Assembly (NCBI GenBank): GCA_948567375.1
Contig: OX419755.1
Location: forward strand, 84,462,218 to 84,526,217
Direction: 5' to 3'
DNA: 64,000 nt
Source of the DNA: Lunularia cruciata
Lineage: Eukaryota > Streptophyta > Marchantiopsida > Lunulariales > Lunulariaceae
In this document: one piece after another, positions 1 to 64,000 of the stretch
How positions within the stretch are numbered: position 1 is the first letter of the stretch
How the letters are laid out: each line of letters begins with the position of its first letter
Program-made: the position numbers and the translations under genes
The notes under the pieces: model-generated
Database searches by the model: none
Told to the model about the DNA's origin: nothing
The model's input: only the letters and a program-made list of their open reading frames with translations

Positions 1-664
1 AATTCATTCAACATTCCTTGCATTCCTTGCACCAGCTCTTGCAACTGCGGATCCATGATTCATGCAACACCCAATTGCTAACATCTACTTAAATACAGAG
101 TCAATATAATCACTCTGGAAGGCGCACAAACCATCAGAACTACCATTGGGACCTCAGAAGCTATCACTCGTTGATAATACTCCTCACCAAAGTTCCTAAC
201 CATAAACTCTCTAAACATCACTTTCGGCCTCACAACATAACGGATTTCTACTTGAGTGTTGAAGGCCAACCTTTCCTCTATTTGGGGGGGGGGGGGGAGT
301 TTGCACATTTTTGAGGCCTAATTCATCCGTTTAGGCCTCCAAAATTGCCTTCAAAGATTTCAAGCATATTTCGGTTCCTACTCTATTAGTAGAAGTCCCT
401 TGTTGGTGATACCTCTTTCTAGTCTGTTTAGTCCATCATGTGTAATATCCTTCCAGATGTTACCAAGCCAATTCTCACCTTTAAATCATATGTCTAGCTA
501 TTGGTTCTAAGGTTCTCAAGTCTATTTCGGTTTCTGCCCTATTAGAAGAAGTACTCTTTTGGTGATACTTCTATCTTATCTATTTTGACCATCATGTATA
601 AAATCATTCTAGATATTACCAAACCGAATTTCACATCTAGATCATATGGCTAGCTCTTGGTATT
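1..664 (+). mobile_element. 3' end of an LTR retroelement (G-tract PPT plus LTR)
   Basis: A run of 14 G at 284-297 is followed by a sequence starting TTTGCACATTTTTGAGG. The same arrangement recurs at 34724-34745, where the text after the G-run is TGTGCACATTTTGAAGG. A purine run directly before a TG-starting repeat is the classic polypurine tract and 3' LTR border, so 303-664 is read as LTR and 1-283 as internal sequence. On the minus strand, 57 to 1 opens with Met and reads MDPQLQELVQGMQGM, which resembles the start of a plant gag. That would belong to a different, opposite element, and I could not resolve it. The right end is cut by the family A LTR at about 665. Confidence 0.4.
360..664. 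repeat. Tandem duplication of about 150 bp inside an LTR
   Basis: Two diverged copies lie head to tail, starting at 360 and 516. Each begins TCAAG..TATTTCGGTT and runs through a shared middle (TTGGTGATAC, CCATCATGT) to a shared end (ATCATATG.CTAGCT.TTGG). Divergence between units is mostly by transitions. The duplication is not seen in the short relative at 34745-34834, which is truncated at this point. Confidence 0.7.
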
Positions 665-1247
665 ACACTAATACTTGCAATCAATCTTCTTCTCTACCGT
701 GCTCGGCTAACTCTAGCCGCCAGGCTTGATCTTTCTCAATGGCCTTCTTCTTGAGACTTTCCAACTCCTGCTCTATTACCGCTGTACTTGCCTTTGAGTG
801 TATTAACTCTACTTGGGCATCAGCAATTTCTCCCTTCAGCATTGCAACCAATGTTGTCATCTCCTTGGCGTCCTTGCAACACTTCACTACATCCTCCCTC
901 ATCAATTCAAAGTGCTTACTCCAAAGAATCTCTTCCACCCAAAGTTCTTTGGCTTCCATCTCTACTCTCAATAATTTACTTCTTAACAATCAGGTTTCTG
1001 GACTCCACTTCTTTACTACTGCCAACTCATTGCGCACATTGAGATTGGCACTCACCATCTCTACTTTCTTCTACTGTAGAAACACTAACAGCGGACAAAT
1101 GACATTTGACAGATACTCTACTCCATCATATTTCTTGTCCTTGGCTTGCCTTCATCTTCTTCTTCAAGAAACACTCCTTCTTGTATCTTACAAAGTCAGG
1201 ATCTTTGTACTCTCAAGGTTTCCCTATCAAGCTCTCCTCCTCTTTTG
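665..1247 (-). mobile_element. Family A LTR (L1), distal fragment, minus strand
   Basis: This is the second half of a minus-strand family A LTR whose first half lies at 12536-10816. The two halves are separated by the insertion of element M copy 1. The match is to the coiled-coil part of the LTR reading frame found at 45400-45720 in the complete LTR. The LTR is truncated at about 665, so the promoter and R-U5 part are missing. Confidence 0.7.
681..989 (-). pseudogene. Coiled-coil part of the family A U3 protein
   Basis: A 102-codon open frame rich in E, K, L and A with heptad-like spacing, so it should form a coiled coil. The tract AVIEQELESLKKKAIEKDQAW matches AVMEQELESLRKSAAGKDQAW encoded at about 45610-45670 in another LTR copy, so it is a piece of the same conserved LTR-encoded protein. 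It is cut off from its N-terminal half (11743-11200) by element M and has no complete gene around it. The function of the family is unknown. Confidence 0.65.
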
Positions 1248-1696
1248 TGTCACGCCATTTGTAGTTCCGCATCTAGATGCTTGGACACTGGAGTTCCAGT
1301 GATGGTAGTTAGAGTTATTCTAGCTGTTTCTCAGGGACTACTTTCCGACGGTTAGATTTTGTGTTTGGGGTACTGACTTCACGGTGGGGCCCACCGTCAC
1401 TTTGCACCGTTTGCACCGTCGAGTGTGCCGTCAGCGGGACCGTTAGGGTTTCAGGGCTAGCTCGAGTCCAGGGGGTATAGTTTCAAAGTGAGCTCCAGAG
1501 AGCTCACTTCTCTGATGTTGAGCCTTCGAGTTCCTGGCTATGGTGGACAGAGGCCGGTGAGCGTCACCTGGATTCTCTATGCTTGAGTGGGTGTGGCTTG
1601 ACTGTAATCAGTGCCCAGTTGTTGGCAGTTTATAGAGTGACAGATCAAGTATTGATCTGAGTTGAGTTGAGTTGAGAATGTTAAGCAATCTGATTA
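1248..1696 (+). repeat. Terminal repeat A1 of element M copy 1
   Basis: 449 bp, from TGTCACGCC to CTGATTA, with no length difference from A2 at 10261-10709. The six differences are all C/T or G/A. Unlike the 3' side, it is not preceded or followed by the 107-bp B repeat. Copy 2 shows the same A-only 5' end (31293 to 30821). Confidence 0.9.
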
Positions 1697-1712
1697 CATC
1701 AGAGAAGTGAAG
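1697..1712 (+). promoter_or_regulatory. Possible primer binding site of element M
   Basis: Directly after A1 the sequence reads CATCAGAGAAGTG, and copy 2 has the same bases next to its A1. It shares ATCAGAG with the common plant initiator-Met-tRNA primer site TGGTATCAGAGC but not the leading TGGT, so the assignment is weak. Confidence 0.3.
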
Positions 1713-2149
1713 TCAGGGGGAAATCGGGTGCAGGAACGTTGAGTGTTGGTGGTATCTCCAAGCTCGGTGGATCGTGGTAGCTCGACTCAGGTTCTGTGTT
1801 TCCCTAGTGTGCAGAAGCTCGTGTAGTTGATGCAAATTTGGCAGTTAGGCGGACGGTGTGCGGAAGCGCTGGCCAAATTTTGAGCAAAGAAGGAGCAATT
1901 TTCGAGCAATGTTGTGATTTTGAGCTCAGGAGGTGAAGGCAGGACCAATTTGCTGCGAGTTGGGCTCAGAAAGTGAAATTGAAGGTGGAGTTGGAAAGCT
2001 CTTCTCATGAAATTGTGATTTGGAAAAACCCGTTTTGTCAATTTGGCTCGAGTGGAAAGTTAGCGGGGGATTTGGCGGACATCCATCTTTAGGGTTTACG
2101 TCAGATTTACGTCAGATTTTGGGCCAGAATTGGAGGAGTTTCGCTGTTT

Positions 2150-2381
2150 GGCCAGATTTGGAGAAGTTTCGCTAGTTTGGAGGAGTTTCGCAGATTTGGA
2201 GAAGTTTCGCCAATTTTGGAGGAGGTTCGAAGTGGCAACAAGAAAGGCCTCATTTGGCTGTGTTTGGCCAGATTTGGAGAAGTTTCGCTAGTTTGGAGGA
2301 GTTTCGTAGATTTGGAGAAGTTTCGCCAATTTTGGAGGAGGTTCGAAGTGGCAACAAGAAAGGCCTCACTTGGCTGAATTT
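2150..2381 (+). repeat. 116-bp tandem duplication in the element M leader
   Basis: Two units, 2150-2265 and 2266-2381, begin GGCCAGATTTGGAGAAG and end in GGCCTCA.TTGGCTG. Within each unit the motif TTTGGAG[AG]AGTTTCGC is itself reiterated several times. Copy 2 has a single related unit (about 30290-30380), so the duplication is specific to copy 1. One unit difference is CGCAG versus CGTAG, again a C/T change. Confidence 0.8.
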
Positions 2382-2530
2382 CGGCATTTAGAGGCTTCGA
2401 GGCATAGGGCTGTGGGCTATGAGAGGCTATGAAGGCCTAGAAGGGCCAGCAAGCCAGCTTGCTGGCGTGAGGCTAGCTAGTTTAGTGTAGATCTTGGTCA
2501 TTGGTTGGCAAAATCTGCCTTTCTTGCTAG

Positions 2531-2602
2531 ATTGTGCGCAACAGGGTTTGACCCCTAGATCTCTTGTTCCTAGACTGGTGCCCTAGCCAACTGGTCCACC
2601 CT
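2531..2602 (-). repeat. tRNA-like (SINE-head-like) sequence in antisense
   Basis: Read on the minus strand this is GGGTGGACCAGTTGGCTAGG, then GCACC and, after an anticodon-arm-sized gap, GGGGTCAAACCC. These resemble the A box and B box of pol III promoters at tRNA-like spacing, as in plant tRNA-derived SINEs. Copy 2 keeps it at 30080-30154 in the same place relative to gag. It is degenerate and no tail or target duplication was found. It could be a captured SINE or a chance tRNA fragment. Confidence 0.5.
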
Positions 2603-3102
2603 CACTTGTTGTCATAGTGACTGTGCCACTGTTATCTATACACATGTAGCTTTGGCTAGGAGAGGCAGTTTGATCCCATTCTTGGTGATCTTGGTAGCTT
2701 AGGACTTAGATACGAACTACTCTTATGTCAAATGCCAAATGGTGGCAGAGTCAGTCCCATGTTGTGTTATGAGATGGAGGGTTTTTGTTTAGATTTCTTG
2801 TGATTGGATCCCCTCCATTCTCTGCTTCCTGTTTGTGCACCACGTTTGTGTGAGGTGCCTTGACTTTTGAGCGTTGGTGCTCTGGTGTGCTCTCGGTGGT
2901 GAGGCTGGAGTGATGACCAGTCAGACTACCTTTGTTTCTCTCCGGTGAGGCAGGAAGTGATGACCTGCAGACCGTGAGAGTGCGTGTTATGATGGCAGGT
3001 TACAAGTTGCCCTTCCCCTAGTGTAGTTATCTCGGTTAGAGTTACATTAGTGGGTGGTGTCTAGTTGGTGTTGGCACTTGGTGGGGCACTTGCAGTTGCG
3101 AC

Positions 3103-4596
3103 TTGCGGTTGCAGTTGGTGGTTTGGGTTTGCTGTTGCAGTTACGTGGTCACGACGGAGTTCTTTGGAGATTCCAGAGGAGTTAGCCCTGCAGTACGCAG
3201 TGGGTTTACTCGGAGTGGTGCTCGGTATCAGCCTGTATCTCAGGTCCCAGTGAGGGAGGAGATTGACTCTGAGTTGGAGTTTGACACAGGAGCTGATTCA
3301 GTTGAGAGTGCACTTGGTGTGTCCGCACCGTTGTTGTGGGACATGGACGAGATTTATGGGGCCTCCAAAGGGCCTAGGCGTTACTCTGGTACAGTGGGTA
3401 CTATTGAGTTGGATGATTTCATCCAGGAGTTTGATAGTTGGTGTGATCTGCAGCAGATGCGGAACCCGACTTTGTTCACACCCTTCATGGCATGGAAGGG
3501 GTTGTTTCAGCACTTGGAGGGTCCACCGATGGACGACTACCATGAGTTCAGGAGAGCTCATTTGGAGGAGATTGAGTTATGGAGACAGTATTGGTCTCCA
3601 CACTATGTCTCCATCACTTCAGGTTTGGTGGCCAGGAGTAGGTCGGCTGTACCTACGAGTTCTAGCTCGAGTAGTGTTGGTGGAGCTAGTGGAGGTGCAC
3701 TAGCTGGAGATAGTGCTACTACGAGTGGAGGTACCACTGCAGGAGGTGGTGTGGTACCGGGGTTTAACCCCATGGTGGAGTTCTTCCTATGTTTGAGGCA
3801 GAACTACCAGGGAGTGCGGACTGACAAGCTGAGGAGCTTGCAGGAGTTCCAGCGGAAGGCTGGAGAGAGCCTACGCGAGGCATACACTCGCATGAGGCGG
3901 CTGATCAGTTTCACTCAGGGAGTTACTGAGGCCCAGGCAGTCCAGTTTTGGTATGGGATACTGGACAGGGAGTTGCGACGTAGAGTTCGTGATGCTATGT
4001 TGTTGCAGGCTACTTTGCCCACTTTGGCAGTAGTCTTTGGTTTGGCTGAGCGTATTGAGCTCAACATGGTGGAGGAGAGAGTGGTGACAGCTGGATTTGG
4101 TAGAGAGACCTCATCCACGGTTGTGACTTCTTCTAGAGTGCAGCAGAGTGCACCACGCCCAGTTGGTTTTTGAGGACAGGGTGGACAGCCCAGATCCTAT
4201 GGAGCGAGTGGAGGGCCTAGTGGAGTTAGACCCTTACCCTCATTTTCGGGTCAGCAGCAGCCAGTGAGTGGTGGTGTTGCTTGTTGGACTTGTGGTGGAC
4301 CTCACCATAGGAGAGAGTGTACTCAGGGCAGCGGACCTGATACCTCTGGTGCATCACAGCCAGCACAGAGGCAGTGTGAGCATTGCCATAGATTTGGTCA
4401 TACTAGTGACCGGTACTTTGACCTACACCCGGAGTTACGGAGTGGTAGGGCTGCTATGACAGGTAGTAGAGGAGCTCTAGTTCATGGAGGACGAGGTGGT
4501 AGAGGTGGTGGTAGAGGATCTACACCTAGTAGGGGTGCGGTACCTGCCCTTACTTCTGACACAGCTATGGCTACTCGGATTGAGCAGTTGGAGTAG
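3103..4596 (+). pseudogene. gag: Gag (capsid plus zinc knuckles), element M copy 1
   Basis: Structural polyprotein that would package element RNA. The open frame from 3103 gives an acidic N-terminal half, a Ser/Gly-rich hinge (about 3640-3760) and a helical capsid-like part ending near 4170, with R-rich helices (LDRELRRRVRDAMLL). Nucleocapsid follows in the same frame: CWTCGGPHHRREC, a near-canonical knuckle, then CEHCHRFGHTSDRY, where copy 2 has the final Cys that is Tyr here. An RG/GGR-rich basic tail follows. A TGA at 4171-4173 separates capsid from knuckles and is shared with copy 2. A TAG at 4594-4596 stands where copy 2 encodes Gln. The true start codon is uncertain; the hydrophobic first residues are probably not part of the protein. 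Confidence 0.75.
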
Positions 4597-5910
4597 AGAT
4601 TGGCTAGTATGGCTATTGCTCAAAGGAGATTAGATTCAGGTGCTGAGGCTTCCACCTCATATGCTGGTGATAGAGATGCTTTGGACTTCATGTGCGGAGC
4701 AGCACAGGTGGATGCATCTGCAGCAATGACTAGGAGTGCAGTACGTGCTCCAGAGCCTAGAGGAGCATCAGTGGAGTTGGACCCACAGAGAGGAGAGGTT
4801 GGGAGACAGGTCAGACTTCCCCAGTCTTTCACACTATCTGAGGCATTGCAGACGACATCCATGGTTCCTAGACGTCCCAGTGCAGGTGTGGTAGGTGGTG
4901 ATGGAGTACCTGATGGAGTACCTACTAGTCAGCCACCTGCTACTACACAGACTGAGTCTAGCATGATGTTGGGGGCGGCTCAGCTGATTATGCGGCATCC
5001 TTTATTTTCAGCCAATGACATGTTTACATTGGGAGTTGACCCAGCCCTAGTGTTCTGGTTGGCTGCCACGTTGTGTGAGAGTAGGGATGGTGCAGTTCCT
5101 ACTACTAGAGCAGAGGTGGTTGGTAGTGGAGCTGACTTGGTTGAGGAGCATGGGATCCGTTCAGCGACTAGTGGTTTATGGCAGGCAGCAGCGGCTAGAC
5201 TGGAGGAGTTGCCAGCTAGACCGGCCTTTGAGAGAGCACGGTTTACACCTGGTGTTGTCCTATTGGATAACCAGAGGGGGATCTTTTGTTTAGTGGGACC
5301 TTCAGGGAAGGTCTATACACCAGAGAGAGTCTTGTTAGACTGTGGTGCGCAGCCCCTTATGTTGGGGAAGGCTGCAGTTGTTGGTCTGGAGTTACGGAAG
5401 ACCGATGTGGAGAGGTGTCCATTTCAGATCCAGACATCTCTAGGTGGTGGTTCGACACAGTACATCACACGTGGGGAGCTTGTTGTCCAGGTTCAGCCTG
5501 GTCATCCGATTGATAGCTCGGTGGTGAGAGCTCAGGCTATTGCGACGATAGCTGAGTCCTATGATGTGCTAGTTGGGGGAGCAGTGTTATATCCTATGGG
5601 TTTCAGTATTGACTATTGGGAGGAGACAGCCTCTTATAGACCTGGTTGGCAGTCTGGTGAGGGACGGGTATGTCGTCTACCAGTACGTTTCAGTAGTGGC
5701 AGTCTTGGCTCACTACAGTCCGGGACCATGGCAGCATCAGTTTTGGCTTTCAGCGGTGCAGTCACTTGGCCTGGTGACTTGTTGGAGGGGAATGCCCATG
5801 CAGAGGATACTCCAGTACCAGAAGAGATCACTCGGCTATGGAGTACGAGTGGGATTGTTCCATCCACCTTGGATGTTCCATTGTGGAGTTCAGAGGAGGC
5901 ATTGCAGTAG
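4597..5910 (+). pseudogene. Aspartic protease region, element M copy 1
   Basis: Same frame as Gag. The retropepsin active site is visible as VLLDCGAQPLMLG with the D-C-G-A tetrad at 5338-5349, followed by strands consistent with a retroviral-type protease (GGSTQYITRGELVVQVQ; YDVLVGGAVLYPMGFSIDYW). A long linker of about 200 residues, rich in G, S, T and R, precedes it. Such proteases act as homodimers to cut the Gag-Pol polyprotein. The frame ends in a TAG at 5908-5910 directly before the methyltransferase. The context LQ-stop-HADQ suggests a CAG Gln codon turned into TAG. Copy 2 carries the same region at 13500-12537. Confidence 0.75.
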
Positions 5911-7335
5911 CATGCAGATCAGTTGGTGCAGCAGGCTTGGAGTGGAGCCTTCGTACCATCAGGGGATGAGTGTGAGGATGAGCCTCCAGAGGCGATTGCT
6001 TTGACACCTCTGGATACCACACTCATTGCTTGGCAGTACGCAGTAGAGGGGATATGCCTATTGGAGTTGTTTGGTGGGATTAGCACCGGACTAGCTGCGG
6101 TGTTACAGGCGGGTATCCGAGTACAGAGGTACTTGTATGTAGAGAGAGATGAGACTGCTAGGCGAGTCTCTCTACATCATGTGGCACACTTGGCCTATCG
6201 GTATCCAGAGTTATTACCGATGTCAGCAGTCAGAGGTTACCAGAAGGCCTTACCAGGAGACATTTCCTTATTGGGGGCGCATGACCTAGAGAGACATGGG
6301 CCTATTCACTTGGTGATTTCTGGATGGCCATGTCAGGGACATACACATGCGGGCCGCGGTTTGGGTCTTCAGGATCCTCGTTCTGGTGTGTTTTGGGAGA
6401 TGTTACGGATACTACGACATCTCCAGGTTCATCAGTCTGTTTCTCCAGCTTACCTTTTGGAGAACGTTCCATTGATGGGTGATTCTCGCACTAGAGTGGT
6501 GGCGAGTACACATCAGGTCCATTCATGGATGGGACCTGCTGTATTGTTAGATGCAGCCAGAGTGGGATCACGGGCTCATCGTCTTCGTCTTTGGTGGACA
6601 AACCTTTTACCCAGAGAGGTTCTACAGCGTAGTTATGATGGGATTCAGCGACTTGACCACATCCTTGTTGATGATATCTTGGATGTTGGGCGTCAGTCTC
6701 AGACAGTGGTAGTGGCTGATAGGTCACCTATGGCAATGGTGAACCTAGTTGGACAGCCTAGAGCTGCATTTCCCACACTCATGAGTTTCCCAGGCTCTCA
6801 TGCTTTTCGAGAGGGAGGACATGGACTTGTTTGGGACTCACAGTTACAGTAGTTGGTGGAGCCCAATGCTGATGAGAGAGAGCGGGCGATGGGTTTTCGC
6901 ACTGGTATTACCGCTGTTCCAGCAGTGTCAGAGGCATCCAGGCGTCAGGTGTTAGGTCAGGCTATGGACCTGAACTATTTGACCTGGATTGTGAGCCTTG
7001 GTTTGGCAGAGCAGCGTAGGATGCGCTTGATAGGCATCACCACTCGGACACTTGTGAGCCCTGTGCCTATCGAGATGATTCAGGCACATGCTGGGGGCGA
7101 TGGACCGAGTGGACATGGTATTCTTGGGACACATCCAGTAGCTACTAGGGAGAGTGGTCTACTTGGAGTCCATCCAGGTGAGCGTGGGCTACTTGGATTA
7201 CACCCTTGGTCCACATGGGATGCAGCCAGAGGACGTATGGAGCTTGCAGCCAGAGTGGAGGGAGTTTTTCACACAGAGGTTGGGACCTCTAGTGGTTGGG
7301 AGCATGACACCATTGCTCCCAAGGGCCCAGTGTAG
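5911..7335 (+). pseudogene. Cytosine-5 DNA methyltransferase (DNMT3-like) inside the retrotransposon
   Basis: Would transfer methyl from S-adenosylmethionine to cytosine C5 in DNA. Motifs occur in the canonical order. Motif I is ELFGGISTGL at 6061-6090, and an acidic VERD follows for cofactor ribose (motif II). Motif IV is GWPCQGHTHAGRG with the catalytic Cys codon at 6331-6333. Motif VI is ENVPLM at 6460. Motif VIII is GSRAHRLRLWW. A target-recognition stretch follows, and a motif X-like GQAMDLNYLTWI lies after the TAG at 6850-6852. FGGISTG and AHR.R.WW resemble DNMT3 rather than MET1/CMT; the unpermuted order excludes plant DRM. It sits in frame with protease upstream. A C-terminal tail (7080-7335) has repeats of G-(I/L)-LG-(T/V/L)-HP. 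Without the TAG the domain would be near full length (about 400 residues). Confidence 0.88.
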
Positions 7336-8450
7336 CAGCCAGTCAGTACGTCTTCCACTCCTACTACAGTTACAGAGGATACTTGGGAGCCAGATCTTGG
7401 ACCCAAGCTTACTGGAGAGGAAAGACGGAGGGTTTGGAGGTTCTTGAGGAGTCACACGAGTTGTTTTGCCTTCAGTATGAAGATTATGGTGCTCTGAAGG
7501 GACCTGGTATACGGATTGAGCTGACTAGCGACACACCTGTTTTCTGACGTCCTTATCGATATAGTGAGATGGAGAGGACATTGATTCAGAGCCGGAGTAG
7601 TGACCTTTTTGAGGCTGGTTTGGTGGAGATTTCACATGGAGAGTATGCATCAGCGATAGTGATGCCAGCCAAGAAGGATATGCATGGCAACTATACAAAT
7701 AGGCGGATGTGTGGAGATTACCGTCCTATCAACCGACAGACCAGGGCTGATTGGTATGCCATGCCTACACCGGAGGAGATTTTTGATGCGATTGGGCATG
7801 CAAAGGTCTTCAGTACTTTGGATCTTCGAGCGGGATATCATCAGTTGCCGATCAGGGAGGAGGATAAGTCCAAGACAACATTTTGGGCTATTGATCCTCA
7901 CGGCAAGGATGTGTTATATCAGTGGAGATTCTTACCATTTGGGTTGAAGAATGCTCCTGCTGAGTTCCAGAGGGTCATGGATAGGATCCTAGCTGGACTG
8001 GATTTTGCTCGGTGCTATATTGATGACATTTTGGTGTATAGCACTACTGTGGAGGAGCATGAGAGATAGTTGTTGGAGGTGTTTGAGAGGTTGAGATCTC
8101 ATGGACTCAAATTACATCCTGGGAATTGTAGGTTCTTCCATGAGCAGGTTGAGTATTTGGGTCACACTATCTACCCCGGAGGACTTGGTGTTCAGCAGAC
8201 CAAGGTGGAGGCTATTGCACGTATTCCTTGGCCTACGGATGTGAGCAGAGTGCGAGCATTCCTTGGGTTGGCGAACTTCTATCACCGCTATGTTAGAGGA
8301 TTTAGTGCCATTGCCAAGGCCTTGACGAAGCTGACCAAGCTTACACAAGAGTGGTGTTGGGGAGATGAGCAGGAGAGAGCTTTTGTAGAGCTCAAGGAGA
8401 GGTTGACATCTGCTCCTATTTTGAGGAGACCGATCAGGGGACGACCATTT
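7336..8450 (+). pseudogene. pol: Reverse transcriptase, element M copy 1
   Basis: Copies element RNA into DNA. A linker continues the methyltransferase frame to about 7475, where the frame changes. The RT frame then reads through a TGA at 7545-7547 (context VF-stop-RPYRYSE, where a CGA Arg is expected). Recognisable blocks are MCGDYRPINRQT, FSTLDLRAGYHQLPI, FLPFGLKNAPAEFQRVM, and the catalytic YIDD at 8016-8027. A TAG at 8067-8069 interrupts HER-stop-LLEVFERL. After it come LGLANFYHRYVRGFS and the RT-RNase H connection. The catalytic aspartates are intact. The sequence is clearly Ty3/gypsy in type. Confidence 0.9.
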
Positions 8451-8820
8451 CAGGTTCACATTGATTGGAGTATGTTGGGGCTTGGAGCGGTGCTCACCCA
8501 ACATGATGATGAGGAGAAGGAGTTTGTGGTGGCCTATGCTAGTCGCTCCAACAATTCAGCGGAGGCGAAGTATAGTTCATATGAGGGAGAGTGCTTGGCA
8601 GCAGTTTGGGCAGTAGCACATTTCCGATGTTACCTATTTGGTAACCCCTTCACTCTCATCACTGATCATCAGCCGCTGAAGTGGTTGATGGAGTCCGACA
8701 AGCTTTCAGGGAAGCTTGCACGATGGGCTCTGATTTTACAGGAGTATGATTTCACGGTTGTTCACAGACCTGGAGTGGTGAACCGTGATGCAGATGGGTT
8801 GAGTAGAAACCCATGTCCCA
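8451..8820 (+). pseudogene. pol: RNase H domain, element M copy 1
   Basis: Degrades RNA in the RNA-DNA hybrid during reverse transcription. It continues the RT frame without a break. The acidic residues of the gypsy RNase H are in place: HIDWS, then SYEGECLAAVWAV, LITDHQPLKWL and VNRDADGLSR. The tether YLFGNPFTLITDH and the ending VVHRPGVVNRDADGLSR are typical of the family. Confidence 0.88.
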
Positions 8821-9834
8821 GCCAGCAGGATCAGACCGGAGCACGTTGGCATGGTGAGACAGATGAGGAGATGGTGCCAGGTTGGCATGCATCAGCCTTT
8901 CTATGTATATTTGCAAAGACATTGGTGGTATCTCTCTCAGCGCATACAGGAGGAGTTATTGAGGTCACAGATCCAGAGAGTGAAGATATTGGTACAGTTC
9001 AGCGAGACATTCATGATGATGTCTTAGTGATGGACTATCTTCGCACTGGTGTTGTGGGTGGCACAGTTGGGGCCAAGGAGAGAGACCGTGTTCTTCAGCG
9101 AGCCAGACGGTTCAGATTGGAGGGTAGACACCTTTTGCGTGTATGGGAGGATGGTAGAGTGCGAGTAGTACCACTTCCATCATAGAGACCACAATTGGTC
9201 CGTCATGCTCATGAGGAGCTAGGACATTTTGGAGTAAAGCGTACATATAGCTTACTCCAAAGTCATTATTGGTGGCGCGGTATGCAGACCGAGGTACAGC
9301 AGTTTGTTGCCAGATGTGTGGTTTGTGACCGAGTTAGAGCATCATTCAATGCTCCTACGCCACAGTTACACCCATTACCTATCATGGGATTGGGTTACCG
9401 TTGGAGTTTGGACAGCCATTCGTCGAGATGCTACTGTAGTTTTGGACTTGGATGACCCTGATGTATGGATGAGCGCATGTTCTCAGCGGGCAGAGATCTT
9501 TCGGAGAGTGATGCCGATGGCCTTTGAGAACTTGGCGATTGCTCAGCATAGAGATACTTTACGCTATGCTACCATTCGAGGAGGAGGTTATAGACCCTCG
9601 ATCCGTCGATTTCATCCAGGCGACTATGTATATCTACAGCAGACAGCACCGACGACACTTGATGTTTCTACGGGCCGCACTATCTTGAGAGTGCGCGAGG
9701 TTTTGCCATCTGGAGTCCTTGTGTTAGAAGGACGTGATGGTGTTGTTTGGAAGGATCATGTGCGCAATTGTGAGCCATGCCACCTTCCAAACATTGATGG
9801 TACTATGGATCCAAGCTTGGCACTTGTACGTGCA
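8821..9834 (+). pseudogene. pol: Integrase with catalytic core deleted, element M copy 1
   Basis: The N-terminal HHCC zinc-binding domain is present (RHAHEELGHFGVKRTY ... CVVCDRVRAS, 9201-9340), after a TAG at 9183-9185. The start of the core, YRWSLD, keeps its first catalytic Asp at 9411-9413. Immediately after, the sequence jumps to another frame that encodes the C-terminal part (MPMAFENLAIAQHRDTLRYA; RRFHPGDYVYLQQ, a GPY/F-like beta module). The roughly 150-200 residues with the second Asp and the Glu are missing, so strand transfer would be impossible. The reading frame from 9430 continues into the PHD finger. Confidence 0.8.
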
Positions 9835-9984
9835 GGCTTGAGGTGTATGTTATGTGGCTCTTCTAGTGGAGCTGCTACTATGTTAGTGTGTGATAGCTGT
9901 TCGAGAGGATGGCATGTGGCATGTATGACTCCTCCCCTCACGGTGGTTCCTCAGGGACAGTGGTTATGTCCTAGATGTACTTGA
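9835..9984 (+). pseudogene. PHD finger at the polyprotein C-terminus, element M
   Basis: In frame after the integrase C-terminal module. The spacing C-x2-C-x11-C-x2-C-x4-H-x2-C-x14-C-x2-C is seen from 9844 (CMLCG) through CDSCSRGWHVAC to WLCPRC, ending in TGA at 9982. The Trp two residues before the last Cys pair and the GWH context are typical of PHD fingers that bind histone H3 tails. It takes the place that a chromodomain holds in chromoviruses. All eight ligands are intact. I infer a role in steering integration or the methyltransferase to chromatin; nothing here proves it. Confidence 0.85.
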
Positions 9985-10151
9985 CCTATAGCTAGTTCAT
10001 TCTTTATATGGTATAGATTGCAGACAGGCGACTAACGATGGGGCTCCATAGCACCCGGCCTCCTGATCTTTGCCCATTAGAGGGTATACCATATACTTAG
10101 AGTAGATGGCTATCTGGAGTTAGAGGGACCTAACCACCAGCTAGGAGGGCG
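9985..10151 (+). other. 3' untranslated region and polypurine tract of element M
   Basis: No open frame. It ends in AGCTAGGAGGGCGA (10138-10151), the only purine-rich run near the 3' repeats and directly before B1, as expected for the plus-strand primer of reverse transcription. Confidence 0.5.
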
Positions 10152-10258
10152 ATTGTGGCACTTTAGAGTCTATGTATGACTTATGTGTGAGTTGTGCTTT
10201 TATAGTGTATGATGTTGACAGCGATGTATGTTGTGTAGCGATGTATATACGCACGACA
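10152..10258 (+). repeat. Terminal repeat B1 of element M copy 1
   Basis: 107 bp, ATTGTGGCAC to ACGACA, identical to B2 at 10709-10815. It lies between the purine tract and A2. It contains TATA-like strings (CTTTTATAGTG; GTATATACG), so it could hold the promoter with transcription starting near the beginning of A. Confidence 0.85.
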
Positions 10259-10264
10259 GCTGTC
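10255..10264. other. Palindromic B1-A2 junction
   Basis: GACAGCTGTC is a perfect 10-bp palindrome made by the end of B1 (GACA), a GC spacer and the start of A2 (TGTC). It looks like two element ends joined head to tail, as in the junction of a circularised retroelement. Confidence 0.7.
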
Positions 10265-10709
10265 ACGCCATTTGTAGTTCCGCATCTAGATGCTCGGACA
10301 CTGGAGTTCCAGTGATGGTAGTTAGAGTTATTCTAGCTGTTTCTCAGGGACTACTTTCCGACGGTTAGATTTTGTGTTCGGGGTACTGACTTCACGGTGG
10401 GGCCCACCGTCACTTTGCACCGTTTGCACCGTCGAGTGTGCCGTCAGCGGGACCGTTAGGGTTTCAGGGCTAGCTCGAGTCCAGGGGGTATAGTTTCGAA
10501 GTGAGCTCCAGAGAGCTCACTTCTCTGATGTTGAGCCTTCGAGTTCCTGGCTATGGTGGACAGAGGCCGGCGAGCGTCACCTGGATTCTCTATGCTTGAG
10601 TGGGTGTGGCTTGATTGTAATCAGTGCCCAGTTGTTGGCAGTTTATAGAGTGACAGATCAAGTACTGATCTGAGTTGAGTTGAGTTGAGAATGTTAAGCA
10701 ATCTGATTA
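10261..10709 (+). repeat. Terminal repeat A2 of element M copy 1
   Basis: 449 bp, 98.7 percent identical to A1 by direct count (six differences, no gaps). Four differences fall in CG and two in CTG context. Confidence 0.9.
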
Positions 10710-10815
10710 TTGTGGCACTTTAGAGTCTATGTATGACTTATGTGTGAGTTGTGCTTTTATAGTGTATGATGTTGACAGCGATGTATGTTGTGTAGCGATG
10801 TATATACGCACGACA
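10709..10815 (+). repeat. Terminal repeat B2 of element M copy 1
   Basis: Identical to B1 and ends at the element border (GACA), followed by TTTG, which matches the left flank. Confidence 0.85.
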
Positions 10816-12536
10816 TTTGTGACAACTTTACTAGGCCCCACCTTGGCTTCGTGCACACTGTTCTTTCCTTTGGCAGTCCGTGGTCATGCCATGACTTCTT
10901 CTTCCTTGTTCTTCCCTCCCCGTTCAATCAAAGAGACTTCTAGACTCAACTTCTCGGTATCCATCATCTGCCTTCAAGTTTGCTGAACCTCCGCCTCACC
11001 TTCACTACCGCTACTTGATTCTTGATTTTGCGGGGTGAACTCTTCTTCTCCCAATGTTTCTCCCTTTGACCCGGTTTCTCCTTCGGACTCTTCTTTGGAT
11101 ACCGGCGTTGCTTCCTTCCTTTTCACGATCACTGCCGTTGGATTAAGCTTCTACACCTTTTGTGGTTGAACTGTCATAAGGCAACTTTCTGGCTTAATTC
11201 TCTTTTTGGCCCTCGGGATCTATATTGCTACAATCCTCTCCTTCCCACTTTTCTTGCAGTACTTATCTTCATCCCGCACCGTCTCCATATAATATTGTTC
11301 ATCCACATCCGCCTCTTTCTGCAAATCCGGATGAAAGTGCAAGTGCATGTGGTTCCTTTCTTCCAAAGTTAGCAAGTTCAGCCCAAAATAAAAATGAGAT
11401 GCAAAGGGCACAAAATAGTGTGGTGCATATCCATTCTCCAACCAATAATCATTTGCCCCACTTGTTGGTGCAGACATTTTGCCCAATCTATTGCCTCTCT
11501 TGCAAACATTTGGTAAAAGAACACCGCTTGTTGCATCATAACATAGGTGGTTTGCTCTAGCTTGAACATTGCCATCATTGTGCTTACAATCCCTCTCCTC
11601 TTAGGGTCTTTATAACTATCCATCTTATACACATTTTTGGTGCAAGGTTGATTGAACAAGTTTCTCACTTTGGCAGTCCCCTCTGAAGCATCACACTTCC
11701 AATAGAGGGTGGTACCTCCTTCCTCTCCTACTTCTCTCCCCAAGACTATTCTCCAATTTGACTCTGTCCATCAAGCCAGATTTCCCCTCTTCTCCTCGTG
11801 CTTTTGGCCCATCCTTGCAATTGCTTGCTATGATTTCTACCATGAAACCTGGAATACTAAAGTTCCAGTTCTAGGCCAAGAACATTATACAAAGTCTAAA
11901 CAAGACTTCAATCAGTGCTACTACTTCTAATCTACAAATTGCAAGTCCCCTCACCGCACTTTGCTTACTCACTTTTGGGGCCATCATGTGTTTCCTCACC
12001 CTCTTCTTGTAGAAGGTCATTCCCGAGATCCTAACCTACTCTTCCTCCTATGGATTTGCAATTTGCATTACTTTGGGTCAACTCTAAATAGGGACAGGGT
12101 AGTGTCTGGACATTGCGCTGCTCCCTTGCAAAACTCTTGATTTTATAGTCCTGCACTAGTTGTTCATTCTTTAGTTGTTTCTACGATTCACTAGTCACTA
12201 ATTCTGTGCGGTTGTTTCTTGTCACTATCAAAAACTTCTTGATCCCAAGGTCATTACTTTCTTCTTGCGTACTTTCTTGATTAACATACTCTGAAGAAGT
12301 TTGTTACAGGTTCTTCGGATCAAACTACACTGCCCAATACAAAATTGCCTTCTTTGTCTTCCTCTCTTGTCCATCTTGGGTCCTTTGGTCTTGACCCAAG
12401 GTTGACTTTGGGTTTGGCCCCAAACACATGCTTCTTCTTATTTCTTTCCCGTTTAGCCCTCCTTTGGCTTTACTAACGTCTTTCTTCTTCCAAATTCCCT
12501 TCAAACTATCCAAAACCAAAAAATGTGGGTACCACA
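10816..12536 (-). mobile_element. Family A LTR (L1), proximal part, minus strand
   Basis: On the minus strand it begins at 12536 with TGTGGTACCCACATTTTTTG, the start shared by the other family A LTRs, and continues to 10816, where element M interrupts it. The right flank is the protease region of M copy 2, so this LTR inserted into copy 2. The rest of the LTR is at 1247-665. Confidence 0.75.
11200..11780 (-). pseudogene. N-terminal domain of the family A U3 protein
   Basis: Minus-strand frames overlapping at 11743-11378 and 11486-11220 together encode the conserved globular part. It includes NVYKMDSYKDPKRRGIVST, then QTTYVMMQQAVFFYQMFARE, and after a frame change HYFVPFASHFYFGLNLLTLEE. The same order occurs in at least six other LTR copies here. 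One frameshift and the loss of the start make it a pseudogene. No known domain recognised. Confidence 0.65.
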
Positions 12537-13534
12537 ATTGTCTCCTCCTAATAGGTAATGCTGAAACCCATGAGGTATAACACTGCTCCCCCAACTAGCA
12601 CATTGTATGACTCTGCTATTGTTGTAATAGCCTGAGCTCTCTCCACTAAGCTATCAGTCGGATGACCAGGCTGAACCAGGACAACAAGCTCTCCACGTGT
12701 GATGTACTATGTTGAACCACCACCTAGAGATGTCTGGATCTGAAATGGACATTTCTCCATGTTGGTCTCCCGTAACTCCAGACCAACTACTTCAACCCTA
12801 CTCTCACAAAGCATGGTAGCCAACTAGAACACTGGGGCTAGATCAACTCCCAATGTAAACATGTCATTGGCTAAAAACAAAGGGTACCACATAATCAATT
12901 GAGCCACCTCCAACATCATGGTAGACTTAGTTTGTGTAGTAGCAGGTGGTTGACTAGCAGGTAGTCTATCATGCTCTCCATCACCACCTACCACACCTGC
13001 ACTGGGACATCTAAGAGCCATGGATGTTGTTTGCAATGCCTCAAATAGCATGAAAGACTAGGAAAGTCTGACTTGTCTCCCACTCTCTCCTCTTTGTGGG
13101 TCCAACTCCATTGATGCTCCTCTAGGCTCTAGAGCACGTATTGCACTCCAATTCACTACTTTAGATGCATCCATTTGTGTTGCTCCGCACATGAAGTCCA
13201 AAGCATCTCCATCACCAGCATATGAGGTGGAAGCTTCAACACTTGAATCTGATCTACTTTGAGCAATGGCCATACTAGCCAATCTTTGCTCCAATTTCTC
13301 AATCCAAGTAGCCATAGCTATATCCAAAGTAAGGGTAGGTACTGCACCTCTACTAGGTGTAAATTCTCTACCACCTCGTCCTCCATGAACTAGAGCTCCT
13401 CTACCACCAGCCATAGTAGCCCTACCACTCTGTAACTTTGGGTATAGGTCAAAGCATCGATCACTAGTGTGACCAAATCTGTGGAGAAATCTGTGACCAA
13501 ATCTGTGCAATGCTCACACTGCCTCTATGCTGGT
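12537..13534 (-). mobile_element. Element M copy 2, knuckle-protease segment
   Basis: On the minus strand, 13534 to 12537 matches copy 1 from about 4370 to 5630. It carries the second zinc knuckle (FGHTSDRCFDLY with the Cys that copy 1 has lost), the Q that copy 1 has as TAG (KLEQRLASMAIAQ), and the protease up to GEQCYTSWVSA in a shifted frame. Several frameshifts and stops are present. It is bounded on the right by the solo LTR 13535-17315 and on the left by the minus-strand LTR at 12536. This segment stops before the methyltransferase. Confidence 0.8.
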
Positions 13535-14108
13535 ATGGTACCCATATTTTTGTTCTTTTTCTTATTTTTTGAAGAAGAAGTGAACAAAAGAAGTCGTATT
13601 GTGCTTGTATGGCAGAAGAAGGCAAAGAAAGGTGTCTTCAGGTTGTAACCCAAGGTAAAGTGACTTTGTGTAAGAAGGCAAGGTACTCAAACTTGCCCTG
13701 TCAGCATACAACCCAAAGTAAGGAGACTTTGTCTTGGGGGTGCTCAACCTAAGGCAAGGACAATGTAACAACTTTCCTTTGGGGTGAGACATTCAAGAAG
13801 GTAACGCTCACAAAAATGGCGGTCATACGTGTGAGGGAAGATTGACAATGACAAGAGCATGCAAGAGGTGTGATTTCTTAGTAGAAATGTGGAGTGAAGA
13901 AAGACAAAGAAGGCATGCCACTTTAAAATTTGGGCTAGAGATGAAGCAATGACAAGTAATTTTCCATCATCGTTAAGAAGTAGTCTTGTGGGAGATCATG
14001 GGAAGGGAAGTATAGTCAAAGACGCACTGGTGTGCCAAGAGGAAGTCAGGAGAGTTAGTCCGGGATTAGTAGGAAGAATAGCCCCAACCTAGAGTGGAAG
14101 AGAGAAAG

Positions 14109-16521
14109 ATGGGAGGTGGGAAGAAGAACTCTAAATTTCTAGTGAGAAATCATGCAATTTGGAGGTTAGATGTGATTGCGAGAATTGAAGTCTTGAGCAG
14201 GCTTTGGATCACATTCTTGGCATGGAACTAGAACGTTAGCTTTCCAGGTTTCATGACTAAGATCATCAAGAGTAAGTGCCTTGATGGCCCCGAGGAAGAA
14301 GGCAAGAGAGGAAATCCGGCTTGATGGACAGAGTCTGATTGGAGATTAGTACTTGGTAGAGAAGTAGGCGTAGAGCATGGTGCTACATTCTTGGGGAAAG
14401 GAGAAGTAGCTGAAGAAACCCAAGAAGTGAGAGATGCTTTCTCTTTGATGCACACAAAGAATGGCTATAAAGTGGAGAGCTATAAAGATCCTATGAGGAG
14501 AGGTATTGTAAGTGCACTAATGGCAATCTTGAAGTCGGAGAGAATGACCTATGTGATGAAGCATCAAGCGGTGTTTTTCCACAAGATATTTGCAAGAGAG
14601 CCAATTAATTGGGCAAATTGTTTCCATCAAAGGACAAGATAGATGGTGTAGAATTTGCGAGACAAGTCGCCTCCACATTACATTGTGCCATTTGCAGCCC
14701 ACTTCTGTTGGGGCTGAACTTGCTCAATGCGGCAGAGAGACACAAGATGGTGTCACATTTCCATCCTGATTTGAAAAGAGAGGTTGATGCGGAGGAGCAG
14801 CAGTACATCTTGCAAATCAAGAGCAGCGACAAGTACTATGCGCAAATGGGGCAGAGTGTGCATTTGAAGGTGAGTACTCCAAAGTCAAAGAAGAGGAGTT
14901 GACAAGGAGGAGAAGAAGAAGTAGCGGTGGCAAGACCTTGGAAAGCTAGAAGGATGAACCCAAGGAGAGATTTGGTGGTAATTGTGTCGTCGGCAAAGAG
15001 TTGGACGGGGAGGCTGAATGCAAGTCCAAAGACTCAAGGAAAGAGGAAGAACCCAAGTTTATGTTGTAGAGTAGGGACACAAGTAGTGATAGTGATGATG
15101 GAGTGGAGATGCAGTCGGTACCCGAGGAGGAGGAAGTAAAGATGGAGACGGAGGAGAAAGGTAACCCAAAACCTGAAGACAAAGTTCCAGAGCAAGAGGA
15201 GAAGAGAGTGACTATTCAAAGGGAGGTCCATTCCACACGTAAGGCAAAGTATGAAGTGGGGCCAAGTAAGGTAAGAGAAGTGGAGAGTGGAAGTTTGGGG
15301 AGCAAATAATCCATTCCTATAAGGCAATTGTGGCTGAGAAGGCGAGTGTTGAGTGACAAAGAGGCAAAGAAGGAGACAAGTCCACAAGTCAAGGTAACTC
15401 CAAGTGAAGGAGTAGAGTATTTGTGGGAAATTATGTGCCTATTGTTAGTAAAGTTAGAGCACAAGAAGTGAGAGATATAGTCGAAGTGTCCAGAGGTGAA
15501 GACTGTATTGCAGGTGTTAGCGCAATTAGAAGAAGAGAACTCAGAATTGAAGAAGAGTGTAATCCAAGGTGAGGAAGAGAGGGAAGTACTACGAGTAGAT
15601 GCAGTAGTACAGAAAAAAGTAATTGAGAGCTTGAAGAGAGAAGTGGGGAGTAGAGAGAGAATCATAGAGCAAAATGACATAGCAAGAGAAAGACAAGTAG
15701 TGGAGAATGAGATCTTGAAATAGCAATTTGCTGATTCACGATTAGAAATTATCCTTGCTATGGCAAGAGTAGCAAAGAAGGAGCAAGAGCTTGATAGAGG
15801 GATGGAGAATGTAGAGGAGAAAAAGCAGCTCTAGCAAAGGGAGTTGACTGTGTGATATAAAGAAGAAGAAAGATTGAGAGAGTTACTTCGTAATCTAGAG
15901 GAGAAGATTGTGCAAAAGGAGAAGGAGATAGTGAAGGCTGAGTTTGAAGTAGAAATGGCAATGAATAGAGAAGATTGGCTAGCAGATTTGGAACGTGAGA
16001 GAACAATGAGGCTTGAGCTATTGAAGGAGATAGTGACAAAGATGAATGCAATGCTGAGTATGGAAGCCAACATGCAAATTGAAGAGACAAGATTGCACGA
16101 GTTGAAGTTGTTGGTGCAAGAGACAAGGAGGAGAAATGCAAAGGATAAAGACTTGAATGCCTTACTTATCAGTCTAAGAACTCATGTAGATAGGAAGATA
16201 TTAGAAGTAGAAGATAATATCACAACTGGATTAGCTTTAGTGAAGATGGAGATAGATAAACTTCAAAAGGATGTGAGAGCAAAGCCCGAAGTAGATGACA
16301 TAGGAGTACAAATATCTTTGGAATTACCATCAAAGATATTAGAGAAGGGTGGGTGAGGAGATAAGGAGTAAGATAGATTACCCACTAGAGTAATTGTAGA
16401 TTAGAGCAAAGAAGCAGTAGAATTGGTAGAAGAGTTGGAAGTTGTGAAACCCAAGGACGGAGTAGTAAGTGAAGTTACTTTGGGACTGGAAGCCAAAGAA
16501 GTAGACATCAGATCAGATTAG
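14109..16521 (+). pseudogene. U3 protein of family A LTR (copy in L2)
   Basis: Long broken frame from MGGGKKNSKFLVRNHAIW at 14109. It continues through the globular block GYKVESYKDPMRRGIVSALM, TYVMKHQAVFFHKIFAREPI and PHYIVPFAAHF. An acidic linker follows (EEEEVKMETEEKG, about 15130), then a long coiled coil (LEEENSELKKSVIQGEEERE at 15530; 15874-16356 open for 160 codons), ending GLEAKEVDIRSD-stop at 16519. The same start, blocks and C-terminus (VDIGSE-stop) recur in other LTR copies. The function is unknown; it is not gag, pol or a known envelope. It lies upstream of the LTR promoter, so it would be expressed from the 3' LTR part of genomic RNA or from an outside promoter. Confidence 0.6.
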
Positions 16522-16638
16522 TAACAGTTTTGAGATTTGAAGAGGCAGATATGAAGGGGTGCATTGCCATTTTGGATCTGTAGGTTAGAAGAGTTGTTAG
16601 GAAATGGTATAGTTGTTTGTAACTGTCATTTGCTTCAC

Positions 16639-16646
16639 TATTTAAG
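16639..16646 (+). promoter_or_regulatory. TATA-like box of family A LTR (L2)
   Basis: TATTTAAG at about 670 bp before the LTR end. The same box occurs at the same distance in other copies (22245-22254, 38542-38550, 46487-46495, 58419-58428), so it is the likely U3/R promoter. Confidence 0.6.
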
Positions 16647-17315
16647 AGTGGCATTCACAAGATATTGTTGTTTAGTGCTCATAATTCTTGAGAATAGATA
16701 AAGCAAAGTGATGTGAAGTAGTGCTCGTCATTGAGGTTAATTTTGAGTATCAATTCTATGTCTATGCTTGTGAGTGTGTGGAGAAATTTAAAATGCAAGT
16801 CAGTGTCCTTGTTGGATGTTGGATTCCACAACCTTGATCTTCATTCTGTGTGTTTGGTCTTGAGTGAAGTGCAATCAAAGCAATGCCTTGACAAATCTGA
16901 GAGGAATTGTAGTGTTGGTAGTATTTTGCATTTGTGAGTGTAGCGTTGAGTTGATGTGAAGCAATTTTGATCCAGGAAGTTGTGCCTTCAGTGGAGAAGT
17001 GGAACACAATTTTGAAGTGAAGTCATATAACTGCGAAGTGCCATTTTTAGGAGAGCCTGAATCATCACAATCAAGATTATTTGGAAAGATTTGATGTAGT
17101 TGTGATTAAGTGTGACAAATTGTTGTGACAAGACTACAATTCAATGCTTGTTACTCTCTTTTGGATGTGTTTCTACTTGAGAGATTAAAGATGCAATCAA
17201 GAAGAGCTGAAGTTGTTACTTTACTTTGTATTTGACCAATTCTAAATCATATTTCTATGGGAACAAACTTTACTTACCTGATTACTGCAAAAGTGATATT
17301 TGCCGGGTTGTCACA

Positions 17316-17864
17316 ATTGGTTGTGATGCACCAGAGGTATTAGGTCCACTGCCCTGAGTACACTCTCTCCTATGGTGAGGTCCACCACAAGTCCAACAAG
17401 CAACACCACCACTCACTGGCTGCTGCTGACCCAAAAAAGAAGGTAAGGGTCTAGCTCCACTAGGCCCTCCACTTGCTCCATAGGATTTGGGTTGTCTACC
17501 TTGTCCTCAAAAACCAACTGCGCATGGTGCACACTACTTCACTCTAGAAGAAGTCATAGCCGTGGATGAGGTATCCCTCTTGAATCCACATGTCACCACC
17601 CTCTCCTCCACCATGTTGAGCTCAATATGCTTAGCCAAACCAAAGACCATTGCCAAAGTGGGTGAAGTAGCTTGTAACAACATAACACCACGAACTCTAC
17701 GTCGTAACTCCCTATCCAATATCCCATACCAAAACTGGACTGCATGGGCCTTAGTTGCTCCCTAAGTGAAATTGATCAGCCGCCTCATGCGAGTGTATGC
17801 CTTGTGTAGGCTCTCTCTAGCCTTCCACTGGAACTCCTGCAAGCTCCTCAGCTTGTTAGTCCTA
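17316..17864 (-). mobile_element. Element M copy 2, gag segment
   Basis: Minus strand, matching copy 1 from about 3820 to 4350. It encodes the capsid end (MDRELRRRVRGVMLL), the shared TGA (17507-17509) and the first zinc knuckle (CWTCGGPHHRREC). The left border is the duplicated ATTGG next to L2. The right border is GTCCTA (17859-17864), the target duplication of family B. Confidence 0.85.
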
Positions 17865-18553
17865 TGAGCTGGTCTGTCTCTCACTTAGGATGAACCTTTG
17901 ATGGCTATTATGGTAGCGCACCATGGACTAAGAAGGCAGGGAATCCCAACTCCATCATACTCCTCCAAGGCTAACACTCCAAGACTCAAGACATTGTTCA
18001 CTAGAGAACTCAATGAGAGAGAGATAGTTGCAAATGAAAGGATGATGAGTACCTCATCACCTCTTGTTTATATACTTGTGAAATAGTTATGCACCAAAGT
18101 TACTAATTACCATAGTAACTCAAGTTACTAGGCTAAAAGTCAAGTAAAGTCAAAAAGTAGAAAGGAATATCTATTCACATGGGCATATTCCCTTACCATG
18201 TGATCTTATCTTGACCCAATCACTAAGTCAAGGATTCCTTCACATGGGCTATCCTTGGACTATAGAAGAATCCAAAATAAAAAGGCTTGTGGGCCCAAGA
18301 GTTCTCAACTCTTTCCTCAAAGTCAAACACCTAAGAATAATACTAAGTCAACACACTAGGATCCAAAATAGTGGTGATCATCTTTTCCACTTCCTCTAAA
18401 GTAAGGTCCCCACTATCTTAGCTATGACTAACTTTAGCCAATCATGACTAATATATAACCATCCTCTATCTCTATTTGAATAATATGTCTCAAGTATTTG
18501 TAATACCAAGCTCAATATCACAATACCAAACAATTGCACAAATGGGTGTTACA
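17865..18553 (-). repeat. 3' LTR of family B
   Basis: On the minus strand it runs from TGTAACACCCATTTGTGC to GACAGACCAGCTCA. It has a TATA-like TATATAAACAAG near 18062-18076. The first 210 bp match 28823-28622. It is preceded on the minus strand by GAGGACAAAGTG..., the usual 3' end of plant gypsy pol transcripts. Confidence 0.7.
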
Positions 18554-18569
18554 TTTACCACCGGACTAA

Positions 18570-19800
18570 GTTTTCACTTTGTCCTCAAAGTGAATGTCTC
18601 TCTACCTTCTATGATACATCTTCAACTTATCATGGTTAATCCTATCAAAGTGTCTTCCTCCCAACTCCTTGAGATCATAGGTGTAATTGCTCCACACCTT
18701 CTCCACTATGGAAGGTCCAAAGTACTTAGGCAAAAATTTCTTTTGCACTCTCTTGAATCAAATAGAATCAAACAACATTACCCAATCACCTTCTTTGAAA
18801 GGCTCCACCTTCTTCTTGCCTTGACTCTTGTCATAACTCTCCTTTTGTTTCCTTTAGGCTTGCTCCACTCTAACCATAGCAACTGCTCTTGCCTCTTCCA
18901 ACTCCATGAGTTGTCCCTTCCTTGACTTCTTTGCATCACCTCCTTGTGCTTTCTTCAATCTCTTATGAATGCTTTGGAAGGTCAAAAGATCAAAGTGAAT
19001 AGGTAGGGTAGACTTAATACCATATACCAATTGAAACGGAGAATATCTGGTGGAAGTCTTCATGGTTGTCCTATACTCCCACAAAACTGCATGAATCCTC
19101 TTGTCCCAATGGTGTTTAGCTCCCTCAATTTCTGCATCTTTGGCCAACATCATGCACAAGGTCTGATTGGTTCTCTCAGCCAAGCCATTGGAATTCAGCT
19201 TATAAGATATAGTTACTCTATGTTTGATAGAGAAATAGCATAGCATGGCTGTAGTAATGCTTCCTATAAACTCTCCTCCTCTTTCACAAACCAACTCCAA
19301 AGGGCACCCAAACCTAGTAATAATGTATTCATAAAGAGATCTCCCAACTTCATCTTCATTCTTGTCCGCAATGGTCTAGCCTCAACCCACTTGGTAAGAT
19401 AATCAATAACTACCACAATATACCAATTGTTCCTTGGGGTTCTATTGAGAGGACCTAGAATATCAATTCCCCACTTCTCAAAAGGTCCTAGCAATAGAAT
19501 TGATCTAAGTGGTGGAGTGGAAGTAGACTTTCTAGCAAAAGCTTGACAAACATGACAAGTTTTGCAATAATCAAGACAATCCTTGAGAATCCCTCTCCAA
19601 TGGTAACCTGCATCTAGAATCTTGAAAGCAGTCACCTTTCTTGCAAAGTGTCCTCCACACAATAAACCTTCATGAAACTCCTTTATGAGTAGGATAGACT
19701 CTTCCTTACCAATGGCTCTTCAAAGAAAACCATCTGCTCCTTGGTGAAAAAGAATATCCTCCACCATTGTGTAAGGTCTAGATCTTGCTGCAAGGGCCTT
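18570..19800 (-). pseudogene. pol: Integrase of family B
   Basis: Minus strand. A zinc-binding region is visible (GGHFARKVTAFKILDAGYHW ... CKTCHVCQ). The catalytic core starts FEKWGIDILGPL with the first Asp. The second catalytic position reads LVCERGGEF, with Glu where Asp is expected. The third Glu is in NGLAERTNQTL. The C-terminal part has a GPF module (FLPKYFGPSIVEKVW). Frames change near 19300 and stops occur near 18750 and 19690, so it is not functional. Confidence 0.8.
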
Positions 19801-20200
19801 CCTCTATCTAGCATGCATCCCTTCTAGATAGTTACCTCTTGAGTGACTGACATTGTCATGAGCTCTTCATCCGAGAAGGAATCATCTACTGGCTCATCTC
19901 CATCATGATCATAGGCCCTAGATAACAAATCAGCATTTGCATGTTTCTTTCCTGGCCTATCTTCAATGGTGTAGTCATACTCAGACAAGAGTATCATCCA
20001 CCTTGCTAGTCTTCCTTCAACATTAGGCTTTCTGAAGATATAGTTCAAGGCCTTGTGATCCATGACAATGGTGGCTTTCCTTCCAATCAAGTAGTGTCTA
20101 AACTTCTTGAGACCAAAGATCATTGCCAACACTTCTCTCTCCGTGACAAAGTAGTTCTTTTTTGCTGAAACCATCTGCCTACTAGCATAAGCTATTGGAT
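19801..20200 (-). pseudogene. pol: RNase H of family B
   Basis: Open on the minus strand from 20174 to 19827: AKKNYFVTEREVLAMIFGLK, then VMDHKALNYIF, LARWMILLSEYDYTIE and KKHANADLLSR. It follows the RT with one frameshift. The acidic residues E, D and D of the second half are in place. Confidence 0.82.
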
Positions 20201-21284
20201 GATCATGCCCATCTTGGACTTATTGACTAAGAGTGCATCCTATAGCAACATTGGAAACATCAGTGTAGAGGATGAAAGGCTTACTCCAATCAGGTTTAGC
20301 AAGAATTGGAACTATAACAAGGGATTGCTTGAGTTCCTCAAAAACTATGAGAGCCTCCTTGTCTTCCAAAATCACCATGTAATCTACACCCTTCTTCATG
20401 TAGATGGTCAATGCATAAGACTTGTTGGAAAATGAGAAGATGAACCTCTTATAGTACCCAACCATCCACAAGAATTGGCATAACTTTTTCAAGCTTGAAG
20501 GGAACGGAAGGTCTGAGATTTCCTCACCTTCTCAAGATCAATTGCTTTTGCGTCCTTGGAGATGATGTGCCCCAAAAGTTGCTGAGGGCACCACCAAGGG
20601 GGTTGGCCCCCTTCTATGCAACATAGTGCTGCATGAGCTGGACCTTTTTGTTATGCGACTGACCTTCTTAACATCCAAAAATGCACTTCTCTCGGTTGAG
20701 TGATTCATTTGCCTCATCCAAGCATTGCAAGACCTTGATTAGGTGCTCAAAGTGCTCCTCCTTGCTCCTATAAACACAAAAGTCATCAATGGAGTCTCTC
20801 ATAAATTTCACAATGAAAGGTTCAAATACCTTGTTCATGAACCATTGGAATGTGGTTGGAGCATTGCAAAGCCCAAAAGGCATGACCTTGAAAGCGTAAG
20901 TTCTCCAAGATGTGGTGAATGTAGTGAGTTGTTGATGCTCTAGTGCAATCTTGATTTGGTTATATCCACTATAACCATCTCCAAGATTGTACCTCTCATG
21001 ACCTGCAACCTTCTCCAAGATTTCATCATTATATTGCAATGTGAAGTATCCTTCTTGGTAACAGCATTGAGCTTCTTGTAATCCACACATACCCAAAGCT
21101 TGTTATTCTTTTTCTTCATAATGACAATTGGAGACACCCATTTTGAATTCTCCACCTCAAAGATAAATCTGGTTTCCTTGAGCTGATCAATCTCCTCTTT
21201 CACAACCAAAGATATTGGTGGGCTAATGCGACGTTGCTTTTGGTGGGTTGGTCTTGCATGTGATTCCACCTTTATCTTGTGCTC
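20201..21284 (-). pseudogene. pol: Reverse transcriptase of family B
   Basis: Minus strand. It has LWVCVDYKKLNAVTKKD, YGYSGYNQIKIA-like text, KVMPFGLCNAPTTFQWFM and the catalytic IDDFCVY near 20780. Frames change several times. An extra stretch of about 90 bp at 20575-20665 splits CIFGC from LGHIISKDA and is absent from the + strand copy at 38370-38400. The left half joins directly to the RNase H. The 5' end is cut at 21284 by a family A LTR fragment. Confidence 0.82.
20575..20665. other. Small insertion with a perfect hairpin inside family B RT
   Basis: Sequence not present in the sister copy. It contains AAGGGGG-TTGG-CCCCCTT at 20596-20613, a 7-bp perfect stem with a 4-base loop. No target duplication was recognised, so it may be a small transposon relic or filler from break repair. 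Confidence 0.4.
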
Positions 21285-22924
21285 CTCTGTATCTCAATGA
21301 TGACATGTCCAAATCAAGCATGCTATATCTTTTTGGAAACATCTTGTTTGGGGCTTCCCATTGCTACCAAAATCGCAAAGTTTAGAGGTCTATAGAAGAA
21401 GTTACAAGCATTTGACGTTTTTGTAGTAGATGTACATAGTAGTTGAAGATCTTTGGGTTGGTGTCTTCGGGCTTTGGACTTCGGACTTTGGACTTTGGGT
21501 TTACATGACTTTAGGTTAGAAGCTTCTGTGCCTCAAGACAAAGGTGACTAAATCCGAGGTAGTTGGACCTCGGAGTGTAGTGAATGTGACTTTGGGAATC
21601 TTGCTAGAGGTATTAGAAGAAGTTAGTGTAAGGAAAGAAGATAGTTAGGATACCCATGACTTCAATTTCAATTTTGATTGAAGATAGGAGAGAATTAGAA
21701 GAGAAATAGTAGTAGTGAATAAACCTGAAGTGCAAGATCAGACTCTAAGTATCTTTGGGTCAATTACATGATGATTAGGGGAAATTGGGTTGCAAATTGA
21801 AGGCGTAGATAGTGTACCCATGCTTTCAATTACAAGTCTTGATGAAGATATAGTAGAATTAGCAAAAGAATTGATAGTAGTTAGACACAAAGTAACATAG
21901 ATAGGAGTGCAGGTGTCTTCAGATTTGACATTTGACACTTTAGAGAAGAGTGGGTTGGGAGATAAAGGTTTAGAAGGATTACCCACTAGTGGAATTGTAT
22001 ATCAGAGTGAAGAAGTGTTAGAATTGGTAGAGGAATTAGTAGTTGTGAAACCCGAGGTCAGAGTAGTAAGTGGAGTTACTTTGGGTTTGAAAGCCAAGGA
22101 AGAAGTAGACATTGGATCGGAGTAGTAATAGTTTTGAGATTTGAAGAGGCAGATATGAAGAGGTGCATTTCAGTTTGGATTAGCAGGTAAGAAGAGTTGT
22201 TGTAGAATGGTACAGTTGTTAGATAATTGTTGGAGAGCTCTGCCTATTTAAAGGTGGCATTTGCAGCCATATGTTATTCAGTGCTCATTATTTTTGAGAA
22301 TAGATAAAGCAAAGTTTTGTGAAGTAGTGCTCATCGTTTGAGCTTAATTCCGAGTATCAATTTTGTGCTTGTGTTTGTGAGTGTGGGGAGAATTTTGAAA
22401 TGCAAATCAGTGTGCTTGTTGGCTGTTGGATTCCGCAGCCTTGATCTTCATTTTGTATGTTTGATCCTGAGTGAGGTGCAATCAAAGCAGTGCCTTGACA
22501 GATCTAAGAGGAATTGTAGTGTTGGTAGTATTTTTCATTTGTGAGTGTAGCGCAAAGTTGATGTGAAGCAATTTCCATCAAGGAAGTTGTGCCTTTAGTG
22601 GAGGAGTAGAACACAATTTTGAGGCAAAGCTGTTTTGAAGTAAAGTGCCATTTTTGGGAGAGACTGAATCATCACAATCAAGATTGCTTGGAAAGATTTG
22701 ATGGAGTTGTGATTATGTGTGACAAATTGTTGTGATGAGACTGTGAATCAGTGCTTGTGACTCTCTTTTGGGTGTAGTTGCTACTTGAGAGATTAAAGAT
22801 GAAATCAAGAAGGACTACATTGTGACATTTGACTTAGTGTTTGACTAATTTTGACTCGTATCTCTGCGGGTTCAAACTTTACTTACCTGATTACCGCAAA
22901 AGTGATATTTGCCGGGTTGTCACA
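21285..22924 (+). mobile_element. Family A LTR fragment L3 (5' truncated)
   Basis: Starts inside the LTR (ATCTCAATGATGACATGTCC, also at 57657) and runs to the LTR end GCCGGGTTGTCACA at 22924. It includes the last part of the U3 frame ending VTLGLKAKEEVDIGSE-stop (22123), the TATTTAAAGG box at 22245-22254 and R-U5. A degenerate CTTTGGA heptamer array lies at about 21472-21500. Confidence 0.75.
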
Positions 22925-25507
22925 TCAAGAGAGTAAGTCTTGTATTCAATTGGAAGAGTAGCCACCAACCCAGAGAGGAAGAGAGTAAGATAAGAGGTGG
23001 GAAGAAGAACTTGGAATTTGTAGTGAGAAATCATACAATTTGGAGATTAGATGTGATTGCAAGAATAGAAGTCTTGAGCAGGCTACAAATTACATTCCTA
23101 GCATGGAAATGGAACCTTAGTTTTCCAGGTTTCATGACTGAGATCATTGAGAGTAAATGTCTCAATGGACTCAAGGAAGAAGGTAAGAGAGGAAATCCAG
23201 CTTGCTAGACAGAGTTGGATTGAAGGTTAGTACTCAGAAGAAAGGCGGGTGAAGAAGAGGGACCCACAATCTTTTAGAAAGGAGAAGTAGTTGAAGAAAC
23301 CCAAGAGGTGAGAAATGCCTTTTCTTCAGAGCGCACGAAGAATGGCTACAAAGTTGAGAGCTACAAGGAACCTATGAGGAGAGGCATTGTAGGGGCAATG
23401 ATGGCTATCTTGAAGTTGGTGCAAACTACTTATGTGATGAAACATCAACTTGTGTTCTTCCATAAGATGTTTGCAGGGGAGCCAATCAATTGGGCAAAGT
23501 GCTTTGATCAGCGTATGTGTGGAACTTGTGGGACAAGTCACCTCCACACTACAATGTGCCATTTGCAGCCCACTTTTATTTGGGACTGAATTTGCTAAAC
23601 ACGGCGGAGAGACACAAGATGGTGTCGCACTTCCATCCCAATTTGAGAAGAGATATTGATGCAAAGGAGCAGCAAAACATTCTGCAGATTAGAAGCAACA
23701 ATGAGTACTACACAGAGATGGGGCAGAGCATGCAATTGAAGGTGAATACTTTGAAGTCAAAGAAGAGGAGTCAACAAGGAGAAGAAGAAGAAGTAGTGGC
23801 GACGAGACCTTGGAAGACTAGAAAGATGAACCCAAGGATAGACTTGGTGGTAATCGTGTCATCAAACAAAGAATCAGAAGGTGAAGCCGAGTACAAATCT
23901 GAAGACTCGAAGAAGGAAGAAGAACCAAAATTTACATTGTAGAGTGGTGAAGCAAGCAATGATAGTGAAGATGGCGTGGAGATGAAGCCGATACCAGAGG
24001 AGGAAGAAGAAAAGATGGAGATAGTAGAAGAATGTAACCCACAAGAAGATTAAGAAGGAGGAGAAGAGGGTAATCATTCATCAATTTAATTGTTCTAGAA
24101 GAAAGGTGATGTATGAGGTGGGACCAATTAGAAGAAGGGAAGTGGAGAGTGGAAGTTTGGAGAGTGAAGAATCTATTCCAATACGGCAATTGTAGTTGAG
24201 AAGAAGTGTATCAAGCAAAGAAGGAGGAAAGCTTGCAAGTCGAGGTAAATCAGAGTGAAGGAGTAGAGTATCTACAGGAGGTTGTGTGCCCATTGTTAGT
24301 GAAGTTAGAGGAGAAGAAGAAAGAGATGCAATCAAAGTGTCTAGAGGTGAAGACTGTGTTGCAGGTGTTAGCAAGATTGGAGGAAGAGAACTTGAAGTTG
24401 AAGCAGAGTATAATCCAAGGTGAGGAGTAGAGGGAAGTACTACAAATAGATGCAGAACCAAGTGATTGAAAACTTAAAGAAGGAAGTGGGGAAAAGAGAG
24501 AGCAATAGTGCAAAATGTCATAGAGAAGGAAAGATAGATAGCATAGTATGAAATCTTGAAATAGTAGTTTGTTGATTAGAAACCATCCATGTTATGGCAC
24601 AAGTAGTAGAGAAGGAGCAAGAGCTTGATAGAGTGATAGAGAATGTAGAAGAGAAGTAGTTCTGGCAGAGAGAGTTGACAACGAGATATAGTGAAGAAGA
24701 GAGATTGTGGGAGTTACTTTGTAATCTAGAAGAGAAAAATCGTGCAAAAAGAGAAGGAGAAGGAAATGGTGAAAGCCGAATTTGAGGCTTTCACCAAATG
24801 GAAGACCAGCAGTGTATCCTCCATCATAGAATTGGTAGAGGAATTAGTAGTATATTGTTGTTCAATGCTCATAATTTCTAAGAATAGATAAAGTGAAGTG
24901 CCATGAAGTAGTGCTCATTGTTTAACCTTAATTTCGAGTATCAACATAGAGTGTGTGTTTGTGAGTGTGTGAAGAATTTCAAAGTGCAAATCAATGTGCT
25001 TGTTGGATGTTAGATTTTGCAACCTTGATCTTCATTTTATGTGTTTGATCTTGAGTGAAGTGCAATTGGAGCAATGCCTTGATAGGTCTGAGAGGAATTG
25101 TAGTGTTGATAGTATTATGCACTTGTGAGTGCAGCGCAATGTTGATGTGAAGCAATTTCAATCAAGGAAGTTGTGTCTTCAGTGGAGGGGTAGAACACAA
25201 TTCTGAGGCAAATTTTTTTGGCAATGAAGTGCCATTTTTAGGAGAGACTGGATCATTACAATCAAGATTGTTTGGAAAGATTTGATGGAGTTGTGAATAA
25301 GTGTGACAAATTATTGTGACGAGACTGTGAGTCAGTACTTGTTACTCTCTTCTGGGTTTAGTTGCTACCTGAGAGATTAAAGACAAAACCAAAAAGAACT
25401 ACTTGTTACTATTTGACTTTGTATTTGACCAATTCTGAATAGTATCTCTATAGGAACAAACTTTACTTACCTAATACCGCAAAAGTGATATTTGCCGGGT
25501 TGTCACA
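22925..25507 (+). mobile_element. Family A LTR fragment L4 (5' truncated)
   Basis: Joined head to tail to L3 without primer site or internal region. It starts inside U3 at the level of 14040 in L2 and ends TTGCCGGGTTGTCACA at 25507, where family B protease resumes. The TATA-like box seen in the other copies is not preserved, and the 3' part of the U3 frame is missing. Confidence 0.72.
22970..24840 (+). pseudogene. U3 protein of family A LTR (copy in L4)
   Basis: Carries the conserved N-terminus (NLEFVVRNHTIWRLDVIARI at about 23010), the block GYKVESYKEPMRRGIVGAMM, then TTYVMKHQLVFFHKMFAGEP. After a frame change it reads PPHYNVPFAAHFYLGLNLL (23530), an acidic segment to about 23940 and part of the coiled coil (24206-24430). 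At least two frameshifts and several stops. It supports the reading of the LTR frame as a real, once-coding gene. Confidence 0.55.
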
Positions 25508-25900
25508 AAAGGTCTTGAGGGTATTCATTGCTGATCAACTTCTTCATCAACATTTCTAACATGGCACTCACCGTTGATCCTCCATCAACCAATGCATCCT
25601 TGATGTTGTGACCATTCACTCTCACATCAATCTTGGAGGCATATTCACAAGCCTCCCATAGTGTTGGTTTGGCATCTCCCACCCCCATTGATACTGGAGC
25701 TTTTGCCTTCTTCTCCCTCTTGCTCCTTAGAGAACTCAAACCACCTTTAAGCTCCTTTCTCAAACTAGGATTCAAAGCAATCAATTGGCCCACTGTGATG
25801 TTAGCCTTGTGACTACCAACATCCTCCAAGACATTGTAGTTCCATTATTGCTTTGAGATCAAGAAGTCCTCTATCTCCAACTTCTTCCTTGGAGTCTTTG
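25508..25900 (-). pseudogene. Aspartic protease of family B (partial)
   Basis: Minus strand from about 25830 to 25508. The active site DALVDGGSTVSAM is present with D-G-G in place of the usual D-S/T-G. The + strand relative at 37072-37100 reads DALVDGGLAMNAM. It is cut at 25508 by the end of LTR L4. Upstream linker MEDVGSHKANITVGQLIALN is shared with the + copy. Confidence 0.75.
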
Positions 25901-27093
25901 TTGTTGATGGTGTTGAAGTGCTTGTGCAAGTGCTCCTAGTAGGCAAAGGAGTATCTTGGCTAGGAGTAAATCCTTGAGAAGAGTGCACATCCTCTACAAA
26001 CGAGCTCTCTTCTTCTTTTGTGCCAAAAGCTCCAAATTAAGACTCTTGGAATTTGAGCACTCTCCCTTCTCATACTTGCTCTCAACCACATCTATAGATG
26101 CTATCTCCTTACCTTTGTTTTGATTAGGAGCCACTTGGGTTTCACTACCCCCTTCTTTCCCTCTATTGGCTCCTTCATAACCCCTTCCTCCATGGTAAGT
26201 GGAATTTGGGGAATTCCTTTGGATATGACCTCTTCTTCTACAACCAAAACAATTTCTCTAATTAATTTTTTTGGTTGGTTGACCTCCTATATATGGATAA
26301 TTTCCATAAATCCTAGGCCCTCTCTCCACATTCTGATCCACCTCTCTCTTCTCCCATAGTTGCACCACATTGATCTTGAGATCTGCAAGTTGTTCTATGA
26401 TGGTTTGAAGTGGATCCTTTGGTGGAGATGCAAGAACTAGAGTAACTACTACTTGTGGTGCAACCCTTGCCACCAAAGTATTCAAAGTTCCAACATACTT
26501 GTAACCTTGAGGAGGATGCACAACCTCCTTCACCACCAAATCACTCTCATCCCCTTCCAAACTCTCCTCCATACAAATTGCAATCTTGATAGCTTTGACC
26601 TCGGAAGAAGGTTTTTCATATCTCACCTTGCTTCTAATTTGTGGTCTCAATCCTCCCACAAAATTCTTGGTGAGCATGGCCCTATGCCAATCATAGTAGT
26701 CTCCACATCATCCCCACCTTTCCTCAACACTATGCAAAATCCGGACTCTAACTTTTCCACTCTTTCCACATAGACTCTCACTTTCTCTCCATCTCCTTGT
26801 TTGAGAAAGGTAACCTCACTCATCAATCTCCCATAACTCTCATCTGGAAGAAAGTTCTCAATGAGTACTAAAGTCAAACTTTCCCAAGACTCTTCTTCCC
26901 CATCTCTCCTCTCTCTCTTTTGGTATTCTGACTCATACCATGTAAGTGATACATCCTCAAAGAAATCTGGTAATAATGAGGCCCACTCATTCTTCCTCTT
27001 CTCATTGTTTCCTATGCAAGCTCTCTTGAAGTTTCTCACAAAGGCCTCCACATCTTCTCCATCCTTGCCAAAGAAAACCTGAAGTTTCCCCAT
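25901..27093 (-). pseudogene. gag: Gag of family B
   Basis: Minus strand from MGKLQVFFGKDGEDVEAF at 27093. The capsid block FFEDVSLTWYESEYQKRERR, then FLPDESYGRLMSEVTFLKQG, is the standard retrotransposon gag motif. One frame change near 26660 leads to PQIRSKVRYEKPSS and a linker. The downstream CCHC knuckle is degraded here, while the + copy keeps CFDCGGRSHIQRNC at 36424. The protein would form the particle shell. Confidence 0.82.
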
Positions 27094-27800
27094 CTTAACC
27101 CCTCACTATCTTTCTTTTCTCTCATATTTATTTTTTCTATTTTCTTTTCTCTCACTCTATAACTAATAGAGTATATACATGACTAACACCATCTGAGAAT
27201 AATCCACCCTAGGGAACACAAAAATTTTAGGTTGCTCCAAGATTTCTATAGCAATATCAAATCCTAGAGTGCATATTAATCAAACTCTCATTGATAGTTT
27301 ATCCATAAGTTGAAGGACTATCTCCATCACTAATCTTGAGAACTAGCTGATGAAGGTGGTAGTATTTCTGTAGCTGTACTAAGACCCTCTCCAAGATCCT
27401 TCACCAAAGTCTTTAAAAGTACGTTTACTCTACCACACTCATGTCCTTTTGGAAGTCCTTCCACTCCACAAACCTCACACAACTCCTTGGTCTTAGATCT
27501 TCTCCCTCCCAATCTTGGTGGAGAAGGTCCACCATGCAAACCCAAATCAAGTAATCCTCTCCTTTACCTCAATCTCTTGCTCTCAAAGGTCAGCGAACAT
27601 GAACTTGCCTTATGTCCCTTCTCTCTACATAGAAAGCACTTAGACTCACTCTTTCCTCCAAGTGGTGTAGGTTTTTGTATCCTCTCAACACTCTCTTCAA
27701 ATTCTATTCTAAACCCTTTTTTCCTCAAATCCACCCCCTACAATCACCTCAAACCCTTGGGGAACCTTGCATAGTCTCAATTTCCACTTGTAATCACTCT
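27094..27800 (-). pseudogene. CCHC-containing frame upstream of family B gag
   Basis: Minus strand. Starting near 27775 with CKVPQGFEVIVGGGFEEK, and allowing one frameshift in an A-run near 27720, it reads CFLCREKGHKASSC, a perfect C-x2-C-x4-H-x4-C knuckle (about 27640). One stop later comes CEVCGVEGLPKGHEC and VNVLLKTLVKDLGEGLSTAT. The part from VKDLGEG is also found at 35297 in the + strand fragment. A zinc knuckle upstream of capsid is out of the usual order, so this may be a separate small frame. I do not recognise the family. Confidence 0.5.
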
Positions 27801-28621
27801 CCATGTTCCCAAGATGAATCTAAACACTCAAACATGCTTTTTGTTACTCTCAAACTCCTCCTGCATGAGATCTCAACTTTGCAGAATTGACCCTTCCTCA
27901 TAATGTCACTCAACTCTCTCAACTGGTATTTCATAGTCCTCTAAAAATTTTCACACTTGATGATAGCTCTAGAATGTATCTCCTTGAAAATTTCAGATCT
28001 TTCAATTGAGCCATTTGGCCTAGACACCTTTCTATTCAACACACATATTTCAGATTTGGTCTGAAAACCACCCCCTCACTTTAAAAACTCATAACTCTTT
28101 GCACAAGACAGATCTCTCTCTATTTTTTGAGTCAATAGGTAGGGTAAAATGCACTTAATTTTCTTGGAAATTTTCAGGACAATCCACTGAAAATAGAAGG
28201 AATGGTAGACTATGTAAAATTTTCCAGAGAGCATGTAGTTGTGGGAGCAGTTTATCCTATCAACTTTCAAAATTTCTAGCCTAGTGCACATAGTAGCTCT
28301 CACAATAATTCTATGTGTGATAGCTGAAAGTTAACCCAAGCTATCATGGGTAGAAATTTCAAATCCAGATCTCAAACTTGAGATTTTTGCCCAAAATCAC
28401 CTTAATCCCCAAAATCTGCAATCCACCTCACACAATCTCTCCAAATCCTCTTATTTATACAAGATGTACAAAATCATCTGAAAGACATCATAATGAACTA
28501 TAGGGTATACAAATAGATCTTGGTTCTCTAACATAAAGTCAGCTCTCTCCACTCCTAATGTTCTCTCCAAATGAGCTCTCATAGCCTCTTTCTGCCTAAT
28601 GTAAAATTGAACATGGAACAA
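27801..28621 (-). other. Leader region of family B, no gene seen
   Basis: AT-rich, with many stops in all frames. On the minus strand a TATA-like TATAAATAAGAGG lies at about 28445-28457. It corresponds to LTR/leader by position but does not match the left LTR, so the 5' LTR has either diverged or been partly replaced. Confidence 0.4.
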
Positions 28622-28823
28622 CCCACTAGAATCCAAAATAGCGGTGCTCATCTTTTCCACTTCCTCTAAAGTAAGGTCCCCACTATCTTAGATATGACTA
28701 ACTTTAGCTAAATATGACTTATGTAGAACCATCCTCTATCTCTATATAAATAATATCTCTCAAGTATTTGTAATACCAAGCTAAATATCACAATACCAAA
28801 CACATACACAAATGGGTGTGATA
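28622..28823 (-). repeat. Partial 5' LTR of family B
   Basis: About 200 bp close to 18553-18344 of the left LTR (shared GGTATTGTGATAT, AGATAGAGGATGGTT, GGGGACCTTACTTTAGAGGA). Similarity stops abruptly at 28621. Confidence 0.7.
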
Positions 28824-28828
28824 GTCTA

Positions 28829-29440
28829 CACTCCTTGGTGGTTCTACCTCAAACACTAGAAGAACTCCACCATGGGGTTAAACCCTAGTACCTCCACCCT
28901 ATTACCTCCACCCACCACCTCTTGTACTGGTACCTCCACTCGTGGTAGCACTATCTCTAGCTAGTGCACCTCCACTAGCTCCACTAATGCTACTCGAGCT
29001 AGAACTCATGGGTATAGCCTATTTACTCATGGCAATCAACCTGAAGTGATGGAGACATAGTTTGGAGACCAATATTGTCTCTATAACTCAATCCCCTCCA
29101 AATGAGCTCTCTTGTACTCATGGTAGTCATCCATTGGCGGTCCTTCCAAATGCTGAAACAACCCTTTCCATGCCATGAAGGGTGTAAACAAAGTCAAGTT
29201 CCGCATCTGTTGCATATCATACCAACTATCAAACACTTGGATGAAGTAATCCAACTCAATGGTACCCATTGTACCATAGTTACACTTAGGGCCTTTGGAG
29301 GCCCCATAAATCTTGTCCATGTCCCACAACAACGGTGCGGACATGCCAAGTGCATTCTCAACTAAATCAGCTCTTGTGTTGAACTCCAACTCAGAGTCAA
29401 TATCTTCTCTCACTGGGACCTAAGATACAAGTTGATACTA
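28829..29440 (-). pseudogene. gag: Gag N-terminal part of element M copy 2
   Basis: Minus strand from about 29440. It reads EDIDSELEFNTRADLVENAL, then LLWDMDKIYGASKGP, TIELDYFIQVFDSWYDMQQM and PFMAWKGLFQHLEGPPMDDY, all nearly identical to copy 1 at 3250-3600. After the serine-rich hinge it stops at 28829, where family B was inserted. The capsid C-terminus continues at 17858. Confidence 0.85.
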
Positions 29441-30079
29441 AGTGGCACTCCAAGTAAATCCAATGCATATTGCAAGGCTATCCCCTTTGGAATCCCCAAA
29501 GAACTCTGTTGTGATAAAGTAACCGCAACCGCAACTACAAACCAGAATCACACATTGCAATTGCAACCATAAGTACTCCACCAAGTGCCAACACCAACTA
29601 AGCAGCACTGAGTGCCAATACCCATGGAACACCACCCACTAATGTAACTCTAACTGAGATAACTACACAAGGGGAAAAGGTGACTTGTAACCTGCCATCA
29701 TAACACGCACTCTCACAATCTGAAGGTCATCACTTCCTGCATCACCAAAGAGAAACAAAGATAGTCTGACTAGTCATCACTCTAGCCTCACTATCGAGAG
29801 CACACCAGAGGAGCAATGCTCAAAAGTTAGAGCACCTCACACAAACATGGTGCACAAACAAGAAGCCAAGAATGGAGGGGGTCCAATCACAAGAAATCTA
29901 AACAAAAACCCTCCATCTCACAAAGCAACACGGGACCTTGGCATTTCACAGAAGAGAAGTTTGTATATAATTCCTAAGCTACCAAGATCAAGATCACCAA
30001 GAATGAGATCAAACTGCCTCTCCTAACCAAATCTACACATGTATAGATAATAGTGGCACAATCACTAGGACAACAAATG

Positions 30080-30154
30080 AGGGTGGACCAGTTGGCTAGG
30101 GCACCAATCTAGGAATAAGAGATCTAGGGTCAAACCTTGTTGCGCACAATCTAG
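30080..30154 (+). repeat. tRNA-like sequence in M copy 2 leader
   Basis: GAGGGTGGACCAGTTGGC, then TAGGGCACC and GGGTCAAACCTTG, counterpart of 2602-2531. It runs antisense to element transcription. Conservation in two diverged copies shows it is part of the element, not a private insertion. Confidence 0.5.
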
Positions 30155-30820
30155 TAGGATGGGCAAACAATGACCAAGATCTACTCTAAACTAGCAAGCC
30201 TCACGCTAGCAAGCTGGCTTGTTGGCCATTTTAGCCCTTCTAGGCCTCTCATAGCCCACAGCCCTATGCCTTGAAGCTCTAAAGGCCAAATGAGGCCTTT
30301 CTTCTTGCCACTTCAAACCTCTTCTAAACTGCAAAACTACTCCAAACTTGCAAAACTCCTCCAAATTTGGCCAAAATCTGACATAAACTCCATCAAAATC
30401 CTGACGTAAAATCTTATATAAACCCAAAAGTTGGCTAACCACCAAATGCTCTGCTAACTCTTCACTTGAGCCAAATTGAAAAATGGGTTTCTCCAAATCC
30501 CAAATTCATGAGGGTGGGTTCCCAACTCCACATTCAATTTCACTTTGTGAGCCCAACTCGCAACAAATTGGTCCAGCCTTCACCTCCTAAACTCAAAATC
30601 ACAACCATAGCTCAAAAATTACTTCTCTTTGCTCAAAATTTGGCCAGCGCTTCCACACACCATCTATCTCACTTCTAAATCTGCATCAATTGAACGAGCT
30701 TCTATACACTAGGGAAAACCTAAGCTTTGATTGAGCTACCAATGATCAGCGACTCTTGGAGATACCACAAACACTCTCAATTCTTGCATCCAATTTCCCC
30801 CTAAATTCACTTCTCTGATG

Positions 30821-31293
30821 TAATCAGATTGTTTACAACTCTTGAATCAACTCAACTCAGATCAGTACTTGATCTATCACTCTATAAATTACCAACAACT
30901 AGGCACTGATTAAAGTCAAGCCACACCCATTCTAGCTAAGAGAATCTAGGTGACATCCGCCGGCCTCTATCCACCATAGCTAGGAACTCAAAGGCTCAAC
31001 ATCAGGGAAGTGAGCTCTTTGGAGCTCTACTTCAAAAGTATAGTTCCTGAGTATAGTGGAAATTACTTCTCTTTGCTCAAGTACCCTGGACTTGAGCTAG
31101 GTCTGAAACCCTAACGGTTGCGCTGAAGGCACACCCAATGGTGCAAACAATGCAATGTGATGGTGGGTCCCACCATGAAGTCAATACCCCAAACACAAAA
31201 TCTGACCGTCAAAAAGTAGTATATGGGAAACAGCTGAAATACCTCTAAATACTATCATTGCAACTCTAGTGTTTGAGCAATCTAGATGCGACA
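30821..31293 (-). repeat. Terminal repeat A1 of element M copy 2
   Basis: Starts at TGTC exactly as copy 1 does and ends CTGATTA followed directly by CATCAGAG. The 107-bp B repeat is absent from this 5' side, as in copy 1. Confidence 0.8.
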
Positions 31294-31620
31294 CTACAAA
31301 GGAAGTACAAGAGTAGTGGAAAGTCAAGCACAATAAGCGAATTAAGCCTATTGCTATTTAGGAGGCAATTTGGTTGCTATTATATGACAATCACCAAATA
31401 TGTTTTTCTAGGAAAGCTGCACTTAAGGTGGATGGGGCCATATTGTGTGATGCACATCTATGACAATGGCTCTATTCAACTTGCAGACCTAAAAGGGTAA
31501 TTCATTTGCAACCCGAGTGAACGGGTGGAGAGTTAAAATATATTGGACCATGGACTTGGCCTTGTACAAAGAAGCCGCAAATGGTGTTTGTGAGGATGCT
31601 CACATTTGAGAGAGAGGAGG
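31294..31620 (+). pseudogene. pol: Family A integrase C-terminus and polypurine tract (A3 remnant)
   Basis: Encodes the end of pol, including FLGKLHLRWMGPYCVMHIYD with the GPY motif, matching 53060-53160. The purine run TTGAGAGAGAGGAGG at 31606-31620 directly precedes the LTR start at 31623. The left part is cut by M copy 2, so the rest of this element would lie outside the window. Confidence 0.75.
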
Positions 31621-31622
31621 TA

Positions 31623-33655
31623 TGTGATACCCGCATTCTTTTTTTTTATAAGTTTTGAAGAAGAAGTGAATTGAAAAACCAAATTGCAGCCAAAGGAAGA
31701 AGAAAAGAATGGACTTATGTGTCTTCAGAGTAAACCCAAAGAAGTTGACTTTGGGTCATAAGAGGAAGTACTTGGAGGGGACTTATAAAGAGACTAAACA
31801 AAAGAAGTGCATCTTTAGAGCGGGAAGTTCAGCCCGATACAAAGAAGTTGTAACAACTTTTTATCGAAGCAGACCAGCCAAGAAAGTACACTCAAAGAAA
31901 TGGTTGAGGTAGGAGAAGAATGCTTTGAGAGCAATAAGAACCAAACATGCAAAAGAAGTGAGAGTAGATTTCAAAATTGATTGAAGAATGATTATGCTTT
32001 GAAGCACTATAAAATTTAAACCGTGTTGGGGGAAATTGGACATGTCAAGATGGTATCTTGTCCCCCTAAATAGTTGCCCTACGGGCATGCAAGTCATGAA
32101 GCCAATTGAGAGTAAAATTTTCCAAAGTCCAAAAGGGATTAGAGTGTTGCATCTAAGAAGCTTTGATAGTAATAGTTGGATCTACTACCTTGTCCATTGA
32201 ATAAAGAAGGGCAAACAAAGGTATTGCAATAAACATTAGAATAATACTTGGAAAAATAGAGAGGAGATAGTCTTCCAATGTTGAAGAACTCATGAGCAAA
32301 TAATGGCAAAGAAGAGTAAGAATGCACTCATAATAAGGAGTTTTCCAATTTTGGCAATTAGATGTAGAAGCTCAAATCAAGTCCTAAGTAGACTTGATAT
32401 TACATTTCTAGCTTGGAACTAGAATGTGAGTTTTCTAGATTTCATGGCAGAGATAATGGCTAGTAATTGTGAGGAAGGCCTCAAAGTAATAGTGAAGAGA
32501 GGAAATCTGACTCATAGATTGAGTTGGATTGGAAGCTTGTCTTGGAAAGGAAGTGGGAGATGCAACCAAAGTCACCTTCTATTGGAAGTGTGAAGCTTCA
32601 AAAGAGACCACAAATATTAGTGGAAGAGAAGGTGAATTGGGCAAAGTGCTTCCATCAAAGAACAAGGTAGATGATTGTCAACTAGAGGATGTTTTATTGT
32701 TTGTAGCACATTTCTACCTCGGGTTAAATGTGCTGACAATAGAGGAGAAGCATCAAACGGTTTTGCATTTCCATCTTAATCTTTGACGTGAAGTGGATGA
32801 CAAGGAGCAACAATATATTTTGCAATTGCGGTCCAACAATGATCATTTCACTAGGACGGGATAGAGGAAGATGGTGGAAGGAAGAAGTCCAAAGATGAAG
32901 AAGTAGACTAAACCCAAAGGAGTTGTATTACTTCTTCCACCATGAAAGACACAAAGACTAAATCCACAAGGTAAGGAGCGGTGATGGACTCTTTGGGAAC
33001 AGAGTTTGAAGGAGAAATAGAGTCAAAGAGAGAAGATTCAAAAGAAGATGAACTCACATTGTAGAGCAAGGAGTTTGGTAGTGAGAGTGAAAGTGAAAAT
33101 GAAGTTCAACAGCCATTCAATGCAAGGATGGTAGAAGATGATGTGGAATTCCTTGCAGTGATTGATTGTATGAAAGGAGGAGATGCCCCTTGTTTGGAGT
33201 TAAATATAGAGGAGTTGGATGAACAGCCAAAGAAGGTAGTCCAAAAGGTAGTGAGGTCGAATAGATAATTGTAAGATGTAGTTGCAGGTCCAAGCCAAGA
33301 GAAGGGAGAAGAGGTGAGCTCATAAGAGATGATGTTGAAGGTATGAAGATCATGACTTTGAGGTAAGGACCTTGTTGAAGAAGTGGGGATGGAGGCCAAG
33401 TATGAAGATCAAGACATAGAAAAAAACTTTGGTGGAATGGCGTACTTATTAATGATTGTGTGTCCATTGCTGCTACAGTTGAAGTAGAAGAAGAAGGAGA
33501 TACATGAAGATCATCTAAAGGTAAAGGATGAGTTACAGGTGATGAGGTATTTGATTGAAGAAGCAAGAGAATTGAAGGAAAGGTTAACCCAGAGAGAAGA
33601 AGAAGCTAAAGAACTTTGGGTGGATGTAGTCTTATAGCAACAATTAATTTTGCAT
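31623..33655 (+). mobile_element. Family A 3' LTR L5 (3' truncated)
   Basis: Begins TGTGATACCCGCATTC after the purine tract and follows other family A LTRs into the U3 frame. It is cut at about 33655 by unrelated minus-strand retroelement sequence, so promoter and R-U5 are lost. Confidence 0.75.
32303..33640 (+). pseudogene. U3 protein of family A LTR (copy in L5)
   Basis: Starts MAKKSKNAL at 32303, parallel to MAKKVMNAL at 43995. It continues in broken frames through the FLAWN block, GLNVLTIEEKHQTVLHFHL (32720) and an acidic segment (EFGSESESENEVQ, about 33070) into the coiled coil near 33480-33600. It is more degraded than other copies and lacks the middle GYKVESYKDP block. Confidence 0.5.
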
Positions 33656-34332
33656 TTATCTCCCTCCTTCTTTGCACACTTGTTCTCTTCCTCCCCCGCT
33701 TTTACTCTTCTTCATCAAGCCAGTAAGGCCGTAAGGTATATTTATTGGCAATCTTTGTTTTCCAATGCGATTTCCATACCTTCCTCTTCAATTTGTCTCT
33801 CCATGTGATTTAGAGGTCACTTGTATGGAGGCCAAGGGCCTTTAAGATGACAAGCACAACAATTGATGACTATGTGCATAATTCTTCCATATTTGTAACA
33901 TTGTTGTTGTTCTCCTCGAGCTCCTTCTCCCCATGGGACTCCTTCTCTCCTTTCTTTGACCCATCCTTGTTCTCCTTGGAGAGGTCTTGCTCCAAAACCA
34001 AATGTTGCCCAATTCAACAGTAGTGGTCCATCAAAATGGTGTGTCTCGGCCCGATAGTTTTGCATCAGTGTTATCATTTCTCCTCCAATGAGAGTATCAC
34101 TAGCAACACTCCCATTTGCTCATGTTAGATGTATATAATCTTGATGTGGAATGGATTCAAGAATAGGAAGCTAGGTGTAGGAAATTGTCCTCCTGGTGCA
34201 TCCATCCCATCCGCTCTCTAAAGTTCTTTCCAAGTCTAGCATTTGCATTATGTTCTACACCTCAAATTACTCAATTTCAGTAGCTAGTGCTCTTCCAAGA
34301 GGGGTGATCCACTCTCTTGGATTAAAACACTT
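33656..34332 (-). pseudogene. Gag-like fragment of a minus-strand LTR retroelement
   Basis: Minus strand, just downstream of a tRNA-Met-type primer site. A frame at 34077-33820 reads MITLMQNYRAETHHFDG and later CYKYGRIMHIVINC, a CCHC knuckle whose second Cys has become Tyr. Stops surround it and no pol is present, so only the 5' end of the element survives. Confidence 0.5.
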
Positions 34333-34344
34333 GCTCTGATACCA
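34333..34344 (-). promoter_or_regulatory. Primer binding site for initiator Met tRNA
   Basis: GCTCTGATACCA on the + strand is TGGTATCAGAGC on the minus strand, the usual plant LTR-retrotransposon primer site. The minus-strand LTR ends three bases before it (TATTACAA). Confidence 0.8.
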
Positions 34345-34346
34345 TT

Positions 34347-34723
34347 GTAATACTCCAAGGACAAGAGCACCCTTCAAGAGAAATACAAGAGAGAAAACAT
34401 AGATTTCACACTCAATTCTCCAATGCTCCAAAGGAGCACCTTCTCTTTATTATATAGCCAAGGAGGATCTCCTCCATTGAAGCTCTACCATAGTATTAGG
34501 TACATGGATAGGTGACCTCTCAACAAGCTCAACCCTTAGATTGTCTGCTTGGATGGGTGACATATCAGTCTTGGTCCCATCTGATTGGTCAAATAGACTT
34601 TGACCAAAGGGAATCTTTTAGGGAATATTCTTGTAAGAATCTCAAAATCACATGGGTGAGGTACCGTTAGAAAGCTCTTGGTGAGACAAACCAAGGGGAG
34701 GGAAGGCTAGCCTTTCCTTCATT
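34347..34723 (-). repeat. 5' LTR of the minus-strand retroelement
   Basis: Between the primer site and the G-tract. On the minus strand it contains TATATAATAAAG (34445-34456) about 100 bp before the LTR end, a good core promoter. The outer border is not certain because the next element begins here. Confidence 0.5.
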
Positions 34724-34834
34724 GGGGGGGGGGGGGGGGGGAATGTGCACATTTTGAAGGCCTAATTCATCCTTTTAGGCCTTCAAAATTGCCTTTAAAG
34801 TTTTCAAGCCTATTTTGGCTTTTTCCTTATTAGT
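34724..34834 (+). mobile_element. G18 polypurine tract and LTR start of a + strand element
   Basis: 18 G (34724-34741) then AA and TGTGCACATTTTGAAGGCC, similar to 284-400. The LTR is cut at 34835 by the family A LTR. Confidence 0.5.
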
Positions 34835-35261
34835 TGTGGTACCCACATTTTTCATTTTAAACTAGTTTTGAAGAAGAAATGGCTTGCTAAAACCAAATTG
34901 AAACCAAATGGAGAAGAAATGAGTGCAAATTTGTGATTTGATCAGACCCAAGGAAGTCAATTTCATGTAAGAGGAAGAAGGGCTCGGTTTGGATCAGACC
35001 CGAAGAAGCTTACTTCGTGTCAGAGGAGGAAAAAACTTGGAGCAGACGTTAAGGAGGGCAAACCCAAAGGAGAAATAGAAGTGGTAGGTCAGGATTCTTG
35101 CGGGGGCTATATCTCAGTGACCACAACTCTAAATCACGCGTGTTATATCTCGTTGGAACCTTCTTGTTCATAGCTTTCTATTGCCACCAAAATTGCAAAG
35201 TTTGGAGGTCTGTATAAGAAGTTACAAGCATTTGAAGTTTCTAGAGTAGATGTACTTCGAG

Positions 35262-35289
35262 TTTAGGGTTTAGGGTTTAGGGTTTAGGG
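35262..35289 (+). repeat. Four telomere-type TTTAGGG heptamers
   Basis: Exactly four tandem TTTAGGG units inside LTR L6. The homologous place in L3 (about 21472-21500) has a degenerate CTTTGGA array, so the array may have grown locally rather than been added by telomerase. Confidence 0.9.
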
Positions 35290-35569
35290 TTTGGAGACTT
35301 TTGGTGAATGATCTTGGAGGGAATCTTTATACATCTACAGAAATACTAATTCTCAAGATTAATGATGGAGATAATCTTTCAACTTATGGATAAACTATCC
35401 ATGAGAGTTTGATTAATATGCACTCTAGGATTTGATGTTGCTATGGAAATCTTGGAGAAAATTGAACATTTTTTGTTCCCTAGGGTGGATTACTTTCAAA
35501 TGGTGTTAGTCATGTACATAATATTAGTTATAGAGTGAGAGAAAAAAAATATTGAGACAAAAGAAAGAT

Positions 35570-36586
35570 AGTGAAGGATTAAGATAGGAAAACTTCTGGT
35601 TTTTTTGGCAAGGATAAAGAAGATGTGGAGGTCTTTGTGAGAGATTTCAAGAGAGCTTGCATAAAAAGAAATGAGAGGAGGAAGAATGAATGGGTCTTAT
35701 TATTACTAGATTTCTTTGAGGATGCAACACTTACATGGTATGAGTCAGAATACCAAAAGAGAGAGAGGAGAGATGGGCAAGAAGAGTCTTGGGAAAGTTT
35801 GACTTCAGTACTCATTGAAAAATTTCTTCCAGATGAGAGTTATGAGAGATTGATGAGTGAGGTTACCTTTCTCAAACAAGGAGATAGAAAGAAAGTGAAA
35901 GTCTATGTAGAAAGAGTGGAGAAGTTAGAGTCCAGATTTTGCATAATGTTGAGGAAGGGTGGAGATGATTTGAAGACTATTATGATTGGCATAGAAGCTA
36001 TGCTCACCAAGAATTTTGTGGGAGGGTTGAGACCACAGATTAGAAGTAAGGTGAGATATGAAAAACCTTCTTCTAGGTTGAAGCTATCAAGATTGCAATT
36101 CGTATGGAAGAGAGTTTGGAAGGAGATGAGAATGATTTGGTGGTGAAGGAGGTTGTGCATCCTCCTCAAGGCTACAAGTATAATGGAACTTTTGATACTT
36201 TGGTGGCAAGGGTTTCACCACAAGTAGTAGTTGCTCCAATTCTTGCATTGCCACCAAAAGATCCACTTCAAACCATCACAAAACAACTTGCAGATCTCAA
36301 GATCAATGTGATGCAACTATGGGAGAAGAGAGAAGTGGACCAAAATGTAGGGCGAGGGCCTAAGAGTTATGGAAACTATCCATATAGAGGAGGCCAATGA
36401 CCCAACAATTTCAATAATAGAAATTGTTTTGATTGTGGAGGAAGAAGCCACATCCAAAGGAATTGTCCAAATTCCACTTACCATGGAGGAAGGGATTATG
36501 AGGGAGTCAATAGAGAGAAAGATGGGGGTAGTGAAACCCAAGTAGCTCCTAATCCAAAAAAAGTTAAGGAGATAGCATCTATAGAT
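35570..36586 (+). pseudogene. gag: Gag of the family B fragment
   Basis: Starts with KLLVFLARIKKM in a damaged N-terminus. From 35625 it is open, with FFEDATLTWYESEYQKRERR, FLPDESYERLMSEVTFLKQG and FVGGLRPQIRSKVRYEKPSS, then shifts frame to 36104 (MEESLEGDENDLVVKEVVHP). The nucleocapsid knuckle CFDCGGRSHIQRNC at 36424 is intact in a third segment. This copy is the better of the two for gag structure. Confidence 0.8.
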
Positions 36587-37700
36587 GTGGTTGAGAGCAA
36601 TTATGAGAAGGGAGAGTGCTCAAACTCAAAGGGTCTTAATTTGGAGCTTTTGGCACAAGAGAAGAAGAGAGCTCATTTTGCAAAGGAAGCACATTCTTCT
36701 CAAGGATTTATTCCTAGCAATGATACTCTAATGTCTACTAGGAGCACTTGCACCTCAACACAATTAACAATAAAGATGCTAAGAAAGAAGTTGGGAATAG
36801 AGGACCTCTTGATCTCAAAGCAACAATGGAACTACAATATGTTGGAAGATGTTAGTAGTCACAAGGGTAACATCATAGTGGGCCAATTGATTGCTTTGAA
36901 CCCTACCTTGAGAAAGGAGCTTAGAGGTGGTTTGAGTTCAATAAGAAGCAAGAGGAAGAAGAAGGCAAAAGCTCCAGTATCAATGGGGGTGGTGGATACC
37001 AAACCAGCACCATGGGAGGCTTGTGAATATGCTTCCAAGATTGATGTGAGAGTGAATGGTCACAACATCAAGGATGCATTGGTTGATGGAGGATTAGCAA
37101 TGAATGCCATGTCAAAAAGGTTGGTGGAGAAGTTAGGTATGATTCCTTCTAGACTTTCAACATTTGTGGTGAGCATGGCAAACAAGCAACAAGTTTGACC
37201 ATTAGGGGTGATGGATAAGATGGTAGTTTCAATTATAGGAGTCCAAATCTCATGACTTTTCAAGTCTTGAAGGATTCAAGCTATGATTTACTTCTTGGGA
37301 GGCCATGGTTGATAGCAGCATGCACAACTGATTGATGGCACAAAGGGTATTTGAGAATTGAGCCATCAAACCATAGAGTCACAGTTCTTGTAACTAACAC
37401 CACCAACACTTCACATTAAGATACACCATCTTCTTATTGATGGGAACCAAATTTTGAAGAAGGAGCTTTAGGTGTGGACACTAGCATGGAAGAGGAGACT
37501 TCCATGAGAAGAATGAATTTGAATTTGATTCAAATGTGTATCCTTTGTGTGCTATGAATTTTGCACCTAAGCCAAAGGTTTTGAAGGACCCAGATAAATC
37601 ACCATTGACACTTGAGGAGATAGAGAAGAGGTTATTGACCTCAAATATGGTCCAAATGTTACCAAAGAGAAGGTAAGATTTGAGGAGATTTTCTGCAAGT
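36587..37700 (+). pseudogene. Protease region of the family B fragment
   Basis: Open for 203 codons to 37198. The linker contains MLEDVSSHKGNIIVGQLIAL and KAKAPVSMGVVDTKPAPWEA, followed by the active site DALVDGGLAMNAM at about 37072. After a stop, TFQVLKDSSYDLLLGRPWLI (37257-37315) is the typical second half of a retropepsin. It supplies the part missing from the minus-strand family B copy. Confidence 0.75.
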
Positions 37701-38427
37701 TCATCCATGTGTTTGCTTTCAATTACAAGGATCTAAAGGAAGTCACCTTGGAGGAGCATAAAATAGAGGTAGAATCACATGCAAGACCAATCCGCCAAAA
37801 GCAACATTGCATTAGTCCACCAATATCGTTGGTTGTGTAGGAGGACATTGATAAGTTCAAGGAGGTAGGATTTATCTTTGAGGTGGAGAATTCAAAATGG
37901 GTGTCTCCAATTGTCATTGTGAAGAAAAAGAATGGCAAGCTTTGGGTATGTGTGGATTACAAGAAGCTCAATGTTGTTACCAAGAAAGACTACTACCTGT
38001 TGGCATTCATTGATGAGATCTTGGAGGAGGTTGCAAGGCATGAGAGGTATAGTTTTGGAGATGGTTATAGTGGATATAACCAAATCAAGATTGCACCAGA
38101 GCATCAACAACTCACCACATTCATCACACCTTGAGGAACTTACACTTTCAAGGTCATGCCTTTTGGGCTTCGCAATGCTCCAGCCATATTCTAATGGTTC
38201 ATGAAAAAGGTATTTGAACCTTTTATTGGGAAATTTGTGAGAGACTTCATTGATGACTTTTGTGTCTATGGGAGCAAGGAGGAGCAATTTGAGCACCCAA
38301 TCAAGGTCTTGCAATACTTGGATGAAGCAAATGCATCACTCAGCCCAAAGAAGTGTATTTTTGGATGTGAAGAAGGTCTACTTTTGGAGCACATCATCTC
38401 CAAGGATGAAATAGCAATTGATCTTCA
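37701..38427 (+). pseudogene. pol: RT N-terminal two thirds of the family B fragment
   Basis: VENSKWVSPIVIVKKKNGKL, then WVCVDYKKLN, DGYSGYNQIKIAPEHQQ, VMPFGLRNAPA (with a stop in the next residues) and the catalytic IDDFCVYGSKEEQ at 38251. It ends at EHIISKDEIAIDLQ, where the LTR resumes. Frames are mostly open, with two stops and one shift. Confidence 0.8.
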
Positions 38428-39317
38428 GGAGATGAGATTTGAAGAGGCAAGTATGAAGAAGTGCATTGTCATTTTGGATTTGCAGGTTGGTAAAGTTATT
38501 GTAAAATGGTATTTTTATTAGATAACTATCAGTGCTCTGCTTATTTAAAGGATGCATTTGCAATCTTATGTTGTTCAGTATTCCAAATTTTTTGAAGATA
38601 GATAAAGCAAAGTGTTAGGCTCAATGCTCGTCGCTTGAGCTTAATTGTGAGTATCAAGTGTGTGTGTGTGTGTGTATTTGTGAGTATGTGGAGAATTTTG
38701 AAGTGCAAATCAATGTGCTTGTTGGATGTTAGATTCTGCAGCCTTGATCTTCATTCTATGTGTTTGATCTTGAGTGAAGTGCAATAAAAGCAATGCCTTG
38801 ACAGATTTGAGAGGAATTGTAGTGTTGATAGTATTCTACATTTGTGAGTGCAATGTGAGTTTGATGTGAAGCAATTTTGATCAAGGAAGCTGTACCTTCA
38901 ATAAAGGGGTGGAACACAATTCTAAGGTGAATTTGTTTCACAATGAAGTAGCCATCTTCCAAAGAATCTGAATCATCACAATCAAAGTTGGTTTAGAGAG
39001 ATTGGATAGTATTGTGATTAAGGAGTGTTAATTTGTGATAAGACTATGAATTAGTGCTTGTTACTCTCTTCTAGGTGTGGTTTCTACCTGAGGGATTAAA
39101 GAAGAACTCAAGAAGAACTACATTGTGAATTTTTTTACTTTGCACTTGACCATTTTTTACTTGTATCTCCATGGGAGTGAACTCTATTTACTTGATTACT
39201 GAAAAAGTGATACTTGTTGGGTTGTCACATGATCTTTTGCACTGCTACTAGGGATAAAAATCTTGGAATTGGAAGAATCAAAGCAAAAATTTTAAATTGG
39301 GCATTCAATCAATATGA

Positions 39318-41140
39318 ATGTCTACATCAAGAGAAAAATGGGAAGAGATAGCTCATAAAAAAATGTTGCATCGTGAAGAAGAAGAAGAATGCCAAAAGCA
39401 CCATATCACCTTTGACAAAGCTAAGAAGGAGGCATTGGATTTGCAATTTGTTCACAAAGTTCAAGAAGGCTTGAAAGACCTCAAGCAGAAGAAACAAGAG
39501 ATTGGGTGGCAAGGCTACTTTGCATCACCAAATCCCAAAAAGAAGAAAGATGCAAGTGGACAAACATATTTGATATGACCCAGTACACTGACTTCCTCAA
39601 AAGCTATCAAGGGAGCAGGTTTCATAAAAGAATTCATTTGTGAAAAGATAGCACAAATTCTAACAAAAGAAGAGTGTCAATATCTTCTTCATACGATTCC
39701 TTGACTTGTTTGAAGGAATCTAAAAGAGGCAAAAGAAGATATTGAACCTCTATCTCCAACTTGGGGTTGAAGTCAACATACCAGCAAAAGAACCATCTAT
39801 CAACAAAGACCCCATCTTGAACTTGGTGAACCCCTGGGCTGAATTCAACATACAATCACCAGCCAATACCTTGGGTCCATCAAGCCCCACTTTACCACAA
39901 CCTATTTTCTAGAGTCTTAAATGACTTCATTACTCGTAACTTGATAAGCCTACCAGAAGTACAAGAGGATGGAACAAGATGAAGATCCTGATGAATTCAT
40001 CAAAGAATCTGAAATCATCTGCTTTGCCAATAAGGAGCATGACTCTGCTGAACGGCTGCACATTTTATGAAGCCTACTCCAAAGAAAGATCAGAGCTGGT
40101 ATATGCATGTAACCCAAAAGAGGTACAGCCCAACCGACTAGGCGGACTTGAGAAACAACTTCCAAGAAGTTGATTACAACATGAGTGTCTTTGCAACACT
40201 CAATGATTTGGAATAGAGGGAAGAAGGAGAAGTTGAGAGACTACTCTGAGCCATTCATGGCCTTACTGAACCAAGTTCCGCAGCAATCTAGTGTGGTAGG
40301 TTACTCCAATGCTCAAGCCATCACCTGGTTCCTCGGAGGTTTGTCACTAGAGATTTGTATCTTTGCTAGGGAGAGGAATGTAACTTCCTTAGACAAAGTC
40401 CTCAAACATGTTGCTCGGTACAAGGTGGCCCATTCTCATTCTTCTAGAAACTAAAGAAACCAAGAGAAGAAAGGCAAGAAGCCCAGACAAAGAGCTTCTT
40501 GTAGTACATCCTCTTCTTTAGGGGAATCTTCTACATCTTCAAGTTCTTCTTTGGAATCCAAAGAAGATTCAAAGCCAAGGAGAATACAAAGACAAGGAGG
40601 AAAGAAGCCATTGATACCCCAAATAAAAGTGTAAATAAGACAGAAAATAAGCTAGAGACTCTGATTAAAGAGTTTATGGATTTCAAGATCTAGATGATTG
40701 GGACAAAGGACCAAAGGAAGCCTCCTTCATTTGGCAGACCAAATGTATGGTGCATTGCGTGTGGCAAGTCAGGTCATGCCAACACGGATTGTCTCACCTA
40801 TAATGCATTTCCAATGCAACAAATTGATTGGGTTTCAAGCTAGGACCAAAGTGAGCAAGAAGAGGTAGTGTACCATACCCAAGAGGTACAACTTCAAGTG
40901 AGCACATCATATCAAGGTCTGAGATATGGACCAAGGGAGAATAACAATGCTCCTCCACAAAGACCACCGATGGGTGGCCAAAATAGGCCTCAAAATGTTG
41001 CATTGGATGCATGTTCTAATTGTGACTCTATGGGCCATTGGTCTCCAAATTGCCCTGAGCCAAGGTATCAGGTTAGGTATGTTCCACTTTGTGGAAATTG
41101 TAAAGGATTGGGCCACACTAGAAATTAGTGCCACCACCTA
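39318..41140 (+). pseudogene. gag: Gag of element A1
   Basis: Starts MSTSREKWEEIAHKKMLHRE with a charged helical N-terminus. The capsid block FANKEHDSAERLHIL, then SSWYMHVTQKRYSPTD, matches A2. Three zinc knuckles lie at the end: CIACGKSGHANTDC (40751), CSNCDSMGHWSPNC (41014) and CGNCKGLGHTRN-stop-C (41092). A Lys/Arg and Ser-rich linker precedes them. Many stops, at least four frameshifts. Confidence 0.75.
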
Positions 41141-41179
41141 ACCCGAAGCCACCAATGAAGTATGTACAGACCTCAACTA

Positions 41180-42662
41180 AGTGTGTTGCGAAGTAGTCAA
41201 AAGGGGATACAAATGTAAATTGCATAACACTTGAGGAGGAAAGACCTCAAGAAGGGAGTCTGGCTTCTTAAGGCAAATGGCCAGACTTCAAAATTTTGAA
41301 GGTTGAGACACTCATGGGTAAGAAGAAGCATGATCCCAAAGAGGCAAGAACTACTTCTTTGTCTTCATGAAAGGTGAAGAGGCTGCGCCCAAAAGTTATT
41401 CTTTCTGCAAATAAGAAGAAAATTCTTGCCAAAGCCAAAGCCAAAGCTTTGCAGAAAGAAATCCAAGAAGCAGTACAAAGAACTCGGGAGATGAGTTTGG
41501 AGGAGGACATGAAGATGAAGCCTCCCGTTTTTCAGGCAAACATCAGATCCAAAGTAAAGAATTTGATCCAAGCCAAGGTGGGTAAAACCAAAGAACCTTA
41601 GGTCAAGACTACTAATACTCCAATCACCATCATGAAGCACCCCAAAGTCCAATTTGAATGAGGAGAGACTTCAAACCCAAAGAAAAAAGTGAAGAAGGTG
41701 AAGTCGAGGGGAGTACTCCTATATGATATTGTGGCAGATTTGGCGTCCATGAATGCAAACATCACATTTAAGCAATTGTGGGAGGACAATAAGCTATACA
41801 AGAAGCAATTGAGTGCAGCTCTCAAGAAAGTAAGAGAAATGACCAAAAAGGACTTGCAAGCAATTTATCGTATCAAATGAGAAGATTTAGGATCTCCCAA
41901 AGTAGATGCCAAGATTGTGGGTTGCATGATAATATTGATGCCCATTGATTTTGGTTTTGATGTTATGTTAATGTCATGACTAAGAATACTTCAAACCGGT
42001 TGGGATATCATACCTTTGAGCCAACACCCAAAATTCTAAAGTTTGCGGATCAAAACAAAAGATGGCCTTTGAGCATGCTATCAAATATTACCATGATCAT
42101 TGGAGGAGTGCCCTTCAAGTTGAATTATATTGTGTTGCAACTAGTAACCAAAATTGGTTACCCTCTGTTGATTGGAAGGCCTTGGTTGTACAATGCCAAA
42201 GTTGTTGTAGATTGGCACCAGCAAAAGTTGAGGTTCAAGGACATCTTGTCCAAAGACCAAAAGGTAGTGTTTGTGAGTTGGATGAAGGTTCCCCACCTCA
42301 GGGAAACAACTTTGTCTAAAGATGAAGATGAATCCAAAGATTCATCAGCTTTGTCTTCAAACGATTCCAAAGACAAAGTCCAAGTCAATTACTTAGAGTG
42401 CTACAAGATAGAGGTTGAAGACAAAGATCCATACATCACCTTGGGTAAAAATGATTTGGAGGAAGGAGGTTTGACTGCAGTACAACTTGGGTTAAGCCAA
42501 GTCAATCCCGTGGAAGGGGAGTCATCAACCTTGATGACTGTCAAGACATTGTCTTGTCCGAGGCAAAATTTTGAAGATTTCAAAGATAGTCACTTTGGAG
42601 GAGTTGGCATGATACATTGCTCTGTTTATAGAGTACCAAGATGTATTTGCCTGGTCTATTGA
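41180..42662 (+). pseudogene. Protease region of element A1
   Basis: A basic linker (RPKVILSANKKKILAKAKAK; FKQLWEDNKLYKKQLSAALK) leads to a retropepsin. The active-site area reads MPIDFGFDVMLM in a broken frame at about 41940. The second half, GYPLLIGRPWLYNAKVVVDW (42157), is open for 228 codons from 41976. It ends just before RT. Confidence 0.7.
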
Positions 42663-43424
42663 TCAAATGTGGGGTATTCCACACCAATTTGGAGAACATC
42701 AGATTGATCTTGTTGAAGGTGCACTTCCGGTGTGGCAAAGACAATACCGCTTGAACCCAATGTACTCACTTTGGTGAAAGATGAAATTGACAAGAACTTA
42801 GGGGCCAGAATAATCTTTCTATCTTGAGTAGGGAGTGGGTTTCTCCCATTATCATTGTTCCAAAGAAGAAGACTAGGAAGATTCAAGTGTGCTAAGATTT
42901 TTGCAAGCTGAATGTAGTCATGCAAAAAGCTCATCATCCCTTGCCTTTCATTGGTACAATTTTAGACAAAGTAGCTGGTCATCCTTGCTATAGTTTTCTT
43001 GATGGATTTTTAGGCTATAATCAAGTATCCATCAGAGAAGAGTACAAGGACAAAACCACATTCACTACCAATTGGGGCACTCTTGCTTACAATCAAATGC
43101 CCTTTGGGTTGTGTAATGCTCCCACTACTTTCCAATGGATGATGAATGTCATCTCCAAAGATTTTCTGCACAAATTTGTGGAAGTCTTCATTGATGATTT
43201 TTGTGTGTTTGGGCTAAGAGAACTATTTTTGGATTACCTTTGCCAAAATTTTCAAAGGTGTCATTTTGTTGGGGTGTCATCACACTCGGAGAAATGCTTC
43301 TTTGCAATGAAGGAAGGAACACTTCTAGGGCATTGGGTGTCAAGACAAGGTATTGAAGTTGATGTCAAGAAGGTGAAAGTCTCTCAACTTTGGAATCTCC
43401 TCAAACCATTTGGGTGTTGAGGGC
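42663..43424 (+). pseudogene. pol: Reverse transcriptase of element A1 (left part)
   Basis: Degraded up to 42920, then open for 166 codons: HHPLPFIGTILDKVAGHPCY, SFLDGFLGYNQVSI, MPFGLCNAPTTFQWMM, the catalytic FIDDFCVFG at about 43190 and GTLLGHWVSRQGIEVD. This wording is typical of Athila/Tat-branch gypsy RTs. It breaks at 43424 and resumes at 54806 after the nested A2. Confidence 0.85.
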
Positions 43425-43994
43425 TGTCGTGCCCACATTTTTTGTTTTTTTTTTGTTTTGATAGCATTTGAAGAAGAAGTAAGCAAGAAAGCCAAATTGT
43501 GAAAGAAAGAATGGACGGGAGTGTCTTTGGAGGAAATCCAAAGAAGTTGACTTTGGATCCGATGATGGAAGTACTCAGAAGAGGAGAACAATGGATTGAG
43601 TCCAAAGAGCATCGTCTTTGGATCAAGAAGCAAAGGCCAATACAAAGACCATCTAACAACCTTTGCACGTGGCAAGAAAGTATACTTCAAGAAATGGCAA
43701 AGGCAAAAGAAGCATGTCTTCACAATGACAGGACAACAACACGCAAAAGAAGGGGAAGGCGATTTTGAAATTGACTAAAGAATGACTGCAATTTGAGGTA
43801 ATATAAAATTGCATTTGCGCAGGGGCAAGTTGAATATGTCAAGTAGATTTCTTGTCCCTCTAAGTAGTCATCCTGCAGTAATGCGTGTCAAGAAGCCAAC
43901 TAAGAGTGAAAATTTCTGAAATCCAGAAGAGGTTAGAGTGTCTCGTCTTGAAGAAGGAATAATCTTCTAGTGCCAAAGAACGAGAGAGCAGATC

Positions 43995-46369
43995 ATGGCA
44001 AAGAAGGTCATGAATGCTCTGGCAGTACAAAGTTTTGCAATTCGTAGGTTGGATGTTGTAGCAAGGATTGAAGTCTTGTATAGACTTGTATTACTTTCTT
44101 AGCATGGAACTGGAATTTCAGTTTCCCAGGAGTCATGGCAGAGATAGCTGCCAATAATTGTGAGGAAGGCCCTGAAGTCAAGGGGAAGAGAGGAAATCTG
44201 GCTCAATGGGCTGAGTTGGATTGGAGGTTAGTGTTGGGGAAGGAAGCAAGAGAACCGACGGGGATCACCTTCTATCAAAAGTGTGATGCTGCAGAGGAGA
44301 CGGCGGACATACAAAATTTGTTCTTTGCTTTGTGTACAACTAATGGTTACAAGGTTGAGTCCTATCGGGACCCAATTAAACAAAGTATTGTGGGGATGAT
44401 AAAGGCCATGTTCAAACCAAAACAAACAACTTATGTGAACATGCAGCAGGCGGTCTTTTTCCACCAGATGTTTGTAGGAGTGAAGGTGAATTGGGCAAAG
44501 TGTTTTCACTAACAAACAAGGCAGATGGTGGTCAATTGGTCCACATTATTTTGTACCACCATTTGCATCACACTTCTACTTTGGATTGAACTTGCTGATA
44601 GTGGAGGAGAGGCATTGCATGGTGTTGCATTTCCATCTTGATTTGAGATAGGAAGCGGATGAAGAAGAGCAACAATACATGGCACACTTGTGAGCCAATG
44701 ATGATCACTTCTTGAGGACAGGACAATGGAAGATAAAAGAAGTCACAAGCCCAAAGACAAAGAAGTGAAATAAACCCAAAGTATCAAAGTCACCTCCAAC
44801 ACAAAGGAAGACCCGAAGATTGGTTCTACAGAGTAAGAAGATGGTGAAAGAAGAACCGTCGGAAACCAAGTCTAAAGGGGAGACAAAGTCTAGAGGAGAG
44901 GACTTAGAAGAAGCTGAACTCACTTTACAAATCCGGAATCCAGAAGCAAGAGTGAGGGAGAACATGAGGTTCAACAATCAGTTGGAGAAGAAGAAGTGGA
45001 TGAACCTTGTCATGCAATGATTGACAATGTACCAAGAAAGAGGAATCACTGAGTAGCCCTAGTTGTGGAAGAGAAGGGGGCTGAAAGACAAAATGAGTAC
45101 CCTGCGGGGCCAAGTTCAGTACGTAAGGAAGAAGGAAGCTTGGAAGTAGTGTTGCTGAAGATACAAAGATCATGACTTTGGCAAAAGGAGCCGATGGAAG
45201 AGGCAAAGTACAAAGATGGGGCCAAAGACAAAGAGAACTTTGGAGGAATACATTATCTATTAAAGGTTGTCACTCTATTGTTGGAGTTGTTGAAGGAGCA
45301 CTAGAAGGTAATTCCCCAAGATTGTATGAAGGTGACGAATGAGTTGCAGGTGGTGAAGTATCTGCTGGCTGAAGTGAAGGGTTTGCAGGAGCATGTAACC
45401 CAAAAAGACGAGGAAGTTGAAGAACTTTAGGTTGATGTAGTCTTGAAAAAGAAGACTTTCGAGAAGTTGCAAGAGAGTTTTGAGTCAAGAGGTAAGGAAA
45501 TGCAGCAGCAAGCCAAAGAGTTGAAGGAGCAAGCAATGTTGCTCACCAAGATGAAAGAGGAGGTCAGTGATGTATGCATTGAGAGTATTCATGTGAAGGT
45601 GATGGCAGCAGTGATGGAGTAAGAGTTAGAAAGCTTGAGGAAGAGTGCAGCCGGGAAGGATCAAGCATGGCAAAGAGAGTTAGCAGTCAGGCATCAAGAA
45701 GAAGAAAGATTGCACGAGTTGGTATAAAGTGCTGAGTTACAGAGTTCTCAATATGCGGAGGAGAAGAAGATGCTTGATGCTGAGTACAAAGACAAATTGA
45801 AGATGTATCAGGAAGAGTTGAAGGCAGAGCAATCTTGAGGGTATGAGTTGGAATCCGTAGGAGAAGTTGTAGGAAAATTGCGAGCAATGTTGAGCACGGA
45901 GGTTGAAGGAAGAAGGGAAGAAGCACGCCTACATGAGTTAAAGTTGCTTGTGCAAGAAACTCGGAAGAGGAAAGCCAAAGATGTGGATATGAACACTTTA
46001 CTAATCCTATTAAGGGAGCAAGTAGATTGGAAGATGTTACAAGTAGGATACAATGTCAGTCTCAGATTAGATTTAGTCAATTCAGAGTAAGAGAGAATTA
46101 GGAGTAGTGTGACAGAGGAGAGAAAGTCCAATGTTGCAAAAGTAGGAATTTAAGTGTCTTTGGACTTGTCATTTGACACTTTAGAGAAGAGTGGGTCGGG
46201 AGATAAGGAGATAGAAGTGTTACCCATGATCTCAATTGTAGACTGTAATGAAGAAGTAGTACAAATGGTGAAGGAATTAGTAGAATTAGATATAACCAAA
46301 GAAGGAGAAGTGATAGGAAGATCATTGAGATTGAAAGCCAATGAGGAGATTGACATTGGATCGGAGTAG
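43995..46369 (+). pseudogene. U3-encoded protein of family A (most complete copy)
   Basis: Begins MAKKVMNALAVQSFAIRRLD. After one frame change the globular domain runs from MAEIAANNCEEGPEVKGKRG (44135) through GYKVESYRDPIKQSIVGMIK, TTYVNMQQAVFFHQMFV and HYFVPPFASHFYFGLNLL. An acidic linker follows (44820-45020). A coiled coil of about 300 residues comes next (QELESLRKSAAGKDQAW at 45620; ARLHELKLLVQETRKRKAKD at 45930), with a conserved tail ending KANEEIDIGSE-stop at 46367-46369. Total about 790 codons with several stops. Block order and the terminal stop are kept in other copies, which argues for past selection. No homolog recognised. Confidence 0.65.
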
Positions 46370-46486
46370 TAACAGTTTGGAGATAGGAAGAGATAGATGT
46401 GAAGAGGTGGATTGTCATTTTGGATCCACAGGTAGGAAAATTTGTTGTAGAATGGTATAGTTGTTAGTAACTATCGTCTACTTCAG

Positions 46487-46495
46487 TATTTAAGG
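46487..46495 (+). promoter_or_regulatory. TATA-like box of LTR L7
   Basis: TATTTAAGG, 671 bp before the LTR end, downstream of the U3 reading frame and conserved in the other family A LTRs. Confidence 0.6.
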
Positions 46496-47173
46496 GGAGC
46501 ATTTGTAGTGATATGTTGTTCAGTATTCATATTTCTGAAGATAGATAAAGCAAAGTGTTTTTTTTAGTGCTCATCATTTGAGCTTGATTCCGAGTATCAA
46601 TTCTGTGCTTGTATTTGTGAGTGTGAGGAGAATTTCAAAGTGCAAGTCAATGTGCTTGTTGGATGTTGGATTCCGCAGTGTTGATCTTCATTCTATGTGT
46701 TTGATCCTAAGTGAAGTGCAATCAGAGCAATGCCTTGACAGATCTGAGAGGAATTGTAGTGTTGGTAGTATTCTACATTTGTGAGTGCAGCGCAAAGTTG
46801 ATGTGAATCAATTTCGATTGTGGAAGTTGTGCCTTCAATGGAGGGGTGAACACAATTTTGAGGCAAAGTTATTTTCATAGTGAAGTGCCGTCTTTGGGAG
46901 AATCTCAATCATCACAATCAAGATTTGTTTGGACAGAATTCGCTATGTTGTGATTAAGGAGTGTGCATTTGTGACAAGTTGTCAAGATTGTGAGCTCGTT
47001 ACTCTCTTCTGGGTGTAGTTGCTACCTGAGAGATTAAAGAAGAACCCAAGAAGAACTACATGTTACTATTTGACTTTGCATTTTGACCAATTCTGAATTG
47101 TATCTCTGTGAGAACAAACTTTACTAGCCTGATTACCGCAAAAGTGATATTTGTCGGGTTGTCACATGATTTT

Positions 47174-47191
47174 TGGCACCGTTGCCGAGGA
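47174..47191 (+). promoter_or_regulatory. Primer binding site of element A2
   Basis: TGGCACCGTTGCCGAGGA, seven bases after the LTR end. It is one or two changes from TGGCGCCGTTGCCGGGGA, the primer site common in Athila and Tat elements. Confidence 0.8.
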
Positions 47192-47254
47192 TACAAAACT
47201 TGGAAGTGGAAGAATACAAAGCCAATCTTGAAACTAGGTGTCAAAGCAATATGA

Positions 47255-49090
47255 ATTTCTGCATCAAGAGAACAACAAGAAGAGAGAGTTCAAAGACAAA
47301 CATTGCATCGTGAAGAAGAAGAACGTCTGAAGATCCAATCCACTTTTGACAAAGTAGAACGAGAGGTGTTGGACTTCCAACTTCTTCACAAAGTTCAAGA
47401 AGCTTTGTGAGAACTCAAACAAAAGAAACACAAAGGCGGGTGGCAAGGTTACTTCTTGTCCCCCTCTTCCAAGAAGAAGAAAGACTTGAGCGTGCAAACA
47501 TATTCATTACAACCCAATACACCAATTTCCCCTAAAGCTGTAAAGGAAGTCAAATTTATTAAGAAGTTTTTTTGCAAAAAGACAGCACAAACATTTACGG
47601 AAGAAGAGTGTCAATATCTTCTATGCATAATTCCTTACTTGTCTTGAAGGAATTTCAAAGAACACTTGGAAGGTGTTGAATCTCTTACTTCTATTTGGGT
47701 TGAATTTGACACAAACAGAGAAGAAGAAATTGTTGAAAGATACCCCACTTTGAACTTGACTAATTGGAACCCCTGGGCTGTCAACACAGCATTGATATCA
47801 GCCAGCTCCGCGGTTCCATCAAGTTCACACTTACCACAACCGATTCCGCCAAACCAAACAATGACTTTGTTACCTATCACCCAACACGCCTATCAGAAGT
47901 ACAAGGAGACAGAACAAGACGAAGATCTTGATGAATTTATTGAAGAATTCAAAGTCATCTCCTTTGCTAATAAGGAACATGACTCTATGGATTATCTACA
48001 AATTTTCCCAAGTCTGCTCCAAAAGAAAGCTCAGAGCTGGTATACCCATGTAATCCAAAAGGGGTTCACACCAACCAACTGGGCAGACTTACAAAATGGC
48101 TTCTTGGAATGATTTCAGGAAGTGGATTATGATACAAGTGTCTTTGCAGCACTCAATGATTTGGATTGAGGGAAGAAGGAAAAGTTGAGAGATTACTCCA
48201 AGCGATTCATGGCCCTATTGAATCGAGTTCCAAAAACATCTGGTGTGGTGGGTTACTCCGATGCCCAAGCCATTACCTAGTTTCTTGGCGGACTTTCACC
48301 AAAGATTCGTATCTTTGCCATGGAGAGGAATGTAACTTCCCTAGACAAAATCCTCAAACATGTCACCCGATATGAGGCGGCTCACTCTCACTCGTCCAAC
48401 AACCAAAGAAATTGGGAGAAGAAAGGCAAGAAGCCAAGAAGGAGAGCTTCTCGCAGTACATATCCTTCTTCAGAGGAATCCTCCACATCTTCAAGTTCTT
48501 CTTTGGAATCCAAAGAAGAACTAAAACCAAGAAGAATACAAAGACACGGAGGAAAGAAACCAATTACACTGCTAGCAAAGAATGTACCTGAGGCGGAGCA
48601 CAAGCTGGAGACTCTTATTAAAGAGTTTGTGGATTTCAAGATCCAGATGATTGGGGCTAAGGACCAAAGAAAGCCTCTGTCATTTGGCTGACCAAATGTA
48701 TGGTGCACTGCATGTGGTAAATCCGGCCACGCTAATACAGATTGTTTGACACGCACTACATTTCTAGTGTAACAAATTGATTGGGTTCCCGGTTGGGATC
48801 AAAGTGAGGAAGAAGAGGTTGTGTACCAAACCCAAGAGGTACAGCCTCAGGCAAGCACATTGTATCAAGGTAGTACAACAATAATGCTCCCCCATGAAGA
48901 CCACCGGTGTGGCCAAAATACGCCTCAAAATGTTACACCGGGTGCTTGCTACAATTGTGGCTTGATGGGACATTGGTCTCCAAATTGTTTGGAGCCAAGA
49001 CGGCAAATTGGTATGTTCCACTTTGTGGAAATTGTAAAGGATTGGGGCATATGAGAAATTAGTGCCCACAACAACCAAACCCAAAGCCGC
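47255..49090 (+). pseudogene. gag: Gag of element A2
   Basis: Homologous to A1 gag, but the start ATG is ATT (47255). Segments include KKKKDLSVQTYSLQPNTPIS, then DLDEFIEEFKVISFANKEHD, SWYTHVIQKGFTPTNWADLQ and RIFAMERNVTSLDKILKHVT. Knuckles: CTACGKSGHANTDC (48710), CYNCGLMGHWSPNC (48950) and CGNCKGLGHMRN-stop-C (49024). Stops at about 47410, 47647, 48112, 48168 and 48691. The third knuckle carries a stop at the same place as A1, so it may be ancestral to both. Confidence 0.8.
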
Positions 49091-49230
49091 CTGTAAAGTA
49101 TGTACATACACCCGTTGAGCGTGTTGCGCTCCAAGCGAAAGGGGATACAAATGTAAATTGTATAGCACTTGAGGAAGAGAGGCCTCAAGAAGGGAGTCCC
49201 GCTTCAAAAGGAGAATGGCCGGACCTCAAA

Positions 49231-50409
49231 ATGTTGAAGGTAGAGACACACGTGGGAAAGAAGAAGCGCAATTCTTATTTGTCTTCACGGAAGGCAAAGA
49301 GGTTATGCCCAAAAGCTATTCTTTCTGCTAAGGAGGAAAAGATTCTAGCAAAAGCTAAAGTGAAAGCCTTGCAGAAAGAAATCAAGGAAGCAGTACTCAT
49401 GGGAGATGAGTTTGGAGGAGAACACAAAGACAAAGCCTCTAGTTTTTCCAGCAGATATCAGGTCCAAAGTAAAAGACTTGATCCAAGCCAAAGTTGGTCA
49501 ACCCAAAGATCATTGGTCAAGGCCACCCATACTCCAATTACCATCTTGAAGCACCATAAAGTCCAATTTGAACAAGGACAGACTTTGGACCCAAAGATGA
49601 AGGCGAAGAAGGTGAAATTGGGAGGAGTCATGCAATATGATATTGTGGCTGATATGGCATCTACAAGTGCTAATGTCACATTTAAGCAATTGTGGGAGGA
49701 CAACAAGCTGTACAAAAAGCAGCTGAGTTCAGCCCTCAAGAAAGTAAGGGCGATGACCAAGAAAGACTTGCCCACAATTTATCATATTGAACAAGAAGAC
49801 TTGGGATCTCCCGACGTGGATGCGGAGATCACAAGCTGCATGATCACATCCATACCCATTGATTTGGGGTTGGGTGTGAATGTCATGATGGAAGACATTG
49901 CACATCGATTGGGGTATACAATGTATGAACCAACACCCCAAATTCCAAAATTTGTGGATCAAACCAAGAGATGGCACTTGGGCATGCTGTCAAATATCAC
50001 TACGATCATTGGAGGGCTGCCCTTCAAGTTAAAGTACATTGTGTTGCAACCAGTAACCAAAACTGGTTACCCTCTCTTGATTGGAAGACCATGGCTGTAC
50101 AATGCACAGGTTATTATGGATTGGCACCAGCAAAAGTTACGGTTCAAGGACATTTCGTCCAAAGACCAAAAGCTAGTAATCGTGAGTTGGACAAAGGTTC
50201 CTCACCTCGGGGAAACAACTTTGTCAGAAGATGAAGATGAATCCAAAGATTCATCATTTGTCTTCCAAAGACTCCGAGACAAAGTCCAAGTCAATTACTT
50301 GGAATGCTATGAGGTAGAGGTCGAAGACAAAGACCTATACAACATTGCCTTGGGTGAACACAACTTGGCGGAAAGGGTTTTGACTGCTATACATCTTGGA
50401 TTGAGCTGA
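49231..50409 (+). pseudogene. Linker and aspartic protease of element A2
   Basis: The longest open frame of the window, 392 codons. A lysine-rich linker (AKAKVKALQKEIKEAVLMGD) is followed by the retropepsin, with PIDLGLGVNVMMEDIAHRLG at 49855 (D-L-G at the active site, where D-S/T-G is usual). The second half is VLQPVTKTGYPLLIGRPWLY at 50044. An acidic C-terminal part (EDEDESKDSSFVF) leads to RT. Openness over this length suggests A2 is the youngest family A internal region here. Confidence 0.75.
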
Positions 50410-50499
50410 GTAAGCCATGTCAAAGGAGTCATCAACCCCGATGACTGTCAAGATGTTGTCTTGACTGAAGGAAAAATTTTGAAGATTTTCAAGACAATC

Positions 50500-51380
50500 A
50501 CTCCGGAGGAGTTGGCAAGATACACTGCCTTGTTTATAGAATTCTAGGATGTATTCGCCTGGTCTATTGATCAAATGTTGGGCATTCCACAAGAATTTAG
50601 AGAACACCGGATTGATCTGGTTGAAGGTGCAATTTTTTTTTGGCAAAGATAATACCGCCTGAACCCAAAGTACTCCATCTTGGTGAAAGACAAAATTGAC
50701 AAGTACTTAGGAGCCTGAATAATCTTTCCTATCTTGAGCAGTGAGTGGGTTTCCCCCATAGTCATCATTCCAAAGAAGAAGACGGGAAAGATTTGAGTGT
50801 GCCAGGATTTTTGCAAGTTGAATGTAGTGATGAGGAAGGATCATCATCCTTTGCCTTTTACTGATACAATTTTGGACCAAGTAGTTGGTCATCCTTGTTA
50901 CAATTTTCTTGATGGATTTTCAGAGTACAATCAAGTATCCATCTGAGAAGAAGACAAGGATAAAACTACATTCACCACTGAGTGGGGCACTTTCACTTAC
51001 AATCAATTGCCCTTTGGGTTGTGTAATGCTCCCGCTACTTTCCAACTGATGATGAATGCAATCTTCAAGGATTTTTTGTGCAAATTTGTGCAAGTCTTCA
51101 TTGACGATCTTTTTGTGTTTGGGCAAAGAGATGTACATTTGGATTACCTTTGCCAAACTTTTGAAAGGTGTCGTTTTGCCAGTTTGTCATTACACCCAAA
51201 GAAATGCTTCTTTGCAATGAAGGAGGGAATTCTTCTTGGGCATTGGGTGTCAAGCCAAGGTATTGAAGTTGATGTTGAGAAGGTTAAAGTAATCTCAGCT
51301 TTGGAATCCCCAAAGAACATCCGGGAGCTGAGAGCCTTCTTAGGACATGTCAGATACTATAGACGCTTTGTGTCAAACTA
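50500..51380 (+). pseudogene. pol: Reverse transcriptase of element A2
   Basis: N-terminal third in broken frames (YTALFIEF, then WSIDQMLGIP; stops near 50546, 50649, 50716 and 50794). From 51007 it is open: MPFGLCNAPATFQLMMNAIF, the catalytic FIDDLFVFG at about 51100, HPKKCFFAMKEGILLGHWVS and ELRAFLGHVRYYRRFVSNYA. A stop at 50944-50946 (VSI-stop-EEDKD) lies where A1 has Arg AGA. Confidence 0.85.
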
Positions 51381-51963
51381 TGCGGTGCTTGCTGCACCCC
51401 TTACAAAGCTGCTTAAGAAGTCCAAAGACTACTCGTGGGAAGCTGCACAAGAAGATGCTTTCCAAGTATTGAAGAGGAAACTAGTTGAAGCACCAGTCAT
51501 GAGGGCCCTAAATTGGGACGTCCCTTTTCATGTGTATGTAGACACTTCATCCATGGCAATTGGAGTTGTCTTAAGTCAAAAGGACAAGAAGAAGAAGGAC
51601 TATTTGGTTTATTATGCTAGCAAACAATTATCAGTCTCAAAAAAGAACTATTCGACACCTGAACAAGAAGCACTTGGAATGGTGTATGCTTGCAAGAAAT
51701 TTCACCACTACCTGCTGGGATACAAGTTTGTCTTCTATGTTGTCTATTACGCATTGCAACATTTAGTAAAGAAGGCAGATTTGTTTGCACAAATTGCAAG
51801 ATGGATCTTGTTGTTACGAGAATTCACATACATTGTACAAGTAAGGAAGGGAGCTTCACGTTTGAATGTGGACTTCTTATCTAGGTTAGAAACTCAAGAC
51901 CAAGACTTGGAAATCAATGATCGCTTTCTTGATAAAGAGTTATATCATCTAATGGTTGTTTGA
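51381..51963 (+). pseudogene. pol: RNase H of element A2
   Basis: Continuous with RT: FHVYVDTSSMAIGVVLSQKD, then YSTPEQEALGMVYACKKFHH, VFYVVYYALQHLV (the usual D of TDH is Val here) and RLNVDFLSRLETQ. The frame is open to the stop at 51961. Loss of the TDH aspartate would impair activity. Confidence 0.82.
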
Positions 51964-53160
51964 AGTACAAGGTATGCGGCCGAATATCACTATCTACATA
52001 CTTGTCATTGTCCTAAGGAGCTGGACCCGGAGCAGATCACAGTCTTCTTCCGGAAGATGGGACCATACCAATTAAAACACAACATTTTGTTTAAGATGGG
52101 CAAAGATGAAGTACTTCGGAGATGTTTGAAGGCATACGAAGTCGGAGGAGTCATTGAATCCTTACACTTGGAAGCATTGGGAGGACACTATGCCTTGAAA
52201 AATACGGTGAAGAAAATCCTTTCAGCAGGGTATTGGTGGCCTATGATGTATGAAGAAACTTATGCCCATATTTGAAGTTGTGATGCCTATCAGAGAACAT
52301 GGAAACCGATGGCAACTTCCTAGTGGCCTTTGAAACCAATTTTGCCATTGGCTCCATTTGAGAAATGGGGTATTGATTTTGTGAGTCCCATTCAACCAAT
52401 GACTAGAGTCACAAGGAAGAGATACATCTTGGTATGCACTGATTATGCGACCAAGATGGTAGAAGTAGAGGCAACACAAAGAGATGATGCAGAAACAATT
52501 GCAGAATTTTTCTTCCAAAACATCATTTCCTATTACATGTGTCCTCTAGAATTGGTCAATGATTGGGGAACTCATTTCTTGAACTTGAACTTGATGGTGG
52601 AAGCGTTAACCAAGTACTTCTAAATTAAACATTGGAAGACTACTCCTTACAATCCAAAAGCTAATGGACTAACGGAGAAGGCCAACGGATTGTGTGTAAA
52701 ATTTTGAACAAGGTGATAGTCAATTATGCCTATGATTGGGACACAAAGTTACCTGCAGCTTTGTGGGCATATAGAACAACTGAAAAGATTACTACCAAGC
52801 AAACTCCTTATTTCCTAACATACGGATTGCATCCAATACTTCCACTTGAATTGGAAGTGCAAACATATCGGATTCTTTGCAAAGACAATTGTCAAAGGAA
52901 GAAAGCTAGGATCTTCAAATTCATCAATTGATGTGGTTAGAAGAGAAAAGAGACAATGCAATGCAAACCACAAAGGAAGTCCAAGAACAGCAGAAAGTCA
53001 GGCACAACAAGAGAATCAAGCATGTGGTTGTTCAAGAAGGTAACTTGGTGTTGTTATATGACAATCACCGCATATTTTTTCTAGGGAAACTTCATTTGCG
53101 GTGGATGGGGCCATATTGTGTTATGCACATATATGCCAATGGCTCTATTCAACTTGCGGA
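51964..53160 (+). pseudogene. pol: Integrase of element A2
   Basis: A zinc-binding part (HLEALGGHYALKNTVKKILS ... SCDAYQRT, with one Cys changed to Tyr) is followed by stops at 52273 and 52321. The core keeps all three acidic residues: FEKWGIDFVSPI, LVNDWGTHF and NGLTEKANGL, across one stop (52621) and one frameshift (about 52700). The C-terminus has LGKLHLRWMGPYCVM. It runs directly into LTR sequence at about 53160 with no purine tract, so the 3' end of the internal region and the first 400 bp of the 3' LTR are deleted. Confidence 0.82.
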
Positions 53161-54797
53161 ATATGTCAAGTAGATTTCTTGTCCCTCTAAGTAGTCATCT
53201 TGCAGTAATGCGTGTCAAGAAGCCAATTGAGAGTGAAATTTTTTGAAATCCAAAAGGGATTAGAGTGTCTCGTCCAGAGAAGGAATAGTCTTCTAGTGTC
53301 AAAGAACAAGAGAGCAAATCAAGGCAAAGAAGGTCACAAATGCTCTAGCAATACAAAAAATTTCAATTCATAGGTTGGATGTCATAGCAAGGATTAAAGT
53401 CTTGAATAGACTTCATATTACTTTCTTAGCATGGAACTGGAATTTCAGTTTCCCATGAGTCATGGCAGAGATAGCTGCCAGTGATTGCGAGGAAGGCCTT
53501 GAAGTTGAGGGGAAGAGAGGAAATCCGGCTCAATGGACTGAGTCGGATTGGAGGTTAGTGTTTGGGAAGGAAGCAAGAGAACCGACAGGGATCACCTTCT
53601 TTCGGAAGTGTGATGCTGCAAAGGAGACGGCGGACATACAAAATTCATTCTTTGCTTCGTGTACGAATGGTTACAAGGTGGAGTCCTATCAAGACCTGAT
53701 TAAACAAAGTATCATGGGGATGATAATGTCCATGTTCAAACTAGAACAAACAACTTACGTGAACATGCAGCAGGTGCTCTTTTTCCACCAGATGTTTGCA
53801 AGAGTGAAGGTGAATTGGGTGAAGTGTTTTCACCAATGAACAAGGCAGATGGTGGTCAAGTGGAGGACAAGTTTGCCTCCACATTATTGTGCACCGTTTG
53901 CAGCACACTTCTACTTTGGATTGAACTTGCTGACAATGGAGGAGAGGAGGTGCATGGTGTCGTAACTAAAGGAAAGGAAATCAACCGAGACTCCATTAGT
54001 AGCGGTGAGCAAAAGCGGATTAGGCTTCTTTCTTCATTCAATTTGTTGAGAATTGAATGATGGAAAAACCATTAAAGGAATTGTGATTTCCATCCTGCTT
54101 TGAGATAGGAAGCGGATGAAGAAGAGCAACAATACATGGCACACCTGCAAGCCAATGATGATCACTTCTTGAGGACGGGACAATGGAAGATGGAAGAAGT
54201 CACAAGCCCAAAGGCAAAGAAGTGCAATAAACCCAAAGAAGCAAAGTCACCTCCAACACAAAGGAAGATCCAAATACTGGTTCTATAGAGTAAGAAGATG
54301 GTGAAAGAAGAACCGTCGGAAACCGAGTCTGAAGGAGAGACAAAGTATAGAGGAGAGGACTCAAAAGAAGCCAAAGTCACTTTACAAAGTGAGGAATCCG
54401 GAAGCAAGAGTGAGGGTGAACACAAGGTTCAGCAATTGGTTAGAGAAGAAGAAGTGGATGAAGCTTGTCATGCGATGATTGACAATGTACCAAGAAAGAC
54501 TAATCATTGCATAGCCTTGGTCGTGGAAGAGAAGGGGGCTAAAAGACAGAAGGAGTACCCTGCGGGGCCAAGTTCAATTGGTAAGGAAGAAGGAAGCTTG
54601 GAAGTAGTGTCATTGAAGATACAAGGATTGTGATTTCGGCAGAAGGAGCGGATGGAAGAGGTGAAGTACAAAGATGGAGCCAAAGACAAAGAGAACTTTG
54701 GAGTAATACAGTATCAATCAAAGGTTGTCACTCCATTGTTGGAGCTGTTGAAAGAGCACCAGAAGGTAATTCCCCAAGATCATATGAAGGTGATCTT
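53160..54797 (+). mobile_element. Family A 3' LTR L8 of A2, truncated at both ends
   Basis: Matches L7 from about 43832 to 45340. The left join lies at GAATATGTCAAG inside U3. The right join lies near GAAGGTGATCTTAACTAAGG, where A1 RT resumes. An extra stretch at about 53960-54085 is absent from L7. Confidence 0.75.
53462..54790 (+). pseudogene. U3 protein of family A (copy in L8)
   Basis: MAEIAASDCEEGLEVEGKRG at 53462, then DWRLVFGKEAREPTGITFFR, GYKVESYQDLIKQSIMGM and TTYVNMQQVLFFHQMFA, open to 53839. After a frame change come CAPFAAHFYFGLNLL, the acidic segment (54298-54633, open 111 codons; EEVDEACHAMIDNVPRKTNH) and the beginning of the coiled coil. This copy has the cleanest N-terminal domain in the window. 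Confidence 0.6.
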
Positions 54798-54805
54798 AAC
54801 TAAGG

Positions 54806-55430
54806 TGACATGTTGGATACTACAAACATTTTGTATCAAACTATGTGGTGCTTTCTACACCCCTAACAAAGCTTCTGAAGAAGTCTGAAGACTACTTGTG
54901 GGAAGCAAAACAAGAAAAAGCTTTCCAAGAGTTGAAGAAGAAACTAGTTGAACCACCACTTATGAGGGCCCCAAATTGGGATGCCCTTTTTCATGTGTAT
55001 GTGGACACTTCATCCATGGCAATCAAAGTTGTCTTAAGCCTAAAGGAAAAGAAGAAGAAAGACTATCCAATTTACTATGCCAATTGACAACTTTCAATTT
55101 TAGAAAAGAATAATTTGACGATTGAAAGAGAAGCACTTGGAATGGTGTATACCTACAAGAAGTTTTGCCACTATTTTTTGGGATACAAGTTTGTCTTCTA
55201 TATGGACCATTATGCTCTACAACATTTGGTCAAGAAGACGGATTTTTTTGGGCAAATTGCAAGATGGATCTTGTTGTTACAAGAATTCACATACACTATA
55301 CAAGTAAGGAAGGGAGCTTTGCATTTGAATGTGGACTTCTTATCCAGGTTGGAAACTCAAGACCGAGACTTGGGAGTCAATGACCGGTTTCTTGATGAAG
55401 AGCTATACCATTTAATGGCAATGCAAAGTA
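54806..55430 (+). pseudogene. pol: RT end and RNase H of element A1 (right part)
   Basis: Continues the A1 RT that stopped at 43424. In successive frames it reads VVLSTPLTKLLKKSEDYLWE, then FHVYVDTSSMAIKVVLSLKE, stop, REALGMVYTYKKFCHYF, YMDHYALQHLVKK (with the D of the MDH motif kept) and HLNVDFLSRLETQDRDLG. The nested A2 explains the split. Confidence 0.82.
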
Positions 55431-56600
55431 CAAGGTATGCGGTAGAATATCATTATCTGCATACTTATCATCATCTTGAGGGACTGGACCCAAAGCAAAG
55501 GGCAGTATTCCTCCGGAAGATGGGGCCATACCAACTAAATCACAACATTTTATTTAAGATGGGTGAAGATGATGTACTTGAGAGATGCTTAGAGGTATAC
55601 AAAGTTAGAAGGAAAAATTAAGTCCTTATATTCAAAAGCGTTGGGAGGACATTATGCCCTAAAGAATACTATAAAGAATATTCTGTCATCAAGATATTGG
55701 TGGCCTATAATGCATAAGGATACTTATGCCTATATACAAAGTTGTGGTGCCTGCCAGCAAATATGAGAGCCAATGGCTACTTCTCAATGGCCTTTGAGAC
55801 CAATTTTGCCCATTGGCCTCCTTTGAAAAATGGGGCATTGATTTTGTGGGTCCAATTCAACCGGTGACTTGATTCACAAGGAAGAGATACATCTTGGTGT
55901 GCACTAATTAGCTACCAAGATGGTTGAAGCCAAGGCAAATCAAAGAGATGATGTGGAAACAACTGTAGAATTTTTCTTTTGAAACATTATTCCATGTTAC
56001 AGATGTCCTCTGGAATTTGTCAGTGATTGGGGGACCCATTTTTTGAACTTCATGGTGTAAGCGTTAACCAAGTACTTCTAGATAAAACATCGGAAGACAA
56101 CTCCTTACAATCCAAAGGCAAATTGACTAACGGAGAAGGCCAATGGTTTGTTGTGTAAAATTTTGAATAAGGTGACAATCAATTATGCCTACAATTGGGA
56201 CAAAAAGTTACCTACAGCTTTGTGGGCAGACCAAACAATTGAAAAGATTACCACCAAAAAAATACTTTACTTCTTGACATACGGATTGCATCTCATACTA
56301 CCGGTTGAATTTGAAGTCCAAACATATCATATTTTTTATGAAGAACAATTGTTGGAAGAAGAAAGCCAAGATCTTTGGATCCATCAACTGATGTGGTTAG
56401 AAGAGAAAAGAGATGATGCAATGAAAACCACAAAGGAGGTACAAGAATAGTGGAAGGTTAGGCACAATAAGCAAATCAAGCCTTTTGCTATTCAGGAGGG
56501 TGATTTGGTGTTGTTATATGACAATCGCCAAATATATTTTCCAAGCAAGCTGCATCTAAAGTGGATGGGACCCTACCATACCATGCACATTTATGATAAT
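55431..56600 (+). pseudogene. pol: Integrase of element A1
   Basis: EYHYLHTYHHLEGLDPKQRA leads into the zinc-binding part (CGACQQI). The core retains FEKWGIDFVGPI (with a one-base shift) and SDWGTHF, while the third position (LTEKANGL) follows the stop in AN-stop-LTEK. The C-terminus is at 56470-56590 (LHLKWMGPYHTMHIYDNGSI). Several stops. It ends at about 56600, where LTR-like text starts after a short TTTATGATA repeat. Confidence 0.75.
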
Positions 56601-56619
56601 GGATCTATAAATTTATGAT

Positions 56620-59094
56620 TTATGATATGATTTATGATAAAGTGACTACCTTAGGACCAAGATATTCTTGAAAGTGACAGGAAACAAACTCACAAAATTG
56701 GTGAGTAACAAGTGGAATTGATTGAAGAATGACTGATCAACAAAGGCCTATAAAATTGAGATTTCAGAGAGGAAGGATTGCAATGTCTAGATACTACCAT
56801 GTTCCTATTTAGAGTCAACCCAAAGGAATGCAAACCACAAATATGCAAGAGGAGTGTGTCAGAATCTTGGGTTTGATCTTTCATAAGCGGAGAGTGAGGA
56901 AGCACAAGATAGCCTTGAAAGTGAGTAAGCGGAGTGCAGTGAGGGGGCTTGCAATGCATACATTAGATGTAGTAGCTAGGATCAAAGTCTTATTGAGGCT
57001 TTGTATCACATTTTTTGCTTGGAACTAAAATTTAAGTTTTCTAGGGTTCATGGCAAAAATTATCACTAGCGATTATAAGGATGGGCCAAACAATGAAGGG
57101 AAGAGAGGAAATCTGGCTTGATGGACTAAGTTGGATTGGAGATTAGTCTTGGGTAGAGAAGTAAGAGAGGTAGGAGGTGTCACCTTCTATCAAAAGTGTG
57201 ATATGTTAGAGGAAACTGCCAAGGTTAGGAATTCTTTCAATAGACCTCGCACCAAGAATGGGTACAAGGTGGATAGTTATAAAGATCCAATGTAGAGAGG
57301 GATTGTGAGCACAATGATCTATGATGGCTATGTTCAAGCCAGAGCAAACCACCTATGTTACAATGCAACAACCAGTGTTCTTTCACTAGATGTTTGCAAG
57401 AGAGGTGGTGGATTGGGCAAAATGTTTGCACCAGCGTGTGGGGCAAATGATCACTAGTTGGAGAATGGACATTCAGCCTTACTATTTTGTACCCTTTGCA
57501 ACTTATTTCTACTTTGGGCTGAATCTGTTGACTTTGGAGGAGATAAGTAGAATGCAGTCCCACTTTCACTCGTATCTACGCAAGGAAGCTGATGCGGATG
57601 AATGAATACTTCGTCAAGGAATGAAGTTGGAGGGTAGGATTACTACAAGGCCTGTACCTCAATGATCACATGTCCAAATCTTGCATGCAATATCTCGTTG
57701 GAAGCATCTTTTTAAGAGCTTCCCAGTGCTACCAAAATCACAAATTTTTGAGGTTTTTAGCAGAAGTTAGAAGTATTTGAAGCTTTTGTAGTAGATGTAT
57801 GGAGTAACTGAGTGACTTTGGGTTGGGTTCTTCAGTTTTATGTGATTTTGGGTATAGGTTTTTTGGATTAGAAGCTACTTTGCCTCAAGACAAAGGTGAC
57901 CCAATCTGAGGTAGTCAGACATTGGATGCAGGAGTCTTCATGTCAGATATTTGAAGAATCTAAAATAGTTAGGATAGAGAAAGAAAAGATAGTTAGGATA
58001 CCATGTATTTAATTGTAGTTCAAATTGAAAATAGATTAGAAATTTAAGGAGAATTAGTAGTAATGAATGAACACAAAGTGCAGGATCAGACAATAAGTGT
58101 CTTCAAGTCAATTACTTGAGACATTAGAGAAGAATGGGTTGGAAGATAAGAAGATAGATAGAATACACATGAGTTCAATTGTAGTCATGCTGAAGAAGTG
58201 ATAGAAATAGTTGAAGGTGTAAAAGTTGATAGAGCCAAAGTACATGAAGCAAAATAAGTTACATCAAGTTCAGTAGAAGAGAAAGAAGTAGACATCGAAT
58301 TGGATTCACAATTGATTTAAGATTTGAATCGACAAATATGAAGAGTGGGTTGTTCTTTTGGATTTGGAAGTTGTTGTAGAATGGTATTTTAGTTAGATAA
58401 TTGTCAAAGTGCTCAGTCTATTTAAAGGAAGCATTCATAGTGTTCCATTGTTTAGTATTCATAATTTTTGAAGATAGATAAAATGAAGTGCTATAACTCA
58501 ATGCTCGTCATTTTAGCCTAATTCTTAGTATCAATCTTCTGTATGTGTTTATGAGTGTGAGAGAATTTTGAAGTGCAAGTCACTGAGCTTATGGGATGTT
58601 GGATTCCATAGTGTTGATCTTCATTATGTGCATTTGATCTTGATTGAAGTATAATCAAAGCAATGCCTTGATAGATTCTAAGAGGAATTGTAGTGTTGGT
58701 AGTTTTGCAATTTTGCAATTGTGAGCGCAATATGGGGTTGATGCAAAGCAATTTTGATTGAGGCCTTCAGGGGGGTGGAATGTAATTCTAAGGTGAAGTC
58801 ATTTTGCAATAAAGTGGCCTTCTTCGAGAAAATCTAAATCATCACAATCAAGATTTTTTTGGACAGAATTTGATAGAGTTGTGATTATGGAGTGTTAATT
58901 CATGACAAGACTGCAAGTCAATGCTTGTTACTCTCTTTTGGGTATGGTTTCTACCTAAGAAATTAAAGACAAACTCAAGAAGAAATGAATTAATACTGTT
59001 TACTTTGTATTTGACCATCTCTTACTCGTATCTCTACGGTAACAAACTTTATTTATCTGATTACCACAAAAATGATACTTGTTAAGTTGTCACA
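56620..59094 (+). mobile_element. Family A 3' LTR L9 of A1 (5' truncated)
   Basis: Starts inside U3 and ends AAGTTGTCACA at 59094. It has TATTTAAAGG at 58419-58428. The 56604-56640 join contains a short TTTATGAT(A) tandem array. It directly abuts a copia RT fragment at 59095. Confidence 0.72.
56828..57660 (+). pseudogene. U3 protein of family A (copy in L9)
   Basis: Fragments of the globular domain: HTLDVVARIKVLLRLCITFF (56960), DWRLVLGREVREVGGVTFYQ (57135), GYKVDSYKDP-stop, FARE..DWAKCLHQRVGQMI and PYYFVPFATYFYFGLNLLTL (57478). The acidic and coiled-coil parts are missing or unreadable. Closest to the minus-strand copy L1 by wording. Confidence 0.5.
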
Positions 59095-60070
59095 AAGGAT
59101 CAGGGGTTGGCCACAAGGATATTAGGCATGGAGATCAAGAGGAACTTGGGTAGTGGTTAGTTGTGGTTAATGTAGGGTAAGTATGCTAGGAAGGTACTTG
59201 CTAGGTTCAACATGGAGAATTGTAAACTAGTAAGTGCTCCTCTAGCTTCTCATTTCAAGCTTTCAATGGCATGTTGTCCTATAGATGCCATGGAGAAGGG
59301 TTTGATGGCTAACATTCCTTATGAGAAGGCTATTGGGAGTCTCATGTACTTGACTACTTGCATTAGCAATGAGTAAGGTATGCAAGTATATGTCAAATCC
59401 ATGAAGGACACATTGGGAAGCAGTTAAGTTGATTCTTAGGTATTTGAGAGGTACACTAGACTATGGACTTGTATTTGATAGAAGATCAATGAATGCCGCA
59501 TCACTAGATGGCTATGTATATGCTGACTACGGACAAGATCTGGACAAGCGGAGGTCAACAACGGGGTATGTATTCACACTTGGTCGTGGGTGCATTAGTT
59601 GGATATCTACCTTGCATAAGTGTGTTGCACAATCTACTAAGGAAGTTGAGTATGTGGCAGCAGCGGAAGTAGTGAAGGAGGCAATTTGACTTGTTGCTGA
59701 GATGGGGTTAATGCATGGTAATGCAATGCTTCATTGTGACAGTCAAAGTGCTTTACACCTAGCTGAAAATCAGGTGATGGATAGTAGGGTTAAGCATCTA
59801 GACATCAGATATCACTTTCTTAGGCAAGCTGTGTTTGAGAAAATGTTGAATCTAGTCAAGATTGATGGTAAGCTCAACCCGGCCGATGCCTTTACCAAAG
59901 TCATACCTTTAGAAAGTTTCTCTAGGCATCATGCTACCCTGCAGGTTGTGCAAGTGGAGCATGAAGGATGACCTAGCATTGGAGGTGATCTGGGCTGTTT
60001 GGTTACTCTATCCTTGGATGGGCTACGGTTATAAGTTGTCATTTATCCTAGTTTAAAGGAGGGGTCAAGT
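59095..60070 (+). mobile_element. Ty1/copia retrotransposon 3' remnant
   Basis: Carries the RT end, RNase H, a spacer and a purine tract (AAAGGAGGGGTCAAG, 60056-60070) followed by TG, the expected 3' LTR start. The 5' part is replaced by the family A LTR ending at 59094. Confidence 0.75.
59100..59971 (+). pseudogene. pol: Copia RT C-terminus and RNase H
   Basis: RILGMEIKRNLGSG and KYARKVLARFNMENCKLVSA, then PYEKAIGSLMYLTTCISNE are classic copia RT-end blocks, with stops at about 59160 and 59373. From 59429 RNase H is open: ILRYLRGTLDYGLVF, YADYGQDLDKRRSTTGYVFT, QSTKEVEYVAAAEVVKEAI, a stop, LHCDSQSALHLAENQV, HLDIRYHFLRQAV and NPADAFTKVIPL. This is the normal C-terminus of copia Pol. Confidence 0.85.
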
Positions 60071-61741
60071 GATTGGCTGTCTGTCTAGAACTTCCCGCTG
60101 AGTGATAAATTGTTGCAAGGTTACTAACCCCAATACAAGAGTCAAGGGAGAGTTTGTTAGATTTTACTCTTATGCCTTAGGGTTACCTTGTATTTGGGAT
60201 TTTGGGTCACTCGGAGGTTGACAGTGAGGGGTGGACGGTGAGAAGGTTTGAGCAGTGGATTGGCATATGATAAGGGTCGAGAGTCAATACATAATAGTAG
60301 AGAAGCTTCATGTGGATGTAGCATCACATCAAGGTGAACCACATACTCATGTCTAATGCATGAACTCACTTGTAATCTGCATGTTGGTGTGCCTCTCGTC
60401 AGTGTTATCGAACACCATTTGATCAATTTGTACTTTGGACATTGTAGCTTGTAGAATGTGTGCTAATATATCTCAGATGGCATCATGAACTCTAGAATGC
60501 TCTCCATCTATTATATACATTGGTTTGGTAGCCCAAGAAGTATTGGATGGAGAAACCCAAATGTAATTGGAGTGTTGTGGTAAACTCTTTGGATGTAAAA
60601 CAAAAGTCCTTGATCAAGGAGGAGGTATGGAGCATTTCACTCCACACAAGAGAATCCTATCTCTAGAAAGTAGAGTGCATCAATGAGGATGCTAGTAAGG
60701 GTGTGAGTGTGCATACACTCACTAAGATCCACTTGAATCTTCCTATAGTCTAGTGATACAAAGTTAATAAACAAAGGAGTGCATAGCAATAAGTTATGGG
60801 TCAATCAAGGAGATGATTGGAAGTCATAAATGCTTGAATCCACTTTTTTGATAGATCTCAATAAAAAGGAATGGTTTAAGAGCATATAGGCTAGGAGGAA
60901 GGATACTAGAGTCTATGCTCCTATATACATTATTGATGCAATAGTCTTTTGCAATATGAGATCACATTCTTCCATGGCTATGGGTAGAATTATTACTAGT
61001 CTTCACAACTCATCTCCTAATTGAAGGAGCATGCATTGCACTAATCAAGTGGAGAAAATTTGGCAAATGATACTATTAAACATGCATAAATGAGGCAGCA
61101 GTACATATGTGGGTGGGTATGTTTGTGTCAAATAAGAGTCCCTAGGGAGAGAGCAATGTGCTAGAGTGGACTAGGCCACCTATGTGTTCCCTAACACATA
61201 GTTGAACGAGTTGCAAAAATCATCCTTCTCCAAAAGAAAACCCAAGTGACTCAAACCTACAATTCAAACCTTGGTGGGAAGTCTACATGAGTGAGGAACA
61301 CTAGTGAATTCCAGACCTTACATTTACCTTATATTTACGAGTTTGGACTTGTAAATCCAAAGTCTCCAAGCAAAGTGTCAATGTAAATATGACTCAAACT
61401 GCATTTTCCAGAAAACTAAGATATAAGTATGAGGAACAAATATAAAGAAAATACTATTGCAACCTCTTGCAAAATTGTATAATCAGCGGTGGACAATTGT
61501 TTCTACCAGTTCACTTACTTCAGATTGCAATCCCACAGATTTCTACAAGTAAAATAGTGATATCCATTTAAAAAAAATTGACTTATAAACAAAAGGTCCA
61601 TAAAAGATTTTATAGATAAAGCAACTTTTTACAGGCTATTTTATTTTTCAATTATATATTGAATCAGCGGAGGGTTAGGGACTGAGATGAACAATTTATG
61701 AGCACCAAGTACCCGCAAGTAAAAAGAGAATTTTCTCCTGT
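60071..61741. other. Probable copia LTR start, then sequence with no recognised feature
   Basis: From 60071 a presumed copia 3' LTR begins (TGATTGGCTGTCTG), but its end could not be placed. The rest is AT-rich, with no frame longer than 90 codons that looks coding. I see no repeat shared with the families on the left. Confidence 0.4.
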
Positions 61742-62000
61742 ATGAATGGAGCACGAGGGGCCTCGCCGACCAAGACTATGGGGATCCTATGGAAATTGCA
61801 GAGATCACCTACACTTCTGTCAATAAAATCAAAAGACAACCTTTCCGAGGGTTTTCCAAATGGATGCCTGTTTCTGAACTCCTGCCGAACATGCCGAAAG
61901 GTTCTTGCGTGAATCGTTTCGTATGCCACGATTTTGCGTCAACCTGGTACAGGCGCATAATCATGCCAAGAATATACAGGCAACAGCACGATGAATTATA
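61742..62000 (+). pseudogene. Possible FLZ-type zinc-finger fragment
   Basis: A 56-codon frame from 61742 ends GFPNGCLFLNSCRTCRKVLA-stop at 61912. FL-x2-C-x2-C-x3-L is the start of plant FLZ (DUF581) fingers, and a frameshifted CQEY..NSTM at about 61965 could be the second half. Only half of the finger is in frame, so this is either a broken gene or a coincidence. Low confidence. Confidence 0.22.
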
Positions 62001-62999
62001 GACCATTAACCGATATCCCAGGATAGGAAAAGTAGAGGATATAATTGTCCAACACCCAATTTACATGCATAGGCAAGTGAAAGCGGTTCGAGATGTACGT
62101 GTCCGTTGTTCTATAGAGTGTATTGGCCATTGCAATCCATACGAAAACAATCACAATGTTTGGTTTCAACAATTTGTTGACCTTGCCACGTGTATTGACT
62201 GGTGCACTCTAGAGGACAATAATCACATTATATGGTGCTACAGTTTCCCTCCTAGTTTACAGACATGGTGACTAATAGACCTTGCACTGCTTGAATATAT
62301 ATATATTCACCGTATCAATACTATTGTAACTTAACCTCATTTTTTATTTCACCGTTGTAGAACTTGATAGAGTCTTCCCATCCTCGGTGTTTTCAAACAC
62401 AATCTTATGGAGCGAAAGAAACTATAAGCTTGCATTTGCAGAGTCCACGCTACTGACAGAAAAAAGAAAAAGAGGAATTACTTTATCTGAGCAACTGATC
62501 AGCCTCTTACGTGCTCAACCTGGATAATGCCATGTTATGCAGTATTACGTCTATTACGTCTACTTCAAGTCCAATTTCTCGTCCTTACACGTTGATAGAT
62601 AACTATACTTCATGATACCCACACGCTCCTTCCTATCCTCCTAGCGCTCGCTTTCGGGGTGCTTGGTGTCGTGGTTTTAGGGCCTGCCAGCGACTTCCCT
62701 ACCAACCATTGCACCGACGTAACCACGTTGCAGATGGAATGTACTTCGAGAGGAAATCGAGAAGAGGATAATAATAAAGCATCCCTAAAGAAATCTTCGA
62801 GAATGGTCTAATAACAGACCATTTTACTCTTGGTGACTTTTCCTTGTCCGGTGAGCGGTTTTTTATTTCTTCTCCCGCGATCGTCTTTTCTTTCAGAAGA
62901 TTTTCTTTCAATCATTTAAGTCCGCATCTCACCTCTGTTAAATTGAATTATTAAATTAAAATAAATCTATTTTATTGAATTATCCCAGAGCAATTCATT
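62001..62999. other. No gene recognised
   Basis: Contains a 69-codon frame (62065-62271) with no recognisable motif, an AT dinucleotide run near 62300 and a perfect hairpin at 62802-62823. Local GC rises near 62620-62880. Confidence 0.4.
62802..62823. repeat. Perfect 8-bp inverted repeat
   Basis: AATGGTCT-AATAAC-AGACCATT, a stem of eight with a six-base loop. No T-run or other terminator signature follows. Confidence 0.6.
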
Positions 63000-64000
63000 A
63001 TAATATTTTCTCGATCACATACAATAAAATCGCTTGAGGTTTATTTTCCATTCGGTTGCTTGCAACAGTAGAACCACCACTCTGCAGAATCCGTTCGCTG
63101 AGTAAATAATGCAGCTTTGACCTGATTTATTTGATTCTGGCGATATGGACAGTGAACTGTGAAGCTCACAGATATCAACTTCAAGATTGATAACATTTTG
63201 CAACAAGTTCAATGCAACTTGCCACTGATCAGTTTCGGCCATGTTTGCTTGAGTCTATCCATTATCAAATGCGTTTCCATCAGATTCATCATCGTTGATT
63301 CTGAGTGCAACTCCATTGCCTGGTCAATTTCTTCTATGACAGTGTCTTTAAACAACGCAGAGTCATCATTGTCATCATTCAAACAATGCTCAACCTCATT
63401 GTGAATTGAAGAGTCCCCAGGGTCAGTAAGGATATTATAGTCCCCTACAAGATTGCAAATCGCATTGATGATTTGATCACGCCAGATCTATCAACCCCAT
63501 TCTCTCTCAAAGCTGAGACTATATCAAATTGTTTGAAACATTTTTCAAACTTTCTGTTGTTATTTCGCTCCAAGTGATATTCACCAAATTAGTAGCATCT
63601 AGCAGATATGGCGGCCTACCATAACCTTACCCATTGGCTGCTTCCACAAACTGAAATTTGGAGGAGAAAAGACCACCCAAATACGGTTATTTTTTAAAGC
63701 TGAGGAATGCCCATGTGCATTACCAAGCATCAATAGGACTTTGTGTCCGGTATGACCCTAAACATGTGGCTCAAATACCTCATCGAACCATTTGTTGAAT
63801 ATCATAGCATTGATCCAAGCATTCTTTTGCTGAAAATAAGGGATTGGCAAAACCTTTCCAACTATACAAGCTTGCTCCAACTATTCATTGTAATCGGAAG
63901 ATGCTCCATCCTTGTAGCATTGCAACAAACAACAAATGTTATTGGTCTTTGGACTTCTTTCTTCCTCTGATTGTAGAAAGGTCAGCAGTGGGCAATAGTG
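63000..64000 (-). pseudogene. pogo/Tigger-type DDE transposase, broken and running off the window
   Basis: Minus strand from 64000. RPITFVVCCNATRMEHLPI, then in another frame LPIPYFQQKNAWINAMIFNK, WFDEVFEPHV, KVLLMLGNAHGHSSAL, IWVVFSPPNFSLWKQPMG and ITWSEITTESLKNVSNN follow the order of DDE_1 transposases (Tigger/pogo/jerky relatives). Several stops and frameshifts. The catalytic Asp expected in LLLDNAPGH is Gly here. The C-terminal tail (EVEHCLNDDNDDSALFKDT, about 63390) fits the acidic end of such proteins. The N-terminal DNA-binding part would lie beyond the right edge. Confidence 0.75.

Follow-up and report, generated by a model that had tools for sequence, protein, structure and literature searches.

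Retroelements with a cytosine methyltransferase of the DNMT3 type in their Pol have been known since 2018. In the alga Klebsormidium nitens, KnitGypsy-Dnmt3 bears such a domain in an LTR/gypsy Pol, and the legend of Fig. 4 in the same paper gives it gypsy domains together with DIRS-like repeats in the order A-coding-B-A-B (PMC5890265). In Symbiodinium, the available passages of that paper describe SymbioDIRS-Dnmt3, which also carries a DNMT3 in Pol and A-coding-B-A-B repeats. A 2025 paper, in its available part, reports retrotransposon-embedded DNMT3s in streptophytes and dinoflagellates and names Copia and DIRS families (PMC12344493), and the available passages of PMC8226279 deal with host DNMTs. 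The work of 2018 on the alga and the dinoflagellates left the function of the enzyme open, as far as the available sections go (PMC5890265). Its main text has no mention of moss, liverwort or Marchantia, nor of self-priming, primer binding, PHD, palindrome, circular or target site. Among the open-licence papers listed in our literature searches, none dealt with elements of this kind from bryophytes.

Here we describe an element of this kind in a window of 64,000 nucleotides from Lunularia cruciata, the window being the whole stretch of DNA that was analysed. We are confident that it represents, in decayed form, a Ty3/gypsy family of bryophytes whose pol includes a DNMT3-type methyltransferase between protease and reverse transcriptase, and its sequence points to a scheme in which the element would be self-primed, integrate from a circle and methylate its cDNA. 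Going by the published descriptions, it shares with KnitGypsy-Dnmt3 both the DNMT3-type domain in a gypsy Pol and the repeat order. The host of KnitGypsy-Dnmt3 is an alga, whereas the relatives of the present element were found in liverworts and mosses. SymbioDIRS-Dnmt3, as described in the available passages, carries a tyrosine recombinase, whereas the present element has a gypsy-type integrase zinc domain. The first-pass annotation of this DNA overstated the novelty of the locus, because an element with this architecture had already been reported from Klebsormidium in 2018 (PMC5890265). What is added here are the liverwort and moss relatives. The self-priming, the PHD finger and the circle-junction reading are additions beyond the main text of PMC5890265, and more copies are needed for them. 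If common descent links the Klebsormidium element with the present one, the fusion has been retained in charophyte algae, mosses and liverworts alike. When a retroelement itself carries the enzyme that sets the mark of its silencing, the usual picture of host versus transposon is inverted.

Structure of the element

The segment 1248-10815 is a single Ty3/gypsy-type element (Table 1). A direct-repeat comparison gave the order A1, body, B1, GC, A2, B2, i.e. A-coding-B-A-B, with TGTC at the left outer terminus and GACA at the right one. The candidate 4-bp target-site duplication, TTTG, would match by chance in 1 of 256 cases. The full repeat arrangement was seen in one complete copy, and a second, older copy in the window backs the left end only. 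The element is decayed, yet inserted recently. Its leader, between the primer site and Gag, contains a 116-bp tandem duplication (2145-2376, 98% identical).

Table 1. Features of the methyltransferase-bearing element and of the second copy, in positions of the window.
Feature	Position	Strand	Remarks
Candidate target-site duplication, left copy	1244-1247	.	TTTG, 4 bp
Repeat A1	1248-1695	+	448 bp; left element end; starts with TGTC; 442/448 identical to A2
15-nt stretch inside A1	1504-1518	+	Complementary at all 15 positions to the primer-binding site; predicted 5' end of the transcript (self-primer)
Putative primer-binding site for self-priming	1696-1710	+	Abuts A1
Gag-like ORF	3040-4170	+	Followed by TGA; weak Pfam Retrotrans_gag match, E 0.009, below cut-off
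Zinc-knuckle-like (nucleocapsid-like) stretch	4174-4593	+	Followed by TAG; CCHC-like by eye, without Pfam match
Protease region	4597-5907	+	Followed by TAG; without Pfam match of its own; homologous to P0121
DNMT3-type methyltransferase, motifs I to VIII	5911-6849	+	313 codons, open frame +1; TAG at 6850
C-terminal portion of the methyltransferase (motif IX/X-like), with linker	6853-7332	+	After the in-frame TAG; TAG at 7333
Reverse transcriptase	7548-8066	+	Frame +3; Pfam RVT_1, E 2.5e-20; followed by TAG
Reverse transcriptase end and RNase H	8070-9182	+	Pfam RT_RNaseH, E 2e-36; followed by TAG
Integrase H2C2 zinc-binding domain	9186-9413	+	Pfam Integrase_H2C2, E 8.4e-19
PHD finger	9844-9978	+	Pfam PHD, E 3.6e-11; best PDB match CHD4, E 8.2e-16
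Purine-rich tract AGGAGGGCG	10143-10151	+	Adjoins the 5' side of B1; candidate polypurine tract, by eye
Repeat B1	10152-10258	+	107 bp; identical to B2
GC spacer	10259-10260	+	Within the palindromic junction GACA-GC-TGTC that links B1 and A2
Repeat A2	10261-10708	+	Differs from A1 at 6/448
A2 counterpart of the 15-nt stretch	10517-10531	+	Inside repeat A2
Repeat B2	10709-10815	+	Right element end; terminates in GACA
Candidate target-site duplication, right copy	10816-10819	.	TTTG, 4 bp
Old copy 2, same family	12539-31300	-	LTR, gag and protease pieces only; 78-90% identical; broken by other repeats

The coding parts follow the Ty3/gypsy order of protease, reverse transcriptase, RNase H and integrase, with the protease recognised by homology only: residues 99-185 of the related protein P0121 match Pfam Asp_protease_2 (E 1.4e-5). 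No tyrosine recombinase, as in the DIRS order, was matched by Pfam in the nine pieces of the element. The Gag-like, zinc-knuckle-like and protease-like stretches share one frame with the methyltransferase, and the reverse transcriptase follows later in frame +3. The statement of the first-pass annotation that only TAG stops interrupt this frame needs correction, since one TGA and four TAG lie between 3040 and 7335. After the H2C2 domain, the catalytic (DDE) core of the integrase had no Pfam match in this copy. With its in-frame stops, its frame change and no integrase core found, the copy is dead. Because of the stops and the frame change, production of the enzyme from this copy is hardly possible any longer.

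The last ORF closes with a PHD finger at the C-terminus of the integrase, which was missing from the features listed by the first-pass annotation. Its nearest PDB relatives are the fingers of CHD4, PHF12, KMT2 and KDM5. The fingers of CHD4, KMT2 and KDM5 are readers of the histone H3 tail, and chromoviruses have a chromodomain at the integrase C-terminus, where the present element has its PHD finger.

The methyltransferase domain is of the DNMT3 type

The open run of 313 codons was longer than any run in 1000 sequences simulated from these 1425 bases with a first-order Markov model (mean longest 99, maximum 219). The translation of 5911-6849 scored 34.5 bits against Pfam DNA_methylase (cut-off 22; E 2e-8). 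In a PDB sequence search it found 29 DNMT3 sequences on top, the best being DNMT3A with an E of 5.4e-10 over residues 48-233, and HaeIII came next (E 4.2e-4). The only addition from NCBIfam was the general dcm model, at a score below cut-off. DNMT3A and DNMT3B were the best matches of the domain whether compared by sequence, by profile or by predicted fold.

The motifs stand in the canonical, unpermuted order: I (LFGGISTG), II (YVERDE), IV (WPCQG), VI (ENV) and VIII (HRLRLWW), with two C-terminal blocks, GFRTGIT and then GQAMDLN, past the in-frame TAG. The motifs, IX/X included, are numbered as is usual for C5-cytosine methyltransferases. A captured DRM, which the first-pass annotation had already argued against, is ruled out by the unpermuted motifs I to X together with the scores, for a further PDB search gave 8.6e-21 for DNMT3A vs 2.7e-6 for chains named DRM2 and 5.9e-4 for DNMT2. 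DNMT1 was not among the PDB matches listed at E up to 1.

In the order of its motifs and in its predicted fold, the domain agrees with DNMT3A and DNMT3B, which are also its best matches by sequence. It differs from them in having PCQ in place of PCN, in giving no match to an ADD or PWWP domain in the pieces of the element, and in sequence: the DNMT3 comparison is at 22-26% identity, and the absence of DRM and DNMT1 among the matches listed there is no evidence against either. These results directly support the domain, its class and its place: it is a DNMT3-type C5-cytosine methyltransferase sited between the protease region and the reverse transcriptase. The central claim of the first-pass annotation, a DNMT3-like methyltransferase built into a gypsy polyprotein, is thus borne out by the Pfam and PDB matches, by the shared frame and by the relatives.

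The fusion is shared by relatives in other bryophytes

When the methyltransferase piece of the window was compared with about 5.8 billion proteins, 106 relatives were obtained. An alignment search gave 358, of which 120 were among the matches listed, and 157 distinct family members were analysed in all. Queried with the protease region of the window itself, 36 of the first 106 relatives proved to have such a region upstream of the methyltransferase; once two natural queries were added, the count was 48 of the 157. In the Riccia protein P0079, methyltransferase, linker and reverse transcriptase lie within one frame. P0110 and P0121 combine a protease motif of the DTGA type with four methyltransferase motifs in a single unbroken frame, and six members have a DTGA-type motif ahead of the PC motif. 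P0108 from Calypogeia (714 aa) has all four methyltransferase motifs without the protease motif, and in P0055 a Gag-like stretch is joined to the methyltransferase with the protease absent between them. The methyltransferase stood alone in 107 of the 157 relatives. As many of the relatives sit on short contigs, a missing neighbour means little.

The named hosts of the family are Calypogeia fissa, Sphagnum troendelagicum, Sphagnum tenellum, Marchantia polymorpha, Marchantia paleacea and Riccia sorocarpa. The family also occurs in metagenomes, and some members have unbroken reading frames. With such a distribution, the role of the enzyme is testable in tractable model plants such as Marchantia. 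No Klebsormidium sequence was among the named matches listed in the protein and alignment searches. Viral contigs scanned with the window protein gave no relative; scanned with the alignment, they gave six weak loci (L001-L006, 31-53% over short stretches), which were not used.

Because the protease region recurs upstream of the methyltransferase in 48 of the 157 relatives and the Riccia protein joins methyltransferase and reverse transcriptase in a single frame, the DNMT3-type fusion belongs to the element itself, as a heritable part of gypsy pol. It could be objected that the window holds a sole methyltransferase-bearing copy, and that an ordinary gypsy element was the site of a chance insertion of a host DNMT3 gene or pseudogene. 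Such an insertion is extremely improbable, considering that the protease-methyltransferase order recurs in several clades and genera and that the Riccia fusion exists; independent copies with the same domain order refute it. The first-pass annotation had named the absence of other copies of this order as a ground for refuting its claim, and the 48 relatives show that copies with the protease-methyltransferase order exist.

A tree was built of 51 rows, which included 49 of the 157 relatives; the rest were excluded for short overlap or for having no name. Its outgroup was a single DNMT3A fragment on a very long branch, and MET1, CMT and bryophyte host DNMT3 were absent from it. The window methyltransferase grouped first with Marchantia paleacea (98/73), a row with residues in 46% of the columns, and next with Calypogeia (91/54), both at forks that were not starred. 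The enclosing clade was starred, and all its named rows were bryophytes. Together with the Marchantia match of another gypsy ORF of the window, this placement suggests a host that is probably liverwort-like. The first-pass annotation had named, as a second ground for refutation, a tree that places the domain with a nearby host gene, and the present tree bears on this in part. The nearest rows found were retroelement proteins or fragments of them, but in a tree with no bryophyte host DNMT3 the donor is not placed.

A second clade of the methyltransferase family comprised 12 tree rows, including P0020 and P0107, and its listed rows came from JGI sources. Its members P0027, P0049 and P0107 also had the protease region upstream. 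P0123, which is outside the tree and by eye similar to this clade, represents 170 member sequences.

Proposed self-priming and route of integration

Tf1/sushi-type elements have an ordinary LTR arrangement and are not known to carry a methyltransferase. They are self-primed from a site directly after the left repeat that is complementary to a sequence within the repeat, and the layout, as described in the available part of PMC2864245, matches the arrangement of the primer site here. The 15 nt at 1696-1710 perfectly complement 1504-1518, and no complement longer than 11 turned up when 2000 80-mers were drawn at random from the element. In the predicted RNA 1504-1730, the two stretches pair in both the minimum-energy and the centroid fold, but the total energy is only mildly low (z -1.69; 8 of 200 shuffles as good). 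Copy 2 retains an unaltered primer site, but the partner of this site in A differs from it by a single mismatch. The 15-nt complement implies a Tf1-like self-priming with a predicted transcript start. The transcript would start near 1504, and its 5' end would fold back onto the site at 1696 and prime reverse transcription.

Since the primer site starts at 1696, the right end of the LTR falls at 1695, and since the purine tract precedes 10152, its left end would be at B1. Reverse transcription should accordingly give an LTR of the form B-GC-A, so that the A2/B2 joint between 10708 and 10709 would be the point where the cDNA ends met. The ends of the inserted element (the start of A and the end of B) fall inside this predicted LTR, at GACA-GC-TGTC. 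A cDNA with LTRs of the B-A type may have been made and its two ends joined, after which the integrase would have acted at the internal palindrome, by an assumed chemistry, and left A-body-B-A-B with a 4-bp target duplication. Taken together, the complement, the A-B joint and the candidate duplication suggest that the cDNA was a circle and that its opening took place at the internal palindrome; a two-LTR circle cut there by integrase would be the simplest reading. Cleavage of palindromic or two-LTR-circle sequences by integrase has been described for a spumaretrovirus and HIV-1 in the available parts of PMC1180852 and PMC1905944. The combined signs of self-priming and of permuted repeats make this unusual integration route testable.

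Alternatively, the B-A-B end might be a tandem duplication of an ordinary LTR that took place after insertion, outside the life cycle. Such events do happen, as the 116-bp duplication of the leader shows, and a single complete copy is available. However, the candidate TTTG duplication borders the start of A1 and the end of B2, the A-B joint coincides exactly with the boundaries set by the primer site and the purine tract, and the Klebsormidium element, as described in the available passages, shows the same repeat order. Furthermore, a search for B in the 600 bases that precede copy 2 on its left side gave no match (score 16, against a mean of 17.2 for shuffled sequence). A later tandem duplication therefore seems improbable. 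The circle opened at its palindrome can be carried further, on a tentative footing: a gypsy lineage with a DDE-type integrase may have adopted a DIRS-like cycle, in which a self-primed two-LTR circle is opened at GACA-GC-TGTC and marked by the pol methyltransferase before integration. We regard this full version as doubtful.

Probable traces of methylation and the possible role of the enzyme

All six substitutions between A1 and A2 are of the C/T type, four at CG and two at CHG sites; the chance of this is 0.006 if substitutions hit random C sites. The B1-A2-B2 end had an observed/expected CpG of 0.82, and A1, the leader and the coding parts had 0.38-0.60. The older copy 2 was strongly depleted of CpG, at 0.15-0.18, and the value for the whole window was 0.30. 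Because of the six substitutions, the copy at 1248-10815 was probably methylated after insertion, and the C/T-type changes together with CpG depletion indicate that the family has probably been methylated in the germline. Ordinary host silencing suffices to explain this past methylation, and self-methylation is not implied. The host would later have methylated the copy, or maintained a mark already present, and decay would have proceeded partly by C-to-T change.

As for the enzyme itself, a methyltransferase made together with reverse transcriptase would methylate the new double-stranded cDNA, so that copies would arrive pre-methylated. This may either shield the cDNA or lessen the harm to the host. 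The methylation of the element's own cDNA, which is one option in the Discussion of PMC5890265 as far as the available passages go, could well be the role that was selected, although we stop short of calling it probable.

It is also conceivable that the selected target was host chromatin, with the PHD finger guiding methylation near the insertion or genome-wide and thus damping the cost of insertion. The PHD finger at the integrase C-terminus, with the fingers of CHD4, KMT2 and KDM5 as PDB neighbours, would fit this. However, methyltransferase and PHD finger are distant in pol, with a protease in the same polyprotein, their joint action is assumed, and the finger was seen in one copy only, which makes this target rather unlikely.

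The domain might instead have been kept for a role other than on DNA, such as methylating RNA, binding the cDNA or supporting the reverse transcriptase structurally. Folds like that of DNMT are able to act on RNA, DNMT2 being an example. In addition, the Klebsormidium enzyme gave no detected DNA methylation in yeast, a result that its authors deem inconclusive in the available passages of PMC5890265. Against such a role, the DNMT3-like enzymes of the dinoflagellate DIRS retroelements methylate CG in yeast, according to the same passages, and the alignment of the family shows the catalytic residues kept in nearly all rows that cover them. We consider a non-DNA role unlikely, and among these roles we prefer that of cDNA methylation.

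Other repeats in the window

The left end of copy 2 lies near 31300; it aligns from base 11 of A, leaving the first ten bases unaligned. No similarity to the methyltransferase was found in copy 2. Other repeats lie at 14084-17315, 22272-25508 and related stretches, and a conserved WTESDWRLVLGREVG-like ORF occurs at several places in the window. By eye, further gypsy-like ORFs were recognised at 35583-37195, 41961-43417, 47648-51960 and, on the minus strand, 18857-21293. The gypsy ORF at 49063-50406 had three database matches, of which the sole organism-named one was from Marchantia polymorpha, at 42%.
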